DNA of 64,000 nucleotides from Pedobacter puniceum. Lineage in GTDB: Bacteria > Bacteroidota > Bacteroidia > Sphingobacteriales > Sphingobacteriaceae. Below are positions 1-64,000 of the stretch, piece by piece. Where the stretch lies: positions 1,240,001 through 1,304,000 of the forward strand of contig NZ_WKJI01000001.1 in the NCBI RefSeq assembly GCF_009674685.1. The letters run 5' to 3'. A model generated the notes under the pieces. It did no database searches. It was not told the origin of the DNA and saw only the letters and a list, made by a program, of their open reading frames with translations. Every line of letters begins with the position of its first letter. The stretch's first letter is position 1. The translations under genes were made by a program, and so were the position numbers.

Positions 1-528
<528 letters not shown>

Positions 529-661
529 GATATCAAGAAAGTCTTGATCATCATCTAAGATTAATATTATAGGCATAAACTCAAAATAGGTAGCCTGAAA
601 CTTAATCAAAGGAAGAAAAGCTTACAGGTAGGTGTGCTAAAGTAAACAGGTTATTTAAACA

Positions 662-698
662 TTTATACAGTATTTATACCTTTTAATTACCGTATAAA
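662..698. terminator. Imperfect hairpin downstream of the LuxR-type regulator
   Basis: The arms at 662-672 and 688-698 pair over 11 bases with one mismatch around a 15-base AT-rich loop. It lies just past the stop of the minus-strand regulator at 710, where a terminator would be expected, but there is no clear U-run after it. Low confidence. Confidence 0.3.
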
Positions 699-709
699 CA
701 CGCTATATT

Positions 710-1357
710 TTATTCTATTATACCATTCAACACCGCATATTTTATTAATGCCGCAGTATTTTTAACCTTTGTTTTATCAATAAGATTTTGCCTATAACCT
801 TCTATGGTTCTTTTACTTATGAAAAGTTTGTCAGACATTTCATTATTGGTATAACCTTCAGACATGAGGTATAAAATTTCTATTTCTCGAGCAGAAAAAT
901 TATGATGTAAAGCCCAATTTTTCTTTTGTGACGGCAAACTCATCAACTTATCTAAAAACCTTAGAGAAAGCTCATTACAGATGTATTTATGACCATTATG
1001 AACATGTTTTAAAGCAAAAATCAATTCATCAGAACCTATATTTTTAAATAAATAGCCTGATGCACCTTCTTTAAAAGTATCTATAATAAATTCTTCATGA
1101 TCTAACATAGAAAGTATAACTACCGATAGCTGCGGATACCTTTGTTTAATAGTTTTAATTAAATTGACTCCCTCTACATCTGGCACATTGATATTAGCTA
1201 GTAAAATATCGGCCACCAAGCCCGTTTCTAATAAATCAAGTACATCTTTACTATATTGAGAATCAGCCACCACTTTTAAATCTGCATCTCGCTCTAATAA
1301 AATTTTTATACCGTTTCTTACTAGATTATGATTTTCTGCGAGTATGATATTGATCAT
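710..1357 (-). CDS. LuxR/NarL-family response regulator with atypical receiver
   Basis: The 215-residue protein has a receiver domain (about 1-120) and a C-terminal LuxR-type helix-turn-helix (about 150-212, with SAREIEILYLMSEGYTNNEM and the recognition helix SKRTIEGYRQNL). It should bind DNA as a transcription regulator in the cytoplasm. The receiver is unusual: the acidic pair normally DD is E8-N9, and the phosphoacceptor Asp before INxP is Asn55 (LLANINVP). The conserved Ser/Thr (LS before MLDHE) and the Lys in GYLFKN are kept. No histidine kinase lies next to it, so it is an orphan. It may act independently of phosphorylation or through another signal. The family call is firm, the target genes are unknown. 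Confidence 0.9.
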   Translation of the reverse strand: MINIILAENHNLVRNGIKILLERDADLKVVADSQYSKDVLDLLETGLVADILLANINVPDVEGVNLIKTIKQRYPQLSVVILSMLDHEEFIIDTFKEGASGYLFKNIGSDELIFALKHVHNGHKYICNELSLRFLDKLMSLPSQKKNWALHHNFSAREIEILYLMSEGYTNNEMSDKLFISKRTIEGYRQNLIDKTKVKNTAALIKYAVLNGIIE

Positions 1358-1560
1358 GATAGCTGTAATTAGATTTTAAAACATACAAATTCTCGTCGTA
1401 ACATACGCCTATTTGTTTATTAGCAATATGTATACCTAATCAGTTTTTAAATATTTAAACCGCTATTAATTCATAAACTTATCTTATAATAAACATATAA
1501 AGTATAAATAATAATTTATGAATTATAAGTTTCAAATTTGAAGCGCTAGAAATATCAAAT

Positions 1561-2022
1561 ATGAAACGAATATTCTTCTACGGTCAAAAATCACTTACTC
1601 CTGCCCTTTTTACCTTTTCAATGTTGCTCATCATAATCAGTTTTATAACCGATGAGTCTTTGAGCAAACTAGCATTGGTGGCAGCTATTCTTACATTAAT
1701 ATGGATAGGAAAAAAGCAAATGGAATTGAGCCTAAAAATGACCAGTAGAAAACTAGCTGATGGCAAGAGAGATCATCTAGCAACTATAGAAAACAATTTA
1801 GAATGGAACTTCAACAGTAGTAACAAACAAACCACAAAAGTTGATATTCCTAAAAAAAGTCATGATTTAAACTTTAATCATCTGGCTTTAAAGCAAGATA
1901 CAAACCATAAAAGGCTCACAAAAAATTACCCTAAACAATTTCATAAACATGGTATTGAGGTAGCCCAGTTAGAAAGTAACGATAGCTACAGCATTGCCAA
2001 GAAAGCAATTTCCCTAAACTAA
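1561..2022 (+). CDS. Small membrane protein of unknown function upstream of SbtA-like transporter
   Basis: The protein has 153 residues. Two hydrophobic stretches (about 14-29 and 35-50) suggest two membrane helices, followed by a long charged, Asn/Lys/His-rich tail of about 100 residues that looks soluble and poorly ordered. I do not recognise a family. It ends 10 bases before the SbtA-like gene on the same strand, so the two are probably co-transcribed, and a role in modulating that transporter is possible but unproven. Known SbtA partners are PII-like SbtB proteins, and this is not one. Confidence 0.65.
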   Translation: MKRIFFYGQKSLTPALFTFSMLLIIISFITDESLSKLALVAAILTLIWIGKKQMELSLKMTSRKLADGKRDHLATIENNLEWNFNSSNKQTTKVDIPKKSHDLNFNHLALKQDTNHKRLTKNYPKQFHKHGIEVAQLESNDSYSIAKKAISLN

Positions 2023-2032
2023 CCCTTAACTA

Positions 2033-3001
2033 ATGGATCTTCATCTTTTAATTGACAATTTAACAAATCCTGCTCTTTTATTTTTTATTCTTGGTATAAT
2101 AGCTGTAAGACTTAAAAGCGATTTAGCAATACCAGACCAAACATCAAAATTTATTTCTCTTTATTTATTATTCTCTATTGGTTTTAAAGGCGGACAAGAA
2201 TTAGCTCATAGCGAGTTTTCCATGTCGATTATTTATGCCATCATTTTTGGTATATGCACAGCCACTGCCATACCTTTTTACACCTTTTTTATTCTCAAGA
2301 AAAAGCTTTCTGTTTACAATGCTGGGGCAATTGCTGCTGCTTATGGCTCGGTAAGTGCTGTTACTTTTGTTACAGCAGTTTCTTTCTTAGAAATACAAAA
2401 TATAGGCTTTAATGGACATATGGTTGCTGTGATGGCGCTTATGGAAGCTCCTGCTATTATTATAGGTGTTATTTTGATAAGGATTTTTGCTAAAAACGAC
2501 CCTATGAAACCGCAACAAAGCCTCAGCCAAATTATTAAACACTCTTTTACTAACGGTAGTGTACTGCTTATTTTAGGAAGTTTAATCATTGGACTTTTGG
2601 CAAGTGATGAGCAAGCCATGGGTATTAAACCTTTTACTACCGATATTTTTAAAGGTTTTCTAGCAATATTCTTACTTGATATGGGAATTGTTAGCGGTAA
2701 AAAGCTACAAGATTTCTTAAACAGCGGTAAATTTACTGTGGTTTTTGCTACAGTAACACCTTTAGTAAATGGATTAATTGTAGCTTACTTAAGTAGAATC
2801 ATTACCCATGAACCTGGTGATAGATTTATTATGGCTGTTTTAGCTGCCAGTGCTTCTTATATAGCTGTACCAGCTGCCATGAAAATTGCTGTACCTAAAG
2901 CCAACCCAGGTATTTTCATCCCAATGGCTTTAGCCGTAACCTTCCCTGTAAATATTACCATTGGTATGCCTGCTTATTTAGCGGTTATATTATGTAGTTA
3001 A
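2033..3001 (+). CDS. SbtA-family sodium-dependent bicarbonate transporter (DUF897)
   Basis: At 322 residues, this protein is made almost entirely of hydrophobic helices (about ten), starting MDLHLLIDNLTNPALLFFIL, with the family signature of a first helix after DNLTNPALLFF and the stretch SIGFKGGQELA. A second, similar half begins about residue 170, matching the two inverted repeats of SbtA. The family takes up bicarbonate with sodium across the inner membrane; in heterotrophs it is thought to feed carboxylases, but substrate is inferred from family alone. It follows a small membrane protein by 10 bases and converges on operon A with a strong hairpin between them. Confidence 0.85.
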   Translation: MDLHLLIDNLTNPALLFFILGIIAVRLKSDLAIPDQTSKFISLYLLFSIGFKGGQELAHSEFSMSIIYAIIFGICTATAIPFYTFFILKKKLSVYNAGAIAAAYGSVSAVTFVTAVSFLEIQNIGFNGHMVAVMALMEAPAIIIGVILIRIFAKNDPMKPQQSLSQIIKHSFTNGSVLLILGSLIIGLLASDEQAMGIKPFTTDIFKGFLAIFLLDMGIVSGKKLQDFLNSGKFTVVFATVTPLVNGLIVAYLSRIITHEPGDRFIMAVLAASASYIAVPAAMKIAVPKANPGIFIPMALAVTFPVNITIGMPAYLAVILCS

Positions 3002-3070
3002 TTAGTTGGTTGGGGGTATTAGATACTTAGGTGATTAGTTCTGATAGCTACGGGGAGTTAGGTGACTAAG
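3001..3070. repeat. Extragenic repeat family, copy 1
   Basis: Just after the SbtA-like stop there is a GGTTAGTT / GAGTTAGGTGACTAAG type sequence containing GATAGCTACGGGGAG. The same elements (TTAGGTGGTTAG units and a GATAGCTATCGGG core) recur at 4891-4956, 19945-20016 and 32370-32415, always between genes. This is a degenerate copy. Confidence 0.55.
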
Positions 3071-3084
3071 CGGATGATATATAT

Positions 3085-3132
3085 AAAAAATGAGTTGTTA
3101 GTTTTAACGATGATTTTAAAACTAACAACTCA
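3085..3132 (-). terminator. Rho-independent terminator of operon A
   Basis: Perfect 16-bp arms at 3091-3106 and 3117-3132 enclose a 10-base loop. Read on the minus strand the stem is followed by TTTTTT, so it should stop transcription leaving the FucP-like gene that ends at 3146. On the plus strand it also separates the convergent SbtA-like gene, though the plus-side T-run is weak. Confidence 0.8.
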
Positions 3133-3145
3133 TCACTTTTAACTC

Positions 3146-4441
3146 TCAACTTTTAACGCCCACTTCGCTTCGCTTCCATCCAAAAAATAAGATGATGATA
3201 AAGCAAAAGAAAGGAATAAGATAACCTATTTGTATATTATCTCCATTATAATCTATTACTGTACCCATTAAATAAGGCAAAATAGCACCACCAACAATAG
3301 ACATTATAAGCCAAGATGAACCGGGTTTTGTTTCTTCTCCAAGATTGGTAATACCTAAAGAAAAAATGGTTGGAAACATAATAGACATTAAAAAACCAAT
3401 GATTCCTAAAGCGTAAATCACGAAAATACCTTGCGTAGTAACAGCTAACAAACACATCAGCGCTGCTAAAACCGCATATAAGGACAATAATTTACGTGGT
3501 GTAGTATATTTTAAAAAGAAAGTACCTACAAACCTACCAGCCATAAATAAGAAGCCATAAATGGTTAAATAGTAAGCTGCTGATTTTTCATCTAAACCAG
3601 CGCCTTGCTGCGCCATTCTGATAAAAAAGCTGGTTACACATACTTGCGCACCTACATAAAAGAATTGTGCTATAACCGCCCATCTTAAATGGCGATGTTT
3701 TAGGACTGCAAAAAATCCGGTTTTGGCTTTTTCTTCTTTACTTGGCTTTATTTCTGGGAAATGGATAAAATAAAACAAAACAGCAACCAAAATTACGATG
3801 ATACCTAATACCAAATAAGGAGTTTTAACTGCTGCTGCTTCAGAAAATAAATAGCTCATTTTTTCGCTCTTTGGCATATCCGCTAGCTGCGCTGCTGTAT
3901 ATTCTTTTCCAGATAATATAAAGTTTGCGCCAATAATAGGCGCTACCATAGCTGCCAACCCGTTAAATGATGCAGCTAAGTTTAATCGGGTTGTTGCCCC
4001 TTCTGGCTTACCTAAGATGGCGGCATAAGGGTTTGCTGCTGTTTCTAAAACGGTTAAACCGCAACCAATAATAAACAAAGCAATTAAGAAAATACTGTAT
4101 GATAGCGTATTTGCAGCCGGAATAAACAAAAATGCTCCCATTGCAAATACCAATAAACCTATAATCATACTGGCTTTATAGCCAAATTTTCTGAGCATCA
4201 TTCCGGCTGGAATAGCCATTAAAAAATAAGCTAAAAAAATAGAGGTATCTATTAAAGTAGACTGTCTGTTATTTAGCTGACAAGCTTTTTTTAAGTGCGG
4301 AATCAAGATAGAATCCAAATTATGAGCCATCCCCCATAAAAAAAACAAACACACTATTAAGATAAAAGGCAATACATAGTTTTGTTTTGATCCTTCACTT
4401 TGGCTTAATACCGATGACTGATTTACTGAGTTCGTATTCAT
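3146..4441 (-). CDS. FucP-like sugar:proton symporter (MFS)
   Basis: The 431-residue protein has about 12 membrane helices and resembles the L-fucose:H+ symporter branch of the major facilitator superfamily, seen in LFFLWGMAHNLDSILIPHLK near residue 33, the helix-rich ETAANPYAAILG segment in helix 5 and NLAASFNGLAAMVAP in the next helix. It should import a sugar or sugar derivative across the inner membrane. It is the last gene of operon A, one base after the MaoC gene, so the substrate is probably whatever GH78/GH2 release and the CoA-linked enzymes process. Substrate specificity (fucose, galactose, glucose, rhamnose-like) cannot be read from sequence. Confidence 0.88.
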   Translation of the reverse strand: MNTNSVNQSSVLSQSEGSKQNYVLPFILIVCLFFLWGMAHNLDSILIPHLKKACQLNNRQSTLIDTSIFLAYFLMAIPAGMMLRKFGYKASMIIGLLVFAMGAFLFIPAANTLSYSIFLIALFIIGCGLTVLETAANPYAAILGKPEGATTRLNLAASFNGLAAMVAPIIGANFILSGKEYTAAQLADMPKSEKMSYLFSEAAAVKTPYLVLGIIVILVAVLFYFIHFPEIKPSKEEKAKTGFFAVLKHRHLRWAVIAQFFYVGAQVCVTSFFIRMAQQGAGLDEKSAAYYLTIYGFLFMAGRFVGTFFLKYTTPRKLLSLYAVLAALMCLLAVTTQGIFVIYALGIIGFLMSIMFPTIFSLGITNLGEETKPGSSWLIMSIVGGAILPYLMGTVIDYNGDNIQIGYLIPFFCFIIILFFGWKRSEVGVKS

Positions 4442-4442
4442 A

Positions 4443-4889
4443 TCAAACAGATTTTCTTTTTACCAATAAGATATGATCACACACCAAAACTACCTCGCCA
4501 TGTTGATTAATAACCTCTACATGTTCTGTAACGTTACCATATTCGGGCTTTTTAGCATCAGATTTGGCAGAAATGGTAATTTCTGAATGGATGGTATCGC
4601 CAATAAAAACAGGCTTAATAAATCTTAACCTATCATAACCTTTAGACATCGCCTCAGGGTTTATTTCCGAAGCTGTTAAGCCAATACCAATGCTAAATAT
4701 CATGGTACCATGCGCAATACGCTGCTTAAAAGGCTGTGTCTTACACCATTCTGCATCCATATGGTGCGGAAAAAAATCTCCGGTATGCCCTGCATGAACT
4801 ACAAAATCTGTCTCGGTAATGGTTCTACCTAAGGTTACTCTTTTCTCTTCTAATTGGTAATCCTCAAAAAAAATCGACTTAAAATACAT
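4443..4889 (-). CDS. MaoC-family hydratase/dehydratase
   Basis: The 148-residue single hot-dog domain is a normal length for MaoC-like enoyl-CoA hydratases. The hydratase-2 motif GDxNPxH is present as GDFFPHH (Asp38 and His43 keep the catalytic pair, the Asn is replaced by Phe40), followed by RIAHGTM. The family hydrates or dehydrates acyl-CoA thioesters in the cytoplasm. In operon A it sits between the Gfo/Idh/MocA gene and the MFS permease, and together with two CoA-transferases upstream it suggests that a CoA-bound hydroxy acid is processed. The exact substrate is unknown; the Asn-to-Phe change may mark a substrate subclass. Confidence 0.85.
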
Positions 4890-4890
4890 A

Positions 4891-5037
4891 TTTAGTTGTT
4901 AGGTGGTTAGGTATTAGTTGGTTAGTTTGTTAGGTGGTTAGTTGTTAGTTTGTTAGACAATAAGTGCTTTAGACAGCGGTCATCGGACTTTTCACTATCC
5001 ACCTCAGACAGCGGTCATCGGTCCTCGGTCATCGGAC
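4891..5037. repeat. Extragenic repeat family, copy 2, plus GACAGCGGTCATCGG direct repeats
   Basis: The gap between the MaoC start and the oxidoreductase stop is filled with two kinds of repeat. Bases 4891-4956 hold several TTAGGTGGTTAG / TTAGTTGGTTAG units. Then AGACAGCGGTCATCGG occurs exactly at 4971-4986 and 5006-5021, with a partial third copy (CTCGGTCATCGGACT) at about 5024-5037. No gene or promoter was recognised in it. Confidence 0.7.
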
Positions 5038-5040
5038 TCT

Positions 5041-6084
5041 TTACTTTAAACTCACTTCATAAGCTTTCTCTACCAGCATCATGGTTTGGAAAACGTCTTC
5101 TACGCTAGTGGGTAAAACCTTAGTTTCTCCGTTTTTATAGCGCATGAGGCTAGACATGGTACCAATAAAAGCATCGGGAAACCAAGAACCTTCTAAATTG
5201 ATACTTTTCCATTCTGGTGCTTTTTCGTCTTCTAATAAGCAATATTCAAAAACATCGGGTACACCATTAGGATAATCCATTAACAAACCCATTTTAGCTT
5301 TTATAGCTCCTTTAGTACCTTCCCATTTAATAAAGCTTTCTTGATGATGCGGGCCAAAAGCATGATCGTGGTTGGTATTGATAACTGAGTGTAACGTATC
5401 GCCATAATCCAAAATAATGGTAGAACGAGATGAGGATAACTTCTTTGCAGGATGTTTTAAAGTTTTAGCTAAAACACCTTTTGGGTTACCTAAAAAAGAG
5501 CGCATTAAATCTATATAATGAATACTATGGTATTGGATTTCTAAACGTGGGTGCACCATCACATGCGGAAATAACTCCCAAGGTGTTTCTACGGTTACCC
5601 TGACCTCCATATCGTATAAATCGCCTAAGAAACCTTTTTCTATAAGATATCTGGCTGCACTTACATAAGGTGCAAAACGCAACTGGCAGTTGATGGCCGC
5701 TACCAAATTCTTCTTTCTACAAACTTCTAGGATATCTTGTGTTTGCTGGATATCATCGCCCATAGGCTTTTGTATCAGAACAGCGCTACCGTCTGGCAAT
5801 TGTTCTAAGATACTGATATAACTTTCGGGCATGGTTGTAATATCATAAACCGCATTTGAAGGCGCTTTAGCTACTGCATCAGCAACAGAATCATAAACAT
5901 TAGGAATATGAAAATCTTGCGCTACCTGCGCCGCTCTTTCCCTGGTACGATTGGTAATTCCTACAACCTCAAAACCTGCTTTTTTATAGGCAGGTAAATG
6001 GGCATCTTTTACAATTCCGCCTGCACCAATCATAATGATGGGCAACTTTTTTTGAGGTAATATAGGATGATATTGAATATCCAT
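5041..6084 (-). CDS. Gfo/Idh/MocA-family oxidoreductase
   Basis: This 347-residue protein has an N-terminal Rossmann fold (PIIMIGAGGIVKDAHLPAY, residues 15-33) that binds NAD(P), the EKP-type motif as QKP at 105-107 (Lys106 kept), and a C-terminal alpha/beta substrate domain with HSIHYIDLMRSFLG. It should oxidise or reduce a sugar or sugar-acid ring carbon in the cytoplasm. It has no signal peptide. It lies in operon A, 30 bases after the SBP-like gene ending at 6115, and before MaoC. Such enzymes can make 3-keto sugars, which would set up elimination chemistry, but that role is inferred. Confidence 0.88.
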   Translation of the reverse strand: MDIQYHPILPQKKLPIIMIGAGGIVKDAHLPAYKKAGFEVVGITNRTRERAAQVAQDFHIPNVYDSVADAVAKAPSNAVYDITTMPESYISILEQLPDGSAVLIQKPMGDDIQQTQDILEVCRKKNLVAAINCQLRFAPYVSAARYLIEKGFLGDLYDMEVRVTVETPWELFPHVMVHPRLEIQYHSIHYIDLMRSFLGNPKGVLAKTLKHPAKKLSSSRSTIILDYGDTLHSVINTNHDHAFGPHHQESFIKWEGTKGAIKAKMGLLMDYPNGVPDVFEYCLLEDEKAPEWKSINLEGSWFPDAFIGTMSSLMRYKNGETKVLPTSVEDVFQTMMLVEKAYEVSLK

Positions 6085-6114
6085 ATCTATTAAATATTTT
6101 ATTTAATTAAAAAA

Positions 6115-7341
6115 CTATAAAATATTGATTGTATTTATTTTATGCTGAGTATCTTCTAGTAAAACTTTTACATCACTGGTAGTTGAACATGCTTTCACAA
6201 CCAACTCATCTATTAAGTTTGCAATGGCAGACCAATGCTTGCTTTGTGGCAACGTTTTAGCATGTTTATGCAACTCTTCTAACTTATGATAATAAGGAAT
6301 GATACGATTAACATCAGCATCTTGCCAGGTAGATTTTCTACAGCCAATACCCCCTTCTAAAGTGAGTAATTTATCTTGCTGAGCTTGGGTTGCATACTTC
6401 ACAAAAGCCAATGCTATATCCTGGTGTTTACTTCCTGTACCCACGGCATACATCCAATACACATTTAAAGAACAAGCTTCACCGTTGCCAACTTTGGGTA
6501 AGCCTGCTACATCAACCTTACCTTTAACTTTTGAGCTTTCTGAAACTTCACAAACAGCCGCAAAGCCAAACCAATTCACCATCATGGCTACCTCGCCACG
6601 GGCAAAAGCCTCACCTGCTTGTACAGATTCATATTGCGCTGATTGTGGATGTATAGCTTGATGATTCTTTAATAAATCTCTATAAAATATTAAACCATCA
6701 GCAGCTTCTGGGGTGTTAATTTGGATATTTCCATCTGCGTCAAGCAATTCACCTCCTCGGCTCCATAGCTGTAAACAAAAATCAAAAACGGTATTATGCC
6801 CATCAGGAAAAGCTGCTATCACAGTACCGTATAAATTATCCTCAGGTCTTTGAAAAAATTCGGCTATTTCTATAAAATCATCCCAGCTTAGGGGCACTTT
6901 TAAATCCTTACCATACAAGTCTTTAAACTTTTGCTGCTCTTGCGGAGATTCAAATAAATCTTTACGATATATTAAGCACTCAGGTCCATCATGAAAAGGC
7001 AAACCCAATAATTTACCATCAAACTGTTGAATATCTAATAAAGAGTTACTCCATACAGCAAGCTCTTGCTTATTTAGAGCAGGTTTAATATCTGCTATAG
7101 CATTAGCTGTATAGGCTTCTAATAACCAATCGGTTACTAAATGTGCTGAATCCCAGTTTCCATTTTTTAAGCCTTCATTAGTGATTAATTCATGATGCAA
7201 TTCGGGTAAGTCCATTGCTATAAACTCGGCCTCAAGCTTACAACCTGTTGCTACGCAAAAGCTTTCCCAAATCTTTTGCATACTGCGCTCAAAAGGTTCA
7301 AACTTTCTTACCGCAAACCTAAACTTGTTTGTATTACTCAT
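6115..7341 (-). CDS. Solute-binding-protein-like protein without signal peptide (copy 1)
   Basis: The 408-residue fold resembles family 1 extracellular sugar-binding proteins: [15 protein letters not shown], the [15 protein letters not shown] segment, [16 protein letters not shown] and [14 protein letters not shown] are typical SBP segments. The N-terminus ([20 protein letters not shown]) carries no hydrophobic leader or lipobox, so it should stay in the cytoplasm. There is no ABC permease or ATPase gene anywhere in the window. It overlaps the CoA-transferase gene upstream by 8 bases, so translation is coupled. It may bind a cytosolic sugar or acyl-CoA intermediate, but no function is demonstrated for such leaderless members. 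Confidence 0.8.
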
Positions 7342-8479
7342 TTGATAACTCTTTTATAATCTTAGCATTATCTTGCCCTAATGCAGGTGACGCTTTCGCT
7401 GATGTTAATAGCTGACCATCCATACGAATAGGGCAACGCGTGGTTTTATAAGAGAAACCATCTAACATGGTAACCTCTTGCAGCATCTCTAAAGCTTTAA
7501 AACCATCATGGGCCATTAACTTATCCCAGGTTAAAACATCTGCACACCAAATATCTGCTGGCTCTAGTACAGATAGCCATTTTTCTGTTGTATCTGTCTT
7601 CAAATGCGAGGCTAAAACCGCTTTTATTTCATCTCTCTTATCAAAAGCCTCTGCAGTTTCTTGATAGGCTAGCAAGGCATCGCAGCTTAATAAATTACCT
7701 AAAACTGGTATTTGCCCCATAGCTAAAGCTAACCATCCGTTTTGGGTTTGATATATCCCGTAAGGAGCGCCTAAATAAGCATGAGCATTGTTACTAGCTG
7801 TTCTTTGTGGTAACTGTCCGCCATCTCTGTTAAAAGTAGTAATAGCTTCAAACTGGAAATCAAAAGCGGTTTCTAGCATACTTACCTGTACCAAAGCCCC
7901 CATACCACTTATAGCCTTCTTTACCAAACAAGCCAATAAACCATTTGCTAAGTTTGCCCCTGCCAGCATATCTATGATAGATAAACCCATAGGAACAGGA
8001 CCATCATCAGCATCGCCACTTAACCAAGTTAAACCACTTAAAGATTGTAGAAGTAAATCTTGTCCCGGGTTACCTTTCCAAATGCCATCGGTACCGTAAC
8101 CCGATATTTCACCATAAACCACCTGCGGGTTTTGGGCTTTTACGCTTTCATAATCAAAACCTAGTCTTTCCATAACGCCAGGTCTGAAATTATGCATCAC
8201 CACATCGGCTTTGCGTATTAATTTCCAAATCCACTCGCGGTCTTTTTCATCTTTAATATCTACAGCAAAGCTTTCTTTATTTCTGTTAATAGCATGAAAA
8301 ACAGAAGATTCTCCGTTTAAAATAACGTTGGAAGTATATAAATGCCTGCAAATATCTCCTGTTTCTGGTCGTTCTATTTTAATAACCCGAGCACCTAAAT
8401 CGGCCAAGCGCAAACTTGCTGACGGACCAGAAAGAAACTGACTAAAGTCTACAACTAAATAATCTTTTAAAGGCATCAT
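7334..8479 (-). CDS. CaiB/BaiF class III CoA-transferase (copy 2)
   Basis: The 381-residue protein matches the class III CoA-transferase family along its length: [22 protein letters not shown] at the N-terminus, [36 protein letters not shown], and the catalytic Asp170 in [11 protein letters not shown]. The enzyme transfers CoA between carboxylic acids through an aspartyl-CoA intermediate in the cytoplasm. It overlaps the first CoA-transferase by 4 bases (ATGA) and the SBP-like gene by 8, so the three are translated together. It is clearly a paralogue of its neighbour and the two may form a heterodimer, since the family makes interlocked dimers. Substrates are unknown. Confidence 0.9.
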
Positions 8480-9618
8480 AAGTTAAATTCCTGATTTATA
8501 GCTACTGTATGCGCACCAGCTTTAGGAGCTGCTTTTGCTGAAAATAATTTTTGACGATTGATTTGAATAGGACTTCTGGTGCTGGTTAATGGTGTGCCAT
8601 CTGGCAAATCTAGCTGTTGCTGCATATCCAGAATCTTATAAGCTTCGTGGTTTAGAATTTCCTGATAATTATAAACCTTAGAACACCATATTTTTTGCTC
8701 TTCAAGGATGAATATCCAAGCATCGGTTTCTTTTTTAATGAGCTGCTGGGCTATTAAAGTATTGATTTCATCTCGCTTAGTAAACCAATCTTCTTTTTTG
8801 CTGTAAGCTGATAAATCTACACCTAAAACCTCTCCTAAATGCCATAAATTACCCATAGCTAAAGTAATGTAGCTATCAGCAGTTTGGTATATCCCGTAAG
8901 GAGCGCTCAAATAGGCGTGTCCATTTCCTTTAACCGAGCTTCTATCAGGGAGTTTTCCTCCGTCATTTAAATAACTGGTTAAAACTTCAAATTGCACATC
9001 TAGGATAGATTCCATCAGGCTAACTTCTACCAAAGCACCTGTTTGGGTTTTAGCTCTTCTGATTAAAGCGGCCAAAATACCTTGGCATAAATGAGCACCA
9101 CAAACCATATCGGCGACAGCTAAACCAAAGGGAACAGGGCCTTTTTGTTTTGTACCAGAAAGCCAGGTTAAACCTGATAAAGACTGGATTAATAAATCTT
9201 GCCCCGGTTTGTTTGCCCAAGGACCTTTATTGCCGTAACCCGTTACTATGGCGTAGATAACTTTAGAATTAAGCTTTTTTACCTGCTCATAATCTAAACC
9301 TATTTTCTCCATCACTCCCGGACGAAAGTTATGGGTAATGATATCTGCCTGCTGAATAAGCTTTTTGATGCGCTCTAAATCTTCAGGATTTTTCAAATCG
9401 GCGGCGTAAGACTCTTTATTACGGTTAATGGTATGAAAAACTAAGCTATCACCATCTATAAATAGATTCTTAATAGCAATTTGCCTACCCGCCTCGCCTT
9501 TTACGGGGCGTTCTATTTTGATGACACGAGCACCTAAATCGGCCAGTTTTAAACCAGCCGATGGCGCTGCCATAAACTGTGCAAATTCTAACACCAATAA
9601 GCCTTCTAGTGGTTTCAT
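8476..9618 (-). CDS. CaiB/BaiF class III CoA-transferase (copy 1)
   Basis: At 380 residues and collinear with the following gene, this CoA-transferase shares long blocks with it ([34 protein letters not shown]). The catalytic aspartate is Asp170 in [10 protein letters not shown]. Both active sites look intact, so this is not a catalytic/inactive pair. It starts 1 base after the SBP-like gene ending at 9620 and overlaps the second copy by 4 bases. In operon A, downstream of a sugar-acid dehydratase, it could activate a sugar-derived carboxylate as a CoA ester. That is inference from context, not from known members. Confidence 0.9.
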
Positions 9619-9619
9619 A

Positions 9620-10780
9620 TTAAGCCTTCTCTAGATTTTTAGATTGGATATATAACTCGTTTAAAGCTCCTAAAACAGCTTTTTCATTGCCACCGTTTAA
9701 CAAATAATTTCTAACAATATCACCAGCATGGTCTTGAAAATACATATGCCCTTGGTAACGTGGCCTTAAATAAGCCCTTTGTAAGGTTGGCAAGGTATTT
9801 TTAAAATATTGATGAGATGCATTGTTGGTATGCTCACTTTCCCAAGCTTTTAAATGCCCAGGCTGCCCTCCATTATCAAAAAATAAAAATTCTTGTGTAT
9901 TTGGTTGAGCTGTAAACTCGGCATATTTAACCGCTTCATGGATGTATTTTGATGATGATGAAACAGCCAAGCCCGTACCACCTAAAGAAGTAATTAAATG
10001 ACCATAATCTTCTAAACTTACTGTATCATGAAAATGAAGTAAGTTGGCTGCATAACCATTTCTTGAATAGTTAGAATAACCATAAGCAAAAGGACAATAA
10101 GCTATTTGATTGGTATTTACCATGGTTTCATAAACCTGAATAGGGTTTTTATCAAAGAAAGAACGGTCTATCCTATCGCTTAAGCTTTTAAATAATTGTA
10201 GAGCCTTCGTACCAGTTTCTGCGCTAATTACAACATCGTCTTGTAAGCATGGGTTTTCACCTAGCGTTGCACAAAAACCATAAAAAGCCATCAAAACATC
10301 AATAGGAATAAGTGCAAAAGCTACCAAACCTTTATCGGCTAAAGCCAAAACATCATTAAAAGTTTTAGGCAAGCTTAAACCTTGCTGCGCTAATAAATCT
10401 GGTCTGCTTGACGCTACGGGAGTTGCTGCATCTATAGCTAAAGCCCATTGCTTGTCATTAAAATTATAGCTTTCGTGAGAGCGGCCAACCGAATTTTCCT
10501 CTTGGTCTTTGATGAAGGCAGCTGGCAAATAATCATCTAAAGGAAGGATAGATTTTGTACCCGCAGCAAAGCCCGCCCATGGATGGTCGATCACCAATAA
10601 ATCGTATTTTTCTGCCAGCTGTTGGATAGACATATCTGCAAACTGTTGTAAAGAACGTTTTTCCCAAATGATATCTACATCGGGATAAAGTTCTGTAAAA
10701 CGTTGGGCTGTGGCTACAACAGATGTAAAGCCTCTACTATGGTTCCAAGTTATTCCTTTTAATATTTTCTTAGTGGACAT
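9620..10780 (-). CDS. Solute-binding-protein-like protein without signal peptide (copy 2)
   Basis: The 386 residues start MSTKKILKGITWNHSRGFTS with no signal sequence. The segments ATAQRFTELYPDVDIIWEKR and YDLLVIDHPWAGFAAG match the opening of family 1 sugar-binding proteins, and LGGTGLAVSSSSKYIHEAVKYAEF matches their C-terminal lobe. It is only distantly similar to the SBP-like protein at 6115-7341. It lies 29 bases after the GH2 gene and 1 base before the first CoA-transferase. As for the other copy, a cytosolic location and no ABC transporter make an import role unlikely. It may bind or deliver a pathway intermediate. Confidence 0.78.
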   Translation of the reverse strand: MSTKKILKGITWNHSRGFTSVVATAQRFTELYPDVDIIWEKRSLQQFADMSIQQLAEKYDLLVIDHPWAGFAAGTKSILPLDDYLPAAFIKDQEENSVGRSHESYNFNDKQWALAIDAATPVASSRPDLLAQQGLSLPKTFNDVLALADKGLVAFALIPIDVLMAFYGFCATLGENPCLQDDVVISAETGTKALQLFKSLSDRIDRSFFDKNPIQVYETMVNTNQIAYCPFAYGYSNYSRNGYAANLLHFHDTVSLEDYGHLITSLGGTGLAVSSSSKYIHEAVKYAEFTAQPNTQEFLFFDNGGQPGHLKAWESEHTNNASHQYFKNTLPTLQRAYLRPRYQGHMYFQDHAGDIVRNYLLNGGNEKAVLGALNELYIQSKNLEKA

Positions 10781-10809
10781 GTTTATTTCTTAAATTTCTT
10801 GAGGATGAG

Positions 10810-14145
<3,336 letters not shown>

Positions 14146-15219
14146 TTATACCTGTCTTAAGTACTCGTCTTTAAATTTGAAGCCCCATCCTGGCGTGTTA
14201 TGCGGTGTAGCCATGCCGTCTTTTATCTCTAAAGGATGATCAATAAGCGTGTCTATCCAATCGAAAGACTCGGCGCCAGCCCCATTAGAAATGGTACATA
14301 GTAAAGGGATATCGTAATCTTTATAATAATGTGGCAAAACGCTTACATTAAAACTTGCCGCAAGTGCAGCACTATTTCTCCAAGCTTCTACCCCACCTAA
14401 TCTTAAAATATCTGGCTGCCAAATATCAATGGCATTTCTTTGTAAAAGTTCTCTTAAAGGTGTTAAAGAGTACTCACGCTCTCCCATAGCAATAGAAATA
14501 CCTGCTTGATTTCTCAACAACTCAAAACCTTGATAATCATCATGTAAAATTGGCTCTTCAAACCAATTGATATGCAGGTTTTTAGCGGCTTGTGCTAGTT
14601 GTAAAGCATTGGCTACATTCATCCCTTGGTTGGCATCCATCATGATATTGATTTCGTTACCAACGGCTTCTCTAACCAATCTTAAGCGTTCTAAATCTTC
14701 TTTCCAATCGGGTTTACCTACTTTTATTTTAACGGCTTTAAAACCTCTGTTTTTGTATTGGGTAACTTCATCAATCAATTCATCGGGGCTGTAAGAAATC
14801 CAACCGCCACTACCATAAATTGGAATTTGTCTTTTAGATGCTCCTAAAACTTTCCAAACTGGCTGACCTAATATTTTAGCCCAGGCATCCCACATGGCAA
14901 TATTAAAAGCGCCTTGTGCCCAACGGTTTAAGCCCTCCATACCAAAATATTCGTTGGCATGGTTTAGTTTATCAAATACCTTTACGGTATCAAAAACCTT
15001 TTCTCCTAAAAGCAGTTCACCGGCATCTTTTAAAGCTCCAATAATGGCTTGAGGGTTGTATTGAAAGCTCAACAAATACGACTCGCCAATGGTACCATCT
15101 TTAAGACGGATACGTAAAACGATAAAAGAAATCTCTGTTAAAGTGTGTGTAGCATCTGCTATGGGCTTTTCTAGTTTAGCTTTAGCTGTAAAAACAGCAT
15201 AGCTTTTAATGGAATGCAT
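14146..15219 (-). CDS. Enolase-superfamily (mandelate racemase group) sugar-acid dehydratase
   Basis: In this 357-residue protein the capping domain is at the N-terminus and the barrel carries the whole active site: Lys164 and Lys166 (AVKIKVGK), metal ligands Asp195 (MMDANQG), Glu221 (WFEEPI) and Glu247 (GERE), and the Asp270/His297 dyad (QPDILRLGG and LPHYY) of the mandelate racemase subgroup. Such enzymes dehydrate aldonic or uronic acids to 2-keto-3-deoxy acids, or racemise them, in the cytoplasm. It is the second gene of operon A, between the two glycosidases. A dehydratase for rhamnonate, galactonate or fuconate would fit, but specificity cannot be assigned. Confidence 0.88.
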   Translation of the reverse strand: MHSIKSYAVFTAKAKLEKPIADATHTLTEISFIVLRIRLKDGTIGESYLLSFQYNPQAIIGALKDAGELLLGEKVFDTVKVFDKLNHANEYFGMEGLNRWAQGAFNIAMWDAWAKILGQPVWKVLGASKRQIPIYGSGGWISYSPDELIDEVTQYKNRGFKAVKIKVGKPDWKEDLERLRLVREAVGNEINIMMDANQGMNVANALQLAQAAKNLHINWFEEPILHDDYQGFELLRNQAGISIAMGEREYSLTPLRELLQRNAIDIWQPDILRLGGVEAWRNSAALAASFNVSVLPHYYKDYDIPLLCTISNGAGAESFDWIDTLIDHPLEIKDGMATPHNTPGWGFKFKDEYLRQV

Positions 15220-15225
15220 GCTAGA

Positions 15226-17427
15226 TTATAATTTGTATTTAATGATATATTCTTTGTTGGATGGGATGCTTAATTCGTAATAGTTTTGCCCAATTTGCTT
15301 AACGCTGATGCCTTTTGCTTGAGGTTTGGTTTTACTTTTCAGACGTAGTGTTCCTGTACCGCTATCTGCCTTAATTTTAATTTCTGATGTTGAACAGTAT
15401 AAACTGATATCGCCATTTGGTGTAGGTACTGTACCTTGCATCCATTGTAAGCCGCCCAGATGCGGTTCTACCAAATATTGCTGATAACCAGCTGTTAAGG
15501 GTTTTACACCTAAATAATACTTGCCTAAAAGGTAAACCGGACTAGCACCCCAAGAGTGGCAAAGGCTTTTACCAAACTCTCGGCCGTACATGGCATAATG
15601 CTCTGTATCTTTTTTACTAGGATTATACTCTTCCCAAAATGAGGTAGCGCCTAATTTTAGCATGCCGCCCCAATAGTTTTTCATCTCTTTCATCACATAA
15701 TCATGCTCGCCCATAGCACATAAAGCTTCAAGCTCGTAAAAACGCATATAAGGCGTCATGATTTTCTGGATTTTATCATTTAGCAAGACATTCTTCTTTA
15801 CCCCTTCTTTTTGTTGAGCGTTTAAGTAATCAAAGAAAATAGCAAACATATTAGCATAGCGGGTTACATTTTCTGTTTGCTTGCCATCTATCCTGCTGTG
15901 TACAATAGCTTGTTTATCCGCGTTCCAATAGCTATTGAAAAACTTGGTTTTAAGCTGCATTGCTTCATTTTTATAATATGCTGATGCCTTATCATCGGCT
16001 GCTAAATCTGCACATAAAGCGATGGTTTCTAAACTTCTGCATAAAAGCAATTGCTCAAAACTTACTTCACCTTGTTTGCTTAAACCATCTGCCCAGTCAA
16101 TAAAAATCCAATCGCCGGAAAGACCTTGCATAAAGCCGTTTTGGTTTCTACGCTGTAAGCAAAAATCCATTAAGCTTTTCATTTTAGGATAAACTAAGTT
16201 GATAAATTGCTTATCTCCAGTGTATTGGTAATAATCTTGAATGCTTAAGAACCAATAAAAGGTATAATCCATAATGGTATTGATATGGCTAGTAACGGGG
16301 TCTTTACCTCTTAAAGCCAAAATGGTTCTTCTTACGCTGGCTTCATCAAAACCTAAATAATAGTTCATTAAATAGCTTTGGTAAGCATCTCCACTCCACA
16401 TCCATCGGTCACGCTTAATGCCATCAATAAAAAACTCACGTGTGGTAAGTTCCATGGTGTATTTAGAAACTTGCCATATTTTATTAAGTTCGGCATCAGA
16501 AGAAGTGAAAGTACCTCTGTCTTTAACAGGCAAATACTCGTACAACATAGAAACCGAATCAAGCTTTACCGCTGCATCTGTTTCTACCTGTACATATCTG
16601 AAAGCTTTAGAGAGTTGCAAGGTAGAATCCTGAGCTTTAGTCAGGTTAACATCTACAAAATCAAAGGTTTCGCATTTTTGCGAACTTAAAGCTTCTTCTT
16701 TAGACTCGCCATAATAAATTCTTAACTGCCCATTTCCTTTTAAACCATGTAGTTTGATAAATCCGAAAGTTTCCTCTCCAAAATCTATCAATCTGGAAGC
16801 ACCTTTAACATCTGTTTTAATAGCATATTTAGGTTTAATACTTAGCTTAAAAGTTGAAGGTTTTTGATTGGGCAAATTGAAATTCCATGTCCCTGCATTT
16901 ACATAGGTTGTACCAGAAGCATCAGAAGCTTTTCCTGTTTCATCTATCCATTCTTTATCCTCAAAAGTTGCTAACCAAGAAGCGTCAGTTTTTACAGTTT
17001 TTCCATTGATGTAAATAGCCGGAACTTTATCCTGTGCATAAACTTTGATATTGATTTTCTGCTTTCCGGCTGCTAATTGTAATTTTTTAGGATAACCAGA
17101 AAGCATTTTCCCGTTCAGCTTTACATTGTATTGTCCTTCTGTAAAAAGCTCTATTTCTTCGGGCTGCGTAAGATTAAATTCTTTATGAAATTCTACCAAA
17201 ACATAATGACTATCCATACGCCAGAACGGTGGAAAGAAAGTACCACGCTCTGTTCTTCTGTTTTGCATTTGGTTGCTTAACCAAACTTCAAAATCTCCGG
17301 GATACCATATCCAAGTGGCTTGTGTAGTTTTATTTTGTGCTTGTACTTTAGAACTGAATAGAAAGCCATTTAATAAGCACATACATGCGAAACAGCTTAA
17401 TAAAAGTCTTTTGTAGAAAATTTGCAT
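15226..17427 (-). CDS. GH78-like alpha-L-rhamnosidase, exported
   Basis: The 733-residue protein has a signal peptide (residues 1-31, ending KVQAQ), an N-terminal beta-sandwich region and an (alpha/alpha)6 barrel starting near residue 305. DGIKRDRWMWSGD at 335-347 is the general-acid region of the GH78 family, and a C-terminal beta domain follows. It should release alpha-L-rhamnose in the periplasm. It is shorter than the GH78 at 38577-41339 (920 residues) and only distantly similar. It is the first gene of operon A, 57 bases downstream of the -7-like box and 102 bases from the shared operator motif. Confidence 0.82.
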   Translation of the reverse strand: MQIFYKRLLLSCFACMCLLNGFLFSSKVQAQNKTTQATWIWYPGDFEVWLSNQMQNRRTERGTFFPPFWRMDSHYVLVEFHKEFNLTQPEEIELFTEGQYNVKLNGKMLSGYPKKLQLAAGKQKINIKVYAQDKVPAIYINGKTVKTDASWLATFEDKEWIDETGKASDASGTTYVNAGTWNFNLPNQKPSTFKLSIKPKYAIKTDVKGASRLIDFGEETFGFIKLHGLKGNGQLRIYYGESKEEALSSQKCETFDFVDVNLTKAQDSTLQLSKAFRYVQVETDAAVKLDSVSMLYEYLPVKDRGTFTSSDAELNKIWQVSKYTMELTTREFFIDGIKRDRWMWSGDAYQSYLMNYYLGFDEASVRRTILALRGKDPVTSHINTIMDYTFYWFLSIQDYYQYTGDKQFINLVYPKMKSLMDFCLQRRNQNGFMQGLSGDWIFIDWADGLSKQGEVSFEQLLLCRSLETIALCADLAADDKASAYYKNEAMQLKTKFFNSYWNADKQAIVHSRIDGKQTENVTRYANMFAIFFDYLNAQQKEGVKKNVLLNDKIQKIMTPYMRFYELEALCAMGEHDYVMKEMKNYWGGMLKLGATSFWEEYNPSKKDTEHYAMYGREFGKSLCHSWGASPVYLLGKYYLGVKPLTAGYQQYLVEPHLGGLQWMQGTVPTPNGDISLYCSTSEIKIKADSGTGTLRLKSKTKPQAKGISVKQIGQNYYELSIPSNKEYIIKYKL

Positions 17428-17483
17428 AGCTTTTAATATAAAAAGGTGTTAATCAAATATTTAACACGCTTTAGGTTTATTAG

Positions 17484-17491
17484 TAAAGCTA
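17484..17491 (-). promoter_or_regulatory. -7-like box of operon A
   Basis: On the minus strand this reads TAGCTTTA, one base from the Bacteroidota -7 consensus TAnnTTTG. It is exactly 45 bp from the operator motif at 17529, the same spacing as in front of operons B and C, and 57 bases from the start codon. No -33 box is evident, which fits an activator-dependent promoter. Confidence 0.6.
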
Positions 17492-17528
17492 TCAACTAAA
17501 GCAAATGCTTTTCTGCACTATTTTTTCA

Positions 17529-17548
17529 AGCTATTGTATGATGTTAGC
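17529..17548 (-). promoter_or_regulatory. Shared operator-like motif, copy upstream of operon A
   Basis: The plus-strand sequence AGCTATTGTATGATGTTAGC matches motifs at 41442-41461 (18 of 20 bases) and 48162-48181 (16 of 20). It has short inverted ends (GCTA...TAGC read on the minus strand). It lies 102 bp from the GH78-like start codon. It is probably a binding site for an activator of the pectin or rhamnose genes. Confidence 0.7.
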
Positions 17549-17678
17549 ATAAGGGTTTTAAAGCAAAGAGTTCAAAGTTGAAGGTGGAAAGTTGGAAGTT
17601 CTAAAGCTTCAATTCCTTAATATGGAAATAATATTTGTTAATATATTTTTCTATAAATCAATTAAATCCTTAACTACC

Positions 17679-18203
17679 TTACCAGTTATTCTTGTCAGGT
17701 TTAACTAAAAACAAATCAGCTAAATACCTTTCTATATAACCACCAGATACAATGGTATTAGTATTGGTTTTTAATTCTGAACCGCGTTTTCTGGTAAAAA
17801 TATCGGTAGACTTCATCATACCATGTGTTGTACTATAAAAATACATGTTATTAACGGTCACTTTATATTTTCCGTCTTTCCACATTATCGCAACGTCACC
17901 AAAAAATTGATCGCCTAAATATGAAGGAGCGATTCTCCAATACTCTCTAAATCTTCTGTAATCTATATAGCTATTCTTAATTTTCGCGATGATTAACTCG
18001 TTTGATTTCTCAACTATAGTTACATCTTTTAACTTAGGAACACCTGCAGAAAGTAGTTTTTCAATATCAGTATCTTTTAAAGAATCAAGAGCATATACCT
18101 TTTCAAAAACGAGCTGAGTATTCTCTAATTTTAAATAATCGTATTGAGCTTGAGCAAAAAAAGGAATTAAACAGAAAAGCAGTATTAATTTTTTCATAGT
18201 CAT
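17679..18203 (-). CDS. Exported protein of unknown function
   Basis: The 174 residues begin with a signal peptide (MTMKKLILLFCLIPFFAQAQ, cleavage after AQA). The third codon is also ATG (18197) and may be the true start. The mature part contains LVFEKVYALDS and a later TRKRGSELKTN region; the order beta-strand, helix, beta-strand recalls DUF4468-type proteins, but I am not certain. It stands alone between two short intergenic regions and is probably its own transcription unit. Confidence 0.6.
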   Translation of the reverse strand: MTMKKLILLFCLIPFFAQAQYDYLKLENTQLVFEKVYALDSLKDTDIEKLLSAGVPKLKDVTIVEKSNELIIAKIKNSYIDYRRFREYWRIAPSYLGDQFFGDVAIMWKDGKYKVTVNNMYFYSTTHGMMKSTDIFTRKRGSELKTNTNTIVSGGYIERYLADLFLVKPDKNNW

Positions 18204-18415
18204 TTGTTAATAAATTATACAAAACAGTAGATAGTAAAAGGCTTGTGCCAATTATTATTATTCGATGTTTAAATATAAAATTAGTTATTAAATATTAAAA
18301 GAAAACGAAGGTAATATTAAAGATATAAAAGCAATAAAATTGCAACACATTTGTAGTTAAGTAATTTATCTATAATTTTTGATTACCTAAGCAAAATCAG
18401 TTGCTTTAGACAATC

Positions 18416-19306
18416 TTATTCATAAATATTATCAAACACTACAGCAAATGAATAAGCAAATTTAGCTGGTTTACCATAAATTTCTCCGGGGATAAATTTA
18501 GGACAGTTTTTAATTAATCTTACAGCTTCTTCATCACAGGCTTTAGATAGCTTTCTTAATACTTTTACATTAGAAACGCTACCATTTTTTTCTACTATAA
18601 AAGAAAGCACAACCTTACCCTTTACCTTTCCTATTACAACTTCCTCTGGCACTTTAATATTTTGCTTTATATAAGCTTGATAACCCTCATTTCCACCCTT
18701 AAATTCTGGAGCTTTTTCAGGATTTATAAAACTAATGCTATCCTGTGGGTTAACTGGATAACTTTCTAAAGTCTGTTTAATTTCTTCTATTTCATTTACA
18801 AAAACAGGCTTTTCTACCCTTTTATTTTGGTAAGCTTGATGATCAAAACTAAAGGAAGTTGTTAATTTCCAATTGCCGTTTTCTAACAACCACATATTGG
18901 TAAATTTTGCAATACCTTTTTGACTTTCTCCTTTTTCAGAAAATATATGTACTCCATTATGAATTGCGCCATATAATATACCATTTTTATACAATGGAAA
19001 AATCTGAGTACTTTCTTTAACTAAAAAACGTCTAACCTGTCTAGTTTCTGGGTTTTTGCAAAGTCCGTTTTTTAAATCGTAAAGGAATTTAGTTTTGTTC
19101 GAAATCCCATCCTTATCATGGTAAAGCTTCAAACTATCACTCAGCAAATTTTCAAATTGCTGAATATTACAAGTATTAAAGCCAACATCAAAAAGTAAAC
19201 TATCTTTTGTAAGAATGATTTTATATAAATCAGCATTTTTATCAACTTGAGCAAAAGCTATTGAATTTATTAGAAATAGAAAAAGCGTAAATAGTTGTTT
19301 TTTCAT
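18416..19306 (-). CDS. Exported NTF2/DUF4440-like domain fused to TonB C-terminal domain
   Basis: The 296-residue protein has a signal peptide (to about residue 20, IAFAQ). Residues 25-160 look like a SnoaL/NTF2-like domain (NIQQFENLLSDSLKLYHDK ... FTNMWLLENGNWKLTTSFSFDH, the DUF4440 pattern). Residues 195-293 are a TonB C-terminal domain (APEFKGGNEGYQAYIKQNI, GKVKGKVVLSFIVEKNGSVS, EEAVRLIKNCPKFIPG). Such TonB-C domains in Bacteroidota often sit on soluble exported proteins rather than true TonB, and there is no N-terminal anchor helix beyond the signal. The domain calls are good, the function is unknown. Confidence 0.78.
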   Translation of the reverse strand: MKKQLFTLFLFLINSIAFAQVDKNADLYKIILTKDSLLFDVGFNTCNIQQFENLLSDSLKLYHDKDGISNKTKFLYDLKNGLCKNPETRQVRRFLVKESTQIFPLYKNGILYGAIHNGVHIFSEKGESQKGIAKFTNMWLLENGNWKLTTSFSFDHQAYQNKRVEKPVFVNEIEEIKQTLESYPVNPQDSISFINPEKAPEFKGGNEGYQAYIKQNIKVPEEVVIGKVKGKVVLSFIVEKNGSVSNVKVLRKLSKACDEEAVRLIKNCPKFIPGEIYGKPAKFAYSFAVVFDNIYE

Positions 19307-19342
19307 GGTTTGATGTTGTTTGCTTAGTAGTTATGGTTTGCC

Positions 19343-19813
19343 TTATTGCTGTTCAAACGAAGGTCTTTTATATTTCATGTTATACATATCGAAGCCTTCT
19401 GCCCAATAGTCTTTTTGTGTTTCTAATAACTCAAACCCTTGTTTTTCATAGAATTTATATGCAACCTGAGAAGTTCTAACAGTGATTTCCCTTATGCCTT
19501 TTAGAGAATATAGTTTATCTAATCGGTACTTCAACAATTTTGTACCTAAAGATTTCCCTTGATAATCTGGATGAAATATATCCCAACTAATTTTTCCTAT
19601 TGTATGATGATTAGCAAAGTTTATCCCACCGCAGCCAACAATTTTTTGGTTATACAACAAAACATAATAAAGTTCCCTTTCCGTTTCTAGGTATCGTTGA
19701 AAGTCTTCCTCTTCATCAACCGCAAAATATTTAGGTATATTTAGCCTTATTAAGTTAATTACTTCGCTTTTATCTTCCGTATTGTATTCTCTTATTGTAA
19801 TTATGCTTTTCAT
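19343..19813 (-). CDS. GNAT-family N-acetyltransferase
   Basis: I chose the ATG at 19813 (MKSIITIREYNTEDKSEV), giving 156 residues; a TTG at 19825 would add four residues and is less likely. The GNAT core is clear: ISWDIFHPDYQGKSLGTKLLKYRLDK (acetyl-CoA-binding motif with the QGKSLG loop) and AYKFYEKQGFELLE (the C-terminal FYEKxGF motif). It should transfer an acetyl group to a small molecule or protein N-terminus in the cytoplasm. The acceptor is not predictable. No functional link to the flanking genes is apparent. Confidence 0.85.
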   Translation of the reverse strand: MKSIITIREYNTEDKSEVINLIRLNIPKYFAVDEEEDFQRYLETERELYYVLLYNQKIVGCGGINFANHHTIGKISWDIFHPDYQGKSLGTKLLKYRLDKLYSLKGIREITVRTSQVAYKFYEKQGFELLETQKDYWAEGFDMYNMKYKRPSFEQQ

Positions 19814-19944
19814 TTTAATTATCAATTTCGAATAGTTTACTTTTAAATGCTACCCTTAATCGTCAATAAATTTAAAAGAAGGTATTAATTCCAGCCATTT
19901 ACTATCGTGTTTTGCTCATAAGCTATATACACCAACTCACCACC

Positions 19945-20016
19945 AATAGCTATAGGGACTAACCACCTAACCAACTAACACCTAACCAACTAACCACCTA
20001 ACCAACTAACCACCTA
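19945..20016. repeat. Extragenic repeat family, copy 3
   Basis: AATAGCTATAGGGACTAACC is followed by alternating CCACCTAACCAACTAA units up to 20016, in the opposite orientation to copies 2 and 4. It ends 9 bases before the stop of the FGE-like gene. The sequence is simple and multi-copy, with no coding potential. Confidence 0.7.
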
Positions 20017-20024
20017 AAAAAACA

Positions 20025-21101
20025 CTACCTCACACATCTAAAGCCCATATTGCTTAAGCCAGAGTCTGGGCTGCTTTTCATACGTCTTGCTACACGGTAG
20101 CCAGAGCAATAGCTATCATTACACAAAAAAGAACCACCTCTTGCCACTTTTTTAGGTGTGTAAGGTTCATCCGGATCGTAACTATCTGTTGGGCCTTGCG
20201 GATTAGTAATATCGCCTGCTTGCTTAGCGGTTTCGTAATAGTCGTTTCTATACCAATCTGCACACCATTCCCAAACATTACCGGCCATATCATACAATTG
20301 GTAGCCATTAGGCTTGAAAGATTTTACCGGTGCTAAACCATCAAAACCATCTTTTTTAAGATTTTGATAAGGAAAACTTCCTTCCCATGAGTTTGCTTTT
20401 ATACCTTTACTGATATGTTCATTCCCCCAAGGATAAATAGCATTTTGTAAACCTCCACGGGCTGCAAATTCCCACTCGGCTTCTGTTGGAAGACGCTTTC
20501 CAGCCCATTTGCAATAAGCCATAGCATCATCCCAACTGATGTGTACTACAGGATAATTATCTTTTCCTTTAATATCACTCCCTGGGCCTTCTGGGTGTTT
20601 CCAGTTAGCACCTTCTACCCAACGCCACCATTGGCTGTAATCATTTAAATCTACCTCGGATGTTGTTGGTGTAAAAACTAAGGACGCTGCCACTAACTGA
20701 CTGTCATCGGGTTTAGGTGTACCCGGAGGAAGCTGTTTTTTTAACTCCTCCCAATTAGGTTTACGCTCGGCCGTGGTGATATAGCCAGTAGCCTCTACAA
20801 ATTTGGCAAACTGTGCATTAGTAACCTCATGCTCATCCATCCAAAAACCAGAAACCGTTACTTGGTGTTTAGGAAATTCATCTTTATCTGCTTGTTCATT
20901 GTCGCCACCCATCATAAAAGTACCACCAGGTATGTATACCATGCCAGTTTTAGAAGTATCACCATTAAAACTGATACTTATAAGGCTATCCTTTTCACTA
21001 TCAGTACCAGCTTGTTTGGTAGTTTGCTGGCAAGAAACAACAGTTATACTTAATAAACTTAGAACTAAAATACTGGGTTTACATCTTAAATAATTCATCA
21101 T
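20025..21101 (-). CDS. Formylglycine-generating-enzyme-like lipoprotein (SUMF1 family)
   Basis: The 358 residues start with a lipoprotein signal (lipobox VVSC, Cys24). The rest is a SUMF1/FGE domain: IPGGTFMMGGDNEQADKDEF, HEVTNAQFAKFVEATGY, PVVHISWDDAMAYCKWAG, RLPTEAEWEFAARGG and GNVWEWCADW. Unlike many FGE-like proteins it keeps the two active-site cysteines with the right spacing (Cys327 and Cys332, LCNDSYC). It could therefore convert a sulfatase Cys or Ser to formylglycine in the periplasm. No sulfatase lies in the window. It is divergent from the ECF sigma gene. Alternatively it is an iron/copper-free structural relative, as is common in gliding-motility lipoproteins of this phylum. Confidence 0.85.
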   Translation of the reverse strand: MMNYLRCKPSILVLSLLSITVVSCQQTTKQAGTDSEKDSLISISFNGDTSKTGMVYIPGGTFMMGGDNEQADKDEFPKHQVTVSGFWMDEHEVTNAQFAKFVEATGYITTAERKPNWEELKKQLPPGTPKPDDSQLVAASLVFTPTTSEVDLNDYSQWWRWVEGANWKHPEGPGSDIKGKDNYPVVHISWDDAMAYCKWAGKRLPTEAEWEFAARGGLQNAIYPWGNEHISKGIKANSWEGSFPYQNLKKDGFDGLAPVKSFKPNGYQLYDMAGNVWEWCADWYRNDYYETAKQAGDITNPQGPTDSYDPDEPYTPKKVARGGSFLCNDSYCSGYRVARRMKSSPDSGLSNMGFRCVR

Positions 21102-21208
21102 GTATGGGGAATATGTTGGCTTTTAAAATTTAAAATTATCAAAATTATTCTTCTAATTTGTAACAATTAAAACCAAAACCTATCTCAATTAAAAAACTAC
21201 TCACATAA

Positions 21209-21706
21209 ATGTCTCAGAAGGAACAAATTTTTAAGGAAATTTTTCAAGCAAATTCTAAGAAAATATATCGTTTATGTTTTGGTTATACCAATGATGAGGA
21301 TAGTGCGAATGATTTAATGCAAGAGACTTTCTTAAAAGTTTGGCAAAATCTGGATAAGTTCAGAAACCAAGCCATGATTTCTACTTGGATTTACCGGATA
21401 GCCGTAAACACTTGTTTAACTTATCTTAAAACAGAAAAACGACAAGCTAAGGACGAGTTAACGCCAAACATCATAGAAAACAAGGCCGAAGAAACTTCAG
21501 AAAAACAAGAACAAATAAAAACACTTTACAGTTGCATTGCCCAGCTAGAAGAAAATGAAAGACTCTTGATTACTTTAGTGATGGATGAAGTACCGTATCC
21601 AGAAATTGCTGAGATTTCTGGTATTTCTGAAGGAAATTTAAGAGTTAAAATTCACCGTATTAAACACAAGCTTACAGAACTTTTTAATAAGCATGAAAGA
21701 CTTTGA
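21209..21706 (+). CDS. ECF sigma factor
   Basis: At 165 residues, this has the normal ECF size. Sigma region 2 is visible in SANDLMQETFLKVWQNLDKF (about 30-49) and region 4 in PYPEIAEISGISEGNLRVKIHR (about 130-151), joined by a short linker. It directs RNA polymerase to a stress or envelope regulon. The next gene starts 14 bases before this stop, so the two are translationally coupled. Confidence 0.92.
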   Translation: MSQKEQIFKEIFQANSKKIYRLCFGYTNDEDSANDLMQETFLKVWQNLDKFRNQAMISTWIYRIAVNTCLTYLKTEKRQAKDELTPNIIENKAEETSEKQEQIKTLYSCIAQLEENERLLITLVMDEVPYPEIAEISGISEGNLRVKIHRIKHKLTELFNKHERL

Positions 21707-22298
21707 TTCTATATTAAATATTTGGAACGAACAAGCCGACAATACTCCTAAAGTTGATTATAAGGAGCTGATTACGCGTTTTAAAAAATCGAGAAGTAAG
21801 TTTAGTGCTAAAATTTGGATAGAATTAATCTGGATGATTTTAGCAGCTTGCACCATTGGCTATTTATGGGCTACTCTTTCTTTTAATACCTGGACTACCC
21901 ATATTGCCATGTTCATTTTTGAACTTTGCTGTTTTTATTATATCTACACCCAAATTAAGAACTTAAAAACGCTCAATAATGATTCGTTATTAGAAACACC
22001 GCAAAAGCACATAGATTATTTAGAGCGCTTTAGAAAAGAAAGATTTAAGCAAAATACCCAAAATTATTACATCTATACTATTGCTTTAGGAATGGCCTTG
22101 GGCTTATATTTTATAGAGTTTTTTAACCATGTAAACACCATAACTTTGGTGCTAGCGGTGGCATTTTCTATAACTTGGTTTGCTTTATGCACCTTCTTTA
22201 TCAGAGTAGTTTACATCAGAAAAGAAGAAAAACGTTTTAACGAGCTTATTGCAGAACTAGAACGCTTAAAGAAACAATTTATAGACGAAGAAGGCTAG
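21693..22298 (+). CDS. Membrane protein, candidate anti-sigma factor
   Basis: The 201-residue protein begins MKDFDSILNIWNEQADNTPKVDY and has a short cytosolic N-terminus of about 43 residues, then hydrophobic segments near 44-65, 69-86, 121-140 and 147-170 and a charged C-terminal tail. It overlaps the sigma gene by 14 bases and is probably its co-expressed regulator, as is usual for ECF pairs. It lacks a recognisable zinc-finger anti-sigma motif (HxxxCxxC). The name rests on context. Confidence 0.6.
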   Translation: MKDFDSILNIWNEQADNTPKVDYKELITRFKKSRSKFSAKIWIELIWMILAACTIGYLWATLSFNTWTTHIAMFIFELCCFYYIYTQIKNLKTLNNDSLLETPQKHIDYLERFRKERFKQNTQNYYIYTIALGMALGLYFIEFFNHVNTITLVLAVAFSITWFALCTFFIRVVYIRKEEKRFNELIAELERLKKQFIDEEG

Positions 22299-22897
22299 TT
22301 TTCTTTGATTTCGGTAATATCAAAGCTATTACCTACAATGCTGTATTCTATAAGCTTTTTACCTGTTGGTTTAGCTTTTGGATCAGGGTTCTCATATAAA
22401 TCAAAAGCTCTTCTCAGCTTACCTTCGTGGAGGTAAAAATTATCTTTCCCTCGGTATAATTTGGATGTTTTACTGGTTAAAGCTGGGAATTTAATTCGGC
22501 TAGGTTCGCCATTATTATATTCTAAGCAATATAACTCTGCAGTTTTAACGCTATCATTTAAAGTGGTATAGATTAAAATTTCCGGATTACCATCCGTATC
22601 CATATCGGTATTAAAAGCTTCTATAAATTTACCTTCTATTTCTAAATTATAAGCCGTATTTTCCTGTTTCAAGGTATCGGTACGTAAAACTAAAACAGCA
22701 CCTAAAGTATCTGCACCTTTGCCCCAGTTTACAATATGAAAATCTAGACCTGGCCTCACCATCAATTTCTGCATATTTTTAAAAGGTTGTGGCATAACAA
22801 CTTTAGCTTCAATAGTTTTATTTTCTGTTTGCTCTGCCTCGCCACAAGCAGCTAAACCTAAAGTACATGCTAAAACGTAAGTCAATATTTTATTCAT
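22295..22897 (-). CDS. Lipoprotein of unknown function
   Basis: The 200 residues begin with a lipoprotein signal (lipobox LAAC, Cys18). The body contains short beta-rich segments such as FIEAFNTDMDTDGNPEILIYT, which recalls a calcium-loop (VCBS/FG-GAP type) element. It is the last gene of a set after GH20 (10 bases) and overlaps the tail of the convergent membrane protein by 4 bases. I do not recognise a family. Confidence 0.6.
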   Translation of the reverse strand: MNKILTYVLACTLGLAACGEAEQTENKTIEAKVVMPQPFKNMQKLMVRPGLDFHIVNWGKGADTLGAVLVLRTDTLKQENTAYNLEIEGKFIEAFNTDMDTDGNPEILIYTTLNDSVKTAELYCLEYNNGEPSRIKFPALTSKTSKLYRGKDNFYLHEGKLRRAFDLYENPDPKAKPTGKKLIEYSIVGNSFDITEIKEN

Positions 22898-22907
22898 TGT
22901 GTAAAAA

Positions 22908-25211
22908 CTAATTAAACATCATCACAGAAGGCAATTCTATTTTCTTTCCATCGGTACCTTTAACAGATAATTTCAAGGCCGAACCTAAACCATCATCAAA
23001 ATAAGCTAATTTAATTTTATGTAGACCTGGTCTTAACCAAACCCCAGCAGATCGCTCATAGCGAGCATGCTTACCATCATTCTCTACAATCAATTCATCA
23101 TCAATATATAACCTAGCGCCATCATCGCTTAACAAAGAAAACTCAAAAGTTGCATCTTCATTTACTTTGATGTATCCGGTAAATACCAAACCGTAACTTC
23201 TTTCTTTGCCACTTATTTTACTTAAGGTTAGCTGATTAACTAAACCTCTTTTGGTGGCCAAATTGGTATCAATTTCTAAAACGCTGGTAAATTTACCCGG
23301 TACATAATGGTATTTTAAACTACCAGAAACGGCAGGTGTATCTTTAACAGCCTCTAAAGCTTTACGATTAACCAACCACGTGGTAACCACAGCACTACGT
23401 TTGCCAGAAGGCGTTATCACGATAGATTTTACCGGAATACGCTCTCCCTCTTTTACGGTAACTTCTAAATTTCCTTGATAAACTGAACAAGTTGCATCAG
23501 GTATTCTCCCATCTAATGTATAGTATATAACAGCATCTTTTACAGAAGGTTTCCATGTAAATGTATAACTCGTTTGTATATTTAGCGTGGTATCTTTAGC
23601 ACCAATAGCTGTAGGCACTCTGTACAGGGTTGATGTTTGATCTAACAATCCCAAATGCAATGGCAAACGCTGGTTAGCAAAGTTTTGATAATCTTTTTGG
23701 GAAGTATTTGTCCATGCTACTTCTGCTAAAGCCATAACCCTAGGAAAAAGCATATACTCTACCTTTTGTGTGGTAGGCATATATTCTGTCCACATATTGG
23801 CCTGTACACCTTTGATATATTTTTGTTGTGCTACTGTTAAAACCGCAGGTGTAGGATTGTATTGATAAAGCAGCTCTATCCTACCATCGCCACCAATAGA
23901 GAGCGGTTCTTGGTCTGAGCGACCTTGAACATGATCTAAATATAAACCGTTTGAGCTAGGTGTCATAATCACATCGTGGTTTTGCTGTGCGGCTGCAATA
24001 CCACCTTTTTCTCCTCGCCAAGACATTACCGTAGCATTTGGTGCTAAACCACCTTCTAAAATTTCATCCCAACCTATAATTTTTCTACCATTTTTATTTA
24101 CAAATTTTTCTATTCGCTGGATAAAGTAAGATTGTAGCTCTTCTTCGTTTTTAAGCTTTTTAGCTTTGATACGTTTTTGGCAATAAGTACATGTTTTCCA
24201 ACGTGTTTTAGGTGCTTCATCGCCACCTATATGGATATAGGATGATGGAAAAATTGCCATTACCTCGGTAAGGATATCTTCTAAAAAATGAAAAGTTTCT
24301 TCTTTACCTGCACAAAAAATATCAGGGAAAACGCCCCATTTTTCTTCTACTTTAAATGGACCAGGAGTATCGCCACAAGCAAACTCTGGGTACGATGCTA
24401 ATGCAGCAACAGCATGGCCTGGTAATTCTATCTCTGGAATAACATTAATGTATTTTGACGCTGCATAGGCAACAATCTCTTTGGCTTCTTCTTGTGTATA
24501 AAATCCGCCGTAAGGCTTATTATCAAACCACTGTGGCATACGGTCATGAAAATTACCAATTAAAGTTTGTGCCCTATAAGCTCCTATTTCAGTTAATTTT
24601 GGATATTTTTTAATTTCTAAACGCCAACCTTGGTCTTCTGTTAAATGCCAATGAAAGTTATTGAGCTTATACATCGCCATGATATCGATATACTTTTTGA
24701 TAAAATCTAGCGGATAAAAATGTCTTCCTACATCTAAATGCAAACCACGATACTGAAACCTTGGTTGGTCTTTAATGATAGCTTGCGGAATATTGAGGTT
24801 ATTTTTATTTAACTGATACAATTGTGCTAAACTTTGCATGGCATAGAAAAGCCCTTGCGCTTGTCCACTTATGGTAATTTGCTTTTCGCTGATGTTGATT
24901 TCATAAGCTTCTGGATTTTGCTGAGAAGCATCATTAACGAAGCTGATTAAACGTTCTGGTGCTTGAATAAAATTTTTGGCTACCACCAACTCAAAACCAC
25001 TATGCTGTTTTACTAAATCTCTAAATAACTCGGCAATTTTTCTGTCTGTATCTTGCTGATAAAGAATAGCCGTTTGTGGGGTAAGAATAAAAAACCCTTC
25101 TTTAGGTACCACCTCTTGTGGTGCGGGTATAATACCTAAGTTATTGTTTAAAGGCTGACTAAATACAGAACAAGAGAGTAGAGCAAAGAGAATAAAGAAG
25201 TAAAAACGCAT
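22908..25211 (-). CDS. GH20 beta-N-acetylhexosaminidase with C-terminal PA14-type domain
   Basis: The 767-residue protein has a signal peptide (residues 1-19), an N-terminal GH20b-like alpha/beta domain (about 25-150), then the GH20 barrel with the catalytic pair Asp331-Glu332 (IHIGGDEAPK) and the substrate-binding stretch FHWHLTEDQGWRLEIKKYP. Residues about 640-760 form a PA14-like beta-barrel (GLVFTGYIKVNEDATFEF, SLLSDDGARLYIDDELIVEN) that may bind carbohydrate. It removes terminal beta-GlcNAc or GalNAc in the periplasm. It follows DUF5362 by 36 bases, and this unit is separate from the pectin genes. Confidence 0.93.
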   Translation of the reverse strand: MRFYFFILFALLSCSVFSQPLNNNLGIIPAPQEVVPKEGFFILTPQTAILYQQDTDRKIAELFRDLVKQHSGFELVVAKNFIQAPERLISFVNDASQQNPEAYEINISEKQITISGQAQGLFYAMQSLAQLYQLNKNNLNIPQAIIKDQPRFQYRGLHLDVGRHFYPLDFIKKYIDIMAMYKLNNFHWHLTEDQGWRLEIKKYPKLTEIGAYRAQTLIGNFHDRMPQWFDNKPYGGFYTQEEAKEIVAYAASKYINVIPEIELPGHAVAALASYPEFACGDTPGPFKVEEKWGVFPDIFCAGKEETFHFLEDILTEVMAIFPSSYIHIGGDEAPKTRWKTCTYCQKRIKAKKLKNEEELQSYFIQRIEKFVNKNGRKIIGWDEILEGGLAPNATVMSWRGEKGGIAAAQQNHDVIMTPSSNGLYLDHVQGRSDQEPLSIGGDGRIELLYQYNPTPAVLTVAQQKYIKGVQANMWTEYMPTTQKVEYMLFPRVMALAEVAWTNTSQKDYQNFANQRLPLHLGLLDQTSTLYRVPTAIGAKDTTLNIQTSYTFTWKPSVKDAVIYYTLDGRIPDATCSVYQGNLEVTVKEGERIPVKSIVITPSGKRSAVVTTWLVNRKALEAVKDTPAVSGSLKYHYVPGKFTSVLEIDTNLATKRGLVNQLTLSKISGKERSYGLVFTGYIKVNEDATFEFSLLSDDGARLYIDDELIVENDGKHARYERSAGVWLRPGLHKIKLAYFDDGLGSALKLSVKGTDGKKIELPSVMMFN

Positions 25212-25246
25212 ATGAAATAGAAATATTTAAAGCTTAGTATTTATAA

Positions 25247-25729
25247 TTAAGACCCCATACTCATGAAAATAGCCGATGCAATACCAAACAGGAAAATAAT
25301 AGCATAAATAACTAAGAGAATAATCACTAAAATGCCCCAAAACTTATAAACAGATTTTAATCTGGAAAAAGCATAATCCATAGATTCTTGATCTTTAATT
25401 TGGATTGCTTGTTTTATGTAAACGGCAAAATCATACAAATATTTAGAAGGGAAATAATAAACTAGTCCCATTAAAAGATAAATAACACCTAAGGTTGTAC
25501 CTCCTATTGCACCCAACGGAGAGTTTGGTAACATTTCGGTTCCGAAAAAAGAAAGTGCTAAGCCCACTAAAACAATAAGACCTGTAAACACAAAGCCTAC
25601 GATGGCTAAAAATTTACCCCATTTAGCTGTTTCTAATAATAATTCTTCTATAGAGAGGTTAAAAACCAATGTTTGGGGCTGTTCTTGATTTTGATTTTCT
25701 TGACTTTCTAAGTAGTTGTTTTCTTCCAT
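25247..25729 (-). CDS. DUF5362-family membrane protein
   Basis: The 160-residue protein has a Gln/Asn-rich N-terminus (to about 22) followed by four hydrophobic segments (near 38-60, 75-95, 107-115 and 133-155). The pattern of a soluble lead (SIEELLLETAKWGKFLAIVGF) then helices matches DUF5362, a Bacteroidota family without known function. It is divergent from ychF and upstream of GH20, with 36 bases between. Confidence 0.7.
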   Translation of the reverse strand: MEENNYLESQENQNQEQPQTLVFNLSIEELLLETAKWGKFLAIVGFVFTGLIVLVGLALSFFGTEMLPNSPLGAIGGTTLGVIYLLMGLVYYFPSKYLYDFAVYIKQAIQIKDQESMDYAFSRLKSVYKFWGILVIILLVIYAIIFLFGIASAIFMSMGS

Positions 25730-25817
25730 GTTTAGTAAAATTTAAATTTTTATGAATATAAATGATTTTCTTTAAAAAGGAAGCTTAACATAAACCAAAG
25801 TTTTATACTTAAACTAT

Positions 25818-25825
25818 TATCTTTG
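25818..25825 (+). promoter_or_regulatory. Likely -7 box of ychF
   Basis: TATCTTTG matches the Bacteroidota -7 consensus TAnnTTTG perfectly. It is 75 bases upstream of the ychF start codon. No convincing -33 TTG element was seen at the usual distance. Confidence 0.55.
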
Positions 25826-25899
25826 CGCAAATTTTAATCTTGGTTTCTTGATAAAACTAAGATGAGCATCAAAAAACACAAATCATAATATAAAGAAAT

Positions 25900-27000
25900 A
25901 TGGCACTACAGTGCGGAATAGTTGGTTTACCCAACGTAGGCAAGTCTACCCTATTTAATTGTTTGTCTAATGCTAAAGCGCAAGCGGCAAACTTTCCTTT
26001 TTGTACGATTGAACCCAATGTTGGTGTAATTACCGTCCCAGATGAAAGATTAACTAAACTAGCCGAACTGGTAAAGCCTCAAAAAGTTGTTCCTAATACT
26101 ATTGAAATTGTTGATATCGCTGGTTTGGTAAAAGGTGCTTCACAAGGCGAAGGCTTAGGAAATCAATTTCTAGGAAATATCAGAGCTACTAATGCTATTA
26201 TCCACGTTTTACGTTGTTTTGATGATGGTAATGTGATTCACGTAGATGGTTCTGTAGACCCTATCAGAGATAAAGAAATTATTGATACCGAGTTACAGTT
26301 AAAAGATTTAGAAACGGTAACTAAGCGTATTCAAAAAGTTGAAAAAACTGCTAAAACAGGTACAGATAAAGATGCTAAAAAAACTTTTGAGATATTATCT
26401 GTAGTAAAATCTCATTTAGAGGCTGGAAAATCTGCCCGTACCGCTCCTATCACTATTGAGGATTTTGAGTTTATTGAAGACTTAAGCTTGTTAACCGTTA
26501 AACCAGTGTTATATGTTTGTAATGTTGACGAAGCCTCTGTTAATACAGGAAATAAATATGTAGACCTGGTAAAAGAATCTGTGAAAGATGAAAATGCTGA
26601 GGTTTTGATTATTTCTGCTAAGATAGAATCTGAAATTGCGGAGCTAGAAGATTATGAAGAGCGCCAAATGTTCTTGGCTGATTTAGGGTTAACAGAATCT
26701 GGCGTGGCTAAATTGATTAGAGCGGCTTACCGCTTATTAAATTTATCAACTTATTTTACAGCTGGTGTACAAGAAGTTAGAGCTTGGACAATTACGCAAG
26801 GCTTTACAGCCCCACAAGCTGCTGGCGTTATCCATAGCGATTTTGAAAAAGGCTTTATTAGAGCCGAGGTGATTAAATACCAAGACTTTGTGACTTTAGG
26901 TTCTGAAAATGCTTGTAAAGAAGCAGGTAAATTGGGTGTTGAGGGTAAAACTTATATAGTTGAAGATGGTGATATTATGCACTTCAGATTTAATGTTTAA
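25900..27000 (+). CDS. Redox-regulated ribosome-binding ATPase YchF
   Basis: The 366-residue protein is the normal length for this universally conserved Obg-related P-loop ATPase. P-loop GLPNVGKST is at 9-17, the G3 motif DIAGLVKGAS follows, and the G4 motif is NVDE rather than NKxD, the change that favours ATP over GTP. The C-terminal TGS-type domain ends with GFTAPQAAGVIHSDFEKGF. It binds ribosomes in the cytoplasm. The gene is followed by a perfect terminator hairpin. Confidence 0.97.
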   Translation: MALQCGIVGLPNVGKSTLFNCLSNAKAQAANFPFCTIEPNVGVITVPDERLTKLAELVKPQKVVPNTIEIVDIAGLVKGASQGEGLGNQFLGNIRATNAIIHVLRCFDDGNVIHVDGSVDPIRDKEIIDTELQLKDLETVTKRIQKVEKTAKTGTDKDAKKTFEILSVVKSHLEAGKSARTAPITIEDFEFIEDLSLLTVKPVLYVCNVDEASVNTGNKYVDLVKESVKDENAEVLIISAKIESEIAELEDYEERQMFLADLGLTESGVAKLIRAAYRLLNLSTYFTAGVQEVRAWTITQGFTAPQAAGVIHSDFEKGFIRAEVIKYQDFVTLGSENACKEAGKLGVEGKTYIVEDGDIMHFRFNV

Positions 27001-27020
27001 AAATCGTTTTTGAGATAGAG

Positions 27021-27059
27021 AAAAGCCAAATCTTTGAGGATTTGGCTTTTTTGTTTTTT
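27021..27059 (+). terminator. Rho-independent terminator of ychF
   Basis: Arms AAAAGCCAAATC (27021-27032) and GATTTGGCTTTT (27039-27050) pair perfectly over 12 bases around a 6-base loop, with a T-rich tail to about 27059. Confidence 0.92.
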
Positions 27060-27098
27060 GGGTGTGGTGAGGTTGATTAATTACTATCTAAATAAACA

Positions 27099-27173
27099 CT
27101 ACAAATCTTCTTTAGGCTTTGCTTTTAGCAATTCACTGTTAATTTTATCGTAATAGGCAAGTGTTTGTTGGGG
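27099..27173 (-). pseudogene. C-terminal coding remnant
   Basis: The minus strand carries an open stretch of 24 codons ending in TAG (27099-27101), bounded upstream by two in-frame TAA codons at 27174-27179. It encodes PQQTLAYYDKINSELLKAKP and then KEDL, a composition that looks like the charged tail of a real protein, but has no start codon. I cannot name the family. It supports the view that this strip contains debris. Confidence 0.3.
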
Positions 27174-27278
27174 TTATTATCGAACGGTTTACAGATTTGA
27201 GATGGGCGGATTTAGAAGCACTTCACTTGATGCTGGTGTTAGCGGTAGGCTTTTTTAAGCATCCTCTGAGATCGCTGC

Positions 27279-27461
27279 TCACCTTCTCCATTTCTTAAAT
27301 ATTCTTACAAGTCGATAAGTCACAAATAAAAAGAAAGGAACACTAAAGACAAAAAAGGTTGGTGTCTGAGTCCAAATAAAAAACGCTCCCCAAACAACAC
27401 AAAAGAGAATCAGAACGAAGTCGTAAGTCGCAGACGCCTTTTTCTTGAAAAATTCTCTCAT
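27279..27461 (-). CDS. Small membrane protein
   Basis: The 60-residue protein has a basic lead (MREFFKKKASATYDF), two hydrophobic segments (FVLILFCVVWGAFFIW and TFFVFSVPFFLFVTYRLV) and a basic end (KKWRR). No family was recognised. It lies in the plastic strip after ychF, next to an attC-like inverted repeat, and could be a gene-cassette passenger. The frame is plausible because composition and topology look natural, but it is short. Confidence 0.5.
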   Translation of the reverse strand: MREFFKKKASATYDFVLILFCVVWGAFFIWTQTPTFFVFSVPFFLFVTYRLVRIFKKWRR

Positions 27462-27499
27462 GTCTCTTAAAGTATTCTAGTTTGTCTTTTTAAGCTTAC

Positions 27500-27631
27500 C
27501 CCTAACGTTTGACAGGTTTAAGAATTTGCGGAATTAATTGCAAGAAATTCGTCTGCCAGTACAAACTTAATGAAAACAGATGAAGGAAGTAAAACCACGT
27601 CGCCCGCAATTTTTTAAACCTGTTGTTAGGT
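27500..27631. repeat. attC-like imperfect inverted repeat
   Basis: The arms CCTAACGTTTGACAGG (start 27501) and CCTGTTGTTAGG (end 27630), with inner parts TTTAAGAATTTGCGG and CCGCAATTTTTTAAA, pair over most of 27 bases with small bulges. The outer ends read CCCTAAC and GTTAGGT; GTTAGGT matches the integron R-prime core GTTRRRY, and the opposite end matches RYYYAAC except at one base. Length about 132 bp is in the attC range. It separates two small minus-strand genes. A degenerate integron cassette site is the best fit; no integrase was seen. Confidence 0.5.
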
Positions 27632-27638
27632 GTAGTGC
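27625..27638 (+). repeat. Left end of a 423-bp inverted-repeat-bounded unit
   Basis: GTTAGGTGTAGTGC is the reverse complement, with one mismatch in 14, of the sequence at 28034-28047. The two ends bound the 88-residue membrane gene. Confidence 0.6.
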
Positions 27639-27704
27639 TGTTATTTAGTTCGGTCATTCATTATGTTTAGAAATTAAAAGTGTATTTGTCGGTCGATTTC
27701 AAAT

Positions 27705-27971
27705 TCAAAAAATCAAACTGAATATTGAGGTCAAACCAAGTAAAATACCTAAGATTCCAAAAACTATCATTCTAAAGTTAGTAAGGGTCGCGTCATCGGT
27801 AAACTTGTCAAAGATTCCAACATATAGCATTCCAATCCCAACTATCAAAGATATTAAGCCTAGTAAGGTTTCATTTTCGATATATCTTGAAAAAACAGAC
27901 AAACTTATTATAATTAATAAAATGCCAACTGTTATCTCGGTCTTCGTGAAATTAAATTTGCTTTTTGTCAT
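27705..27971 (-). CDS. Small four-helix-like membrane protein
   Basis: The 88-residue protein has a basic start (MTKSKFNFTKTEI) then three hydrophobic segments (about 14-26, 34-53 and 70-87) separated by short polar turns (RYIENETLLG, DKFTDDATLTN). No family was recognised. It sits alone inside a 423-bp unit with 14-bp inverted ends (27625-27638 and 28034-28047), which is what a gene cassette or small mobile unit would look like. Confidence 0.55.
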   Translation of the reverse strand: MTKSKFNFTKTEITVGILLIIISLSVFSRYIENETLLGLISLIVGIGMLYVGIFDKFTDDATLTNFRMIVFGILGILLGLTSIFSLIF

Positions 27972-28033
27972 TATAAACTAAATTAAAGTAAGTCGGTAAT
28001 TCTATAATTTGAAGTTTATTTTTCGTTTCAGTA

Positions 28034-28047
28034 GCATTACACCTAAC
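28034..28047 (-). repeat. Right end of a 423-bp inverted-repeat-bounded unit
   Basis: GCATTACACCTAAC, reverse complement GTTAGGTGTAATGC, matches the end at 27625-27638 in 13 of 14 bases. It contains RYYYAAC (ACCTAAC), the R-double-prime type core of attC sites. Confidence 0.6.
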
Positions 28048-28140
28048 TAGTATATATATCCCATAAAGTTGCACAAATACAACATAAAACAGTGATATAT
28101 GCGCAAGTCATCAATGTTATTATTATTTTTTATAGCGTAT

Positions 28141-28219
28141 AATTACATCCAATTCCATAGGTATTTTTCATGAAGTAGAATTTAACTCTAAATAAGTAAA
28201 TATTTATTGAAAGTCAAAG
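28141..28219 (+). repeat. 79-bp direct repeat, copy 1
   Basis: The sequence beginning AATTACATCCAATTCCATAG is repeated at 28710-28788 with about 4 differences in 79 bases. The two copies flank a truncated RhuM gene, 569 bases apart start to start. Confidence 0.85.
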
Positions 28220-28317
28220 ATTAGATGGTTTTTCTATCAATTCTACGTGGTTGATAAAGCTTTTTTATTAATCTGTTGATGCTTATTGAATCTTTTTTAA
28301 TTGCTCAAGCATTATAT

Positions 28318-28584
28318 TTAAGATAGATTGTAATACTCGATTTGTCTTTCAATTTCTCTTCCTCCTTCTCTTTGAACTGTCGCAAAATTTGCGACAGTTG
28401 AATCTTTTATAAGTTCACCTTCAGAGAAAACATTATTTATGTGCTTTCCAATGGTTTTTACATCCCTACCAAATAAGGTAGTTAATTGAGTTCTATTTAA
28501 CCAAACCGTTTCCTGTTTAAGTCTCACTTCAATATGTTCTGCCAATTCTCCAGATTGATAAAGTATGATTTCATTCTTAATCAT
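28318..28584 (-). pseudogene. Truncated RhuM-family protein
   Basis: The 88 residues match the N-terminus of the RhuM (virulence-associated) family: KQETVWLNRTQLTTLFGRDV, the KHINNVFSEGELIKDSTVAN stretch and ATVQREGGREIERQIEYYNL. Intact members run to about 300 residues and continue directly after EYYNLDxIISVGYRVNS; here a Ser codon and a stop follow EYYNL. No continuation is visible further downstream, except an out-of-frame short MLEQLKKIQ reading. It is probably a deletion remnant of a phage or island-type gene. Confidence 0.8.
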
Positions 28585-28709
28585 ATCAAATATTTAAACA
28601 CTTATTATTCTTATTAAATTTTTGCTAAAGCAATTACTTTAAATGAGGCTTAAATAAATAACTATTGTTGAGGCTTATGGTAGTCTAAGTTTCTTGTATA
28701 AAAAAACAC

Positions 28710-28788
28710 AATTACATCCAATTCCATAGGTATTTTTCATAAAGTAGATTTTAACTCTAAATAAGTAAATATTTATTGCAAGTCAAAA
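28710..28788 (+). repeat. 79-bp direct repeat, copy 2
   Basis: Second copy of the repeat at 28141-28219. Differences are at about positions 32, 40, 70 and 79 of the repeat. No insertion-sequence ends or transposase lie between the copies. Confidence 0.85.
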
Positions 28789-29312
28789 ATATAGAATATC
28801 TGGTTTATACTAAAGCTTTATATTTCCACCTTTTTTGTTTTAATTACTGTTATATTTACTATGTTTGTTTAACCTTTTCTACAACAATCTGTATCATCAA
28901 GAAAATTTATTAACACAAGTCCACGTATAGCCCACCTATACCCCACCTTTTATCCACGTTTTCTCCATATTTCCTTCGTAGCTTCTTCGTAGCTTCTCCC
29001 AGACATCTTCGGAAAAATGGGGCTGTTCCCCGAACAAGTCTCGAACATGGTACGGAGAAGGTGGAAAGCGGAATGCCTTAAAGCTTAATGTAAAAGGTTT
29101 TAAATCATCATACAGAAATTAGTTTTTCTTCTTTTATTTTATCGATTCTTCATACTGGAAGCTTATAATTATTTTAACCCACGAAGGGCTCAAGGTTCAC
29201 AGAGAGCTTATAAGTCTCCACCCAGCTTTGTGTACTCTGTGGTTGATTTTAAATTCAAAAGAAAAAATTTAAAGAAAATTCAAAAGGTAAAATTCAAAAT
29301 TCAAAAAGAAAA

Positions 29313-29390
29313 ACAAGGAAATATAACTTATTCAAAATTCAAAAGTAAAAATTCAAAAGTAAAAACAGGGAAATATAACTTATTCAAAAT
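29313..29390 (+). repeat. 26-bp direct repeat with 52-bp period
   Basis: The unit beginning ACAAGGAAATATAACTTATT (29313-29338) recurs as ACAGGGAAATATAACTTATT (29365-29390) with one difference. Between them are two AATTCAAAAGTAAAA units. It looks like local expansion of simple sequence. Confidence 0.75.
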
Positions 29391-29606
29391 CAATCGTTCT
29401 CTCATTCAAAAATCAATCAATCTTCTGAGCAAAAGGCTGAAAGCAGAAGGCTGAAAGCTTTAATCAATCCATCGAAAATCAATCCATCACTAAATAAAAT
29501 CTCCATCCAAAACTAGAAACTGAATAAAAAATTCAAAAGGAAAAATTCAAAATTAAAAAACAGAAAACTTTACATCCAGAACTGATAACTCACAAATCGT
29601 AACTGA

Positions 29607-31199
29607 TTAATGCCCATTAAAAACAATGTACAAAGTCACCATCACCACCATCAATAAAACCCAAGCTATTTTTACCTTTTTAGAAGTAATCTCTCCTGCG
29701 GAGACATCAACCAAGCTGGCATTATAAGCTACAGGATTTCTATCTAACAATGATGTAAAGATTGCAGCAAGTAATAAAATGACAAAAGTGTAGAAAGACA
29801 ACATCAGATAATGTGGCCAGAATTGGTATTGGTCTGATGGGAAAATCCATAGATAACACACCCCAACGCCTAAACTAAAAATAGATCCTGCGGATAGCGT
29901 TAGATTTACAGCTAAGCGAGTGGTTCTTTTCCAAAACACAGTAAGTAAAAAAACCACAGATAATGGCGGGGCTATAAAACCTAATACCGATTGAAATACA
30001 TCAAAAAGATTTAAACCTTTAATACTATCTATAGCTAAAGCTACCGCAACGGCAAGCACACAACCAAAAATTACGGTTATTCTTCCCATTTTAATGAGCT
30101 CTTTTGTGCTGGCATTGGTGTTGATTTTCTTGGCATAAACATCCATCGTAAAAACGGTACTTAATGAGTTTAACGAAGAGCCAATAGTACCTACCAAAAC
30201 TGCTATTAAAACAACAATCACCAAACCATTCATCCCCGGAGGGAAAAGGTTGGTAACCATGGTCATGTAAGCTTCATTAGGATCTTTTAAACCCGGAAAT
30301 AAAATATAACAAAGTATCCCCGTAAGGATAAATAAGGGTAAGGATAAGATTTTTAGCCAGCCAATAAAATTTACCCCCAATTGCCCCTGCTCTAAACTTT
30401 TTGCTCCTAAAACAGATTGAACCATGGCCTGATCTGTACAGAAAAAAGCAATTGCCGCTACCGGATAACCTAATAAAATTGCATACCAAGGATATTTAGG
30501 ATCACTTGCTGGTTGTACTAAATTCCAATAATGGCCAGGTACTGCATGATAAACTTCCTTAATACCGCCAACTTTTATAATGCCCAAAATGGCTAGGGTA
30601 AGAGAAACGCCTATCAGTAAAATCATTTGAAAAACGTTTACTTTAGCAATGGCTTTTAAACCTCCCATAAAAGCAAAAAGCCCCGCAAACAATACCAAAA
30701 CGATAACAGATTGCCACATGGGGATGCCTAAAATTTGTCTTACTAGAAAGCCTCCGGCAAATAAACCTAGAGAAAGCCATGAGATTAAAATTTTTATAAG
30801 TGCATACCAAGCCAATATATTTTGGGTAGATGATCCGTAACGGTTTCCCATAAACTCGGGCATGGTACTAACCTTAGCAGCCAAATATTTGGGGGCAAAT
30901 ACCACAGCCAGTAAAAATAGAAATACAAAAGCATACCAATCAAAATTTACGGCTACAATACCGGTGCTATAACCAATACTAGCAAAGGCTAATAACATAG
31001 AAGGCCCTACGTTTGTACCCCACATATTAAACCCAATACTTGGCCATTTTAAAGATTTCTGAGCTAGAAAAAGTGTTTCATCTTCATCTGTTTTATTTTT
31101 AGAAAAACTAGCTCTATAACCGATAACCATTAAAATAACAAGGTAAACGATAACGATAGCGTAATCCAATAAGGTTAAACGCTCTATGATATTGCCCAT
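29607..31199 (-). CDS. Sodium:solute symporter (SGLT-like)
   Basis: The 530-residue protein has about 14 membrane helices with the SSS-family plan: MWGTNVGPSMLLAFASIGYS in helix 2, FAGLFAFMGGLKAIAKVNVFQ in the middle and DQAMVQSVLGAKSLEQGQ. It should import a sugar or uronide with sodium. It is the last gene of operon B, 81 bases after the Gfo/Idh/MocA gene, and presumably takes up the products of that operon's glycosidases. The substrate is inferred from context only. Confidence 0.87.
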   Translation of the reverse strand: MGNIIERLTLLDYAIVIVYLVILMVIGYRASFSKNKTDEDETLFLAQKSLKWPSIGFNMWGTNVGPSMLLAFASIGYSTGIVAVNFDWYAFVFLFLLAVVFAPKYLAAKVSTMPEFMGNRYGSSTQNILAWYALIKILISWLSLGLFAGGFLVRQILGIPMWQSVIVLVLFAGLFAFMGGLKAIAKVNVFQMILLIGVSLTLAILGIIKVGGIKEVYHAVPGHYWNLVQPASDPKYPWYAILLGYPVAAIAFFCTDQAMVQSVLGAKSLEQGQLGVNFIGWLKILSLPLFILTGILCYILFPGLKDPNEAYMTMVTNLFPPGMNGLVIVVLIAVLVGTIGSSLNSLSTVFTMDVYAKKINTNASTKELIKMGRITVIFGCVLAVAVALAIDSIKGLNLFDVFQSVLGFIAPPLSVVFLLTVFWKRTTRLAVNLTLSAGSIFSLGVGVCYLWIFPSDQYQFWPHYLMLSFYTFVILLLAAIFTSLLDRNPVAYNASLVDVSAGEITSKKVKIAWVLLMVVMVTLYIVFNGH

Positions 31200-31280
31200 T
31201 TTTGATTGTTTATTATAGCTTTATATTTATTAACGAGATCTTTTTTATTTCCAGACCTATTGTATGTAATCGTTTAAATC

Positions 31281-32351
31281 CTAAAGTACAAGACCATAGG
31301 TATCTAAAATATCTTTTATTTTAATTGGCGTACCTGTTTTTAAGGATTTATCCATGGCTTGTAATAAAGCTACGGTTCCTATCCCCTCTTGCATATCTGG
31401 GTAAGCTGTGAAGTTTTGCTCTATGCTATCAGCAAAGTATTCTAAATAGTTTTGATACTCGCCCGCATGGTGACTTTGCCCTTCAAAACGAAAGTAATAT
31501 TTTAAGGTACTATCGCCCCAAATGATTATTTTTTCTTCTCCTGTTTTATCGGTTACGGCATAGCGTAATTCGTGGTAATCTGCCTGGCTGGCTCCTTCTG
31601 TCCCTCTTAAAATGGTACTCATCCCGCTATCTCTTTGTGCAGGTTGCGTAGGGCCGGTATAGGCACCACTTACTCTGGCAATTCGCCCATCTGTAGCTTT
31701 AAAGATGAAGTGCATGGTGTCTTCATTTTTTAAGCCACCTTTTTTACCATTCTCGCTTAACATACCATAGCCCATCACTTCTTCTATGTTGGGTAAATAC
31801 CAACGTATAAAATCTACCGGGTGACTTAAACCTCCGTACAACCATTTAAAAGATGATTCTAAAGCCCAAGGCTTTTCTAAAAACCACCTATGGTCTGCAT
31901 GGTATTGCGCTTCTATGGTAATTAAATCTCCAATTAAGCCTGCTTCAAAATCTTTTCTTTGTCTTTTAGCAGGCTCGAAAAAACGAGAACTTTGTCCAAC
32001 AAATACTTTCTTGCCGCTTTGCTTACTTAATTCTAAAAGCTCTTTAGCATCAGCCAAATCATCAATAAATGGTTTGGTACAGATAACATGCTTACCATGC
32101 TTAAGTGCCATTTTCACATGTCCTGCATGTAATTTATCAGGCGTATAAATAGCAACGGCATCTATCTCCGCATCATTTAACATTTCCTGATAACTGGTAG
32201 TGTAATGATGAAAATCAAACTCTTTAGCTCTTTGTTTGCAAGCTTCCTCGCTTAAATCGCACATGGTTTTTAACTGCCACTTTTTGCTATTTAAAGCTGC
32301 TGATATGGTGCTTCTTCCTTCACCCAGTCCTAATATTCCTAGTTTTAACAT
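31281..32351 (-). CDS. Gfo/Idh/MocA-family oxidoreductase
   Basis: The 356-residue protein has a Rossmann nucleotide-binding start (LGILGLGEGRST), the EKP-type motif as TKP at 92-94 (Lys93 kept), and the usual substrate domain with YGGLSHPVDFIRWYLPN. It is cytosolic, with no signal peptide. It is only distantly related to the operon A enzyme. Gaps of 104 bases upstream (filled by an extragenic repeat) and 81 bases downstream suggest it may have its own expression level. It likely oxidises a sugar or inositol-like ring from operon B products. Confidence 0.88.
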   Translation of the reverse strand: MLKLGILGLGEGRSTISAALNSKKWQLKTMCDLSEEACKQRAKEFDFHHYTTSYQEMLNDAEIDAVAIYTPDKLHAGHVKMALKHGKHVICTKPFIDDLADAKELLELSKQSGKKVFVGQSSRFFEPAKRQRKDFEAGLIGDLITIEAQYHADHRWFLEKPWALESSFKWLYGGLSHPVDFIRWYLPNIEEVMGYGMLSENGKKGGLKNEDTMHFIFKATDGRIARVSGAYTGPTQPAQRDSGMSTILRGTEGASQADYHELRYAVTDKTGEEKIIIWGDSTLKYYFRFEGQSHHAGEYQNYLEYFADSIEQNFTAYPDMQEGIGTVALLQAMDKSLKTGTPIKIKDILDTYGLVL

Positions 32352-32369
32352 TGTCTAGTTTGTTGGTTT

Positions 32370-32415
32370 TTTTTAGTTGGTTAGTCCCGATAGCTATCGG
32401 GAGTTAGGTGGTTAA
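32370..32415. repeat. Extragenic repeat family, copy 4, with perfect palindrome
   Basis: TTAGTTGGTTAG and GAGTTAGGTGGTTA flank CCCGATAGCTATCGGG at 32386-32401, a perfect 16-bp palindrome. This is the cleanest copy of the family and lies between two operon B genes. It may form a cruciform or RNA hairpin that tunes downstream expression. Confidence 0.7.
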
Positions 32416-32455
32416 TTTATTGATTGGATTTTAGGGTCTTTTTACTTTATACTTT

Positions 32456-33148
32456 CTACTTTATACTATTAAAAAACACCCATGTTTCTCCTTTTGTGGT
32501 TCCGGCTATTCCTTCTTGATATTTACTCATGAGCTTGTTCCACTCGTTTACCCTAGGGTTATTTTGTGTAGTTTTTGGGTTTAACTCGTCTAAAGTTTTT
32601 CCTTTCGGGATGCTGATGACCAACATCAATTGTCTGCCGTTTTTAAACAAAAGCAATTGTTGGAAACTGGCATTACAAAAGCCTTTTGAAACCTCTGGCC
32701 ACTCTTTAAACTGTGTAGCATGATATTTTAAATATTCGTTTTGTAAAGTAGTATCGGCTACTAAATTGGCTGTTAACAGGATGTGTTCCCAATCCCTAGC
32801 TGTAGTCGTATCGGTACAATAAGAACGGTTAAACTCATAAAACAAATCATCATATTGTTTAAGTTCTGCTTCGGGAAATCTCATTTTTAAGCTATCGTCC
32901 AAAGCGGAATCAAGGCCTTTTCCATAAACTACAAAATGCGTTTTCCATCTAAAAAGATGCTCATCTTCTTTCAATAAAGCTTTTAGCTGATTGATAGTCG
33001 CCTCGCTAGTATCCTGATAAAGCATTTCTATGATAGCTGGCTTTTGTACATCAGGCTTTTGCTTTGGAGATTGGCAAGCGTAAACTTGTACCATCATCCA
33101 AAAGGAAAAAACAAGGCTTATGTACTTAAAAAAACTACTTTTTAGCAT
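32456..33148 (-). CDS. Rhamnose-mutarotase-like lipoprotein
   Basis: I start at the ATG at 33148 (MLKSSFFKYISLVFSFWMM), giving 230 residues; an upstream TTG frame is unlikely. The leader ends in a lipobox (VYAC, Cys25). The C-terminal half, YHATQFKEWPEVSKG, then QLLLFKNGRQLMLVISIPKG and NKLMSKYQEG, fits the small L-rhamnose mutarotase (RhaM/DUF718) family. The region before it (IIEMLYQDTSEATINQL) may be a second, more divergent copy. Mutarotases are normally cytosolic, so an exported lipoprotein member is unusual and may bind or epimerise free rhamnose in the periplasm. It overlaps the beta-helix gene by 14 bases. Confidence 0.68.
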   Translation of the reverse strand: MLKSSFFKYISLVFSFWMMVQVYACQSPKQKPDVQKPAIIEMLYQDTSEATINQLKALLKEDEHLFRWKTHFVVYGKGLDSALDDSLKMRFPEAELKQYDDLFYEFNRSYCTDTTTARDWEHILLTANLVADTTLQNEYLKYHATQFKEWPEVSKGFCNASFQQLLLFKNGRQLMLVISIPKGKTLDELNPKTTQNNPRVNEWNKLMSKYQEGIAGTTKGETWVFFNSIK

Positions 33149-35060
33149 CGTTATAAAAATTAATTTCCCAACGTTTATCTGCTGCAACTTGCTCTTTTAA
33201 AAGGTGTTGATATGATTTTTGTAAGCCAGCCGCCTGCTTAATTTCTGTTTTAACCATAGGGCCATTATTTGTCCATATGTTATTAGGACCGTTGGCGTTT
33301 TGCAGGAATTTCTCTGCCTGACACCAATTGTCTTTTACGGTAAAATAGCTCGTTCCTTCATCAGTATAGAAATAAAACCAATGCTCTGGTAAATGGGCAT
33401 AAGGTGCTTTGTAAATACTATCAACCACATTTTTTGTGATGCTAGAACCTGGCTGGGCCGATAAAGTATAAACCCCAGCAACATCATACAAATGTTTAGC
33501 ATAATGATGTATTTTATTAGCATGTATGCGATTATTGCTCATGGCGTTGATGGTTTTTGTCCAACCCCAACCTACGGAGATTCCAGTATAAGAAACCTCA
33601 TTTATGTCATTGTAAGCGATGTTAATTCCTTTCACAAAACCAGCTCCAATACCTACACAACCCCAATCTTCATGAGTTACATTGGTAATGAGGTTATTGG
33701 TAATTTGTAAATTTTGGGTTAGCTCTCTCTCATCTTTAGGCTGATAAGGCAAATGGGCTTCCATAGCTTCATCAGAAAAAACACCGGCTAAAATGGCCGA
33801 GCCACCAATATCTTTAAATAAATTGCCATTGATAGTATCTTGCAAATTGCCTCTCTGGTAGTCTAAACCGGTAGAAGAAAGGTATTGAAAACGGCAATTT
33901 TGAAAACTAGTTGCTGTTGTATAAGCTGCTTCTACGGCTGCTTTTGGTCGGCCTACCCAAGCTTGGTTTTCTAGACCTGCTTTGTCTGACGTTCCAGGGA
34001 TTTTTAATTTATAGGCATCCAAAAGAAACAAGCCAGCTTGCAATGGCACATGCCCTTGTTGCGACGGACGTAACCAATTGCTGTATTGGAAAGCAACGTT
34101 ATTAAACTTTACATGACTTACAGGCTGCTCTGCTGTACCTTTTATTTGTACTAAATTTTCTAGAACGGGTGCTATAACTTCGGTTTTGTTAAGCTGCTGA
34201 TTTGCTTTTGGCCAGTAATAAATTTTTCTGTTGGCTTTATCTAAAAACCATTCGCCGGGTTCATCTAAAAACGCTAAAGCATTACTGAGGTAATATGCCG
34301 AGTTTCCGGTTTCTTTAGAAATCCAAGGGGCTGGCCAAGGGTGTTCTGATTGTATTTTACTTTCTGGTTGGTAAAAAAACAACTCGGCTTGATTGCCTTT
34401 TGTTTGTATACTTTTAATTCTAAGAACAGCTATTGCCCACCATTGGTGGATGAACATTTCCATTCCAGGAGCATATTTTAAACCCGATTTTGGAATTTCT
34501 ATGGTGCAGCTTTCTGTGGCTTTATTCCAAGCTAAAATTCTATCCATTTTAACATCTGGGGTACTTTTTGCTCTGGTAGCTTTCTCGCCCCCTACCCATA
34601 ACTGCCTAAAATCTATCACATTATCAGCCATGATAGGCACATCAGCCACATAAACATTTCCTTGCGCTATTGCTGGCAAGCCTGCTATTTTACTTGTTAC
34701 TTTTTTCCAGTTTTGGATATTGATACCGCCACTTAAAATAGCTTGTTCTTTACCTAAAGATTTGATAATGGTTGGCGATTGCGCCGTTCCAGAATCTTCT
34801 GGTCTGATAAAAACCGGCTGCTCTAACTGGTAAACTCCGCCTTCTAGGTAAATGGTAATACCGTCTTTTATAGCCGGATTTTTTAATCGTCTTAATTCTC
34901 GGGCTTGTCTTAAAGCGGCATCTAAACTAGCTAAAGGCTGCTCTTTTGTTCCTTTATTTTGGTTATTCCCTTTCGGGGATACAAAAATTTCTGTAGCAGC
35001 AATAAAATGATGATGAAGGATGAATACTGCAAAAGCTGCTATAAATTTCGTTTTTATCAT
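33135..35060 (-). CDS. Right-handed beta-helix exported protein, possible GH141-like
   Basis: The 641-residue protein has a signal peptide (to about residue 22) followed by FVSPKGNNQNKGTKEQPLAS, the usual opening of pectate-lyase-type beta-helix enzymes, then beta-helix coils through residue 600. Beta-helix proteins of this type include GH141 and other pectin-active enzymes, and the location between a GH2 and a mutarotase-like gene in a rhamnose/galactose operon supports action on pectin. I cannot identify catalytic residues. It starts one base after the GH2 stop on the minus strand. Confidence 0.68.
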   Translation of the reverse strand: MIKTKFIAAFAVFILHHHFIAATEIFVSPKGNNQNKGTKEQPLASLDAALRQARELRRLKNPAIKDGITIYLEGGVYQLEQPVFIRPEDSGTAQSPTIIKSLGKEQAILSGGINIQNWKKVTSKIAGLPAIAQGNVYVADVPIMADNVIDFRQLWVGGEKATRAKSTPDVKMDRILAWNKATESCTIEIPKSGLKYAPGMEMFIHQWWAIAVLRIKSIQTKGNQAELFFYQPESKIQSEHPWPAPWISKETGNSAYYLSNALAFLDEPGEWFLDKANRKIYYWPKANQQLNKTEVIAPVLENLVQIKGTAEQPVSHVKFNNVAFQYSNWLRPSQQGHVPLQAGLFLLDAYKLKIPGTSDKAGLENQAWVGRPKAAVEAAYTTATSFQNCRFQYLSSTGLDYQRGNLQDTINGNLFKDIGGSAILAGVFSDEAMEAHLPYQPKDERELTQNLQITNNLITNVTHEDWGCVGIGAGFVKGINIAYNDINEVSYTGISVGWGWTKTINAMSNNRIHANKIHHYAKHLYDVAGVYTLSAQPGSSITKNVVDSIYKAPYAHLPEHWFYFYTDEGTSYFTVKDNWCQAEKFLQNANGPNNIWTNNGPMVKTEIKQAAGLQKSYQHLLKEQVAADKRWEINFYNDAKK

Positions 35061-35061
35061 C

Positions 35062-37467
35062 TTATTTAGTTTTGATATTGATGCTTACCGGTTTAAATCC
35101 ATCCGCCTCAGCAGTTAAAACTATATTACCGGCATGCTGACTAGCTTTTACAATGGCTAAAGCTTTACCTTTCCAAAGTTTACGATTAGGTTTACTTAGT
35201 GAGCTTAAATCGGCCTGATAACCGTTATCTGTTCCTGCAATTTGCCCTGCACCACTAATGGTAAATTTGATAAGATTATCTGCATCTGGGATGATTGTAC
35301 CTGCCTCGTCTACCAATGTTGCGGTAACAAAAGCCAAGTCGTTTCCATCAGCGTTAAGCTTATTTCTATCTACATTTAAAACAATATGGTGTGGAGCGCC
35401 AGCAGTACGAATCTCTTTCTCTAAAACAACTTTACCATTTAGATAAGAGATGGCTTTTAATGTACCTGCCTCAAAAGGAACTTTCCACGAAACATGCAAT
35501 TCATCAGTAGTTTTGGCTTTTTTACCTAAGGATTTACCATTCAAAAATAGTTCAACCTCATCAGCTTGGTTATAATAAGCCCAAACATCAACCACCTTGC
35601 CAGCTTGCCAATTCCAATGCGGTAAAAGATGTAAAACGGGCTTGTTTGTCCACTCGCTTTGGTACATGTAATATACATCTTTAGGAAAACCTGCTAGATC
35701 TATAATACCATAATAAGAGCTTCTGGCAGGGAAATCATAAGGAACGGGTTCGCCCAAATAATCAAAACCTGTCCACACAAAAATGCCCGACATGAAGTTT
35801 CTGTCTTTTACCGCTTTCCAAGCTTTTTCATGACTGGTACCCCAATAAGCAGCAACATTATCATAAGCGGTTACGGTATAATCTGGGTTGCCATTTACTA
35901 CAAATTTATCTTTAGAGCTTGCTGGCCATAAACGTAAGGTATCGGCTAAATCATAAACCCCACGGGTTTGTAATGCCGATGTTGTTTCTGCAGCAATTAA
36001 AGGAATATCGCTAAAACGTTTTGGTAAACTATCATAATCAAAATATTTATAGTTGAAGCCTAAAACATCTAAAGCATTGCTTTTCCAGATGAAGTTTTTT
36101 GCAGGCTCTGTCTCTGTTAAAGCGGTGGTAACTGGCCGGGTATTGTCATGCAGTTTTACAATTTTACTCAGGTTGGCTGCTATTTTAGTTCCGGTACTAT
36201 CAAATTGTTCTCTAATCTCGTTACCAATGCTCCACATAAAAACCGATGGATGGTTGCGGTCTCTTTTTACTAAATCGGCTAAATCACGTTCATGCCATTC
36301 TTCAAAATCTCGGTGATAATCAAACTTGTTTTTGCGTTTCTTCCACATATCAAAAGCTTCATCCATCACCAAGAAGCCCATTTTATCGCATAAATCTAAA
36401 AACTCTGGTGCTGGTGGGTTGTGCGCTGTTCTTATAGCGTTAGTGCCCATGGCTTTCAGCATTTCTAATTGCCTTTCCATAGCTCTAACATTTACAGTAG
36501 CGCCTATAGCACCTAAATCATGATGCAGACAAACTCCTAGAATTTTTGTAGGCACATCATTTAAGTAAAAACCGTTCTTAACATCAAACCTAAAACTTCT
36601 AATTCCGGTGCTGGTCTTTAGCTCGTCTACCAATACTTTGTTTTGATATACTTTGGTGATGACCTGATACAGGTTAGGCTCTTGTGGCGACCATAAAGCA
36701 GGATTTTTAACATTTAGATTTTGTGTGATGATTCCACTTAATTGATTAGCCGGTACCGTTTGAATGTTACGAGCAACCAGTTTGCCTTTTGCATTTAAAA
36801 CTTTTACTTCTACTTCTAGCGGTGATTTTAAAGTACTGATATTTTCTAGCTGTAGCTGATGTTTTAGCGTAGCTTCTTTGGCAGAAACTTGTGGTGTGGT
36901 TACAAAAACACCATGTTGCGCAATAGCTATTGGGTTAGTAATCAGCAATTTTACATTTCTGTAAATGCCCGAGCCACTGTACCATCTAGAGTTTGGCTGC
37001 TCGCTATTGTTTACCCTTACGGCGATGATATTTTCTTGATTTGCTGGCTTTAAATGCGGCGTAATATCATACTGAAAAGAGATATAGCCGTTTGGTCTTT
37101 TTCCTAAAAACACGCCATTTATCCAAACTTCGCTGTATTGATAAACACCATCAAATTGTATAGAAACTGATTTATTCTGGGTATTAGCTGGTGTTTTAAA
37201 CGTTTTACGATACCAAGCAATACCGCCCGGTAAAGCACCGCCTTGGTTAGTTGCCGGGTGCTCTTTAGCAAAATCAGCCTCGATGCTCCAATCATGAGGC
37301 AAGTTTAATTTACGCCAAGCATCATCATTAAAAGCTATATTTTTTGCTTCTGGCTCATCGCCTAGCTTAAACTTCCAATCGTAATTGAAATTTATTTGTG
37401 TACGAGGCTGTGCAAAAACCTGAGTGTATAAACTAAGAATAAAAATAAGGCTCCAGAGTTTCTTCAT
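35062..37467 (-). CDS. GH2 beta-galactosidase/beta-glucuronidase-type enzyme with DUF4982
   Basis: The 801-residue protein has a signal peptide (VFAQ near residue 20), a GH2 sugar-binding domain, an Ig-like domain and the TIM barrel. The acid/base is Glu417 in MWSIGNEIRE and the nucleophile is Glu494 in LIAAETTSAL. A DUF4982 region follows (about 580-660) and then another GH2 C-terminal domain, the plan of Bacteroides periplasmic beta-galactosidases. It is much smaller than the LacZ-type enzyme in operon A. It is 9 bases from the GH43-like gene upstream. Beta-galactose or beta-glucuronate release from pectin fragments is likely. Confidence 0.9.
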   Translation of the reverse strand: MKKLWSLIFILSLYTQVFAQPRTQINFNYDWKFKLGDEPEAKNIAFNDDAWRKLNLPHDWSIEADFAKEHPATNQGGALPGGIAWYRKTFKTPANTQNKSVSIQFDGVYQYSEVWINGVFLGKRPNGYISFQYDITPHLKPANQENIIAVRVNNSEQPNSRWYSGSGIYRNVKLLITNPIAIAQHGVFVTTPQVSAKEATLKHQLQLENISTLKSPLEVEVKVLNAKGKLVARNIQTVPANQLSGIITQNLNVKNPALWSPQEPNLYQVITKVYQNKVLVDELKTSTGIRSFRFDVKNGFYLNDVPTKILGVCLHHDLGAIGATVNVRAMERQLEMLKAMGTNAIRTAHNPPAPEFLDLCDKMGFLVMDEAFDMWKKRKNKFDYHRDFEEWHERDLADLVKRDRNHPSVFMWSIGNEIREQFDSTGTKIAANLSKIVKLHDNTRPVTTALTETEPAKNFIWKSNALDVLGFNYKYFDYDSLPKRFSDIPLIAAETTSALQTRGVYDLADTLRLWPASSKDKFVVNGNPDYTVTAYDNVAAYWGTSHEKAWKAVKDRNFMSGIFVWTGFDYLGEPVPYDFPARSSYYGIIDLAGFPKDVYYMYQSEWTNKPVLHLLPHWNWQAGKVVDVWAYYNQADEVELFLNGKSLGKKAKTTDELHVSWKVPFEAGTLKAISYLNGKVVLEKEIRTAGAPHHIVLNVDRNKLNADGNDLAFVTATLVDEAGTIIPDADNLIKFTISGAGQIAGTDNGYQADLSSLSKPNRKLWKGKALAIVKASQHAGNIVLTAEADGFKPVSINIKTK

Positions 37468-37476
37468 GATGATGGA

Positions 37477-38580
37477 TTAATCGGCTTTAAAATTGATATT
37501 ACTTTTCCCTAAATCTTTGGATGTGGCCACGGCTATACCCCTATCACCAGCTTTATTAACAGCACAATAGAAATGATAAACAATGCCTTTATACTTTAAA
37601 ACCCAAGATTTATGGGCATATAATTCGTCGTAAGGTTCTGATGATTGTATTAGATTTTCGCCTTCCCAATCTGTCCAGTTCACTAAATCTTTAGAAGCTG
37701 CAAAACGGTTAAAAGCACCGTTTCTATCTTGCCAAAATGCCCCGAAATAGAACATCACGTAAGTATCTCCCATTTTTTGAATAACACCATCTCCGGTAAT
37801 TCCTACCGGATGATGAACTACCGGATTTTTCTGAAAACGCTTCCAATTAACCATATCGTCAGAAACAGCCATCCCAATACGCTCGTACCAACGGGTTTTC
37901 TTGTTATTTACTAAAGAATCTCCAACTGCGTTGTAATACATCACAAAACGATGTCCGGTTAAAAGCTTTTCATCTTCAATAACCGAGCTTTTAAATAACT
38001 TATTACGGTTTTCCCACCAGCGTACATCGGCATCAGATGAGCTTAAAACTGGCTTTGTTAATCTTTCCCATTCATGTGCTTTGCTTGGGTTTTTAGAAGT
38101 ATAAGCCATCCCGATTGACAAAGGCTCAGGCTCATAGCCTTTGCTGTTTCCTCCGAAATAAGACATCCAATATTTACCCTTGAAACGGTGTAGTTTATAA
38201 TTACCACCCCATTTGGTATCAACTAAAGCATTATAACCCGCTTTCTGGTGTGCATCCCAACGGTTATCATCACTAAAAGAAAGCTGCTTACCCAAAGTTT
38301 GCCATTGCAAAAGATTGGTGCTGCTAGCCAACCAAGTTTCATAACCTGTACCATCAAAAACCAAATAAGTCATGTACCACTTACCTGCTTTACGATAAAT
38401 GGTTGGGCAATCTATTTTTTTCTCTTTAGACGCTGTAGTGAGCACCAAACCATATTTGTATGGGGTTTTTACTGCTTCATAAATGGCTTGCATTTCTGCC
38501 TTTGAAACACTTTTATCTTGTGCTTTAAGCGCATTGATAGCAAAAATTATGGTGGTGATAAACAGACTTATTCTTCTCAT
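37477..38580 (-). CDS. Five-bladed beta-propeller glycosidase-like protein (GH43/GH32 clan)
   Basis: The 367-residue protein has a signal peptide (to about residue 20). KKIDCPTIYRKAGKWYMTYL is the first-blade Asp motif, and later blades show GNYKLHRFKGKYWMSYFG and MGDTYVMFYFGAFW. These fit the GH43/62/32/68/117/130 superfamily, but I cannot place the subfamily or confirm the other two catalytic acids. It overlaps the GH78 gene by 4 bases, and the two are translationally coupled in operon B. Confidence 0.7.
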   Translation of the reverse strand: MRRISLFITTIIFAINALKAQDKSVSKAEMQAIYEAVKTPYKYGLVLTTASKEKKIDCPTIYRKAGKWYMTYLVFDGTGYETWLASSTNLLQWQTLGKQLSFSDDNRWDAHQKAGYNALVDTKWGGNYKLHRFKGKYWMSYFGGNSKGYEPEPLSIGMAYTSKNPSKAHEWERLTKPVLSSSDADVRWWENRNKLFKSSVIEDEKLLTGHRFVMYYNAVGDSLVNNKKTRWYERIGMAVSDDMVNWKRFQKNPVVHHPVGITGDGVIQKMGDTYVMFYFGAFWQDRNGAFNRFAASKDLVNWTDWEGENLIQSSEPYDELYAHKSWVLKYKGIVYHFYCAVNKAGDRGIAVATSKDLGKSNINFKAD

Positions 38581-41339
38581 TCGATAGTAAATTGATAGCT
38601 TCCTGAACCTACTTTTAAAACTACACGATTACCCTCAACACCTTGATTAATAATATTTTCATCGGTTGAGATATCCTTTCCAGCGTCAAAAATTTTATTT
38701 GTTTTGCCTTTCGGCAGATAAACTAGGGCTGTTGTATTTGCAGGAATTTCTATATGCAATTGGAAATTTTGAGGATTCTTTTTCCACGATGATTTGATTA
38801 AACCATAAGAAGAATCATACACAGCTTCCGCTGATGTAACATCGCCAACTACAACGGGATAAATCTTTATCTTATTAAAAGCAACAGATTCTTCTTCTTG
38901 CCTTATTCCAGCCAAACCACTATAAAACCATTCCATTAAATGGCCAAGCATAAAATGATTGTTAGAAACATCTGGCAAAGCTTGCCAGCTTTCTGTTAAA
39001 GCTGTAGCTCCCTTTGCTATCTGGTAACCATAGCCCGGCACATCAGAACGGCTGTTCATATCAAAAATAACATCAGAACGGCCAGCTTCTTCAAGCACTC
39101 TTAAGACATAGCGGTAGCCAATATCTCCGGCTGTTAAAGCATTATTCCTTTTACGGATATCCTGAATTAAATTTTCTAAAACTGCTGCTCGGTTGGGTTC
39201 TTCTACCAAATTCATGTATAAAGCCATGGCATTTGCTGCTTGACTACCTGTAGCATATTGCTTATTTTCTTGACTAAAGAAGGTTTTGTTAAAAGCTATT
39301 TTTACTTCTTTGGCTAGTTCTTGATATTGCTTAGCATCATCGGGTTTACCCAATAAAAGGGCTATTTGTTGTAAGATATTTAAATCGTAATAGTAAATAG
39401 CTGTACCAGTTAGGCCTTTTGGGGTTTGCTGTGATACGCCTGGTCGCTCTAGACCTATATCATACCAATCTCCTAAACCTTGCTTTAAAATATGCCCATC
39501 TGCTTTGCTTTTTAGGTAAGTAATGTAACGTTGCATGCTTGGATAAGCCTTTTCTAAAACTTGTGTATTGCCATACCATTTATATAAATACCAAGGTAAA
39601 ATAATGCCTGTACTACCCCACTCTGGCGAGTCTCTAAACATATCGCCACCCCAAGTAAATTTCACATATTCTGGAGCTATTTCTGGGATTAAACCATCTT
39701 CTAATTGTGATGAAATGATATCATCAACCACTTTTGAGGCTAAAGTAGCAACATCATAATTGTACATAACAGAAGAAATCATGAGGTGAGATTGCTCTAA
39801 CCAGCCTAATTTTTCGCGGTGTGGGCAATCAGTAAAAACGCTCATCATATTGCTCTTTATAGCCCAATCTATTAAAGTGTTGGTTTGATTAAACAAAGTA
39901 TTTGATGATGTAAAATTTCCAACTCTAGCTGCAGAATTTCTTACATGTAGACCTTTTAAGGCTATAATTTGAGGTAAAGAAGTATTTGTAGCTTGAGGTG
40001 CAGCACCTTTAACTTGTAAATATCTAAAACCGTAATAGGTAAAACGAGGTTGCCATTCTTCCACACCATCGCCATTTAAGACATACTCGAAATAAAAAGG
40101 ACTGCCAGTTGGTTTTTGGTTAGCTTTTAAATCTTTTAATAATTCTGAAGGGTAAATTCTAACGGTATCACCTCTTTTTCCTTGAACTTTTATATTGATG
40201 ATACCTGAGGCATTCTGGCCTAAATCATACACCCATTCTTTATTGTTTAATTGATGAAGGAGTTTGGCATCAAAATTCTCAAAAACACTTAAAGGTTCTG
40301 CCAACTGAGGTTTTACTTGCGGAGGGCCATCTACAATTAAAACATTTTTCCACTTTTTATCAGCTTTAAACTGCGGACTGTCCCAGCCTTTTTGTTCTAA
40401 ACGGGCATCATAATCTTCGCCACCATAAATACTTGAAAAAGTGATTGGACCTGGGCTGGTTTGCCATTTTTCATCGCTAATAATATTTTCTTCTGTACCG
40501 TCATGATATTTTAGTACCAAACGACACATCATTTTAGGGTATCCGAAGGCTGTTTTAAGCTTTCTAAACCGGCCTTTAACTGGTGGTACATAGTAAAAAC
40601 CATTACCCAACATCACACCAAGGGTATTTTTACCTGTTTTTAGGGCTTTGCTAACATCAAAAGTAACGTATAGTGCTTCCTCATTGTATTTTACCCAACC
40701 AGCATCTAAAAAATGATTGCCTTGTTTGTTACCATTAATGCTTGCTTCAAAATGCCCTAAACCGCTGATATAAAGCATTGCCGATGCTAGTTGCTTTTTA
40801 ACCTTAAAATCTTTCCTCAGTAAAGGCAAAACATTACTTCCAAAATGCTTATCCTTTTTATTATCTAAGGGTAAAACATCTACTAAAGAATCAGTTAAAC
40901 GCTCATAAGCTATCCACTTGGCACCCTTCCAATCTTCTTTATGGGGTAATCCGGTATGAAAACTTGCGGTTTTGCTTGTTGCAATATTCCCATGATTATC
41001 TTTTACTAAAACTTTCCAGTAATAAGTTGTTGCCGCTTGTAAAGCTTTGCCTTTATATTTTATTTGGATAGATGTTGAGCTTAATTGCTCGCCAGAATCC
41101 CAAACATTAGCTTTATTTTCATTCAGATGGGTTAATTCATCGGCAACTAAAATATGATAGGATATTTGAATGGTATTTCTTTGTTGAGCTAATAATTTCC
41201 AACTAAAAAATAGCTGCCTAGGACTTATACCTGCTGGCTGTTTAGCATCATTAACTTTGAGTCCTTGAATATCTAGTAAAGACTGTGCACACACCTGTAA
41301 ACTCAGAAATACAAGAATGAGGCTGGTTATTTTACGCAT
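38577..41339 (-). CDS. GH78 alpha-L-rhamnosidase, exported
   Basis: The 920-residue protein has a signal peptide (VCAQ near residue 19), N-terminal fibronectin-like and beta-sandwich (Bac_rhamnosid_N type) domains, an (alpha/alpha)6 barrel from about 470 to 800 and a C-terminal beta domain. The FTDCPHREKLGWLEQSHLM stretch (502-520) is the diagnostic GH78 motif, with Glu509 as probable general acid. It releases terminal alpha-L-rhamnose in the periplasm. It is the first gene of operon B, 58 bases from the -7 box and 103 from the shared operator motif. Confidence 0.93.
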   Translation of the reverse strand: MRKITSLILVFLSLQVCAQSLLDIQGLKVNDAKQPAGISPRQLFFSWKLLAQQRNTIQISYHILVADELTHLNENKANVWDSGEQLSSTSIQIKYKGKALQAATTYYWKVLVKDNHGNIATSKTASFHTGLPHKEDWKGAKWIAYERLTDSLVDVLPLDNKKDKHFGSNVLPLLRKDFKVKKQLASAMLYISGLGHFEASINGNKQGNHFLDAGWVKYNEEALYVTFDVSKALKTGKNTLGVMLGNGFYYVPPVKGRFRKLKTAFGYPKMMCRLVLKYHDGTEENIISDEKWQTSPGPITFSSIYGGEDYDARLEQKGWDSPQFKADKKWKNVLIVDGPPQVKPQLAEPLSVFENFDAKLLHQLNNKEWVYDLGQNASGIINIKVQGKRGDTVRIYPSELLKDLKANQKPTGSPFYFEYVLNGDGVEEWQPRFTYYGFRYLQVKGAAPQATNTSLPQIIALKGLHVRNSAARVGNFTSSNTLFNQTNTLIDWAIKSNMMSVFTDCPHREKLGWLEQSHLMISSVMYNYDVATLASKVVDDIISSQLEDGLIPEIAPEYVKFTWGGDMFRDSPEWGSTGIILPWYLYKWYGNTQVLEKAYPSMQRYITYLKSKADGHILKQGLGDWYDIGLERPGVSQQTPKGLTGTAIYYYDLNILQQIALLLGKPDDAKQYQELAKEVKIAFNKTFFSQENKQYATGSQAANAMALYMNLVEEPNRAAVLENLIQDIRKRNNALTAGDIGYRYVLRVLEEAGRSDVIFDMNSRSDVPGYGYQIAKGATALTESWQALPDVSNNHFMLGHLMEWFYSGLAGIRQEEESVAFNKIKIYPVVVGDVTSAEAVYDSSYGLIKSSWKKNPQNFQLHIEIPANTTALVYLPKGKTNKIFDAGKDISTDENIINQGVEGNRVVLKVGSGSYQFTIE

Positions 41340-41396
41340 ATTATTTGACTCGTCTTATTTCTTGACCTTCTTATAAAGGCAAGTTTTAGGTTTATA

Positions 41397-41404
41397 CAAA
41401 AATA
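41397..41404 (-). promoter_or_regulatory. -7 box of operon B
   Basis: TATTTTTG on the minus strand matches TAnnTTTG. It is 45 bp from the operator motif at 41442, as in operons A and C, and 58 bases from the GH78 start codon. Confidence 0.7.
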
Positions 41405-41441
41405 AAATGGTGGGAGCTTTATTATTTGTATCAAGTTCTCC

Positions 41442-41461
41442 AGCTATTGTAGGATATTAGC
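41442..41461 (-). promoter_or_regulatory. Shared operator-like motif, copy upstream of operon B
   Basis: AGCTATTGTAGGATATTAGC on the plus strand is the best copy of the three and is taken here as the consensus. It lies 103 bp from the start of the GH78 gene. The ends GCTA/TAGC are inverted. Confidence 0.75.
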
Positions 41462-41562
41462 CTCGTGACAGTCTAAAAAAGCTCGTTGTTTTAATTAGTT
41501 ATTTAATTATTTGTAACACTTTGTTTGTTTTACTCGTCTTAACAGCAATCAATAATTATAAA

Positions 41563-42096
41563 ATGAAAAAAATCTTACTATCAACATTAGTACTTGTAGG
41601 AGTCCTAACATCAAAAATTTCTGCACAAGAAGTAAACAACACTGTTAAGTTAAACCCATTAAGCGCCCTTTTCAGAATTGGTTCTGTATTTTACGAGCGC
41701 AAAATGAGTGACAACTTATCTTTACAATTAGGTGTTGCTTACACTGGATTAAAGCTTGAAGAAACTAAATTTTCTGGTTTCTCTACTACACCAGAACTAA
41801 GATATTATCCTAAAGCCAATGCATTAAATGGCTTGTATTTAGGCCCTTTCTTACGTTACCAAAACTATAGTGTTCAAGACGAGTTTAGTAAAGGTACTTA
41901 CTCATCTTTTGGTGGTGGTGCTGTAATTGGTAGACAATGGGTTTATAAAAGTGGTTTCACCTTAGATTTATTCTTTGGACCTAGTTACAACTCTGGTAAA
42001 TTTAAAGCAGAAGATGGTAGCGGCGAACCCGAAATTAGCGGTGGTATAGATGGATTTGGTATAAGAACCGGTATAGCTATTGGTTTTGGTTTCTAA
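41563..42096 (+). CDS. Outer-membrane beta-barrel protein (DUF3575-like)
   Basis: I start at the ATG at 41563 (MKKILLSTLVLVGVLTSKIS, signal peptide), giving 177 residues; a TTG at 41521 would add 14 residues before the signal and is rejected. The mature protein has alternating amphipathic beta-strands (SLQLGVAYTGLKLE, PELRYYPKANALNGLYLGPF, GGGAVIGRQWVYKSGF) and ends in an aromatic residue (GFGF), as outer-membrane barrels do. It most resembles DUF3575 proteins. A strong terminator follows. No link to the sugar operons is evident. Confidence 0.75.
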   Translation: MKKILLSTLVLVGVLTSKISAQEVNNTVKLNPLSALFRIGSVFYERKMSDNLSLQLGVAYTGLKLEETKFSGFSTTPELRYYPKANALNGLYLGPFLRYQNYSVQDEFSKGTYSSFGGGAVIGRQWVYKSGFTLDLFFGPSYNSGKFKAEDGSGEPEISGGIDGFGIRTGIAIGFGF

Positions 42097-42112
42097 TTAA
42101 CCTAAACATAAA

Positions 42113-42167
42113 AAAATGGATGTTTCAGCTGGTTTTAATACAGACTTAAACATCCATTTTCTTTTTT
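42113..42167 (+). terminator. Rho-independent terminator after the barrel protein
   Basis: Arms AAAATGGATGTTT (42113-42125) and AAACATCCATTTT (42148-42160) pair perfectly over 13 bases around a 22-base loop, followed by CTTTTTT. Confidence 0.9.
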
Positions 42168-42209
42168 ACAATAAATTCTACTTAATTTGATGATTAACAA
42201 AAAATCATC

Positions 42210-43421
42210 ATGAAAACACAAATTAAGCTCTTTAGGCTTTTAGCATTGCTCTTTTTTACACTACCAACATTTGCACAACAAACACAAATTAAAGTTGAAG
42301 CAGGTGATTATCCTAGAAAACAAAGCATCATTACTTTAGCGCTACCTATATCTTACAATCAAAAAAATTATCAATTAGAGAATCTCAGAACTGGTAAAAA
42401 GGCCATCATACAACAAAAAAAAGATAATCTATATACTTTTATATTGCCTGATGAATTGGCAGCAAAATCTACAGCTGTTTATAAAATTACTGAAGTTAAA
42501 AACTCAAAAACATCTAAAAACTTAGTTAAGCTATCTAAAAATGCAGAAAAAATTGAGGTTAAAATAGCAGATAAAAAACTTTTTAATTACCATATACAAA
42601 CGGTTTATCCGCCTAAAGGCTTTCCTGATTATTATGCTAGAAGCGGTTTTATTCATCCACTATACAGCCCCAATGGAAGTGTTTTAACTGATGATTTCCC
42701 TAAAGGACATATGCACCAACATGGTATTATGATGGCTTTAACCAATACCACTTTTAAAGGCGAAAAGCATGATTTCTGGAACCAACACAGCAAATTGGCT
42801 AATGTAAAACATACGGAAGTTTTGGCTATTGAAGAAGGCCCGGTTTTTAGCAGTTTTAAAGTAAAACATCAACATTATAGCTTAAAATATGGAGCTGTTT
42901 TAGATGAAATTTGGACCGTTAGGGTATATTCTTTTCAAAAGAAGTTCTTATTTGATATCGTATCTGAATTAGAAAATATAACTAAAGACACGCTATTTGT
43001 TAATAAATATCATTACGGCGGAATGGCTTTTAGGGCGTCTAAACACTGGAATATAGATGATAGTCTGCATTACCAAAACAAGTGGCAAATTAAAACCAAT
43101 AATGGCGATGATGTTGCTACAGCTAATGCTAAAGCGGCTAAATATGTATCGGCGTTTGGATTACTGAATGGAAAAACAGCTGGTTTAACCGTTTTTGCTT
43201 TTCCGCAGAATTTAGCTTACCCACAACCTATTAGATTACACCCTACCATGCCTTATTTTAGCTTCTCGCCAATGGTAAATGCTGCCTTTACTATAAAACC
43301 TAAAGAAGTTTTTATTTCACAATACAGGTATTTAAGTTATGATGATTTGCCTCAGGAAAAATATATTGAAAGCCTAAATATTGATATTGAGTTCCCTCCT
43401 GTGGTGAAGTTTATTCCATAG
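42210..43421 (+). CDS. PmoA/DUF6807-family exported protein
   Basis: The 403-residue protein has a signal peptide (to about residue 22, PTFAQ). The characteristic segment is GHMHQHGIMMALTNTTFKGE followed by HDFWNQHS; the two histidines and Trp are typical of the PmoA (DUF6807) family. Members are common in Bacteroidota carbohydrate loci and have an unproven catalytic role. It is a single-gene unit on the plus strand, separated from operon C by a 453-base gap. Confidence 0.75.
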   Translation: MKTQIKLFRLLALLFFTLPTFAQQTQIKVEAGDYPRKQSIITLALPISYNQKNYQLENLRTGKKAIIQQKKDNLYTFILPDELAAKSTAVYKITEVKNSKTSKNLVKLSKNAEKIEVKIADKKLFNYHIQTVYPPKGFPDYYARSGFIHPLYSPNGSVLTDDFPKGHMHQHGIMMALTNTTFKGEKHDFWNQHSKLANVKHTEVLAIEEGPVFSSFKVKHQHYSLKYGAVLDEIWTVRVYSFQKKFLFDIVSELENITKDTLFVNKYHYGGMAFRASKHWNIDDSLHYQNKWQIKTNNGDDVATANAKAAKYVSAFGLLNGKTAGLTVFAFPQNLAYPQPIRLHPTMPYFSFSPMVNAAFTIKPKEVFISQYRYLSYDDLPQEKYIESLNIDIEFPPVVKFIP

Positions 43422-43874
43422 AAAGGAAATTTTGTACTACGAGTATTTCTTGTCAAGCAGAGGTATAATTCCTAAATAACAAGTTAAAAATTCCACATAG
43501 ATTGACGTGAAATAACATTTTTAAGTATTCCGCCTTGGCGGTTGCGGTATCTACAATATTAGCCCTAGCAGAATCTTTAGAAGCAAGCGGCTTAGCGGAG
43601 AGTTTATTCAATTAGCTTATTGTTTTTTTAAAGGCTTTCATGTGTTCGCTTAGCTCGGGCTTGGTTACTTTTTGCGGAAACATGCAAAGCTTTCATGAAG
43701 GCCAAAACATAAAACTAATACTTTGAAATAAAAGTAACTTGACATGGCTGGTCAAGAGGCCGGAAAGCCTTGTGTGAATGCCTAATTTTTTAAATATTGA
43801 TAAGTATGTCAATATTAGCAGAGTCTAAGCATTTATTACCTTTAGACTCTGCTAAAAACAACATAAAACTAAAA
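43422..43874. other. Intergenic region with degenerate repeats and hairpins
   Basis: No gene was recognised. Around 43650-43760 there are degenerate pieces of simple sequences (GGGCTTGGTTACTTTTTGCG, AAAGTAACTTG and CTTTCATGAAGGC) that look like an eroded extragenic repeat. Near the right end there are two hairpins: AATATTGA/TCAATATT around 43793-43815, and a perfect 14-bp stem at 43815-43828 and 43842-43855. Confidence 0.55.
43815..43855 (-). terminator. Hairpin at the end of operon C
   Basis: TTAGCAGAGTCTAA (43815-43828) and TTAGACTCTGCTAA (43842-43855) pair perfectly over 14 bases with a 13-base loop. It lies 20 bases past the stop of the isomerase-family gene, where a terminator is expected, but the minus-side U-run is poor. 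Confidence 0.5.
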
Positions 43875-45491
43875 CTATTTTAAACCTGCTACATCGCCAC
43901 AGAAATGTACTTGTATACCCATTTCTGTTAAAGCAGCTGCTTTAATACGACAAGCTTGGTGTGCCGAAGCTTCATCTGTTGTGTAAACCACCTGAATATG
44001 GTTTGCTTGATGTTTAGCCATCATCTGGTTACGGCTTACGCCTGATAAAGTAGCATGCATAATGGGCCATTGCGGCGTGGTTTCTTGCCAGCGTCTTTGT
44101 GTTTCTTCTTCTGGTAATAGAACCGCTTTACCAACGCCTAAATCGCAATGCAAAGCATTATCCATTACATAAACCCTACTCCAAACTAAATCGCCGGGTT
44201 TGCTGATGCCTTTTAAGCTTCCTCCGCCCAATCTAAAATACATAGCCGGTTGTCTATCGCTAGAAGCGCCTTCGTAACCACCAATAAAATGCGCTGGTGG
44301 TGCTGCACCTGATATTAAAAATAACCATACAAAATCATCTATGCCATTTCCGGTATAATGTTGCCCCCAACGTAAATCATGTAAAGTGTTTTCTCCGGGC
44401 ATGCCTAGCTCTTTCCATAAATGGTAAGTCACCAAAGCATCAATACCGGCACATTCATCAACTTCATTAAAATGAGGTAAAGCTTCCCCTGCGAATAGTT
44501 CTTTTCCGTTTTCAGAGAAAACAGGTGGCCTATCTTGGTTATTTAATAAACCTTCTACCAAATCACTAGCAACTGTTAAATCTTTTAAACCTTGTTGATA
44601 TTGTATACCAATGGTATCGCAACCAAATTCAGCCGCTATTCTTACAGCTGCGATGTACATTTTGCACTGCTCTAGGGTTTGTTCTTTGGTTAGCTCTGTT
44701 TCACCCTGAGCTCCCCAATTAAACTTCATCCCTTTATTAAGTAACCAGTTAAGTACAGCCTCAGCTTCTTGGTCTTTAACTTCCAACATTTTAGCATACA
44801 GAGCCGATTGACTTAAACGCTCTTTAAAAATCCCAGTTTCATGAAGCAAATCATCAGGAACAATAGCATTAAACATCCCCATACAGCCTTCATCAAAAAC
44901 TCCCATGATGGCTTTATTATCTTTTAAACGCTTGCCAAATGCTTTACCAAAAGCCAAATCGTTTTCTGGAATTTGAACAGATTTGAATGACTTTACATGA
45001 CTTAAATCATGCGTAACTTTACCGGTATCAAACCATTCTTTTAGGCCATTTCTAAAAAAATCATCTTTAAAATCTTCGCTCCATAAACTGCTATATACCA
45101 CGCCTGCTTTGGTTAAAGAACCATTTAGGTTTAACATCCCCACTAAACCTGGCCATTGTCCGCTCCAATTGGCTAGCGTTAAAATAGGACCTTCATGCGT
45201 GGTTAAACCTGCTAAAACATGGTGCGTATATTGCCAAACACTTTCTGCAACAATTAAAGGAACATTTTTAGGTATTTTCTTAAATACCTCTATCCCCATT
45301 CTTTGCGAATCTATAAAACCATGCTGCTTTACTTCATCATAAGCATGTGCTCTTACCAGTTGCCAGCCTGCTGCATTAATGGCTTGCTCTAACTCTTTTT
45401 CCATGGCTGCCTGTGCTGCCCAGCAACTTTGGTTTGCTGATAAACGTAAATCGCCACTGCTTACCAAGTAAACTCGTTTCTCTGTATTCAT
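43875..45491 (-). CDS. L-fucose/L-arabinose-isomerase-family sugar isomerase
   Basis: The 538-residue protein is cytosolic. The segment VFDEGCMGMFNAIVPDDLLH and GCDTIGIQYQQGLKDL resemble the metal-binding and catalytic regions of the L-fucose isomerase family (usual length about 480-600). It should interconvert an aldose and a ketose using Mn2+. In operon C it follows a DapA-like aldolase by 45 bases. Which sugar is used (L-fucose, D-arabinose, or a deoxy sugar) cannot be decided. Confidence 0.78.
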   Translation of the reverse strand: MNTEKRVYLVSSGDLRLSANQSCWAAQAAMEKELEQAINAAGWQLVRAHAYDEVKQHGFIDSQRMGIEVFKKIPKNVPLIVAESVWQYTHHVLAGLTTHEGPILTLANWSGQWPGLVGMLNLNGSLTKAGVVYSSLWSEDFKDDFFRNGLKEWFDTGKVTHDLSHVKSFKSVQIPENDLAFGKAFGKRLKDNKAIMGVFDEGCMGMFNAIVPDDLLHETGIFKERLSQSALYAKMLEVKDQEAEAVLNWLLNKGMKFNWGAQGETELTKEQTLEQCKMYIAAVRIAAEFGCDTIGIQYQQGLKDLTVASDLVEGLLNNQDRPPVFSENGKELFAGEALPHFNEVDECAGIDALVTYHLWKELGMPGENTLHDLRWGQHYTGNGIDDFVWLFLISGAAPPAHFIGGYEGASSDRQPAMYFRLGGGSLKGISKPGDLVWSRVYVMDNALHCDLGVGKAVLLPEEETQRRWQETTPQWPIMHATLSGVSRNQMMAKHQANHIQVVYTTDEASAHQACRIKAAALTEMGIQVHFCGDVAGLK

Positions 45492-45536
45492 TCTTCTTTA
45501 TTTATTGAGATTTATGGATTATCAGGATAATATTTC

Positions 45537-46475
45537 TTAAACAAATACTGGTTTAATCTCTAATTCAGATACTAAGGCATCATAATCAACCGCTAACTGA
45601 TAAATATTGGCCTTCACTTGCTCGTTAAAAACACCTATATTTTGCCTTCTTGTGAAAGTAGAAATATCTAAACCTCTCTTTTGTAAGTAATATTTAGAAA
45701 TGGTTGGATAAACATTATGCATCACATCCATTTGTTTAATGAAAAATGCTTGTACTTGCACAACTTCTTGTTGTAAAGCTTCATTGTTATAATTCTTACA
45801 AAGCCAAACAATAAGCTCTGGAAAGAAATTACCCTGAATACAAGACAAACCTGCCGAACCTGCTTTTAAAGACGCTACTGCATGTGCCATATAAGCATCG
45901 TATAAACCAAAATCAGCACCTTGTGTTGCAGCTAGTTTGGCCTTAATTTGTGTAATGTCTAAACAAGTATCTTTATGGTAAGTTACCCTGCCTGTTTTTA
46001 CCAAATCACCCAATTGTTGCGGACTAATGAGTCTTTTATAAGGAACAGGACATTCGTAAAAACCTAGTGGAATATCATCAGTTTGAGCTAATAAATCTGC
46101 TACGCGGTCATTAAAAACAATATCACTTTCTTGTTCACTGGCAATTAAGCCTGTAATTCCGATAACGGCATCTACACCTGTAGCATATATCTTTTTAACA
46201 AAATCAGCTTGTTTTTGAATTGGCCCTCCAAAAGTTCCGGTAGCTACCACTGGTACCGCACCCGCTGCAACATCTACAACATGTTTTACAATTGCTAATC
46301 GCTCTGCCTCAGAAAGTTCAAACATTTCACTTGATAAACAATTGGCAAATAAACCTGCCGAACCAGCTTCCACATATAACTCGGTAAGCTTGCTTAATCC
46401 ATCAAAATCTATAGCTCCGTTATCTTTAAAAGGGGTAAGCATTACCGGGATAAAGCCTTTTTCTGATTTATTCAT
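45537..46475 (-). CDS. DapA-family aldolase/dehydratase
   Basis: The 312-residue TIM barrel is the normal length for dihydrodipicolinate synthase/N-acetylneuraminate lyase family enzymes. The Schiff-base lysine is Lys168 in TYHKDTCLDI, with the conserved Tyr140 (GFYECP). The family cleaves or condenses 2-keto acids such as 2-keto-3-deoxy sugar acids with pyruvate. In operon C it sits 24 bases from the symporter and before the isomerase, suggesting a sugar-acid aldolase, not lysine synthesis. Confidence 0.85.
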   Translation of the reverse strand: MNKSEKGFIPVMLTPFKDNGAIDFDGLSKLTELYVEAGSAGLFANCLSSEMFELSEAERLAIVKHVVDVAAGAVPVVATGTFGGPIQKQADFVKKIYATGVDAVIGITGLIASEQESDIVFNDRVADLLAQTDDIPLGFYECPVPYKRLISPQQLGDLVKTGRVTYHKDTCLDITQIKAKLAATQGADFGLYDAYMAHAVASLKAGSAGLSCIQGNFFPELIVWLCKNYNNEALQQEVVQVQAFFIKQMDVMHNVYPTISKYYLQKRGLDISTFTRRQNIGVFNEQVKANIYQLAVDYDALVSELEIKPVFV

Positions 46476-46499
46476 ATTCTTTTTATGTTAAATGATTAT

Positions 46500-48059
46500 T
46501 TAGATGTTTTTAGATTTTAACCGAGTGATAAAAGCACCCGTTAGGTAAATGGTTAAAGTGCCTACAACAATAGTCATATTGGCGTGTAGCGGATTTTTCA
46601 GATAAGCATAATCAACAGGAATAAGGTTAGATAGTGATAACCAAATGATAACCAAAATACCCACGATAGTAGCGGCAAAAGCTTCCATATTACCAGATTT
46701 TTTACTGATGATACCTAATAAAAATAAGCCCAGCATCCCTCCTGCAAATATGCCCGATAACTGCCACCAGATATCCAAAATACTTTTTACACCTATCATG
46801 GCTATACCACATATCATCCCAAGCAAGCCAAAAATCACGGTAGCTATATGTAGTAATCTCATATTTTGCTTTTCGCTGATGTTTGCCTTGAAATATCTTT
46901 TATAAATATCTTCTGAGAATACAGTTGCCGATGCATTCATTCCAGAACTGATGGTACTCATCGCTGCGGATAATATGGCCGATACGATTAAACCAATTAA
47001 GCCTGTAGGTATCATGGTAACCATAAAGTGGGGCATCACTTTATCACCATAATCTGCTGGTTGTAAAGTAGCTGCTAAATTTTTAATATCTAAGAAACTG
47101 GCATTTAAGCCCAATCTTTCTGTTGCTGCTTGTAGTTTTATGGCTTCAATCAGCTGAGGATTAACTTGATAATAAGCGTATAAGCAAGTTCCTATAATGA
47201 AAAACATTAAAGATGCGGGTACATATATCCAAACACATAACCATACAGACTTTGCAGCTTCTTTCTCTGAGGATGCAGTATGATACCTTTGTACATAATT
47301 TTGATCCATACCAAAATTGTTAAGGTTGATAAAGAAGCCATATAAAAGTACCACCCAAAATGTTGCTTGGGTAAAATCTAAGGATAAGCTGCCTAAACTA
47401 AATTTATCATCCTGCTGGCCTATTTCTATAATCTTAGAAACTCCGCCCGGCATATCAACAACAATAAGGTAAACTATTAATACAGCACCCAAAGTTTTCA
47501 AAATACCTTGCACAACTTCTGTCCAGATAACAGCTTCAATACCGCCCATAACAGTGTAAATGATGATACAAATACCTGTTACCAGCATGATGGTTTCCAT
47601 GCTATAGCCCGTTAAGGCTTGCAGGGTTAAAGAAATCCCGAAGAAGATAGAACCCATTCTGGCTAATTGGGTAAGTAAAAAACAAACAACAGCATAGGTT
47701 CTTGCCCATGCACCAAAACGTTTTTCTAAATTGGTATAAGCAGAAACTTCGCCTGTACTGCGGTAAAACGGAACAAAATATTTAGCAGCCACCCAAGCCG
47801 CTAATGGCATTGATATGCTAAAGACAAAAGCATTCCAGTTGGCTCCAAAGGCTTTTCCCGGTACTCCTAAAAAGGTATTGCTACTTAAAAAAGTAGCATA
47901 AATAGATAAACCAATGGCCCAACCGGGTATCAATCCTGATGCTTTTGTAAATTGGTCTGAGCTGTTATTCTTTCTGGAAAAATAAATACCTACCAAAACC
48001 ATGGCAACCAGATACATGACAATAATAGCCAAGTCTAGTAAAGGAAGATTCTTTATCAT
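46500..48059 (-). CDS. Sodium:solute symporter
   Basis: The 519-residue protein has about 13 membrane helices with the SSS family signature: SDQFTKASGLIPGWAIGLSI, TFLGVPGKAFGANWNAFVFS and the central AVIWTEVVQGILKTLGAVLI. It should take up a sugar or sugar acid with sodium. It is the first gene of operon C, 103 bases from the shared operator motif and 58 from its -7 box. It is divergent from the PL11 lyase. Confidence 0.87.
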   Translation of the reverse strand: MIKNLPLLDLAIIVMYLVAMVLVGIYFSRKNNSSDQFTKASGLIPGWAIGLSIYATFLSSNTFLGVPGKAFGANWNAFVFSISMPLAAWVAAKYFVPFYRSTGEVSAYTNLEKRFGAWARTYAVVCFLLTQLARMGSIFFGISLTLQALTGYSMETIMLVTGICIIIYTVMGGIEAVIWTEVVQGILKTLGAVLIVYLIVVDMPGGVSKIIEIGQQDDKFSLGSLSLDFTQATFWVVLLYGFFINLNNFGMDQNYVQRYHTASSEKEAAKSVWLCVWIYVPASLMFFIIGTCLYAYYQVNPQLIEAIKLQAATERLGLNASFLDIKNLAATLQPADYGDKVMPHFMVTMIPTGLIGLIVSAILSAAMSTISSGMNASATVFSEDIYKRYFKANISEKQNMRLLHIATVIFGLLGMICGIAMIGVKSILDIWWQLSGIFAGGMLGLFLLGIISKKSGNMEAFAATIVGILVIIWLSLSNLIPVDYAYLKNPLHANMTIVVGTLTIYLTGAFITRLKSKNI

Positions 48060-48116
48060 TTCTACTATAAATTCAGGTTTAGGTGTAAAAGAATTGATTA
48101 TTATCTATTTACAAGA

Positions 48117-48124
48117 CAAAGCTA
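48117..48124 (-). promoter_or_regulatory. -7 box of operon C
   Basis: On the minus strand TAGCTTTG, an exact match to TAnnTTTG. It is 45 bp from the operator motif at 48162 and 58 bases from the symporter start codon, as in operons A and B. Confidence 0.72.
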
Positions 48125-48161
48125 TTTAGAATAAGCATGGCAGAACTAGCATATTTTCTCT

Positions 48162-48181
48162 AGCTTTTGTAGGATATTATC
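48162..48181 (-). promoter_or_regulatory. Shared operator-like motif, copy upstream of operon C
   Basis: AGCTTTTGTAGGATATTATC on the plus strand matches the operon B copy in 18 of 20 bases. It lies 103 bases from the symporter start and about 110 bases upstream of the PL11 start, so it may also affect the divergent gene. Confidence 0.72.
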
Positions 48182-48290
48182 ATTTTAAAGAAAAATCACA
48201 TATTCATCATATCAGGATGGGTCAGGTTGACAAGTTTATGAAGAATAAGTAATCTAGTACTTTATTCAATTGATAAACCTATTTCCCATT

Positions 48291-50438
48291 ATGATGGTTA
48301 AAACCTCTACTCAGAAGTTTTTTTATGTTTTTTTATGTGCTTTTTTTATTAGTGTTTATACTTATGCTCAAAGTACAAGCTTAGCTAAACAAGTAGAAAG
48401 ATTAGATCGTGGCTTAGTAGCTATCCGTGTAACAACCTCAAAAGTTTTTGTAAGTTGGAGATTGTTTGCCACTGACCCTGATGATATTGCATTTAATGTG
48501 TATCGCTCTGGCGTTAAATTAAATAGTACACCTATTACAAACTCTACCAATTTTGAAGATAATACAAGTTTAAATGGCACTTATACTATAAGACATGTTA
48601 TTAATGGTACAGAGTTTACAGATTCTAAAACTGCTACCATTTGGCAACAAACATTCTTAAGAATAGCTTTAATTCCTCCACCTGATGGTGTTACACCTGC
48701 AGGAGAAAGCTTTACTTACACTGCTAATGATTGTAGTGTAGGCGACGTAGATGGCGATGGAGAATATGAAATTTTTCTTAAATGGGACCCTTCTAATGCT
48801 AAAGATAATTCGCAATCTGGTTATACAGGCAATGTATTTATTGATGCATATAAGCTAAATGGAACTAGGCTTTGGCGTATAGATTTAGGCAAAAACATAA
48901 GAGCTGGAGCGCATTATACCCAATTTATAGTTTATGATTTAGATGGCGATGGAAAGGCAGAAATGGCTTGTAAAACTGCAGATGGCACTATTGATGGTGT
49001 AGGAACAGTGATAGGAAGTGCTACCGCAGACTACAGAAACTCAAGCGGCTATATTCTATCAGGTCCTGAGTTTTTAACCGTTTTTAACGGAGAAACAGGT
49101 AGAGCCATGGCCACTACCAATTATTTACCTGCCAGGGGTACTGTTTCATCGTGGGGAGATAGCTATGGCAACCGAGTTGATAGATTTATTGCTGCCGTAG
49201 CCTATTTAGATGGCAGCAAACCCAGCTTAATTATGGGGCGTGGCTACTACACCAGATTGGTTAGAGTAGCTTGGGATTGGAGAAATAATCAGCTCACACA
49301 ACGTTGGATTTTTGACAGCAATAATACAGGAAACTCAACATACGCCGGGCAGGGAAACCACCAAATGACCATTGGAGATGTAGATAATGATGGTAAAGAC
49401 GAAATTTTTAATGGATCTAGTGCAATTAATGATAATGGAAGCGGACTATGGTCTACCAGACGTGGGCATGGTGATGCTTTACATATGAGTGATATGGACC
49501 CTGATATTGCAGGGCAAGAAATGTGGATGTGTTATGAAAGTCCATCTGAATATAAAGGATTAGGTTTAACCTTAAAGAAAGCAAGTACAGGCGAAGTGCT
49601 TTGGGGTGTTGCTGCAACTGGCGATGTAGGAAGAGCCTTAGCAGCAGATATAGACCCTAATTTCCCTGGTTATGAAATGTGGGGAGCAGCAGGAGGCGCT
49701 GTTTATAGCAGTAAAGGTGCTGTTATTAGCAACAGTGTACCTTCTATGAATTTTGCTGTTTGGTGGGATGGTGATTTAAGTAGAGAATTATTAAATGGTA
49801 CAAGCTTAGACAAATGGAATAGCGCTACTTTAAGAAGCGATCGCTTATTAACCATTGGTAATTTTGGTGCTGCTGTTTCTAATAATGGAACTAAGGCTAC
49901 ACCTGCTTTAAGCGCCGATATTTTGGGTGATTGGCGAGAGGAAATGATTTTCCGAAGTTCAGATAATAGAAGTTTGCTAATTTTTAGCACAACCATACCT
50001 ACTACCGAGCGTCTTTTTACATTAATGCATGATACACAATATAGAACTGCTATTGCATGGCAAAACTCTGCTTACAACCAACCCCCGCACCCAAGTTTCT
50101 TTTTAGGAACAGGAATGAGAAAGCCCGCTAAACCAAACATCACTTACGCAGGTGCTATACCAACCTTCTTTAAAGAAGTAAAAGAAGAAAGCTATAATTT
50201 ACCATTATATCCAAATCCAGTTTATAATGAATTGAATATCAACTTAAAAACCTCAGAAAAAATATTAAAGCTGAGCTTTTTAGACAATAGCGGAAGGATT
50301 ATTTTACAACAAGAGGATAGCTTAGAAAACTTAAATAACCTATTAAACAGTAAATTACAACAGATAAGCCCAGGTATTTACACCCTTAGTTTATTAGAAG
50401 GTAATAAATTTTACAGCACTAAAATTATTAAGAACTAA
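48291..50438 (+). CDS. PL11 rhamnogalacturonan lyase with type IX secretion tail
   Basis: I start at the ATG at 48291 (MMVKTSTQKFFYVFLCAFFI, signal peptide), giving 715 residues; a TTG at 48270 only adds seven residues. LAKQVERLDRGLVAIRVTTS and LFATDPDDIAFNVYRSG are the N-terminal Ig-like segments of family PL11. The eight-bladed propeller with calcium loops follows (SVGDVDGDGEYEIFLKWDP, DLDGDGKAEMACKTADGTID, TIGDVDNDGKDEIFNGSS). Residues about 635-715 (LPLYPNPVYNELNINLKTS to the end) are a type IX sorting domain, so the enzyme is sent to the cell surface. It cuts the rhamnogalacturonan I backbone. It is divergent from operon C. Confidence 0.92.
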   Translation: MMVKTSTQKFFYVFLCAFFISVYTYAQSTSLAKQVERLDRGLVAIRVTTSKVFVSWRLFATDPDDIAFNVYRSGVKLNSTPITNSTNFEDNTSLNGTYTIRHVINGTEFTDSKTATIWQQTFLRIALIPPPDGVTPAGESFTYTANDCSVGDVDGDGEYEIFLKWDPSNAKDNSQSGYTGNVFIDAYKLNGTRLWRIDLGKNIRAGAHYTQFIVYDLDGDGKAEMACKTADGTIDGVGTVIGSATADYRNSSGYILSGPEFLTVFNGETGRAMATTNYLPARGTVSSWGDSYGNRVDRFIAAVAYLDGSKPSLIMGRGYYTRLVRVAWDWRNNQLTQRWIFDSNNTGNSTYAGQGNHQMTIGDVDNDGKDEIFNGSSAINDNGSGLWSTRRGHGDALHMSDMDPDIAGQEMWMCYESPSEYKGLGLTLKKASTGEVLWGVAATGDVGRALAADIDPNFPGYEMWGAAGGAVYSSKGAVISNSVPSMNFAVWWDGDLSRELLNGTSLDKWNSATLRSDRLLTIGNFGAAVSNNGTKATPALSADILGDWREEMIFRSSDNRSLLIFSTTIPTTERLFTLMHDTQYRTAIAWQNSAYNQPPHPSFFLGTGMRKPAKPNITYAGAIPTFFKEVKEESYNLPLYPNPVYNELNINLKTSEKILKLSFLDNSGRIILQQEDSLENLNNLLNSKLQQISPGIYTLSLLEGNKFYSTKIIKN

Positions 50439-50441
50439 ATC

Positions 50442-52937
50442 TTGAAAAACATCAATACTTATCAAAAAAATATTCTTTTAATACTCTTATGTACAACCTT
50501 TTTCAACTTATGCCAAGCACAAGAAAGCAAAAGAAATGTACTTTTTTTTGAAAAAGTTTACTTACATACTGATAGAGAAGTTTATGCCCCAGGCGAAAAC
50601 ATTTGGTTTAGCGCTTATTTATTAAATGCACAAAATAATGCTTTGGTTACTACCAGTAACACTTTATATGTTACGCTAAAATCTAAAAACCATAGCAACC
50701 AAGATAGTTTGGTTTTGAAAAGGATTATCAGGATGGATAATGGCCGAGGTTTTGGTGATTTTAGCCTTGCCGACTCTATACCTGCCGGACTTTATAAACT
50801 TTCTGCATGGACAAATTGGATGCGAAATTTTGGTAACGAGTTTGTTTTTGAAAAAGACATTCAAGTTTTAGATAATGGTAAAATTGTGGCTAAGGCCGAT
50901 AAAAATCTTCCTAAAGCAAAAGGTGTTACTCCGCAATACACCTCAGCAGTAACTAAAGAAAATATTTACTTTTTTCCTGAAGGAGGCTCTTTAATTGATA
51001 GTGTAATGGCTTTAGTAGCCTTTAAAGCTGTTGATGATTTAGCTAAACCTATAGATTTTGAGGGCGCTGTTTACGATAGTAAAGGAGAATCTGTAACAGA
51101 AATATCAAGCAAGGCTGGTTTAGGTATTTTTATGCTACAGCCTTTATTAAATGAAAACTATATAGCCAAAGGAACTTTTAGTAATGGTAAAACATTTACC
51201 TATCCTTTACCAAAAGCTTTAGCTACAGGTATTGGCTTACATGTTATTGAAAAAGACAGCTTATTTAACTTTATTATCAGTACCAATACAAAATCTCAAA
51301 ATATTGGAAAGTATGGGGTAATACTTCTCAAAAGTAAAGGGAAAGTAATTCTTAAGAAAGAATTTCAATTCCAAAATATCCAAACCTTAATAAGAATTTC
51401 TAAAAAGGATTTACCAAATGGTATCACAACCGTAACTATTTTTGACCAAAGTGGTAAGCCTCAAAGCGAAAGACTTATTTATGTTGAAAATCATCAGCAA
51501 TTAAAACTAAATATTACCACAGATAAGGCTTTTTATCGACCTAAAGAAGAAATTCAAGTAAATTTAAAGGTTACAGATGTTAAAAATTCTCCTGTTAAAA
51601 GCTTTCTATCTTTCGTAGCTGTAGATTCTTCTCTTGCAGATTTAAACCGTATCAATATTGCTTCTTACCTGCAATTAAGCTCAGAAATAAAAGGTACCAT
51701 AGAAAACCCTCAGCAATATTTTAATAAACAGAATCCAAACAGGTTTAAACAACTAGATTTACTGTTACTTACTCAAGGTTGGCGAGAGTATTTATGGAGA
51801 AGACTTGCCGATACTACATTGAAAATTTCTCATATCCCAGAAAAAGGTATTACCCTATCGGGAAGTGTAAAACACAATTTTTCTGAAAAGCCAATTGCCA
51901 ATGCCAATGTAAGCTTATTTGCTAATGGTGCTACTGGAGATAAACTTTTTGCTACCCAAACCGACTCTTTAGGTAAATATTATATAGATGGCTTAAAGTT
52001 TTTTGGTAAACAAACGTTAAGACTAAACTCGGTAAGTGGTAAAGGTAAAAATGTAGGTTGGATAATTTTAGATTCTTTATTTAAAACCAAACCTTACCAA
52101 GTTGAAGCAAAAACGGTAGAACAAATAGTTGCTAATAATAAAGCTTCAGAAATTCTTAGAAGAAGTATACAAGCTAAAAAGCTATCGCTTTCTGATACTA
52201 TTTTGTTAAACGAAATTAAGGTTACTGATGATAAAAATGTAAGACTTTTTGATAGAGTAGCCAGCACATTTGGTTATAAACCAGAGGATTTTACGGTAAC
52301 ACCTAAAGATTACGATTACACTAATCTGATGCATTATATCTTACATAAATCTTCTCAGGCGAGAGAGTTTACCAATCCAGAAGATGGCATCTCTCGACTA
52401 GTTTTCCCTTATATGGGCAAAAATTTTCAGCCTAGATTTGTGATTAATAATAAAGAACTACCTTTTACTGATAACGACCCACAATATATGCGAGATGATT
52501 ATTACAACACCTACCTAACCCTACCTATGAATAAGGTAGAGCGTGTGGTGATAAAGCATTTATTAAGCTCGGCACAATTAAGTTTAAGCGAAGAAACAGG
52601 TATGTCGCAATCTACCGCTGCTGATGATATTTTTGTGATTTATCTTTACCTAAAACCTAATGCATTGGTTAAAACAAAGCCAAATGCTATTTTAGAAGAG
52701 TTAGATGGTTATTACCAAGCAAAAACTTTTTATCAGCCTAAGCTAAGCGCTGATAACCCAGCGCCGGATGAGCGTACCACTATTTTCTGGAATCCTTACA
52801 TCATCACTAATGAAAACGGAGAGGCTAAAGTAAACTTTAGAAATCCATCATCTAAAACAAGAATTAGGCTAATTATAGAAGGAGTTGGTGAAGGAGGTGG
52901 CTTAATTAATCATTATCAAACCTATGATATAAAATAA
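50442..52937 (+). CDS. MG2-type exported protein, TTG start
   Basis: The 831-residue frame opens with TTG, 3 bases after the lyase stop; there is no in-frame ATG near the leader, so a TTG start is likely. A signal peptide (NLCQAQ) precedes an MG2 domain (HTDREVYAPGENIWFSAYLL) that recalls alpha-2-macroglobulin-like proteins. A carboxypeptidase-regulatory-like domain follows (TLSGSVKHNFSEKPIANANV, about 470-530). Similar proteins are widespread in Bacteroidota and of unknown function. Tight coupling to PL11 suggests a surface or periplasmic role in pectin handling. Confidence 0.72.
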   Translation: MKNINTYQKNILLILLCTTFFNLCQAQESKRNVLFFEKVYLHTDREVYAPGENIWFSAYLLNAQNNALVTTSNTLYVTLKSKNHSNQDSLVLKRIIRMDNGRGFGDFSLADSIPAGLYKLSAWTNWMRNFGNEFVFEKDIQVLDNGKIVAKADKNLPKAKGVTPQYTSAVTKENIYFFPEGGSLIDSVMALVAFKAVDDLAKPIDFEGAVYDSKGESVTEISSKAGLGIFMLQPLLNENYIAKGTFSNGKTFTYPLPKALATGIGLHVIEKDSLFNFIISTNTKSQNIGKYGVILLKSKGKVILKKEFQFQNIQTLIRISKKDLPNGITTVTIFDQSGKPQSERLIYVENHQQLKLNITTDKAFYRPKEEIQVNLKVTDVKNSPVKSFLSFVAVDSSLADLNRINIASYLQLSSEIKGTIENPQQYFNKQNPNRFKQLDLLLLTQGWREYLWRRLADTTLKISHIPEKGITLSGSVKHNFSEKPIANANVSLFANGATGDKLFATQTDSLGKYYIDGLKFFGKQTLRLNSVSGKGKNVGWIILDSLFKTKPYQVEAKTVEQIVANNKASEILRRSIQAKKLSLSDTILLNEIKVTDDKNVRLFDRVASTFGYKPEDFTVTPKDYDYTNLMHYILHKSSQAREFTNPEDGISRLVFPYMGKNFQPRFVINNKELPFTDNDPQYMRDDYYNTYLTLPMNKVERVVIKHLLSSAQLSLSEETGMSQSTAADDIFVIYLYLKPNALVKTKPNAILEELDGYYQAKTFYQPKLSADNPAPDERTTIFWNPYIITNENGEAKVNFRNPSSKTRIRLIIEGVGEGGGLINHYQTYDIK

Positions 52938-52938
52938 G

Positions 52939-53949
52939 CTATTCTACTTCTGGCCAGCTATTTATCCATTTTAATTTTTCTATTCTAAGTTTTGATATGC
53001 CTTTATCTTGTGCATCATAGCCATGAAAAACTAAATAATCGGTGTTGCTTTTTTCATCGTAGAAAACAGCATTATGCCCTACTCCATTCCAGTTTTCGTT
53101 ACCAGCAAGTAATAAAGTGCCACCACCATTTGCTAAGGCAATATTATTTTTATCTAAATAAGGACCTTTTACGTTTTTAGAGCGGCCAACAATCATCTTA
53201 TAAGTACTTTTTGGACCTTTACAGCAGTAATCTGTAGAAGCAAAAAGATAATACCAACCATCTTTTTTATAAATAAATGGCGCTTCTATTGCGTTTCCTC
53301 CGGCATCTTTAGGGTTGTCATCTACCGCAGGAGGATTATCTTTACCCGGCTTTTTAACTCTCGTAGCTATGGTTGCTAGCTTATTTACATCTTCATCAAG
53401 CGTAAAGCGGTCTTTCTTTAGTTTCACCAATTTTAATCCCTCCCAAAAAGAACCAAAAGACAAATAAGCCCTTCCCCCATCATCAGTTATTAAATTTGGA
53501 TCTATAGCATTCCAATTGGTTTTGCCAGGGTATGATTGAATAACTTTACCCATATCAACCCATTTATAATTTGGATCTTGCGGATGCAGCGTGGTATTAA
53601 CAGCTAAACCTATGCAAGAGGTATTTTTACCAAATGCCGATATAGAGTAATATAAATAATATTTTCCTTGGTGATAAGAAATATCAGGTGCCCAGATATG
53701 ATTTTTAAAGCCTGGCACTGCTTTAACAGCCCACTCAGGAGCTTCATTAAATATTGCTTCTTCTTTCTTCCAATTTTTTAAATCTTTTGATGACCAATTG
53801 CCTATGCCCCTGCCTGTACAAAAAAGATAATATACGCTATCTTGTTTGATTAATACAGGGTCATGCACAGGAATATTTTGTTTAAGTTCTTGTGCCATTA
53901 CACAAGAACTTAAACAAATAAAAGCTAGTTTGAAGAAGATATTTTTCAT
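52939..53949 (-). CDS. GH43 arabinan-active enzyme (endo-arabinanase-like)
   Basis: The 336-residue protein has a signal peptide (to about residue 19) and a five-bladed propeller. The catalytic acids are visible: Asp in IPVHDPVLIKQDSVYYLF, Asp in AIDPNLITDDGG and Glu in IEAPFIYKKDGWYYLFAS. GNAIEAPF and the HIWAPDISYH segment point to the arabinan-endo-1,5-alpha-L-arabinosidase subgroup. It is the last gene of the arabinan locus, 2 bases after GH51, and should act in the periplasm. It is convergent with the MG2 gene, one base apart. Confidence 0.88.
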   Translation of the reverse strand: MKNIFFKLAFICLSSCVMAQELKQNIPVHDPVLIKQDSVYYLFCTGRGIGNWSSKDLKNWKKEEAIFNEAPEWAVKAVPGFKNHIWAPDISYHQGKYYLYYSISAFGKNTSCIGLAVNTTLHPQDPNYKWVDMGKVIQSYPGKTNWNAIDPNLITDDGGRAYLSFGSFWEGLKLVKLKKDRFTLDEDVNKLATIATRVKKPGKDNPPAVDDNPKDAGGNAIEAPFIYKKDGWYYLFASTDYCCKGPKSTYKMIVGRSKNVKGPYLDKNNIALANGGGTLLLAGNENWNGVGHNAVFYDEKSNTDYLVFHGYDAQDKGISKLRIEKLKWINSWPEVE

Positions 53950-53951
53950 GA

Positions 53952-55922
53952 TTAATTAAGCTTAACGCGGATAACACTTAAAGAATTTGGTGCTAACTGA
54001 TGGACAATTTGCTTTTTCTTTACTGCCAATGTGCTTTCTTTAGGAAAAACTTGTTTAGGTTTATCGATAGAATTTACATCGTCTAAACTGTTTGAAGTAA
54101 GACTAGTAAGTTTGGCCTGTGTTTGTATACCTTTAGCATTATCGATATCAAAAGTTACTTTTTGCTCTTTATCTGAAGCGTTTACTACTTTAATAATCAA
54201 CTCATTACTTTGCTTATCAATAACTGTAGAAGCATAAATTCCATTCTCACCAACTGCTGCTTTGGCGTTTTTACTAGTTAAACCTACAACGTGTGTACCT
54301 CTGTTGGTAGAATACAATTTTTGCACAAAATAATTAGGTGTACCATAAGCTTGTAGGTTATCAACCCAAATTAAATCTGGTGTCCACTGCCAACCCTCTA
54401 TATGTGCAAAAAGAGGTGCATAAGAAGCCATAATTACCACATCAGCGTTACGCTCTAAACCTGTTAAAAATGCAGCTTCAGAAATAGCACCTTTTAAGTT
54501 ATTTCTATTGTTTACGCTTACAACTTTATCTGTTTGTGCAGCATATTCACCAGCAAAAATCTTAGATGCATTTCTTGGATAATTATCATATCTGGCAGCA
54601 TTTTGTAAAAACCACTCGGGTTTACGGTAATAATGCTCGTCAATAATATCGGCATTCATTTTTCTTAACTCGGTATTTAGATAATCAAAACGTTCTCCGT
54701 CTGGGTCGGTACCACCGCTATTTACCAACTTTATTTCAGGATATTTAGCCTTGATAGCTTTGGTAAACTGCTTTAATCTTTCTATGTACTGTGGGCCCCA
54801 ATTTTCATTACCCACACCAAGCATTTTTAAATTAAAAGGTTTTGGATGCCCCATTTGCGCTCTAACCTTACCCCATGGTGTATTTACATCTCCATTGGCA
54901 AATTCTATTAAATCTAAAGCGTCTTGTATATAAGGTTCTAGTTGGTCTAACGGTACTACCTCTGCTGTATTAAACTGGCATGCCATACCACAATTTAAAA
55001 TTGGTAAAGCTTGTGCGCCAATATCTTCTGCTAATTGAAAATACTCATAAAAACCTAAGCCAAATGTTTGGTAATAATCTGGTGTTAAACGATGAGCAAA
55101 TTCGGTATTCCAACGGTTAACTATTAATTCTCTTCCCTCTACCGGACCAATAGTTTTTTTCCATTGGTAACGGGTAGATAAATCATGCCCTTCAACAATA
55201 CAACCACCAGGGAAACGTACAAAACCAGGTTTTAAGTCGGCCAGAAGCTGCACCATATCGGCTCTTAAACCACCTTTTCTTCCCTTCCAAGTGTCTGATG
55301 GGAATAAAGAAATCATATCTACATCTATAGTACCTTCACCGCTAAAAGTAACTCTAAATTTGCCTTTATTAGCAGTTGCAGTAGCGTTAAAACTTACTTC
55401 TTGTTTGTGCCAAGTATCACCAACTGAAGTTGGTATAATTTCTCCTTTACCGATAACCTCATTTTTCTCGTTCAATAACTCTAGCTGTAGCTTAATACCA
55501 GGTTTACCTTGGCGATAGAGGAAGGAAAAATCATACCTCAAACCAGCTTTAATCCCCATACCTCTAAAACCTTCATTCACCATGCTTTTAGGTTCTTTAT
55601 TTACCAGAACTCTTAAAAACCGAGGATTAGAAGAATTTGCTTCGCCTCTGTTAAGTACCAGCATTTCTCCTTCAACTTTTTTGCCTTCTAAAGTCCATCC
55701 CATTAAAGGCTTATAAAACTCGAAAGAGCGATTTTTTATTAACTCTGCATAAATACCGCCATCTGCTCCCATATTAATATCCTCAAAAAAAACACCCCAC
55801 ATAGTAGGTTGTATTTCTGTTTTGATTTGGTTTGGCTGCACTTTAAATACAGTTTGAGCCATGGTGGTGAAACTTGACAGGGTTACTGCAAAAATTAATG
55901 GTATAGATTGTTTAATTTTCAT
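53952..55922 (-). CDS. GH51 alpha-L-arabinofuranosidase, large form
   Basis: The 656-residue protein has a signal peptide (to about residue 22), an N-terminal carbohydrate-binding-like sandwich (about 60-210), a TIM barrel and a C-terminal beta-domain. The acid/base is Glu373 in VGNENWGPQY and the nucleophile is Glu459 in IFAGEYAAQ. It removes terminal alpha-L-arabinofuranose from arabinan side chains in the periplasm. It differs clearly in layout from the other GH51 at 56945, so the two may act on different linkages. Confidence 0.92.
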   Translation of the reverse strand: MKIKQSIPLIFAVTLSSFTTMAQTVFKVQPNQIKTEIQPTMWGVFFEDINMGADGGIYAELIKNRSFEFYKPLMGWTLEGKKVEGEMLVLNRGEANSSNPRFLRVLVNKEPKSMVNEGFRGMGIKAGLRYDFSFLYRQGKPGIKLQLELLNEKNEVIGKGEIIPTSVGDTWHKQEVSFNATATANKGKFRVTFSGEGTIDVDMISLFPSDTWKGRKGGLRADMVQLLADLKPGFVRFPGGCIVEGHDLSTRYQWKKTIGPVEGRELIVNRWNTEFAHRLTPDYYQTFGLGFYEYFQLAEDIGAQALPILNCGMACQFNTAEVVPLDQLEPYIQDALDLIEFANGDVNTPWGKVRAQMGHPKPFNLKMLGVGNENWGPQYIERLKQFTKAIKAKYPEIKLVNSGGTDPDGERFDYLNTELRKMNADIIDEHYYRKPEWFLQNAARYDNYPRNASKIFAGEYAAQTDKVVSVNNRNNLKGAISEAAFLTGLERNADVVIMASYAPLFAHIEGWQWTPDLIWVDNLQAYGTPNYFVQKLYSTNRGTHVVGLTSKNAKAAVGENGIYASTVIDKQSNELIIKVVNASDKEQKVTFDIDNAKGIQTQAKLTSLTSNSLDDVNSIDKPKQVFPKESTLAVKKKQIVHQLAPNSLSVIRVKLN

Positions 55923-55944
55923 GATTTATAATTTTGTGGTTTCT

Positions 55945-56937
55945 TTATTTAGCTGGTTTAACGCCTTCTGTGGTCATGATAACTCTTTTGATAGACCCAT
56001 CTTTATTGTAGTATAAATTGTCTATACAAACCGAACGGTGAAAGCTTCCTGCATCGGCTGCTAAAGCCCCATTATGATAAATAAAATAGTCTTTTCCTTT
56101 AAAATTAATGATTGCCTGATGATTGGTATTACTGTTTCCGGCAATTTCATTAATGATGCCTTTAAACTCCCACGGTCCGTAGATGCTTCTACTCATGGCG
56201 TAAGCAATTTTCTCTGGAAACTCGTAGGCATAAGAGAGGTAATACCAGCCTTTTCTTTTATGTATCCAAGGGGCTTCAGTAAAATTAGGCACATCGATGG
56301 TTTTAATAGGACCATCCAATTCTATCATATTATCTTTTAATTTCACGTATCTACATTTGGTATTACCCCAAAAAAGATAAGCTTGCCCATCATCATCAAT
56401 GATAACAGAGGGATCTATATCATCCCAACTTATCTTAATATCTGTAGTCATATCATTGGTAATTAGAGCTTTTCCTAAAGCATCTTTAAATGGCCCTGTT
56501 GGGCTATCAGAAACGGCAACACCTATAGCTTTACCATGTATAGTAGCATGAGAAATAGAAACAAACCAATAAAATTTACCATTTTTTTCTATCACTTGTG
56601 AGGCCCAAGCATCGTCTTTTGCCCAAGAAAAATCGGTAGTTTTTAAAGGTACTTCATGCTCTTTCCAGTTTACCATATCACTAGAAGAATAGCAAAGCCA
56701 CTCATGCATTACATAGCGGTTTTCGCCTTTAGCAGCCACATCATGCCCGGTGTATAAATACACCTTATCTTGATAAACCAAAGCTGCGGGATCTGCTGTA
56801 AACTTATCTCTAATAATAGGATTACCAACCTTCACCAAGCTATCTTTAAGCTCTTGTTTATCAAAGCAAAAAGCATTGTTATTTAAAGCTAAAATAGCTA
56901 CACCAATAACTATAGATTTTTTAAAATGAGTTATCAT
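55945..56937 (-). CDS. GH43 alpha-L-arabinofuranosidase/xylosidase-like
   Basis: The 330-residue protein has a signal peptide (to about residue 24). Catalytic Asp is in TADPAALVYQDKVYLYTG, the second Asp in DDIDPSVIIDDDGQAYLFW and Glu in FTEAPWIHKRKGWYYL. The subfamily fits arabinofuranosidase/xylosidase-type GH43. It lies 8 bases after GH51 (56945) and 22 bases before the second GH51, and belongs to the arabinan locus. Confidence 0.88.
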   Translation of the reverse strand: MITHFKKSIVIGVAILALNNNAFCFDKQELKDSLVKVGNPIIRDKFTADPAALVYQDKVYLYTGHDVAAKGENRYVMHEWLCYSSSDMVNWKEHEVPLKTTDFSWAKDDAWASQVIEKNGKFYWFVSISHATIHGKAIGVAVSDSPTGPFKDALGKALITNDMTTDIKISWDDIDPSVIIDDDGQAYLFWGNTKCRYVKLKDNMIELDGPIKTIDVPNFTEAPWIHKRKGWYYLSYAYEFPEKIAYAMSRSIYGPWEFKGIINEIAGNSNTNHQAIINFKGKDYFIYHNGALAADAGSFHRSVCIDNLYYNKDGSIKRVIMTTEGVKPAK

Positions 56938-56944
56938 TATTTAA

Positions 56945-58498
56945 TTATTTTAGGGCCAAAACCACAACACTATGAGCAGGTAAAACCACCTGAATTTGAT
57001 TGCCTTTTAACTTAGCATCTTTAAAAACAGCGGGCTTAATTAAATCTGGATTTTGAAAACTATTAAAATCATTCAATTTTGCAGAGTTTACAATTCTTCC
57101 TGAAATGGTTTTATAGGCTTGATCTTGAATATTGATTTTTAATTCATGTGATTTTTTAGCATCTATATTTACCAATGTAATATGTGTAACTCCATTTTTA
57201 TCTATTGATGCTGAAGCTGATAAAGCTGGTAATTTTTCCTCGCCTAAAACATATTCTTGCGTATTTATGCTTACAGGAATTAATGTGGCATCTTGATGAA
57301 CCTTATACATTTCTAAAACGTGATAAGTAGGTGTTAAAATCATCTTCTCCTTTTCGGTTAGGATAACTGCTTGCAATACGTTAACAGTTTGTGCCAAATT
57401 AGCCATGCGCACTCTTTCAGCATGATTATTAAAGACGTTAAGGGTTACACCAGCTATCATGGCATCACGAATAGTATTTTGCTGGTATAAAAACCCTGGA
57501 TTGGTTCCCGGCTCTACATTGTACCAACCGCCCCACTCATCTACAACTAAAGCAATTTTCTTATCAGGGTCATATTTATCCATAATAGCAGAATGCTTAG
57601 TTACCAGCTCTTCCATGTGTAAAGCGCTTTTCATGGTTGCAAAATATTGTTGCTCAGAAAATTGTGTGGCAGAGCCTTTTTTACTCCACGTTACATTGGC
57701 ATAATGGTGCAAAGCGATACCTTCTATTAAGTTTCTTGGGATGTTTTTCATCAGTGTTTCGGTCCAATTGTAATCTCCGCCATTAGCGCCAGAAGCAATC
57801 CTGAAAATTTTAGAAGAATTATCCCAATCTGTCATGAAAGTTGCATACTTACGGTATTCATTTGCATAATAATCTGGTTTCATGTTACCACCGCAGCCCC
57901 AGGCTTCGTTACCAACTCCCCAAAATTTCACTTTCCAAGCGGTATCTCTACCGTTTGCTCTCCTTAATTTAGACATAGGGCTATCGCCATTAAAATTCAC
58001 ATACTGTACCCAGTCTGAAAGCTCTTGTACTGTGCCTGTTGCTAAATTACCTGCCAAATAGGGTTCGGTATTTAATAGCTCGCACATGTTTAAAAAATCA
58101 TGCGTACCAAAGCTGTTATTTTCTGTTACACCGCCCCACCAAGTATTTACGATAGATGGACGGTCTTTTTTAGGGCCAATTCCATCTTTCCAATGGTAGG
58201 TATCTGCAAAACAACCTCCTGGCCATCTTAAATTTGGGATGTTTAAATTTTTTAGTGCTGTTATAATATCATTTCTTACCCCATTGGTATTTGGGATAAC
58301 TTTATTTTCTTCTCCAATGTAAAAACCATCGTAAATACACCTGCCTAAATGCTCGGCAAAATGGCCATAGATGTGTTTACTGATTTTGGTTTTAGATTCT
58401 TTAGGCTTTAAAACAATTTCATTAGCCTGTTGCGCCCATGCAGAACCAGCAAATATTGTAGTTAGCGTAAAAAGTAATCTCAATGATTTGAATTTCAT
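56945..58498 (-). CDS. GH51 alpha-L-arabinofuranosidase, classic form
   Basis: The 517-residue protein has a signal peptide (to about residue 22) followed by the TIM barrel and a C-terminal beta domain. HIYGHFAEHLGRCIYDG, NLRWPGGCFADTYHW and the acid/base Glu198 in GVGNEAWGCGGN are GH51 hallmarks; the nucleophile is Glu321 in VVDEWGGWYNVEP. It is the classical length for the family. It releases arabinofuranose from arabino-oligosaccharides. A strong hairpin with a U-run lies between it and the GH43 gene upstream, so it may be expressed at a lower or separate level. Confidence 0.94.
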   Translation of the reverse strand: MKFKSLRLLFTLTTIFAGSAWAQQANEIVLKPKESKTKISKHIYGHFAEHLGRCIYDGFYIGEENKVIPNTNGVRNDIITALKNLNIPNLRWPGGCFADTYHWKDGIGPKKDRPSIVNTWWGGVTENNSFGTHDFLNMCELLNTEPYLAGNLATGTVQELSDWVQYVNFNGDSPMSKLRRANGRDTAWKVKFWGVGNEAWGCGGNMKPDYYANEYRKYATFMTDWDNSSKIFRIASGANGGDYNWTETLMKNIPRNLIEGIALHHYANVTWSKKGSATQFSEQQYFATMKSALHMEELVTKHSAIMDKYDPDKKIALVVDEWGGWYNVEPGTNPGFLYQQNTIRDAMIAGVTLNVFNNHAERVRMANLAQTVNVLQAVILTEKEKMILTPTYHVLEMYKVHQDATLIPVSINTQEYVLGEEKLPALSASASIDKNGVTHITLVNIDAKKSHELKINIQDQAYKTISGRIVNSAKLNDFNSFQNPDLIKPAVFKDAKLKGNQIQVVLPAHSVVVLALK

Positions 58499-58542
58499 GA
58501 GTAAAAAGGTTTATAATTAGAATTTAGTTTATATGAGCTTAC

Positions 58543-58586
58543 AAAAAAATACGTAAGACCTTATACAAATATAAGTGTCTTACGTA
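58543..58586 (-). terminator. Strong hairpin inside the arabinan locus
   Basis: TACGTAAGAC (58550-58559) and GTCTTACGTA (58577-58586) pair perfectly, and an inner CTTATA/TATAAG stem closes on a CAAA loop with one bulged base. On the minus strand it is followed by TTTTTTTG. It has all features of a Rho-independent terminator, yet sits between genes of one locus. Confidence 0.8.
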
Positions 58587-58604
58587 CACGTAATTTACAA
58601 AAAA

Positions 58605-60083
58605 TTATTTCTTTTTCATCCAAATGGAAGTACCACCTCCATTTAATCCCGTCATCACGATGGTTGATGTTTTCTTTTTCTCCCAATCTCTCTCTCTAGA
58701 AACGTGTAGTTTATCTATAAATAAACCACCAGCCCATCTCAGCTCTAACCATGGGGCAGTATAAGTCCATCTGTTGTTTGGGTCGCCGTTAATTCTACCA
58801 TCGGCACCTAAAGTAGTTTGGAAAGCGTTGTTGTATTGCGGGTCTAGTTGCTCATTTGCATAACCCGGTACTACACTATAACCTTGTACAATTTGCTCAT
58901 AATCACCAGCAATTTCAGCAGCTGTAACAGGTGTATTGGGTACATTCGCATATCGCTGCGGAGAAACAATTGGCCAGCCGTCTGGAGTCCAGAAAATTTT
59001 ACGAACATGTAAAACCATAAAGGCTAAGTCAACACCTGGTCTACCCTGATGAGCCATAAAATAATTATCGCCATCTTTAAAAACAGAACAATGCGAAACA
59101 CCAGCCCAACCACCATGATCCATAAATTTGTACGGAGCTAAAATCATTGGACCATTATCTGCTGCGTTATCTACGTTAACACCATTCCAATCTAAGAAAG
59201 GTCCGTTTGGACTGGTTGAGCGAAATACCCTAACATTGTATTTTGTAGCCAACCAATCATAAGCTACAAATAGATAATACATATTGGTTTGTGGGTTGAA
59301 GATAATTTCTGGCCCTTCTAAATTGCCATTAAATATGTTATTGGTTTTACCTCTTCTTACAATTCTAACACCTTTATCATTAGAAGCTAAAGCCAAACCT
59401 GTTTGAGGGTTCAGTTGCAGTTCAAACAAACCATCCCAAGCAGAACCATAAACCATCCAGTGCTGGCCGGTTGGTGTAACTACAACAGACGGATCTATAG
59501 CATTTGTACCAGGACCAGAATTGGTTGATGTAACAGCCAAACCTTTTTCTACCCAAGGCCCTTCTAATGATGATGAGGTAAGTAAACCAATAGCACTTGT
59601 TCTACCCTCTTTAGCAGCTAAAGAATAATACAATCTAAACTCTGAGCCTACTTTCATAATATAAGGAGCCCAAATACCATCTACTGGCTCTGCACCATTA
59701 GCTTTTATGTAACTTACCGCTTGAGAAGGTAATCCATTAATAGCCCACCCCACATATTTCCAATCTACCAAGTCTTTAGATTTACGTACCATGATACCCG
59801 CTTTTACTGGTGCACCATAAGCTACATCGGTATTGAAACTATAAAACCACTCTCCATCTTTAATAATAGAAGGATCATGCGCATTATAAGGCCCCCACTG
59901 GCGGTAAAATGATGGTGAAGCTATACTACTATAAGTATCAAGTATGTTATTGATGTTAAAAGGTTTTTCAGCAAAAATACCCGGATCAACTTCTGTTACA
60001 GTTTCTACATCTTTTTTGCAGCTCCCCAACATCAATATAATTGATGTTGAGAGCAGCATATTCTTAATGGTTTGGTTTATCAT
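58605..60083 (-). CDS. GH43 endo-arabinanase-like lipoprotein with C-terminal domain
   Basis: The 492-residue protein has a lipoprotein leader (LGSCKK, Cys22). The first-blade nucleophile is Asp in NAHDPSIIKDGEWFYSF, the second Asp is in NAIDPSVVVTPTG and Glu is in LEGPEIIFNPQT. The propeller ends near residue 360 and is followed by a beta-sandwich domain (about 385-490, GDYEQIVQGYSVVPGYANEQ and a KKKK-like tail), as in surface arabinanases. A lipid-anchored endo-enzyme next to SusC/SusD would cut arabinan at the cell surface. It lies 30 bases from SusD. Confidence 0.88.
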   Translation of the reverse strand: MINQTIKNMLLSTSIILMLGSCKKDVETVTEVDPGIFAEKPFNINNILDTYSSIASPSFYRQWGPYNAHDPSIIKDGEWFYSFNTDVAYGAPVKAGIMVRKSKDLVDWKYVGWAINGLPSQAVSYIKANGAEPVDGIWAPYIMKVGSEFRLYYSLAAKEGRTSAIGLLTSSSLEGPWVEKGLAVTSTNSGPGTNAIDPSVVVTPTGQHWMVYGSAWDGLFELQLNPQTGLALASNDKGVRIVRRGKTNNIFNGNLEGPEIIFNPQTNMYYLFVAYDWLATKYNVRVFRSTSPNGPFLDWNGVNVDNAADNGPMILAPYKFMDHGGWAGVSHCSVFKDGDNYFMAHQGRPGVDLAFMVLHVRKIFWTPDGWPIVSPQRYANVPNTPVTAAEIAGDYEQIVQGYSVVPGYANEQLDPQYNNAFQTTLGADGRINGDPNNRWTYTAPWLELRWAGGLFIDKLHVSRERDWEKKKTSTIVMTGLNGGGTSIWMKKK

Positions 60084-60113
60084 CTATTTTTCAATTTAGA
60101 TTTCTGCTGTGGA

Positions 60114-61664
60114 TTAATTTGCTGGATTACGTGAAAGATTTTTATTTGCTGCCAATTCTGATTCTGGAATAGGTAAATACTCGTTACCCGGTGTCCATGT
60201 ATTAAAATCAGTATCACGAGCTTTTAACATGGCCAGCTTAGTTGGGTTATATAACCATCCCCATCTGATGATATCATTGATTCTTTGGCCCTCGATAGAA
60301 AACTCTAAAGCTCTTTCATGAAAAATTTGCTCACGCATTTGGTCTCTGTTCATCCCTGGTTTAACAGTAGCTAGGTTAGGTAATTTTGCTCTGTCACGTA
60401 CTGTTTGAATTAAAGGATAAGCCTCTGAGGTTCTGTTTAATTCATTTAAAGCTTCAGCATACATTAATAAAATATCCGCATAACGTAAAACTCTGTAATT
60501 AATACCACCACCTTCAAAAGTTTCAAAAGGTACACCTAAACCATCGTAGGTGTATTTTCTAGGATAAATTCTATCTAATGGGTGCGGCCAATTTACGCCA
60601 TAAGCCATAGTAGAATTATCAGCTGGTTCGTAAGATGCTATGGTAGCAAGTAAACGAGGGTCGCTTTTATTATCTACTGTTTTTTCTAGCTTAAACTCAT
60701 CATAAATCCAACGGGTTGGTAAATAGTCAGAGAAGCCTTTACCATCCATACCATAAGTAATAGAAACTGCAGAAAACTGACGCCAGTTTGCAGTTGGCTC
60801 GCCTGTCCAGTTAGGAACAGAACCACCACTTGCGCTAAATTGTACTTCAAATAAAGATTCTGCGTTGTTTTCATTAACATCTCTAAAATTATCACGGTAG
60901 TTTGGCATTAAGCTGTAAACTCCCTGTAAAGGTGCAACAAAGAATTTAGCAAATTCATTAGCTGCTTTTTGCCAATCTTTTCTGTATAAATAAGATTTAC
61001 CCAACATACCTGTTGCCGCTCCTTTAGTGGCTCTACCTTTTTGACCTCTATCTGGCCCATCAACTGCATCATAAGAAACGGGTAACATACTTGCTGCTGT
61101 GCCAAAATCACTAAAAATTTGGCTCCATATAGCATCTTCTGTTGCCGTTGCCGGGAAATAATCGTTTTGATCTTTTGGTGGTGTAGTAATTAAAGGAACT
61201 TCTTTAAATGTAGTAGCTAAATTATAATAAGCTAATCCTCTTAAGAAATATGCTTGTCCTAAAACTCTAGACTTAGAAGTCTCATCAATAACAGAAGCAT
61301 CCATAGCGCCAACATTAGCAATAACTTGGTTAGCTCTGTAAACAACCATATAAAGATCTCTCCAAATCCATTGTACCGGTGCAGAGTTATTAGGGATGAT
61401 GAACTTGCCTGTTTGCTCTAAATCTGGCCAAGGGCTATCGCCTCTAAAATCATCTCCTCTACTATCTGTAAGACCAGGAAAAGAACGTTGGTAAGTACCA
61501 TCAGTAATTAAAGCATTATAAACTCCGGTGATGGCAGCAAATGCTTGGTCTTTAGTTTTCCAATAGCTTGCCGCGGTTGGACCATTAGGGTTGACCAAAT
61601 CTAATTTTTTATCGCAGGCTGTTAGGAAAGCCAAACCTATTATATAGTATTTAAAATTTTTCAT
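60114..61664 (-). CDS. SusD/RagB-family nutrient-binding lipoprotein
   Basis: The 516-residue protein has a lipoprotein leader (FLTACDKKLDL, Cys17). The opening PNGPTAASYWKTKDQAFAAI, AYFLRGLAYYNLATTFKEVP and the C-terminal EIFHERALEFSIEGQRIND are the SusD landmarks. It caps the SusC channel on the cell surface and binds arabinan oligosaccharides. It is 30 bases from SusC, the usual partner. Confidence 0.95.
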   Translation of the reverse strand: MKNFKYYIIGLAFLTACDKKLDLVNPNGPTAASYWKTKDQAFAAITGVYNALITDGTYQRSFPGLTDSRGDDFRGDSPWPDLEQTGKFIIPNNSAPVQWIWRDLYMVVYRANQVIANVGAMDASVIDETSKSRVLGQAYFLRGLAYYNLATTFKEVPLITTPPKDQNDYFPATATEDAIWSQIFSDFGTAASMLPVSYDAVDGPDRGQKGRATKGAATGMLGKSYLYRKDWQKAANEFAKFFVAPLQGVYSLMPNYRDNFRDVNENNAESLFEVQFSASGGSVPNWTGEPTANWRQFSAVSITYGMDGKGFSDYLPTRWIYDEFKLEKTVDNKSDPRLLATIASYEPADNSTMAYGVNWPHPLDRIYPRKYTYDGLGVPFETFEGGGINYRVLRYADILLMYAEALNELNRTSEAYPLIQTVRDRAKLPNLATVKPGMNRDQMREQIFHERALEFSIEGQRINDIIRWGWLYNPTKLAMLKARDTDFNTWTPGNEYLPIPESELAANKNLSRNPAN

Positions 61665-61694
61665 CTTTCTTGCTTTTAATATTTATACCATCAA

Positions 61695-64000
61695 TTAAAA
61701 ACCAACTTGTACACCAAGCATTATTGTTCTAGGTTTCGGGTAAGAACCGTTATCAAAACCAGGTTCAAAAACTCCGGCAGTAAAATCTGGGTTATAAGCT
61801 TTATACTTTTGGAAAGTGTATAAATTTTGCGCTGTAGCATATAATCTTGCATTAGACACACCTTTTATAAATGATTTAGGTAAAGTATAACCTAAAGAAA
61901 TGGTATTGATTCTTACAAAAGTTCCGTCTTGTAACCAACCTTCACGATTAGAGTTTCTACCGTTTTGGTTAACATCGTTCCAATCTAATCTTGGGATATT
62001 AGTATTGGTATTGCTTGTTGTCCAACGGTTAAGCATATCTTCATGATAGTTAGCATCACCACCTGTATGCATTAAATCTCTATAAAGTCTGCTGTTGATT
62101 AAGAATTTTGCACTTCCTGATAAGAAAACAGTAAAATCAAATCTCTTGTAAGATGTTCCGATATTTAAGCCGTAAGTATAACGAGGAATACCATTACCTA
62201 AATACGTTCTATCATCTTCATTGATGATGCCATCATCATTTAAATCTTTAAATCTGATATCTCCAACTGTTGTTCCTGGAAATTGTGTAGCATGAGCATC
62301 AACCTCTGCTTGGGTTTGGAAAATTCCATCGGCCACCCAACCATAGTGTCTGCCAACCTCGCCACCAATTTCTGTGTAAGAGCCAACTCCTTCTCTAAAC
62401 TGAACATCATTACCTAATGATAAAACTTTGTTTTTAATGGTAGTGAAATTAGCGGTGATATCGTATTTAAAATCGCCTGTCATTTTACGATAAGTTGCAC
62501 TTAACTCTACCCCGGTATTTCTTAAGGCTCCGGCATTTACTGTTGGGAAACGATTGATAGAACCAACTGAAGCTGGAATTGGAATACCTACTAAAATATC
62601 AGAACTTTTACTGTTGTAGTACTCTGCTGATAAATCTAATTTTCCGCTAAATAAGGTTGCATCTATACCTATGTTTGATGTTTCTCTTTCTTCCCATTTA
62701 ATGGTTTCTGACACTACGTTGGTTTGTAAGCCGCCAAGTACACGAACATCATTAAAAGTATAAACGATATTAGGGTTAACTGAAGCTAAGTATAAATAGT
62801 TACCTATGTTTTCATTTCCTAAACGACCCCAACTTGCTCTAATTTTTAAATCAGACACTAAAGATTTTGGAAGTTTAAAGAAAGATTCTTCACTAATTTT
62901 CCATCCTAAAGCTACAGAAGGGAAATTACCATAACGGTTTGCCTTAGCAAATCTTGATGAGCCGTCTCTTCTTAAAGTTGCCGTAATAAGGTATTTATCA
63001 TCATAGTTATAGTTAAGTCTACCTAGGTAAGAAGCAATAGTGTGATATTCTTCAAATGCAGATGAGTTGCTTGTAGCTCCATTTGCCAAAGTAGGAAAAT
63101 ATGGTTTTACAAAACCTTCTGCGTAAGCAAATTTAGTTAAGGCTAAATCTCTTTGATACATTTGTCCTGCTAATAAAGCAATAGAGTGTTTGCCAAAAGT
63201 TTTATCGTAACTTAAAGTGTTTTCTATAAGTGTACTTCCGTATGTTCTAGAATTATCGGTTAGCCTAGCGGTAACATTAGGAAAGAAATAACCTAAGTTA
63301 AATGTTGGGATAAAACCATTATCACGAGCTATAACCCTATCATAACCAACATTAACTTTATATTTTAGGTTATGTCCATTATTTTTTAAAAGCTGTAACT
63401 CGCCGAAGATGGTACCAAACATCCTATCAACATCAGTTTTGTTAGAAACCAAACTGTTGTAACCAATACCGTTTAATGATATAGCATCTTCACGATCTTG
63501 AAGTGTACCGCCAAAACCACCATCAACAGTAGGATCATACAGTGCCATGGTTGGGATGGCAAAAACTAAGTCGTTAATTAATGGCGGACGAGCACCTAAA
63601 AGTACACCTTCATTACCTATTAAAGAGTTTTCATTAGAACGAGTATAGTTAAATGTTTGTCCGATTTTAAAAATCCCTTTTTCTGCCATGGTATTTACCC
63701 TAGCAGTATATCTTTTGTAAGTTGGACCATTACCTACGAAGGTTCCGTTATTATCAAAAAGGTCTAAAGAAACATTGTAAGTTGTATTATTACCACCGCC
63801 AGAAAAATTCACATAATGGTTTTGTCTGTTACCTGTTTTTAAACCTTCTTTTTGCCAATCTGTATCAATATTGGTAATGTATTTATTTGAGTTAGGATCA
63901 TTTGCCGGCGCTAAAGGCTTACCAGCGTTAAATCTTGCTTCGTTGTTTAAAGCTTGATAGTTTGCCCTACCTGTTACAGGCATAATTTGCCAAACTTCAT
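61695..64000 (-). CDS. SusC/RagA TonB-linked outer-membrane transporter (partial at window edge)
   Basis: The frame runs to the edge of the window with no start in view; the first ATG inside (63983) is internal, and codons upstream (EVWQI) stay open. About 768 residues are visible, the C-terminal three quarters of a roughly 1000-residue protein. Barrel strands such as WQKEGLKTGNRQNHYVNFSG, ARLYATAQNLYTFQKYKAYN with the PDFTAG element and a terminal aromatic residue (GVQVGF) are typical. It imports oligosaccharides, here probably arabinan, with TonB energy. The N-terminal carboxypeptidase-like and plug domains lie outside the window. Confidence 0.93.
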   Translation of the reverse strand, partial: EVWQIMPVTGRANYQALNNEARFNAGKPLAPANDPNSNKYITNIDTDWQKEGLKTGNRQNHYVNFSGGGNNTTYNVSLDLFDNNGTFVGNGPTYKRYTARVNTMAEKGIFKIGQTFNYTRSNENSLIGNEGVLLGARPPLINDLVFAIPTMALYDPTVDGGFGGTLQDREDAISLNGIGYNSLVSNKTDVDRMFGTIFGELQLLKNNGHNLKYKVNVGYDRVIARDNGFIPTFNLGYFFPNVTARLTDNSRTYGSTLIENTLSYDKTFGKHSIALLAGQMYQRDLALTKFAYAEGFVKPYFPTLANGATSNSSAFEEYHTIASYLGRLNYNYDDKYLITATLRRDGSSRFAKANRYGNFPSVALGWKISEESFFKLPKSLVSDLKIRASWGRLGNENIGNYLYLASVNPNIVYTFNDVRVLGGLQTNVVSETIKWEERETSNIGIDATLFSGKLDLSAEYYNSKSSDILVGIPIPASVGSINRFPTVNAGALRNTGVELSATYRKMTGDFKYDITANFTTIKNKVLSLGNDVQFREGVGSYTEIGGEVGRHYGWVADGIFQTQAEVDAHATQFPGTTVGDIRFKDLNDDGIINEDDRTYLGNGIPRYTYGLNIGTSYKRFDFTVFLSGSAKFLINSRLYRDLMHTGGDANYHEDMLNRWTTSNTNTNIPRLDWNDVNQNGRNSNREGWLQDGTFVRINTISLGYTLPKSFIKGVSNARLYATAQNLYTFQKYKAYNPDFTAGVFEPGFDNGSYPKPRTIMLGVQVGF

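Follow-up and report, generated by a model that had tools for sequence, protein, structure and literature searches.

A candidate sugar-degradation gene set in Pedobacter puniceum joining leaderless solute-binding-fold proteins to class III CoA-transferases

The non-phosphorylative pathway for L-fucose and L-rhamnose proceeds through a mutarotase, an L-fucose dehydrogenase, a fuconolactonase, a fuconate dehydratase, a 2-keto-3-deoxy-fuconate dehydrogenase and a FAH-type hydrolase; to our knowledge, it contains no CoA-transferase, MaoC protein or solute-binding protein (SBP). The CoA pathways for itaconate and mesaconate combine a CoA-transferase with a MaoC hydratase. Here, we analyse an operon of Pedobacter puniceum (assembly GCF_009674685.1, contig NZ_WKJI01000001.1) that holds all three kinds of protein beside sugar genes, and we refer to the whole 64,000-nucleotide stretch analysed (positions 1,240,001 to 1,304,000) as the window. 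No description of this gene set was recognised in the open-licence literature searched, and we put it forward as a candidate for an undescribed sugar-degradation route.

Layout of the operon and its conserved core

An earlier, sequence-only reading described ten minus-strand genes separated by tiny gaps or overlaps, and the ORF list of the window indeed holds 10 minus-strand ORFs between 3146 and 17427. By their coordinates, these follow one another in transcription order with spacings of 6, 9, 29 and 1 bp, overlaps of 4 and 8 bp, and spacings of 30, 151 and 1 bp, so that the description fits most junctions but not that of Gfo/Idh and MaoC, where the gap is 151 bp. The families named in that reading agree with our Pfam profile search, and its two class III CoA-transferases, each with a catalytic-type Asp170, are both confirmed:

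3146..4441, minus strand: FucP-like MFS sugar:H+ symporter (MFS_1; TIGR00885 fucP, 381.4 bits against a cut-off of 280.4)
4443..4889, minus strand: MaoC hydratase (PF01575; Asp38/His43; nearest solved chain 4ffu, E 4e-63)
5041..6084, minus strand: Gfo/Idh/MocA dehydrogenase (PF01408; QKP lysine 106, H189/D192)
6115..7341, minus strand: SBP2, leaderless SBP-fold protein (PF01547/PF13416; PDB 6dtq, E 9e-25; HDGPE and DGHN motifs)
7334..8479, minus strand: Cai2, class III CoA-transferase (PF02515, 319.8 bits; Asp170)
8476..9618, minus strand: Cai1, class III CoA-transferase (PF02515, 310 bits; Asp170)
9620..10780, minus strand: SBP1, leaderless SBP-fold protein (PF01547, 37.2 bits, cut-off 26; TWxHxRG and DHP motifs)
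10810..14136, minus strand: GH2 LacZ-type beta-galactosidase, variable cargo (NF052611, 969.5 bits, just under the cut-off of 999)
14146..15219, minus strand: enolase-superfamily acid-sugar dehydratase-like protein, variable cargo (PF13378/PF02746)
15226..17427, minus strand: GH78/rhamnosidase-like glycosidase, variable cargo (PF21209, PF17389)

Comparison with other loci separates a conserved core, SBP1-CaiB-CaiB-SBP2-Gfo-MaoC-permease, from variable cargo consisting of the glycosidases and the enolase. The FucP label occurs in 32/43 neighbourhoods, the enolase gene in only 4/43, and the glycosidases differ between loci. Both glycosidases, GH2 and GH78/rhamnosidase-like, are apparently exported, judging by eye from their hydrophobic N-termini. 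The enolase-family protein lies under every NCBIfam cut-off among its matched models, and its nearest solved structures are 3,6-anhydro-L-galactonate cycloisomerase (5xd7) and, among others, L-talarate/galactarate dehydratase (2pp0). No SusC/D label is found in the operon; the ORFs at 60.1-64.0 kb of the window are SusD/SusC-like by BLAST only, at 26-27% identity, and a Pfam search of the SusC-like ORF gave no match. Elsewhere, a SusC label appears in 11/43 neighbourhoods and a SusD label in 9/43.

The core arrangement exceeds chance, as even relatives with SBP1 identity as low as 48% retain it amid differing flanking genes. Of the 151 family genomes, 35 have SBP1 and 34 have the CaiB pair (each with two matches); the same 34 also have MaoC (Fisher p about 5e-33, a statistic that ignores phylogeny). 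Median gaps are -4 bp for SBP1-Cai1, 1 bp for Cai1-Cai2 and -1 bp for Cai2-SBP2, and distance correlations with SBP1 are 0.73-0.81 for SBP2, Gfo, MaoC and FucP, lower than for the CaiB pair. In one genome (G286), the set is split but kept: SBP1 belongs to a rhamnose operon, and about 60 kb separate it from Cai-Cai-SBP2-Gfo-MaoC. Two loci have SBP1 without adjacent CaiB: the genome of L091 has zero PF02515 matches, L101 has no CaiB within the 25 kb, and in both SBP1 adjoins mannonate-dehydratase-like genes. SBP2 is absent in L064-L067, L087 and L090, where the rest of the set is much the same. The sequence-only reading would have fallen had the CaiB and SBP-like genes parted company in related genomes; they are conserved together. 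That reading proposed searching for the ordered set among Bacteroidota; the set extends past that phylum, however, and plasmids of Alphaproteobacteria, Streptomyces and a haloarchaeon, as well as of other Bacteroidota, carry it whole or in part. The hosts thus include both soil and marine bacteria and a salt-loving archaeon.

The two leaderless SBP-fold proteins

SBP1 and SBP2 both score above the PF01547 cut-off and thus belong to the SBP family by sequence. A profile of 24 SBP1 members matches the trehalose/maltose-binding protein 1eu8 (E 1e-19). SBP2, the sole PF13416 match in a genome-wide search, shares 28% identity across 303 residues with the leadered SBP encoded in a rhizobial L-fucose cluster. 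The predicted structure of SBP1 (mean pLDDT 44.5) is too poor for use.

As the earlier reading held, an N-terminal hydrophobic segment is absent in both proteins, and the operon contains no ABC permease or ATPase. With starts trimmed to 12 residues ahead of the motif, no leader was found in the 43 SBP1 and 33 SBP2 sequences mapped; maximum N-terminal hydrophobicity is 1.48 for SBP1 (n=43) and 1.05 for SBP2 (n=33), compared with 1.62 to 3.10 for transporter SBPs of the same clusters (n=14). In fold and Pfam family, SBP1 and SBP2 match importer SBPs, and one could suppose that they are exported by an unrecognised route to serve an ABC importer elsewhere. We consider this very improbable indeed, given the missing leaders and a genome-wide PF00528 search that found no cognate permease and ATPase for either protein; the single permease found adjoins an NMT1-type protein and does not make a sugar importer pair. 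Furthermore, the L116 and L117 clusters each encode a leadered transporter SBP of their own alongside the leaderless protein. The earlier expectation that the SBP-like proteins are not exported to an ABC partner is supported, and the proteins look cytosolic from their sequences.

Within the cytosol, one or both proteins may be enzymes, the cleft being re-used for lactone opening, epimerisation or elimination on a sugar-derived intermediate. Their conservation across phyla is enzyme-like: ten SBP1 residues (T11, W12, H14, R16, G17, W39, D60, D65, P67 and D117) are kept in 62/62 sequences, and 32 columns are invariant in a 24-member alignment taken from the same loci. In SBP2 sequences from Bacteroidota, an alphaproteobacterium and an archaeon, DGHN is found in 5/5 and HDGPE in 4/5 (HNGPE in Persicobacter), and neither motif occurs in any of 4 leadered ABC SBPs. 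Moreover, SBP2 is missing from all five loci with an amidohydrolase inside the cassette (L064-L067, L090). However, L117 carries SBP2 together with an amidohydrolase, L104 carries it together with a beta-propeller lactonase, in L052-L059 the divergent cluster next door contains an amidohydrolase, and the conserved residues may merely bind one fixed ligand. On balance, a catalytic role seems rather doubtful.

SBP folds are ligand-triggered switches, and the leaderless proteins could accordingly sense ligands or act as regulatory partners, either of the CoA-transferases or of nearby IclR regulators, standing outside the chemistry. The IclR label is indeed found in 12/43 Bacteroidota neighbourhoods and 12/20 plasmid loci. 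This option appears improbable to us: the coupling of SBP1 is with CaiB and not with a regulator, SBP1 is retained under differing regulators (LacI in L100, IclR in L092), each cassette holds two distinct SBPs, and a Pfam search matched no DNA-binding or kinase domain.

CoA enzymes and their deoxysugar context

The genome has no PF02515 matches other than Cai1 and Cai2, and the full domain with its catalytic Asp places both among class III CoA-transferases by sequence; Asp170 is present in 103/103 aligned members. The MaoC protein has the Asp/His pair of the hydratase motif (D38 and H43, each 49/49), which we take to be the catalytic pair of an (R)-type enoyl-CoA hydratase, and K106, H189 and D192 of the Gfo/Idh/MocA protein are found in 50/50. 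Both the Gfo/Idh and MaoC families have a broad substrate range. In L061 and L062, SBP1-CaiB is accompanied by a crotonase with no MaoC label in the stretch, and a crotonase also adjoins SBP1-CaiB in L099, L100, L107 and L111. L106 carries a MaoC-domain gene and a crotonase together, as does L060, and the two hydratases are therefore not strict substitutes. In the archaeal L117, a CoA-ligase-type (AMP-binding) gene lies directly ahead of SBP2. The replacement of MaoC by crotonase in some variants and this archaeal gene point to CoA-ester chemistry.

The module often lies beside L-fucose/L-rhamnose genes (fucosidases, rhamnosidases, RhaM, fuconolactonase-like amidohydrolase, fuconate dehydratase, FAH), in clusters for degrading deoxysugars of plants and algae, and is linked to 6-deoxyhexoses, with a second architecture linked to other sugars. 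We saw no dehydratase of the enolase, IlvD or UxuA type beside the set in either L100 or L107, three large L107 ORFs lying outside the scan. Rhizobial clusters contain L-fuconate dehydratase plus the module, which makes the CoA step unnecessary there for plain L-fuconate. The host genome has conventional L-fucose and L-rhamnose gene sets at other loci, with an L-fucose dehydrogenase over its cut-off (409 bits, cut-off 300) and a FAH hydrolase (356 bits, cut-off 500) and lactonase (293 bits, cut-off 400) below theirs. The cassette therefore probably serves a related or modified deoxysugar, or forms a parallel route. The earlier proposal, running from sugar release to a CoA ester, stands in that a deoxysugar import and oxidation context accompanies CoA-type enzymes, but its enolase and glycosidases are cargo.

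Alternatively, the CoA genes could process an acyl substituent (acetate, hydroxycinnamate or another acid) taken off a polysaccharide, the sugar genes being mere neighbours. Esters are a feature of plant cell-wall loci; genes for an acetylxylan esterase and a sialate O-acetylesterase are found near L094, L116 has a GDSL hydrolase close by, and around L103 the opposite strand holds a thiolase, an AMP-binding gene and an aromatic dioxygenase. We nevertheless give this explanation little credence, as genes for a sugar permease, a dehydrogenase, a mutarotase, a lactonase and a FAH protein keep returning across three bacterial phyla and an archaeon, and SBP folds suit sugar-like ligands. No esterase is found among the labelled genes elsewhere, a weak argument since 31/43 loci contain unlabelled ORFs.

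A proposed pathway and its relation to known systems

We see about an even chance that the core serves (deoxy)sugar-acid catabolism as a cytosolic CoA-thioester branch whose SBP-fold proteins hold or act on an intermediate. This reading draws on gene content, catalytic-type residues, the missing leaders, co-occurrence, the deoxysugar gene context and the alternation of MaoC and crotonase; from these we infer the substrate, the order of reactions and the SBP role. A FucP/RhaT-type symporter (an ABC or TRAP importer in other hosts) would take up a 6-deoxyhexose-like sugar or acid, and the Gfo/Idh enzyme, replaced by an SDR in the second architecture, would oxidise it to an aldonolactone or acid, with a lactonase where encoded. 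The CoA-transferases, one or two of which belong to the core, would move CoA from a donor ester to the sugar acid and regain it from the product acid. MaoC or crotonase would add or remove water at C2-C3 of the CoA ester, and the product would enter the known 2-keto-3-deoxy-acid steps (SDR, FAH-type hydrolase). SBP1 and SBP2, having lost export, would act in the cytosol: SBP1 may clamp a sugar-acid, lactone or CoA-ester intermediate beside the CoA-transferase and SBP2 may do so beside the dehydrogenase, or both may be catalytic.

As a long shot, the module may be a widely shared, undescribed CoA-thioester pathway for sugars refractory to ordinary acid-sugar dehydratases, such as O-methylated 6-deoxyhexoses (2-O-methyl-L-fucose). 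With the sugar acid converted to a CoA ester, MaoC or crotonase could eliminate water even where no 2-hydroxyl is free; the enol ether would then hydrate and lose methanol, giving a 2-keto-3-deoxy acid for the known fucose route, with the SBP-fold proteins as cytosolic catalytic or substrate-presenting subunits. No such role for the importer SBP fold was recognised in the open-licence literature searched.

If the CoA-thioester reading is true, it adds a CoA-dependent branch to the deoxysugar catabolism of plant- and alga-associated microbes and accounts for a gene set repeatedly annotated as a solute-binding protein beside a CoA transferase. Importer SBPs would have been relocated to the cytosol for metabolism, and "extracellular solute-binding protein" would be the wrong annotation for a family with members in several phyla. 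Because the genes occur together, their function can be tested directly in tractable hosts, Sinorhizobium meliloti and Pedobacter among them.

Compared with the non-phosphorylative L-fucose/L-rhamnose pathway, a set of which occurs at other loci of the host, the module shares neighbourhood, permease family, mutarotase and lactonase in many loci, whereas genes for a lactonase, a FAH protein or a mutarotase are missing from the window cassette itself; of the full L-fucose set, the cassette contains only the Gfo/Idh dehydrogenase and the enolase-family protein. With the itaconate/mesaconate pathways, it shares the pairing of CoA-transferase and MaoC, and RipB/Ich is among the MaoC matches, but far below the cut-off (55.6 against 340 bits), and the cassette has a sugar permease and dehydrogenase instead of a lyase gene. 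Deoxyribonate oxidation via glyceryl-CoA offers a precedent for CoA chemistry in sugar-acid catabolism, likened here by description rather than gene set; the portion of that report we draw on mentions an unknown glyceryl-CoA hydrolase and no SBP-fold protein (PMC9007349). Full-length PF02515 and a catalytic-type Asp are common to Cai1/Cai2 and the class III CoA-transferases for formyl-CoA:oxalate, succinate-hydroxymethylglutarate and benzylsuccinate, the last of which (9fn0 A and B, deposited with two different subunits) is a possible parallel to the Cai1/Cai2 pair. Unlike these named enzymes, Cai1 and Cai2 fall far under the cut-off of every matched NCBIfam model and are coupled to SBP-fold and sugar genes. 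Finally, SBP1 and SBP2 belong to the same sequence family as the SBPs of ABC sugar importers (trehalose/maltose-binding protein, SmoF, MalE3), but they differ in having neither leader nor permease pair, in their coupling to CaiB or Gfo, and in motifs of their own.

A conserved core with variable cargo

The sequence-only reading had described a minus-strand operon of ten genes, and the families it named are borne out by Pfam and NCBIfam:

3146-17427 (minus strand): GH78-like, enolase, GH2, SBP1, Cai1, Cai2, SBP2, Gfo/Idh/MocA (Gfo), MaoC and FucP, in that order

Here SBP1 and SBP2 are leaderless proteins of the solute-binding-protein fold, Cai1 and Cai2 are class III CoA-transferases (CaiB), MaoC is a hydratase and FucP is an MFS sugar permease. 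The tiny gaps and overlaps reported earlier hold for most of this cassette, where neighbouring genes overlap or are spaced by 30 bp or less, but not before MaoC, where the gap is 151 bp. Cai1 and Cai2 are the sole matches to PF02515 in the 3.9-Mb genome, and SBP2 is its single match to PF13416. Among the matches listed, the nearest named SBP1 records are from Pedobacter glucosidilyticus (98 and 93% identity).

Of 151 genomes of the family, 35 carry SBP1, as do 19 of the 395 sampled from the phylum. Besides the window's genome, 49 of these have SBP1; neighbourhoods were mapped in 42 of them, giving 43 with the window, and genes were counted by best BLAST label. Two of the loci, L049 and L050, nearly duplicate the window, so the effective sample is smaller than 43. 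The Bacteroidota loci are related by descent, and many of their flanking ORFs are without annotation. CaiB is found in 41 of the 43 neighbourhoods, with two copies in each, while MaoC and Gfo each occur in 39 and SBP2 in 33; the permease is FucP in 32 and RhaT in 6. In G080, G465, G474, G509, G521, G529 and G534, CaiB adjoins SBP1 as judged from match coordinates rather than from a neighbourhood map. The glycosidase labels vary (GH2 in 20, some of them weak, GH106 in 15, GH78-like in 10, and GH141 and GH28 in 9 each), and the enolase appears in 4. Because its members occur in most of the neighbourhoods, the core of the cassette is SBP1-CaiB-CaiB-SBP2-Gfo-MaoC-permease, and the remaining genes are cargo. 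The proposed joining of glycosidases to CoA genes is thus present in the window but varies among its relatives.

At the level of whole genomes, CaiB (E 1e-60 or better) is found in 34 of the 151 family members, with two matches each, and MaoC (E 1e-30 or better) in the same 34. G525 is the only genome with SBP1 alone. The co-occurrence has a Fisher p of 5e-33 when shared ancestry is ignored, and the CoA-transferase and SBP-like genes are kept together in relatives, as had been anticipated. Protein distances of SBP1, Cai1 and Cai2 correlate closely among themselves (rho 0.87-0.90), and those of SBP1 correlate with SBP2 (0.81), MaoC (0.76), Gfo (0.75) and FucP (0.73); pairs with a GH2 yardstick set, which is mixed and includes weak relatives, give 0.41-0.72. 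G286 has SBP1 within a rhamnose operon and the Cai-Cai-SBP2-Gfo-MaoC genes some 60 kb off on the same contig, so the set is kept even where it is not contiguous. At the DNA level Cai2 had no match among E. coli genomes, a result that carries little weight. In the portions of the open-licence PubMed Central literature available to us, including PMC9007349, PMC4207669, PMC12542648, PMC6421345, PMC4961836 and PMC6683767, no description of the module was recognised, in agreement with the earlier impression that this is not a described pathway.

Plasmid and archaeal loci

When plasmids were searched with the SBP1 protein, 149 records matched; Sinorhizobium was the main genus (90), and the other hosts included Rhizobium, Ensifer, Azospirillum, Roseibium, Streptomyces (3), Persicobacter (2) and Rufibacter (1). 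Twenty plasmid loci (L092-L111) were picked by hand for diversity, L095 among them for its MaoC, and two more came from an SBP2 search, which found two far relatives, in Croceibacterium (43%) and Halostagnicola (39%). In the high-GC loci L097, L099, L100, L102 and L111, ORF labels missed SBP1 or crotonase, and these genes were located instead through the deposited annotation or by scanning directly with Pfam. By deposited annotation or labels, CaiB lies no more than three genes from SBP1 in 12 of the 13 SBP1-chosen loci L099-L111, the exception being L101. The arrangements are as follows:

Architecture A (L092, L097, L103): CaiB-SBP1 by an L-fucose-type cluster of IclR, ABC importer, RhaM, Gfo, MaoC, SDR, FAH, L-fuconate dehydratase and amidohydrolase
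Architecture B (L099, L100): aldose-1-epimerase family protein, SDR, CaiB, SBP1 and crotonase, with a FAH-type gene in L100
L107, resembling architecture B: SDR, CaiB, SBP1, crotonase, FAH-type gene, ALDH and ABC importer
Third form, L106:6520-13119 (plus strand): TRAP importer, then CaiB-crotonase-SBP1, with a MaoC-domain gene upstream
L116, plasmid of the alphaproteobacterium Croceibacterium: SBP1-CaiB / CaiB-MaoC-ABC importer-SBP2-Gfo-beta-galactosidase-fucosidase
L117, plasmid of the haloarchaeon Halostagnicola: AMP-binding CoA-ligase-type gene, SBP2 and MaoC, then Gfo, RhaM, amidohydrolase, fucosidase and ABC importer

Within architecture A, the adjoining cluster of L098 is without SDR, FAH and fuconate dehydratase, and L102 is without FAH. 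The TRAP importer of L106 points to an acid as a possible import substrate. On the Rufibacter and Persicobacter plasmids the cassette is of the Bacteroidota type, and the two SBP1 pieces of L096 are likely a broken or frameshifted copy. The archaeal CoA-ligase-type gene scores below every equivalog cut-off, and no SBP1 was found in the Halostagnicola stretch.

SBP1 relatives also adjoin mannonate-dehydratase-like genes with no CaiB alongside:

L091:9293-11475 (minus strand)
L101:9931-13164 (plus strand)

Such genes would be another type of partner for the leaderless SBP1, and the two loci weaken the notion that SBP1 needs CaiB.

Substrate and parallel sugar routes

The context is one of 6-deoxyhexoses, with FucP or RhaT, RhaM, a fuconolactonase-like amidohydrolase, GH106/GH78 and GH141/GH29. 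Immediately upstream of the cassette, L085, L086 and L089 carry a GH141-Gfo2-SSF set; GH141 is an RG-II-type fucosidase family. The window holds a like set:

29607-41339 (minus strand): second pectin-type cluster, with SSF symporter, Gfo/Idh, GH141, GH2, GH130-like and GH78
32456-33187 and 33135-35060 (minus strand): overlapping ORFs with a common match, a GH141 protein of L085 that is 841 aa long and also has a RhaM domain

The pair would reflect a split gene or else a frameshift.

Replacement of known routes by the cassette can be weighed from the same genomes. Rhamnose-isomerase, RhaD-type and RhaT-like genes are grouped together in the window's genome, outside the cassette. The TIGR02629 rhamnose-isomerase match (E 1e-40 or better, below the curated cut-off in every genome) is found in 34/34 cassette genomes versus 61/117 others, the opposite of what replacement of L-rhamnose isomerase would give, and this idea is ruled out. 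So is replacement of the whole L-fucose pathway here, as a conventional set (FucP, RhaM, GD_AH dehydratase, SDR, FAH hydrolase and L-fucose dehydrogenase) is present elsewhere in the genome, with a fuconolactonase-like gene at another site. Two further FucP paralogues are found in this genome (L123 and L124), one in the L-fucose set with L-fucose dehydrogenase and the other beside the fuconolactonase-like gene, a Zn-ADH and an aldo/keto reductase. For L-fucose isomerase, the frequency of strong matches (PF02952, E 1e-46 or better) does not differ between cassette genomes (3/34) and others (6/117; p 0.42). A shorter Fucose_iso_C relative (~470 aa, E 1e-26 to 1e-29), by contrast, occurs in 9/34 versus 1/117 (p 5e-6, phylogeny ignored). 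The genomes with this relative are G400, G405, G421, G428, G435, G448, G457, G474 and G505, and also G424. In the window's genome, unmodified L-rhamnose and L-fucose thus seem to be handled by other routes, which makes a related or modified sugar a plausible substrate of the cassette.

Two further observations concern individual loci:

L081:17030-19662 (plus strand): RuBisCO-like protein and sugar-acid kinase (SBD_N/NBD_C) immediately following the cassette permease, with the same labels in L083 and L084
L063:7798-9204 (minus strand): member of a rhamnose operon, encoding a hydrophobic protein of 468 aa that resembles a transporter and matches nothing in Pfam, NCBIfam or the PDB

The rare-sugar idea raised by the first pair of genes is confined to these 3 of the 43 loci.

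Leaderless binding-fold proteins and possible CoA chemistry

The evidence throughout is comparative. The absence of signal peptides from the SBP-like proteins extends to their relatives, with no hydrophobic leader in 43/43 SBP1 and 33/33 SBP2. With starts set 12 residues before the first motif, their best 12-residue hydrophobicity mean at the N-terminus is at most 1.48, versus 1.62 to 3.10 for 14 transporter SBPs from the same clusters; a few open frames extend further upstream (e.g. L056, L071, L077), which we take as mechanical. Fifteen further leaderless members with untrimmed annotated starts agree (maximum 1.09). Halostagnicola provides an internal control, as its SBP2 is leaderless and its transporter SBP has, by eye, a twin-arginine lipoprotein-like start. 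Both proteins are thus predicted to be cytosolic, where they may serve in binding or in catalysis. The SBP1 profile matches 1eu8 (E 1e-19), with the DHP and IDA segments aligning to residues that presumably touch sugar. SBP2 is nearer to importer SBPs (28% identity to a rhizobial L-fucose SBP) and has its own motifs; no kinship with SBP1 is detectable by BLASTP (E 0.19). That SBP2 is simply a lactonase substitute is weakened by L104, L117 and L052-L059. The AlphaFold2 model of SBP1 built from three sequences (window, L049, L050) has a mean pLDDT of 44.5, too low for any reading of its fold.

The CaiB, MaoC and Gfo enzymes look intact, as residues that we take to be catalytic are invariant: the Asp170 first noted in Cai1 and Cai2 recurs in 103/103 aligned CaiB, Asp38 and His43 are each found in 49/49 MaoC, and Lys106, His189 and Asp192 in 50/50 Gfo. 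The nearest solved chain to MaoC, 4ffu, is labelled "oxidase" in the database listing and presumably comes from Sinorhizobium meliloti by structural genomics. The best evidence for a chemistry that would act on CoA esters is that MaoC and crotonase alternate beside the same SBP1-CaiB pair, together with the archaeal CoA-ligase-type gene, although strict substitution of one hydratase for the other is weakened by L060 and L106, which have both. No dehydratase of the enolase, IlvD or UxuA type was found in L100 and L107 next to their dehydrogenase, CaiB, SBP1, crotonase and FAH-type genes (for L107, which has no deposited annotation, the scan covered all but three large ORFs). This gap suggests that CaiB and the hydratase may together occupy the slot of the dehydratase.
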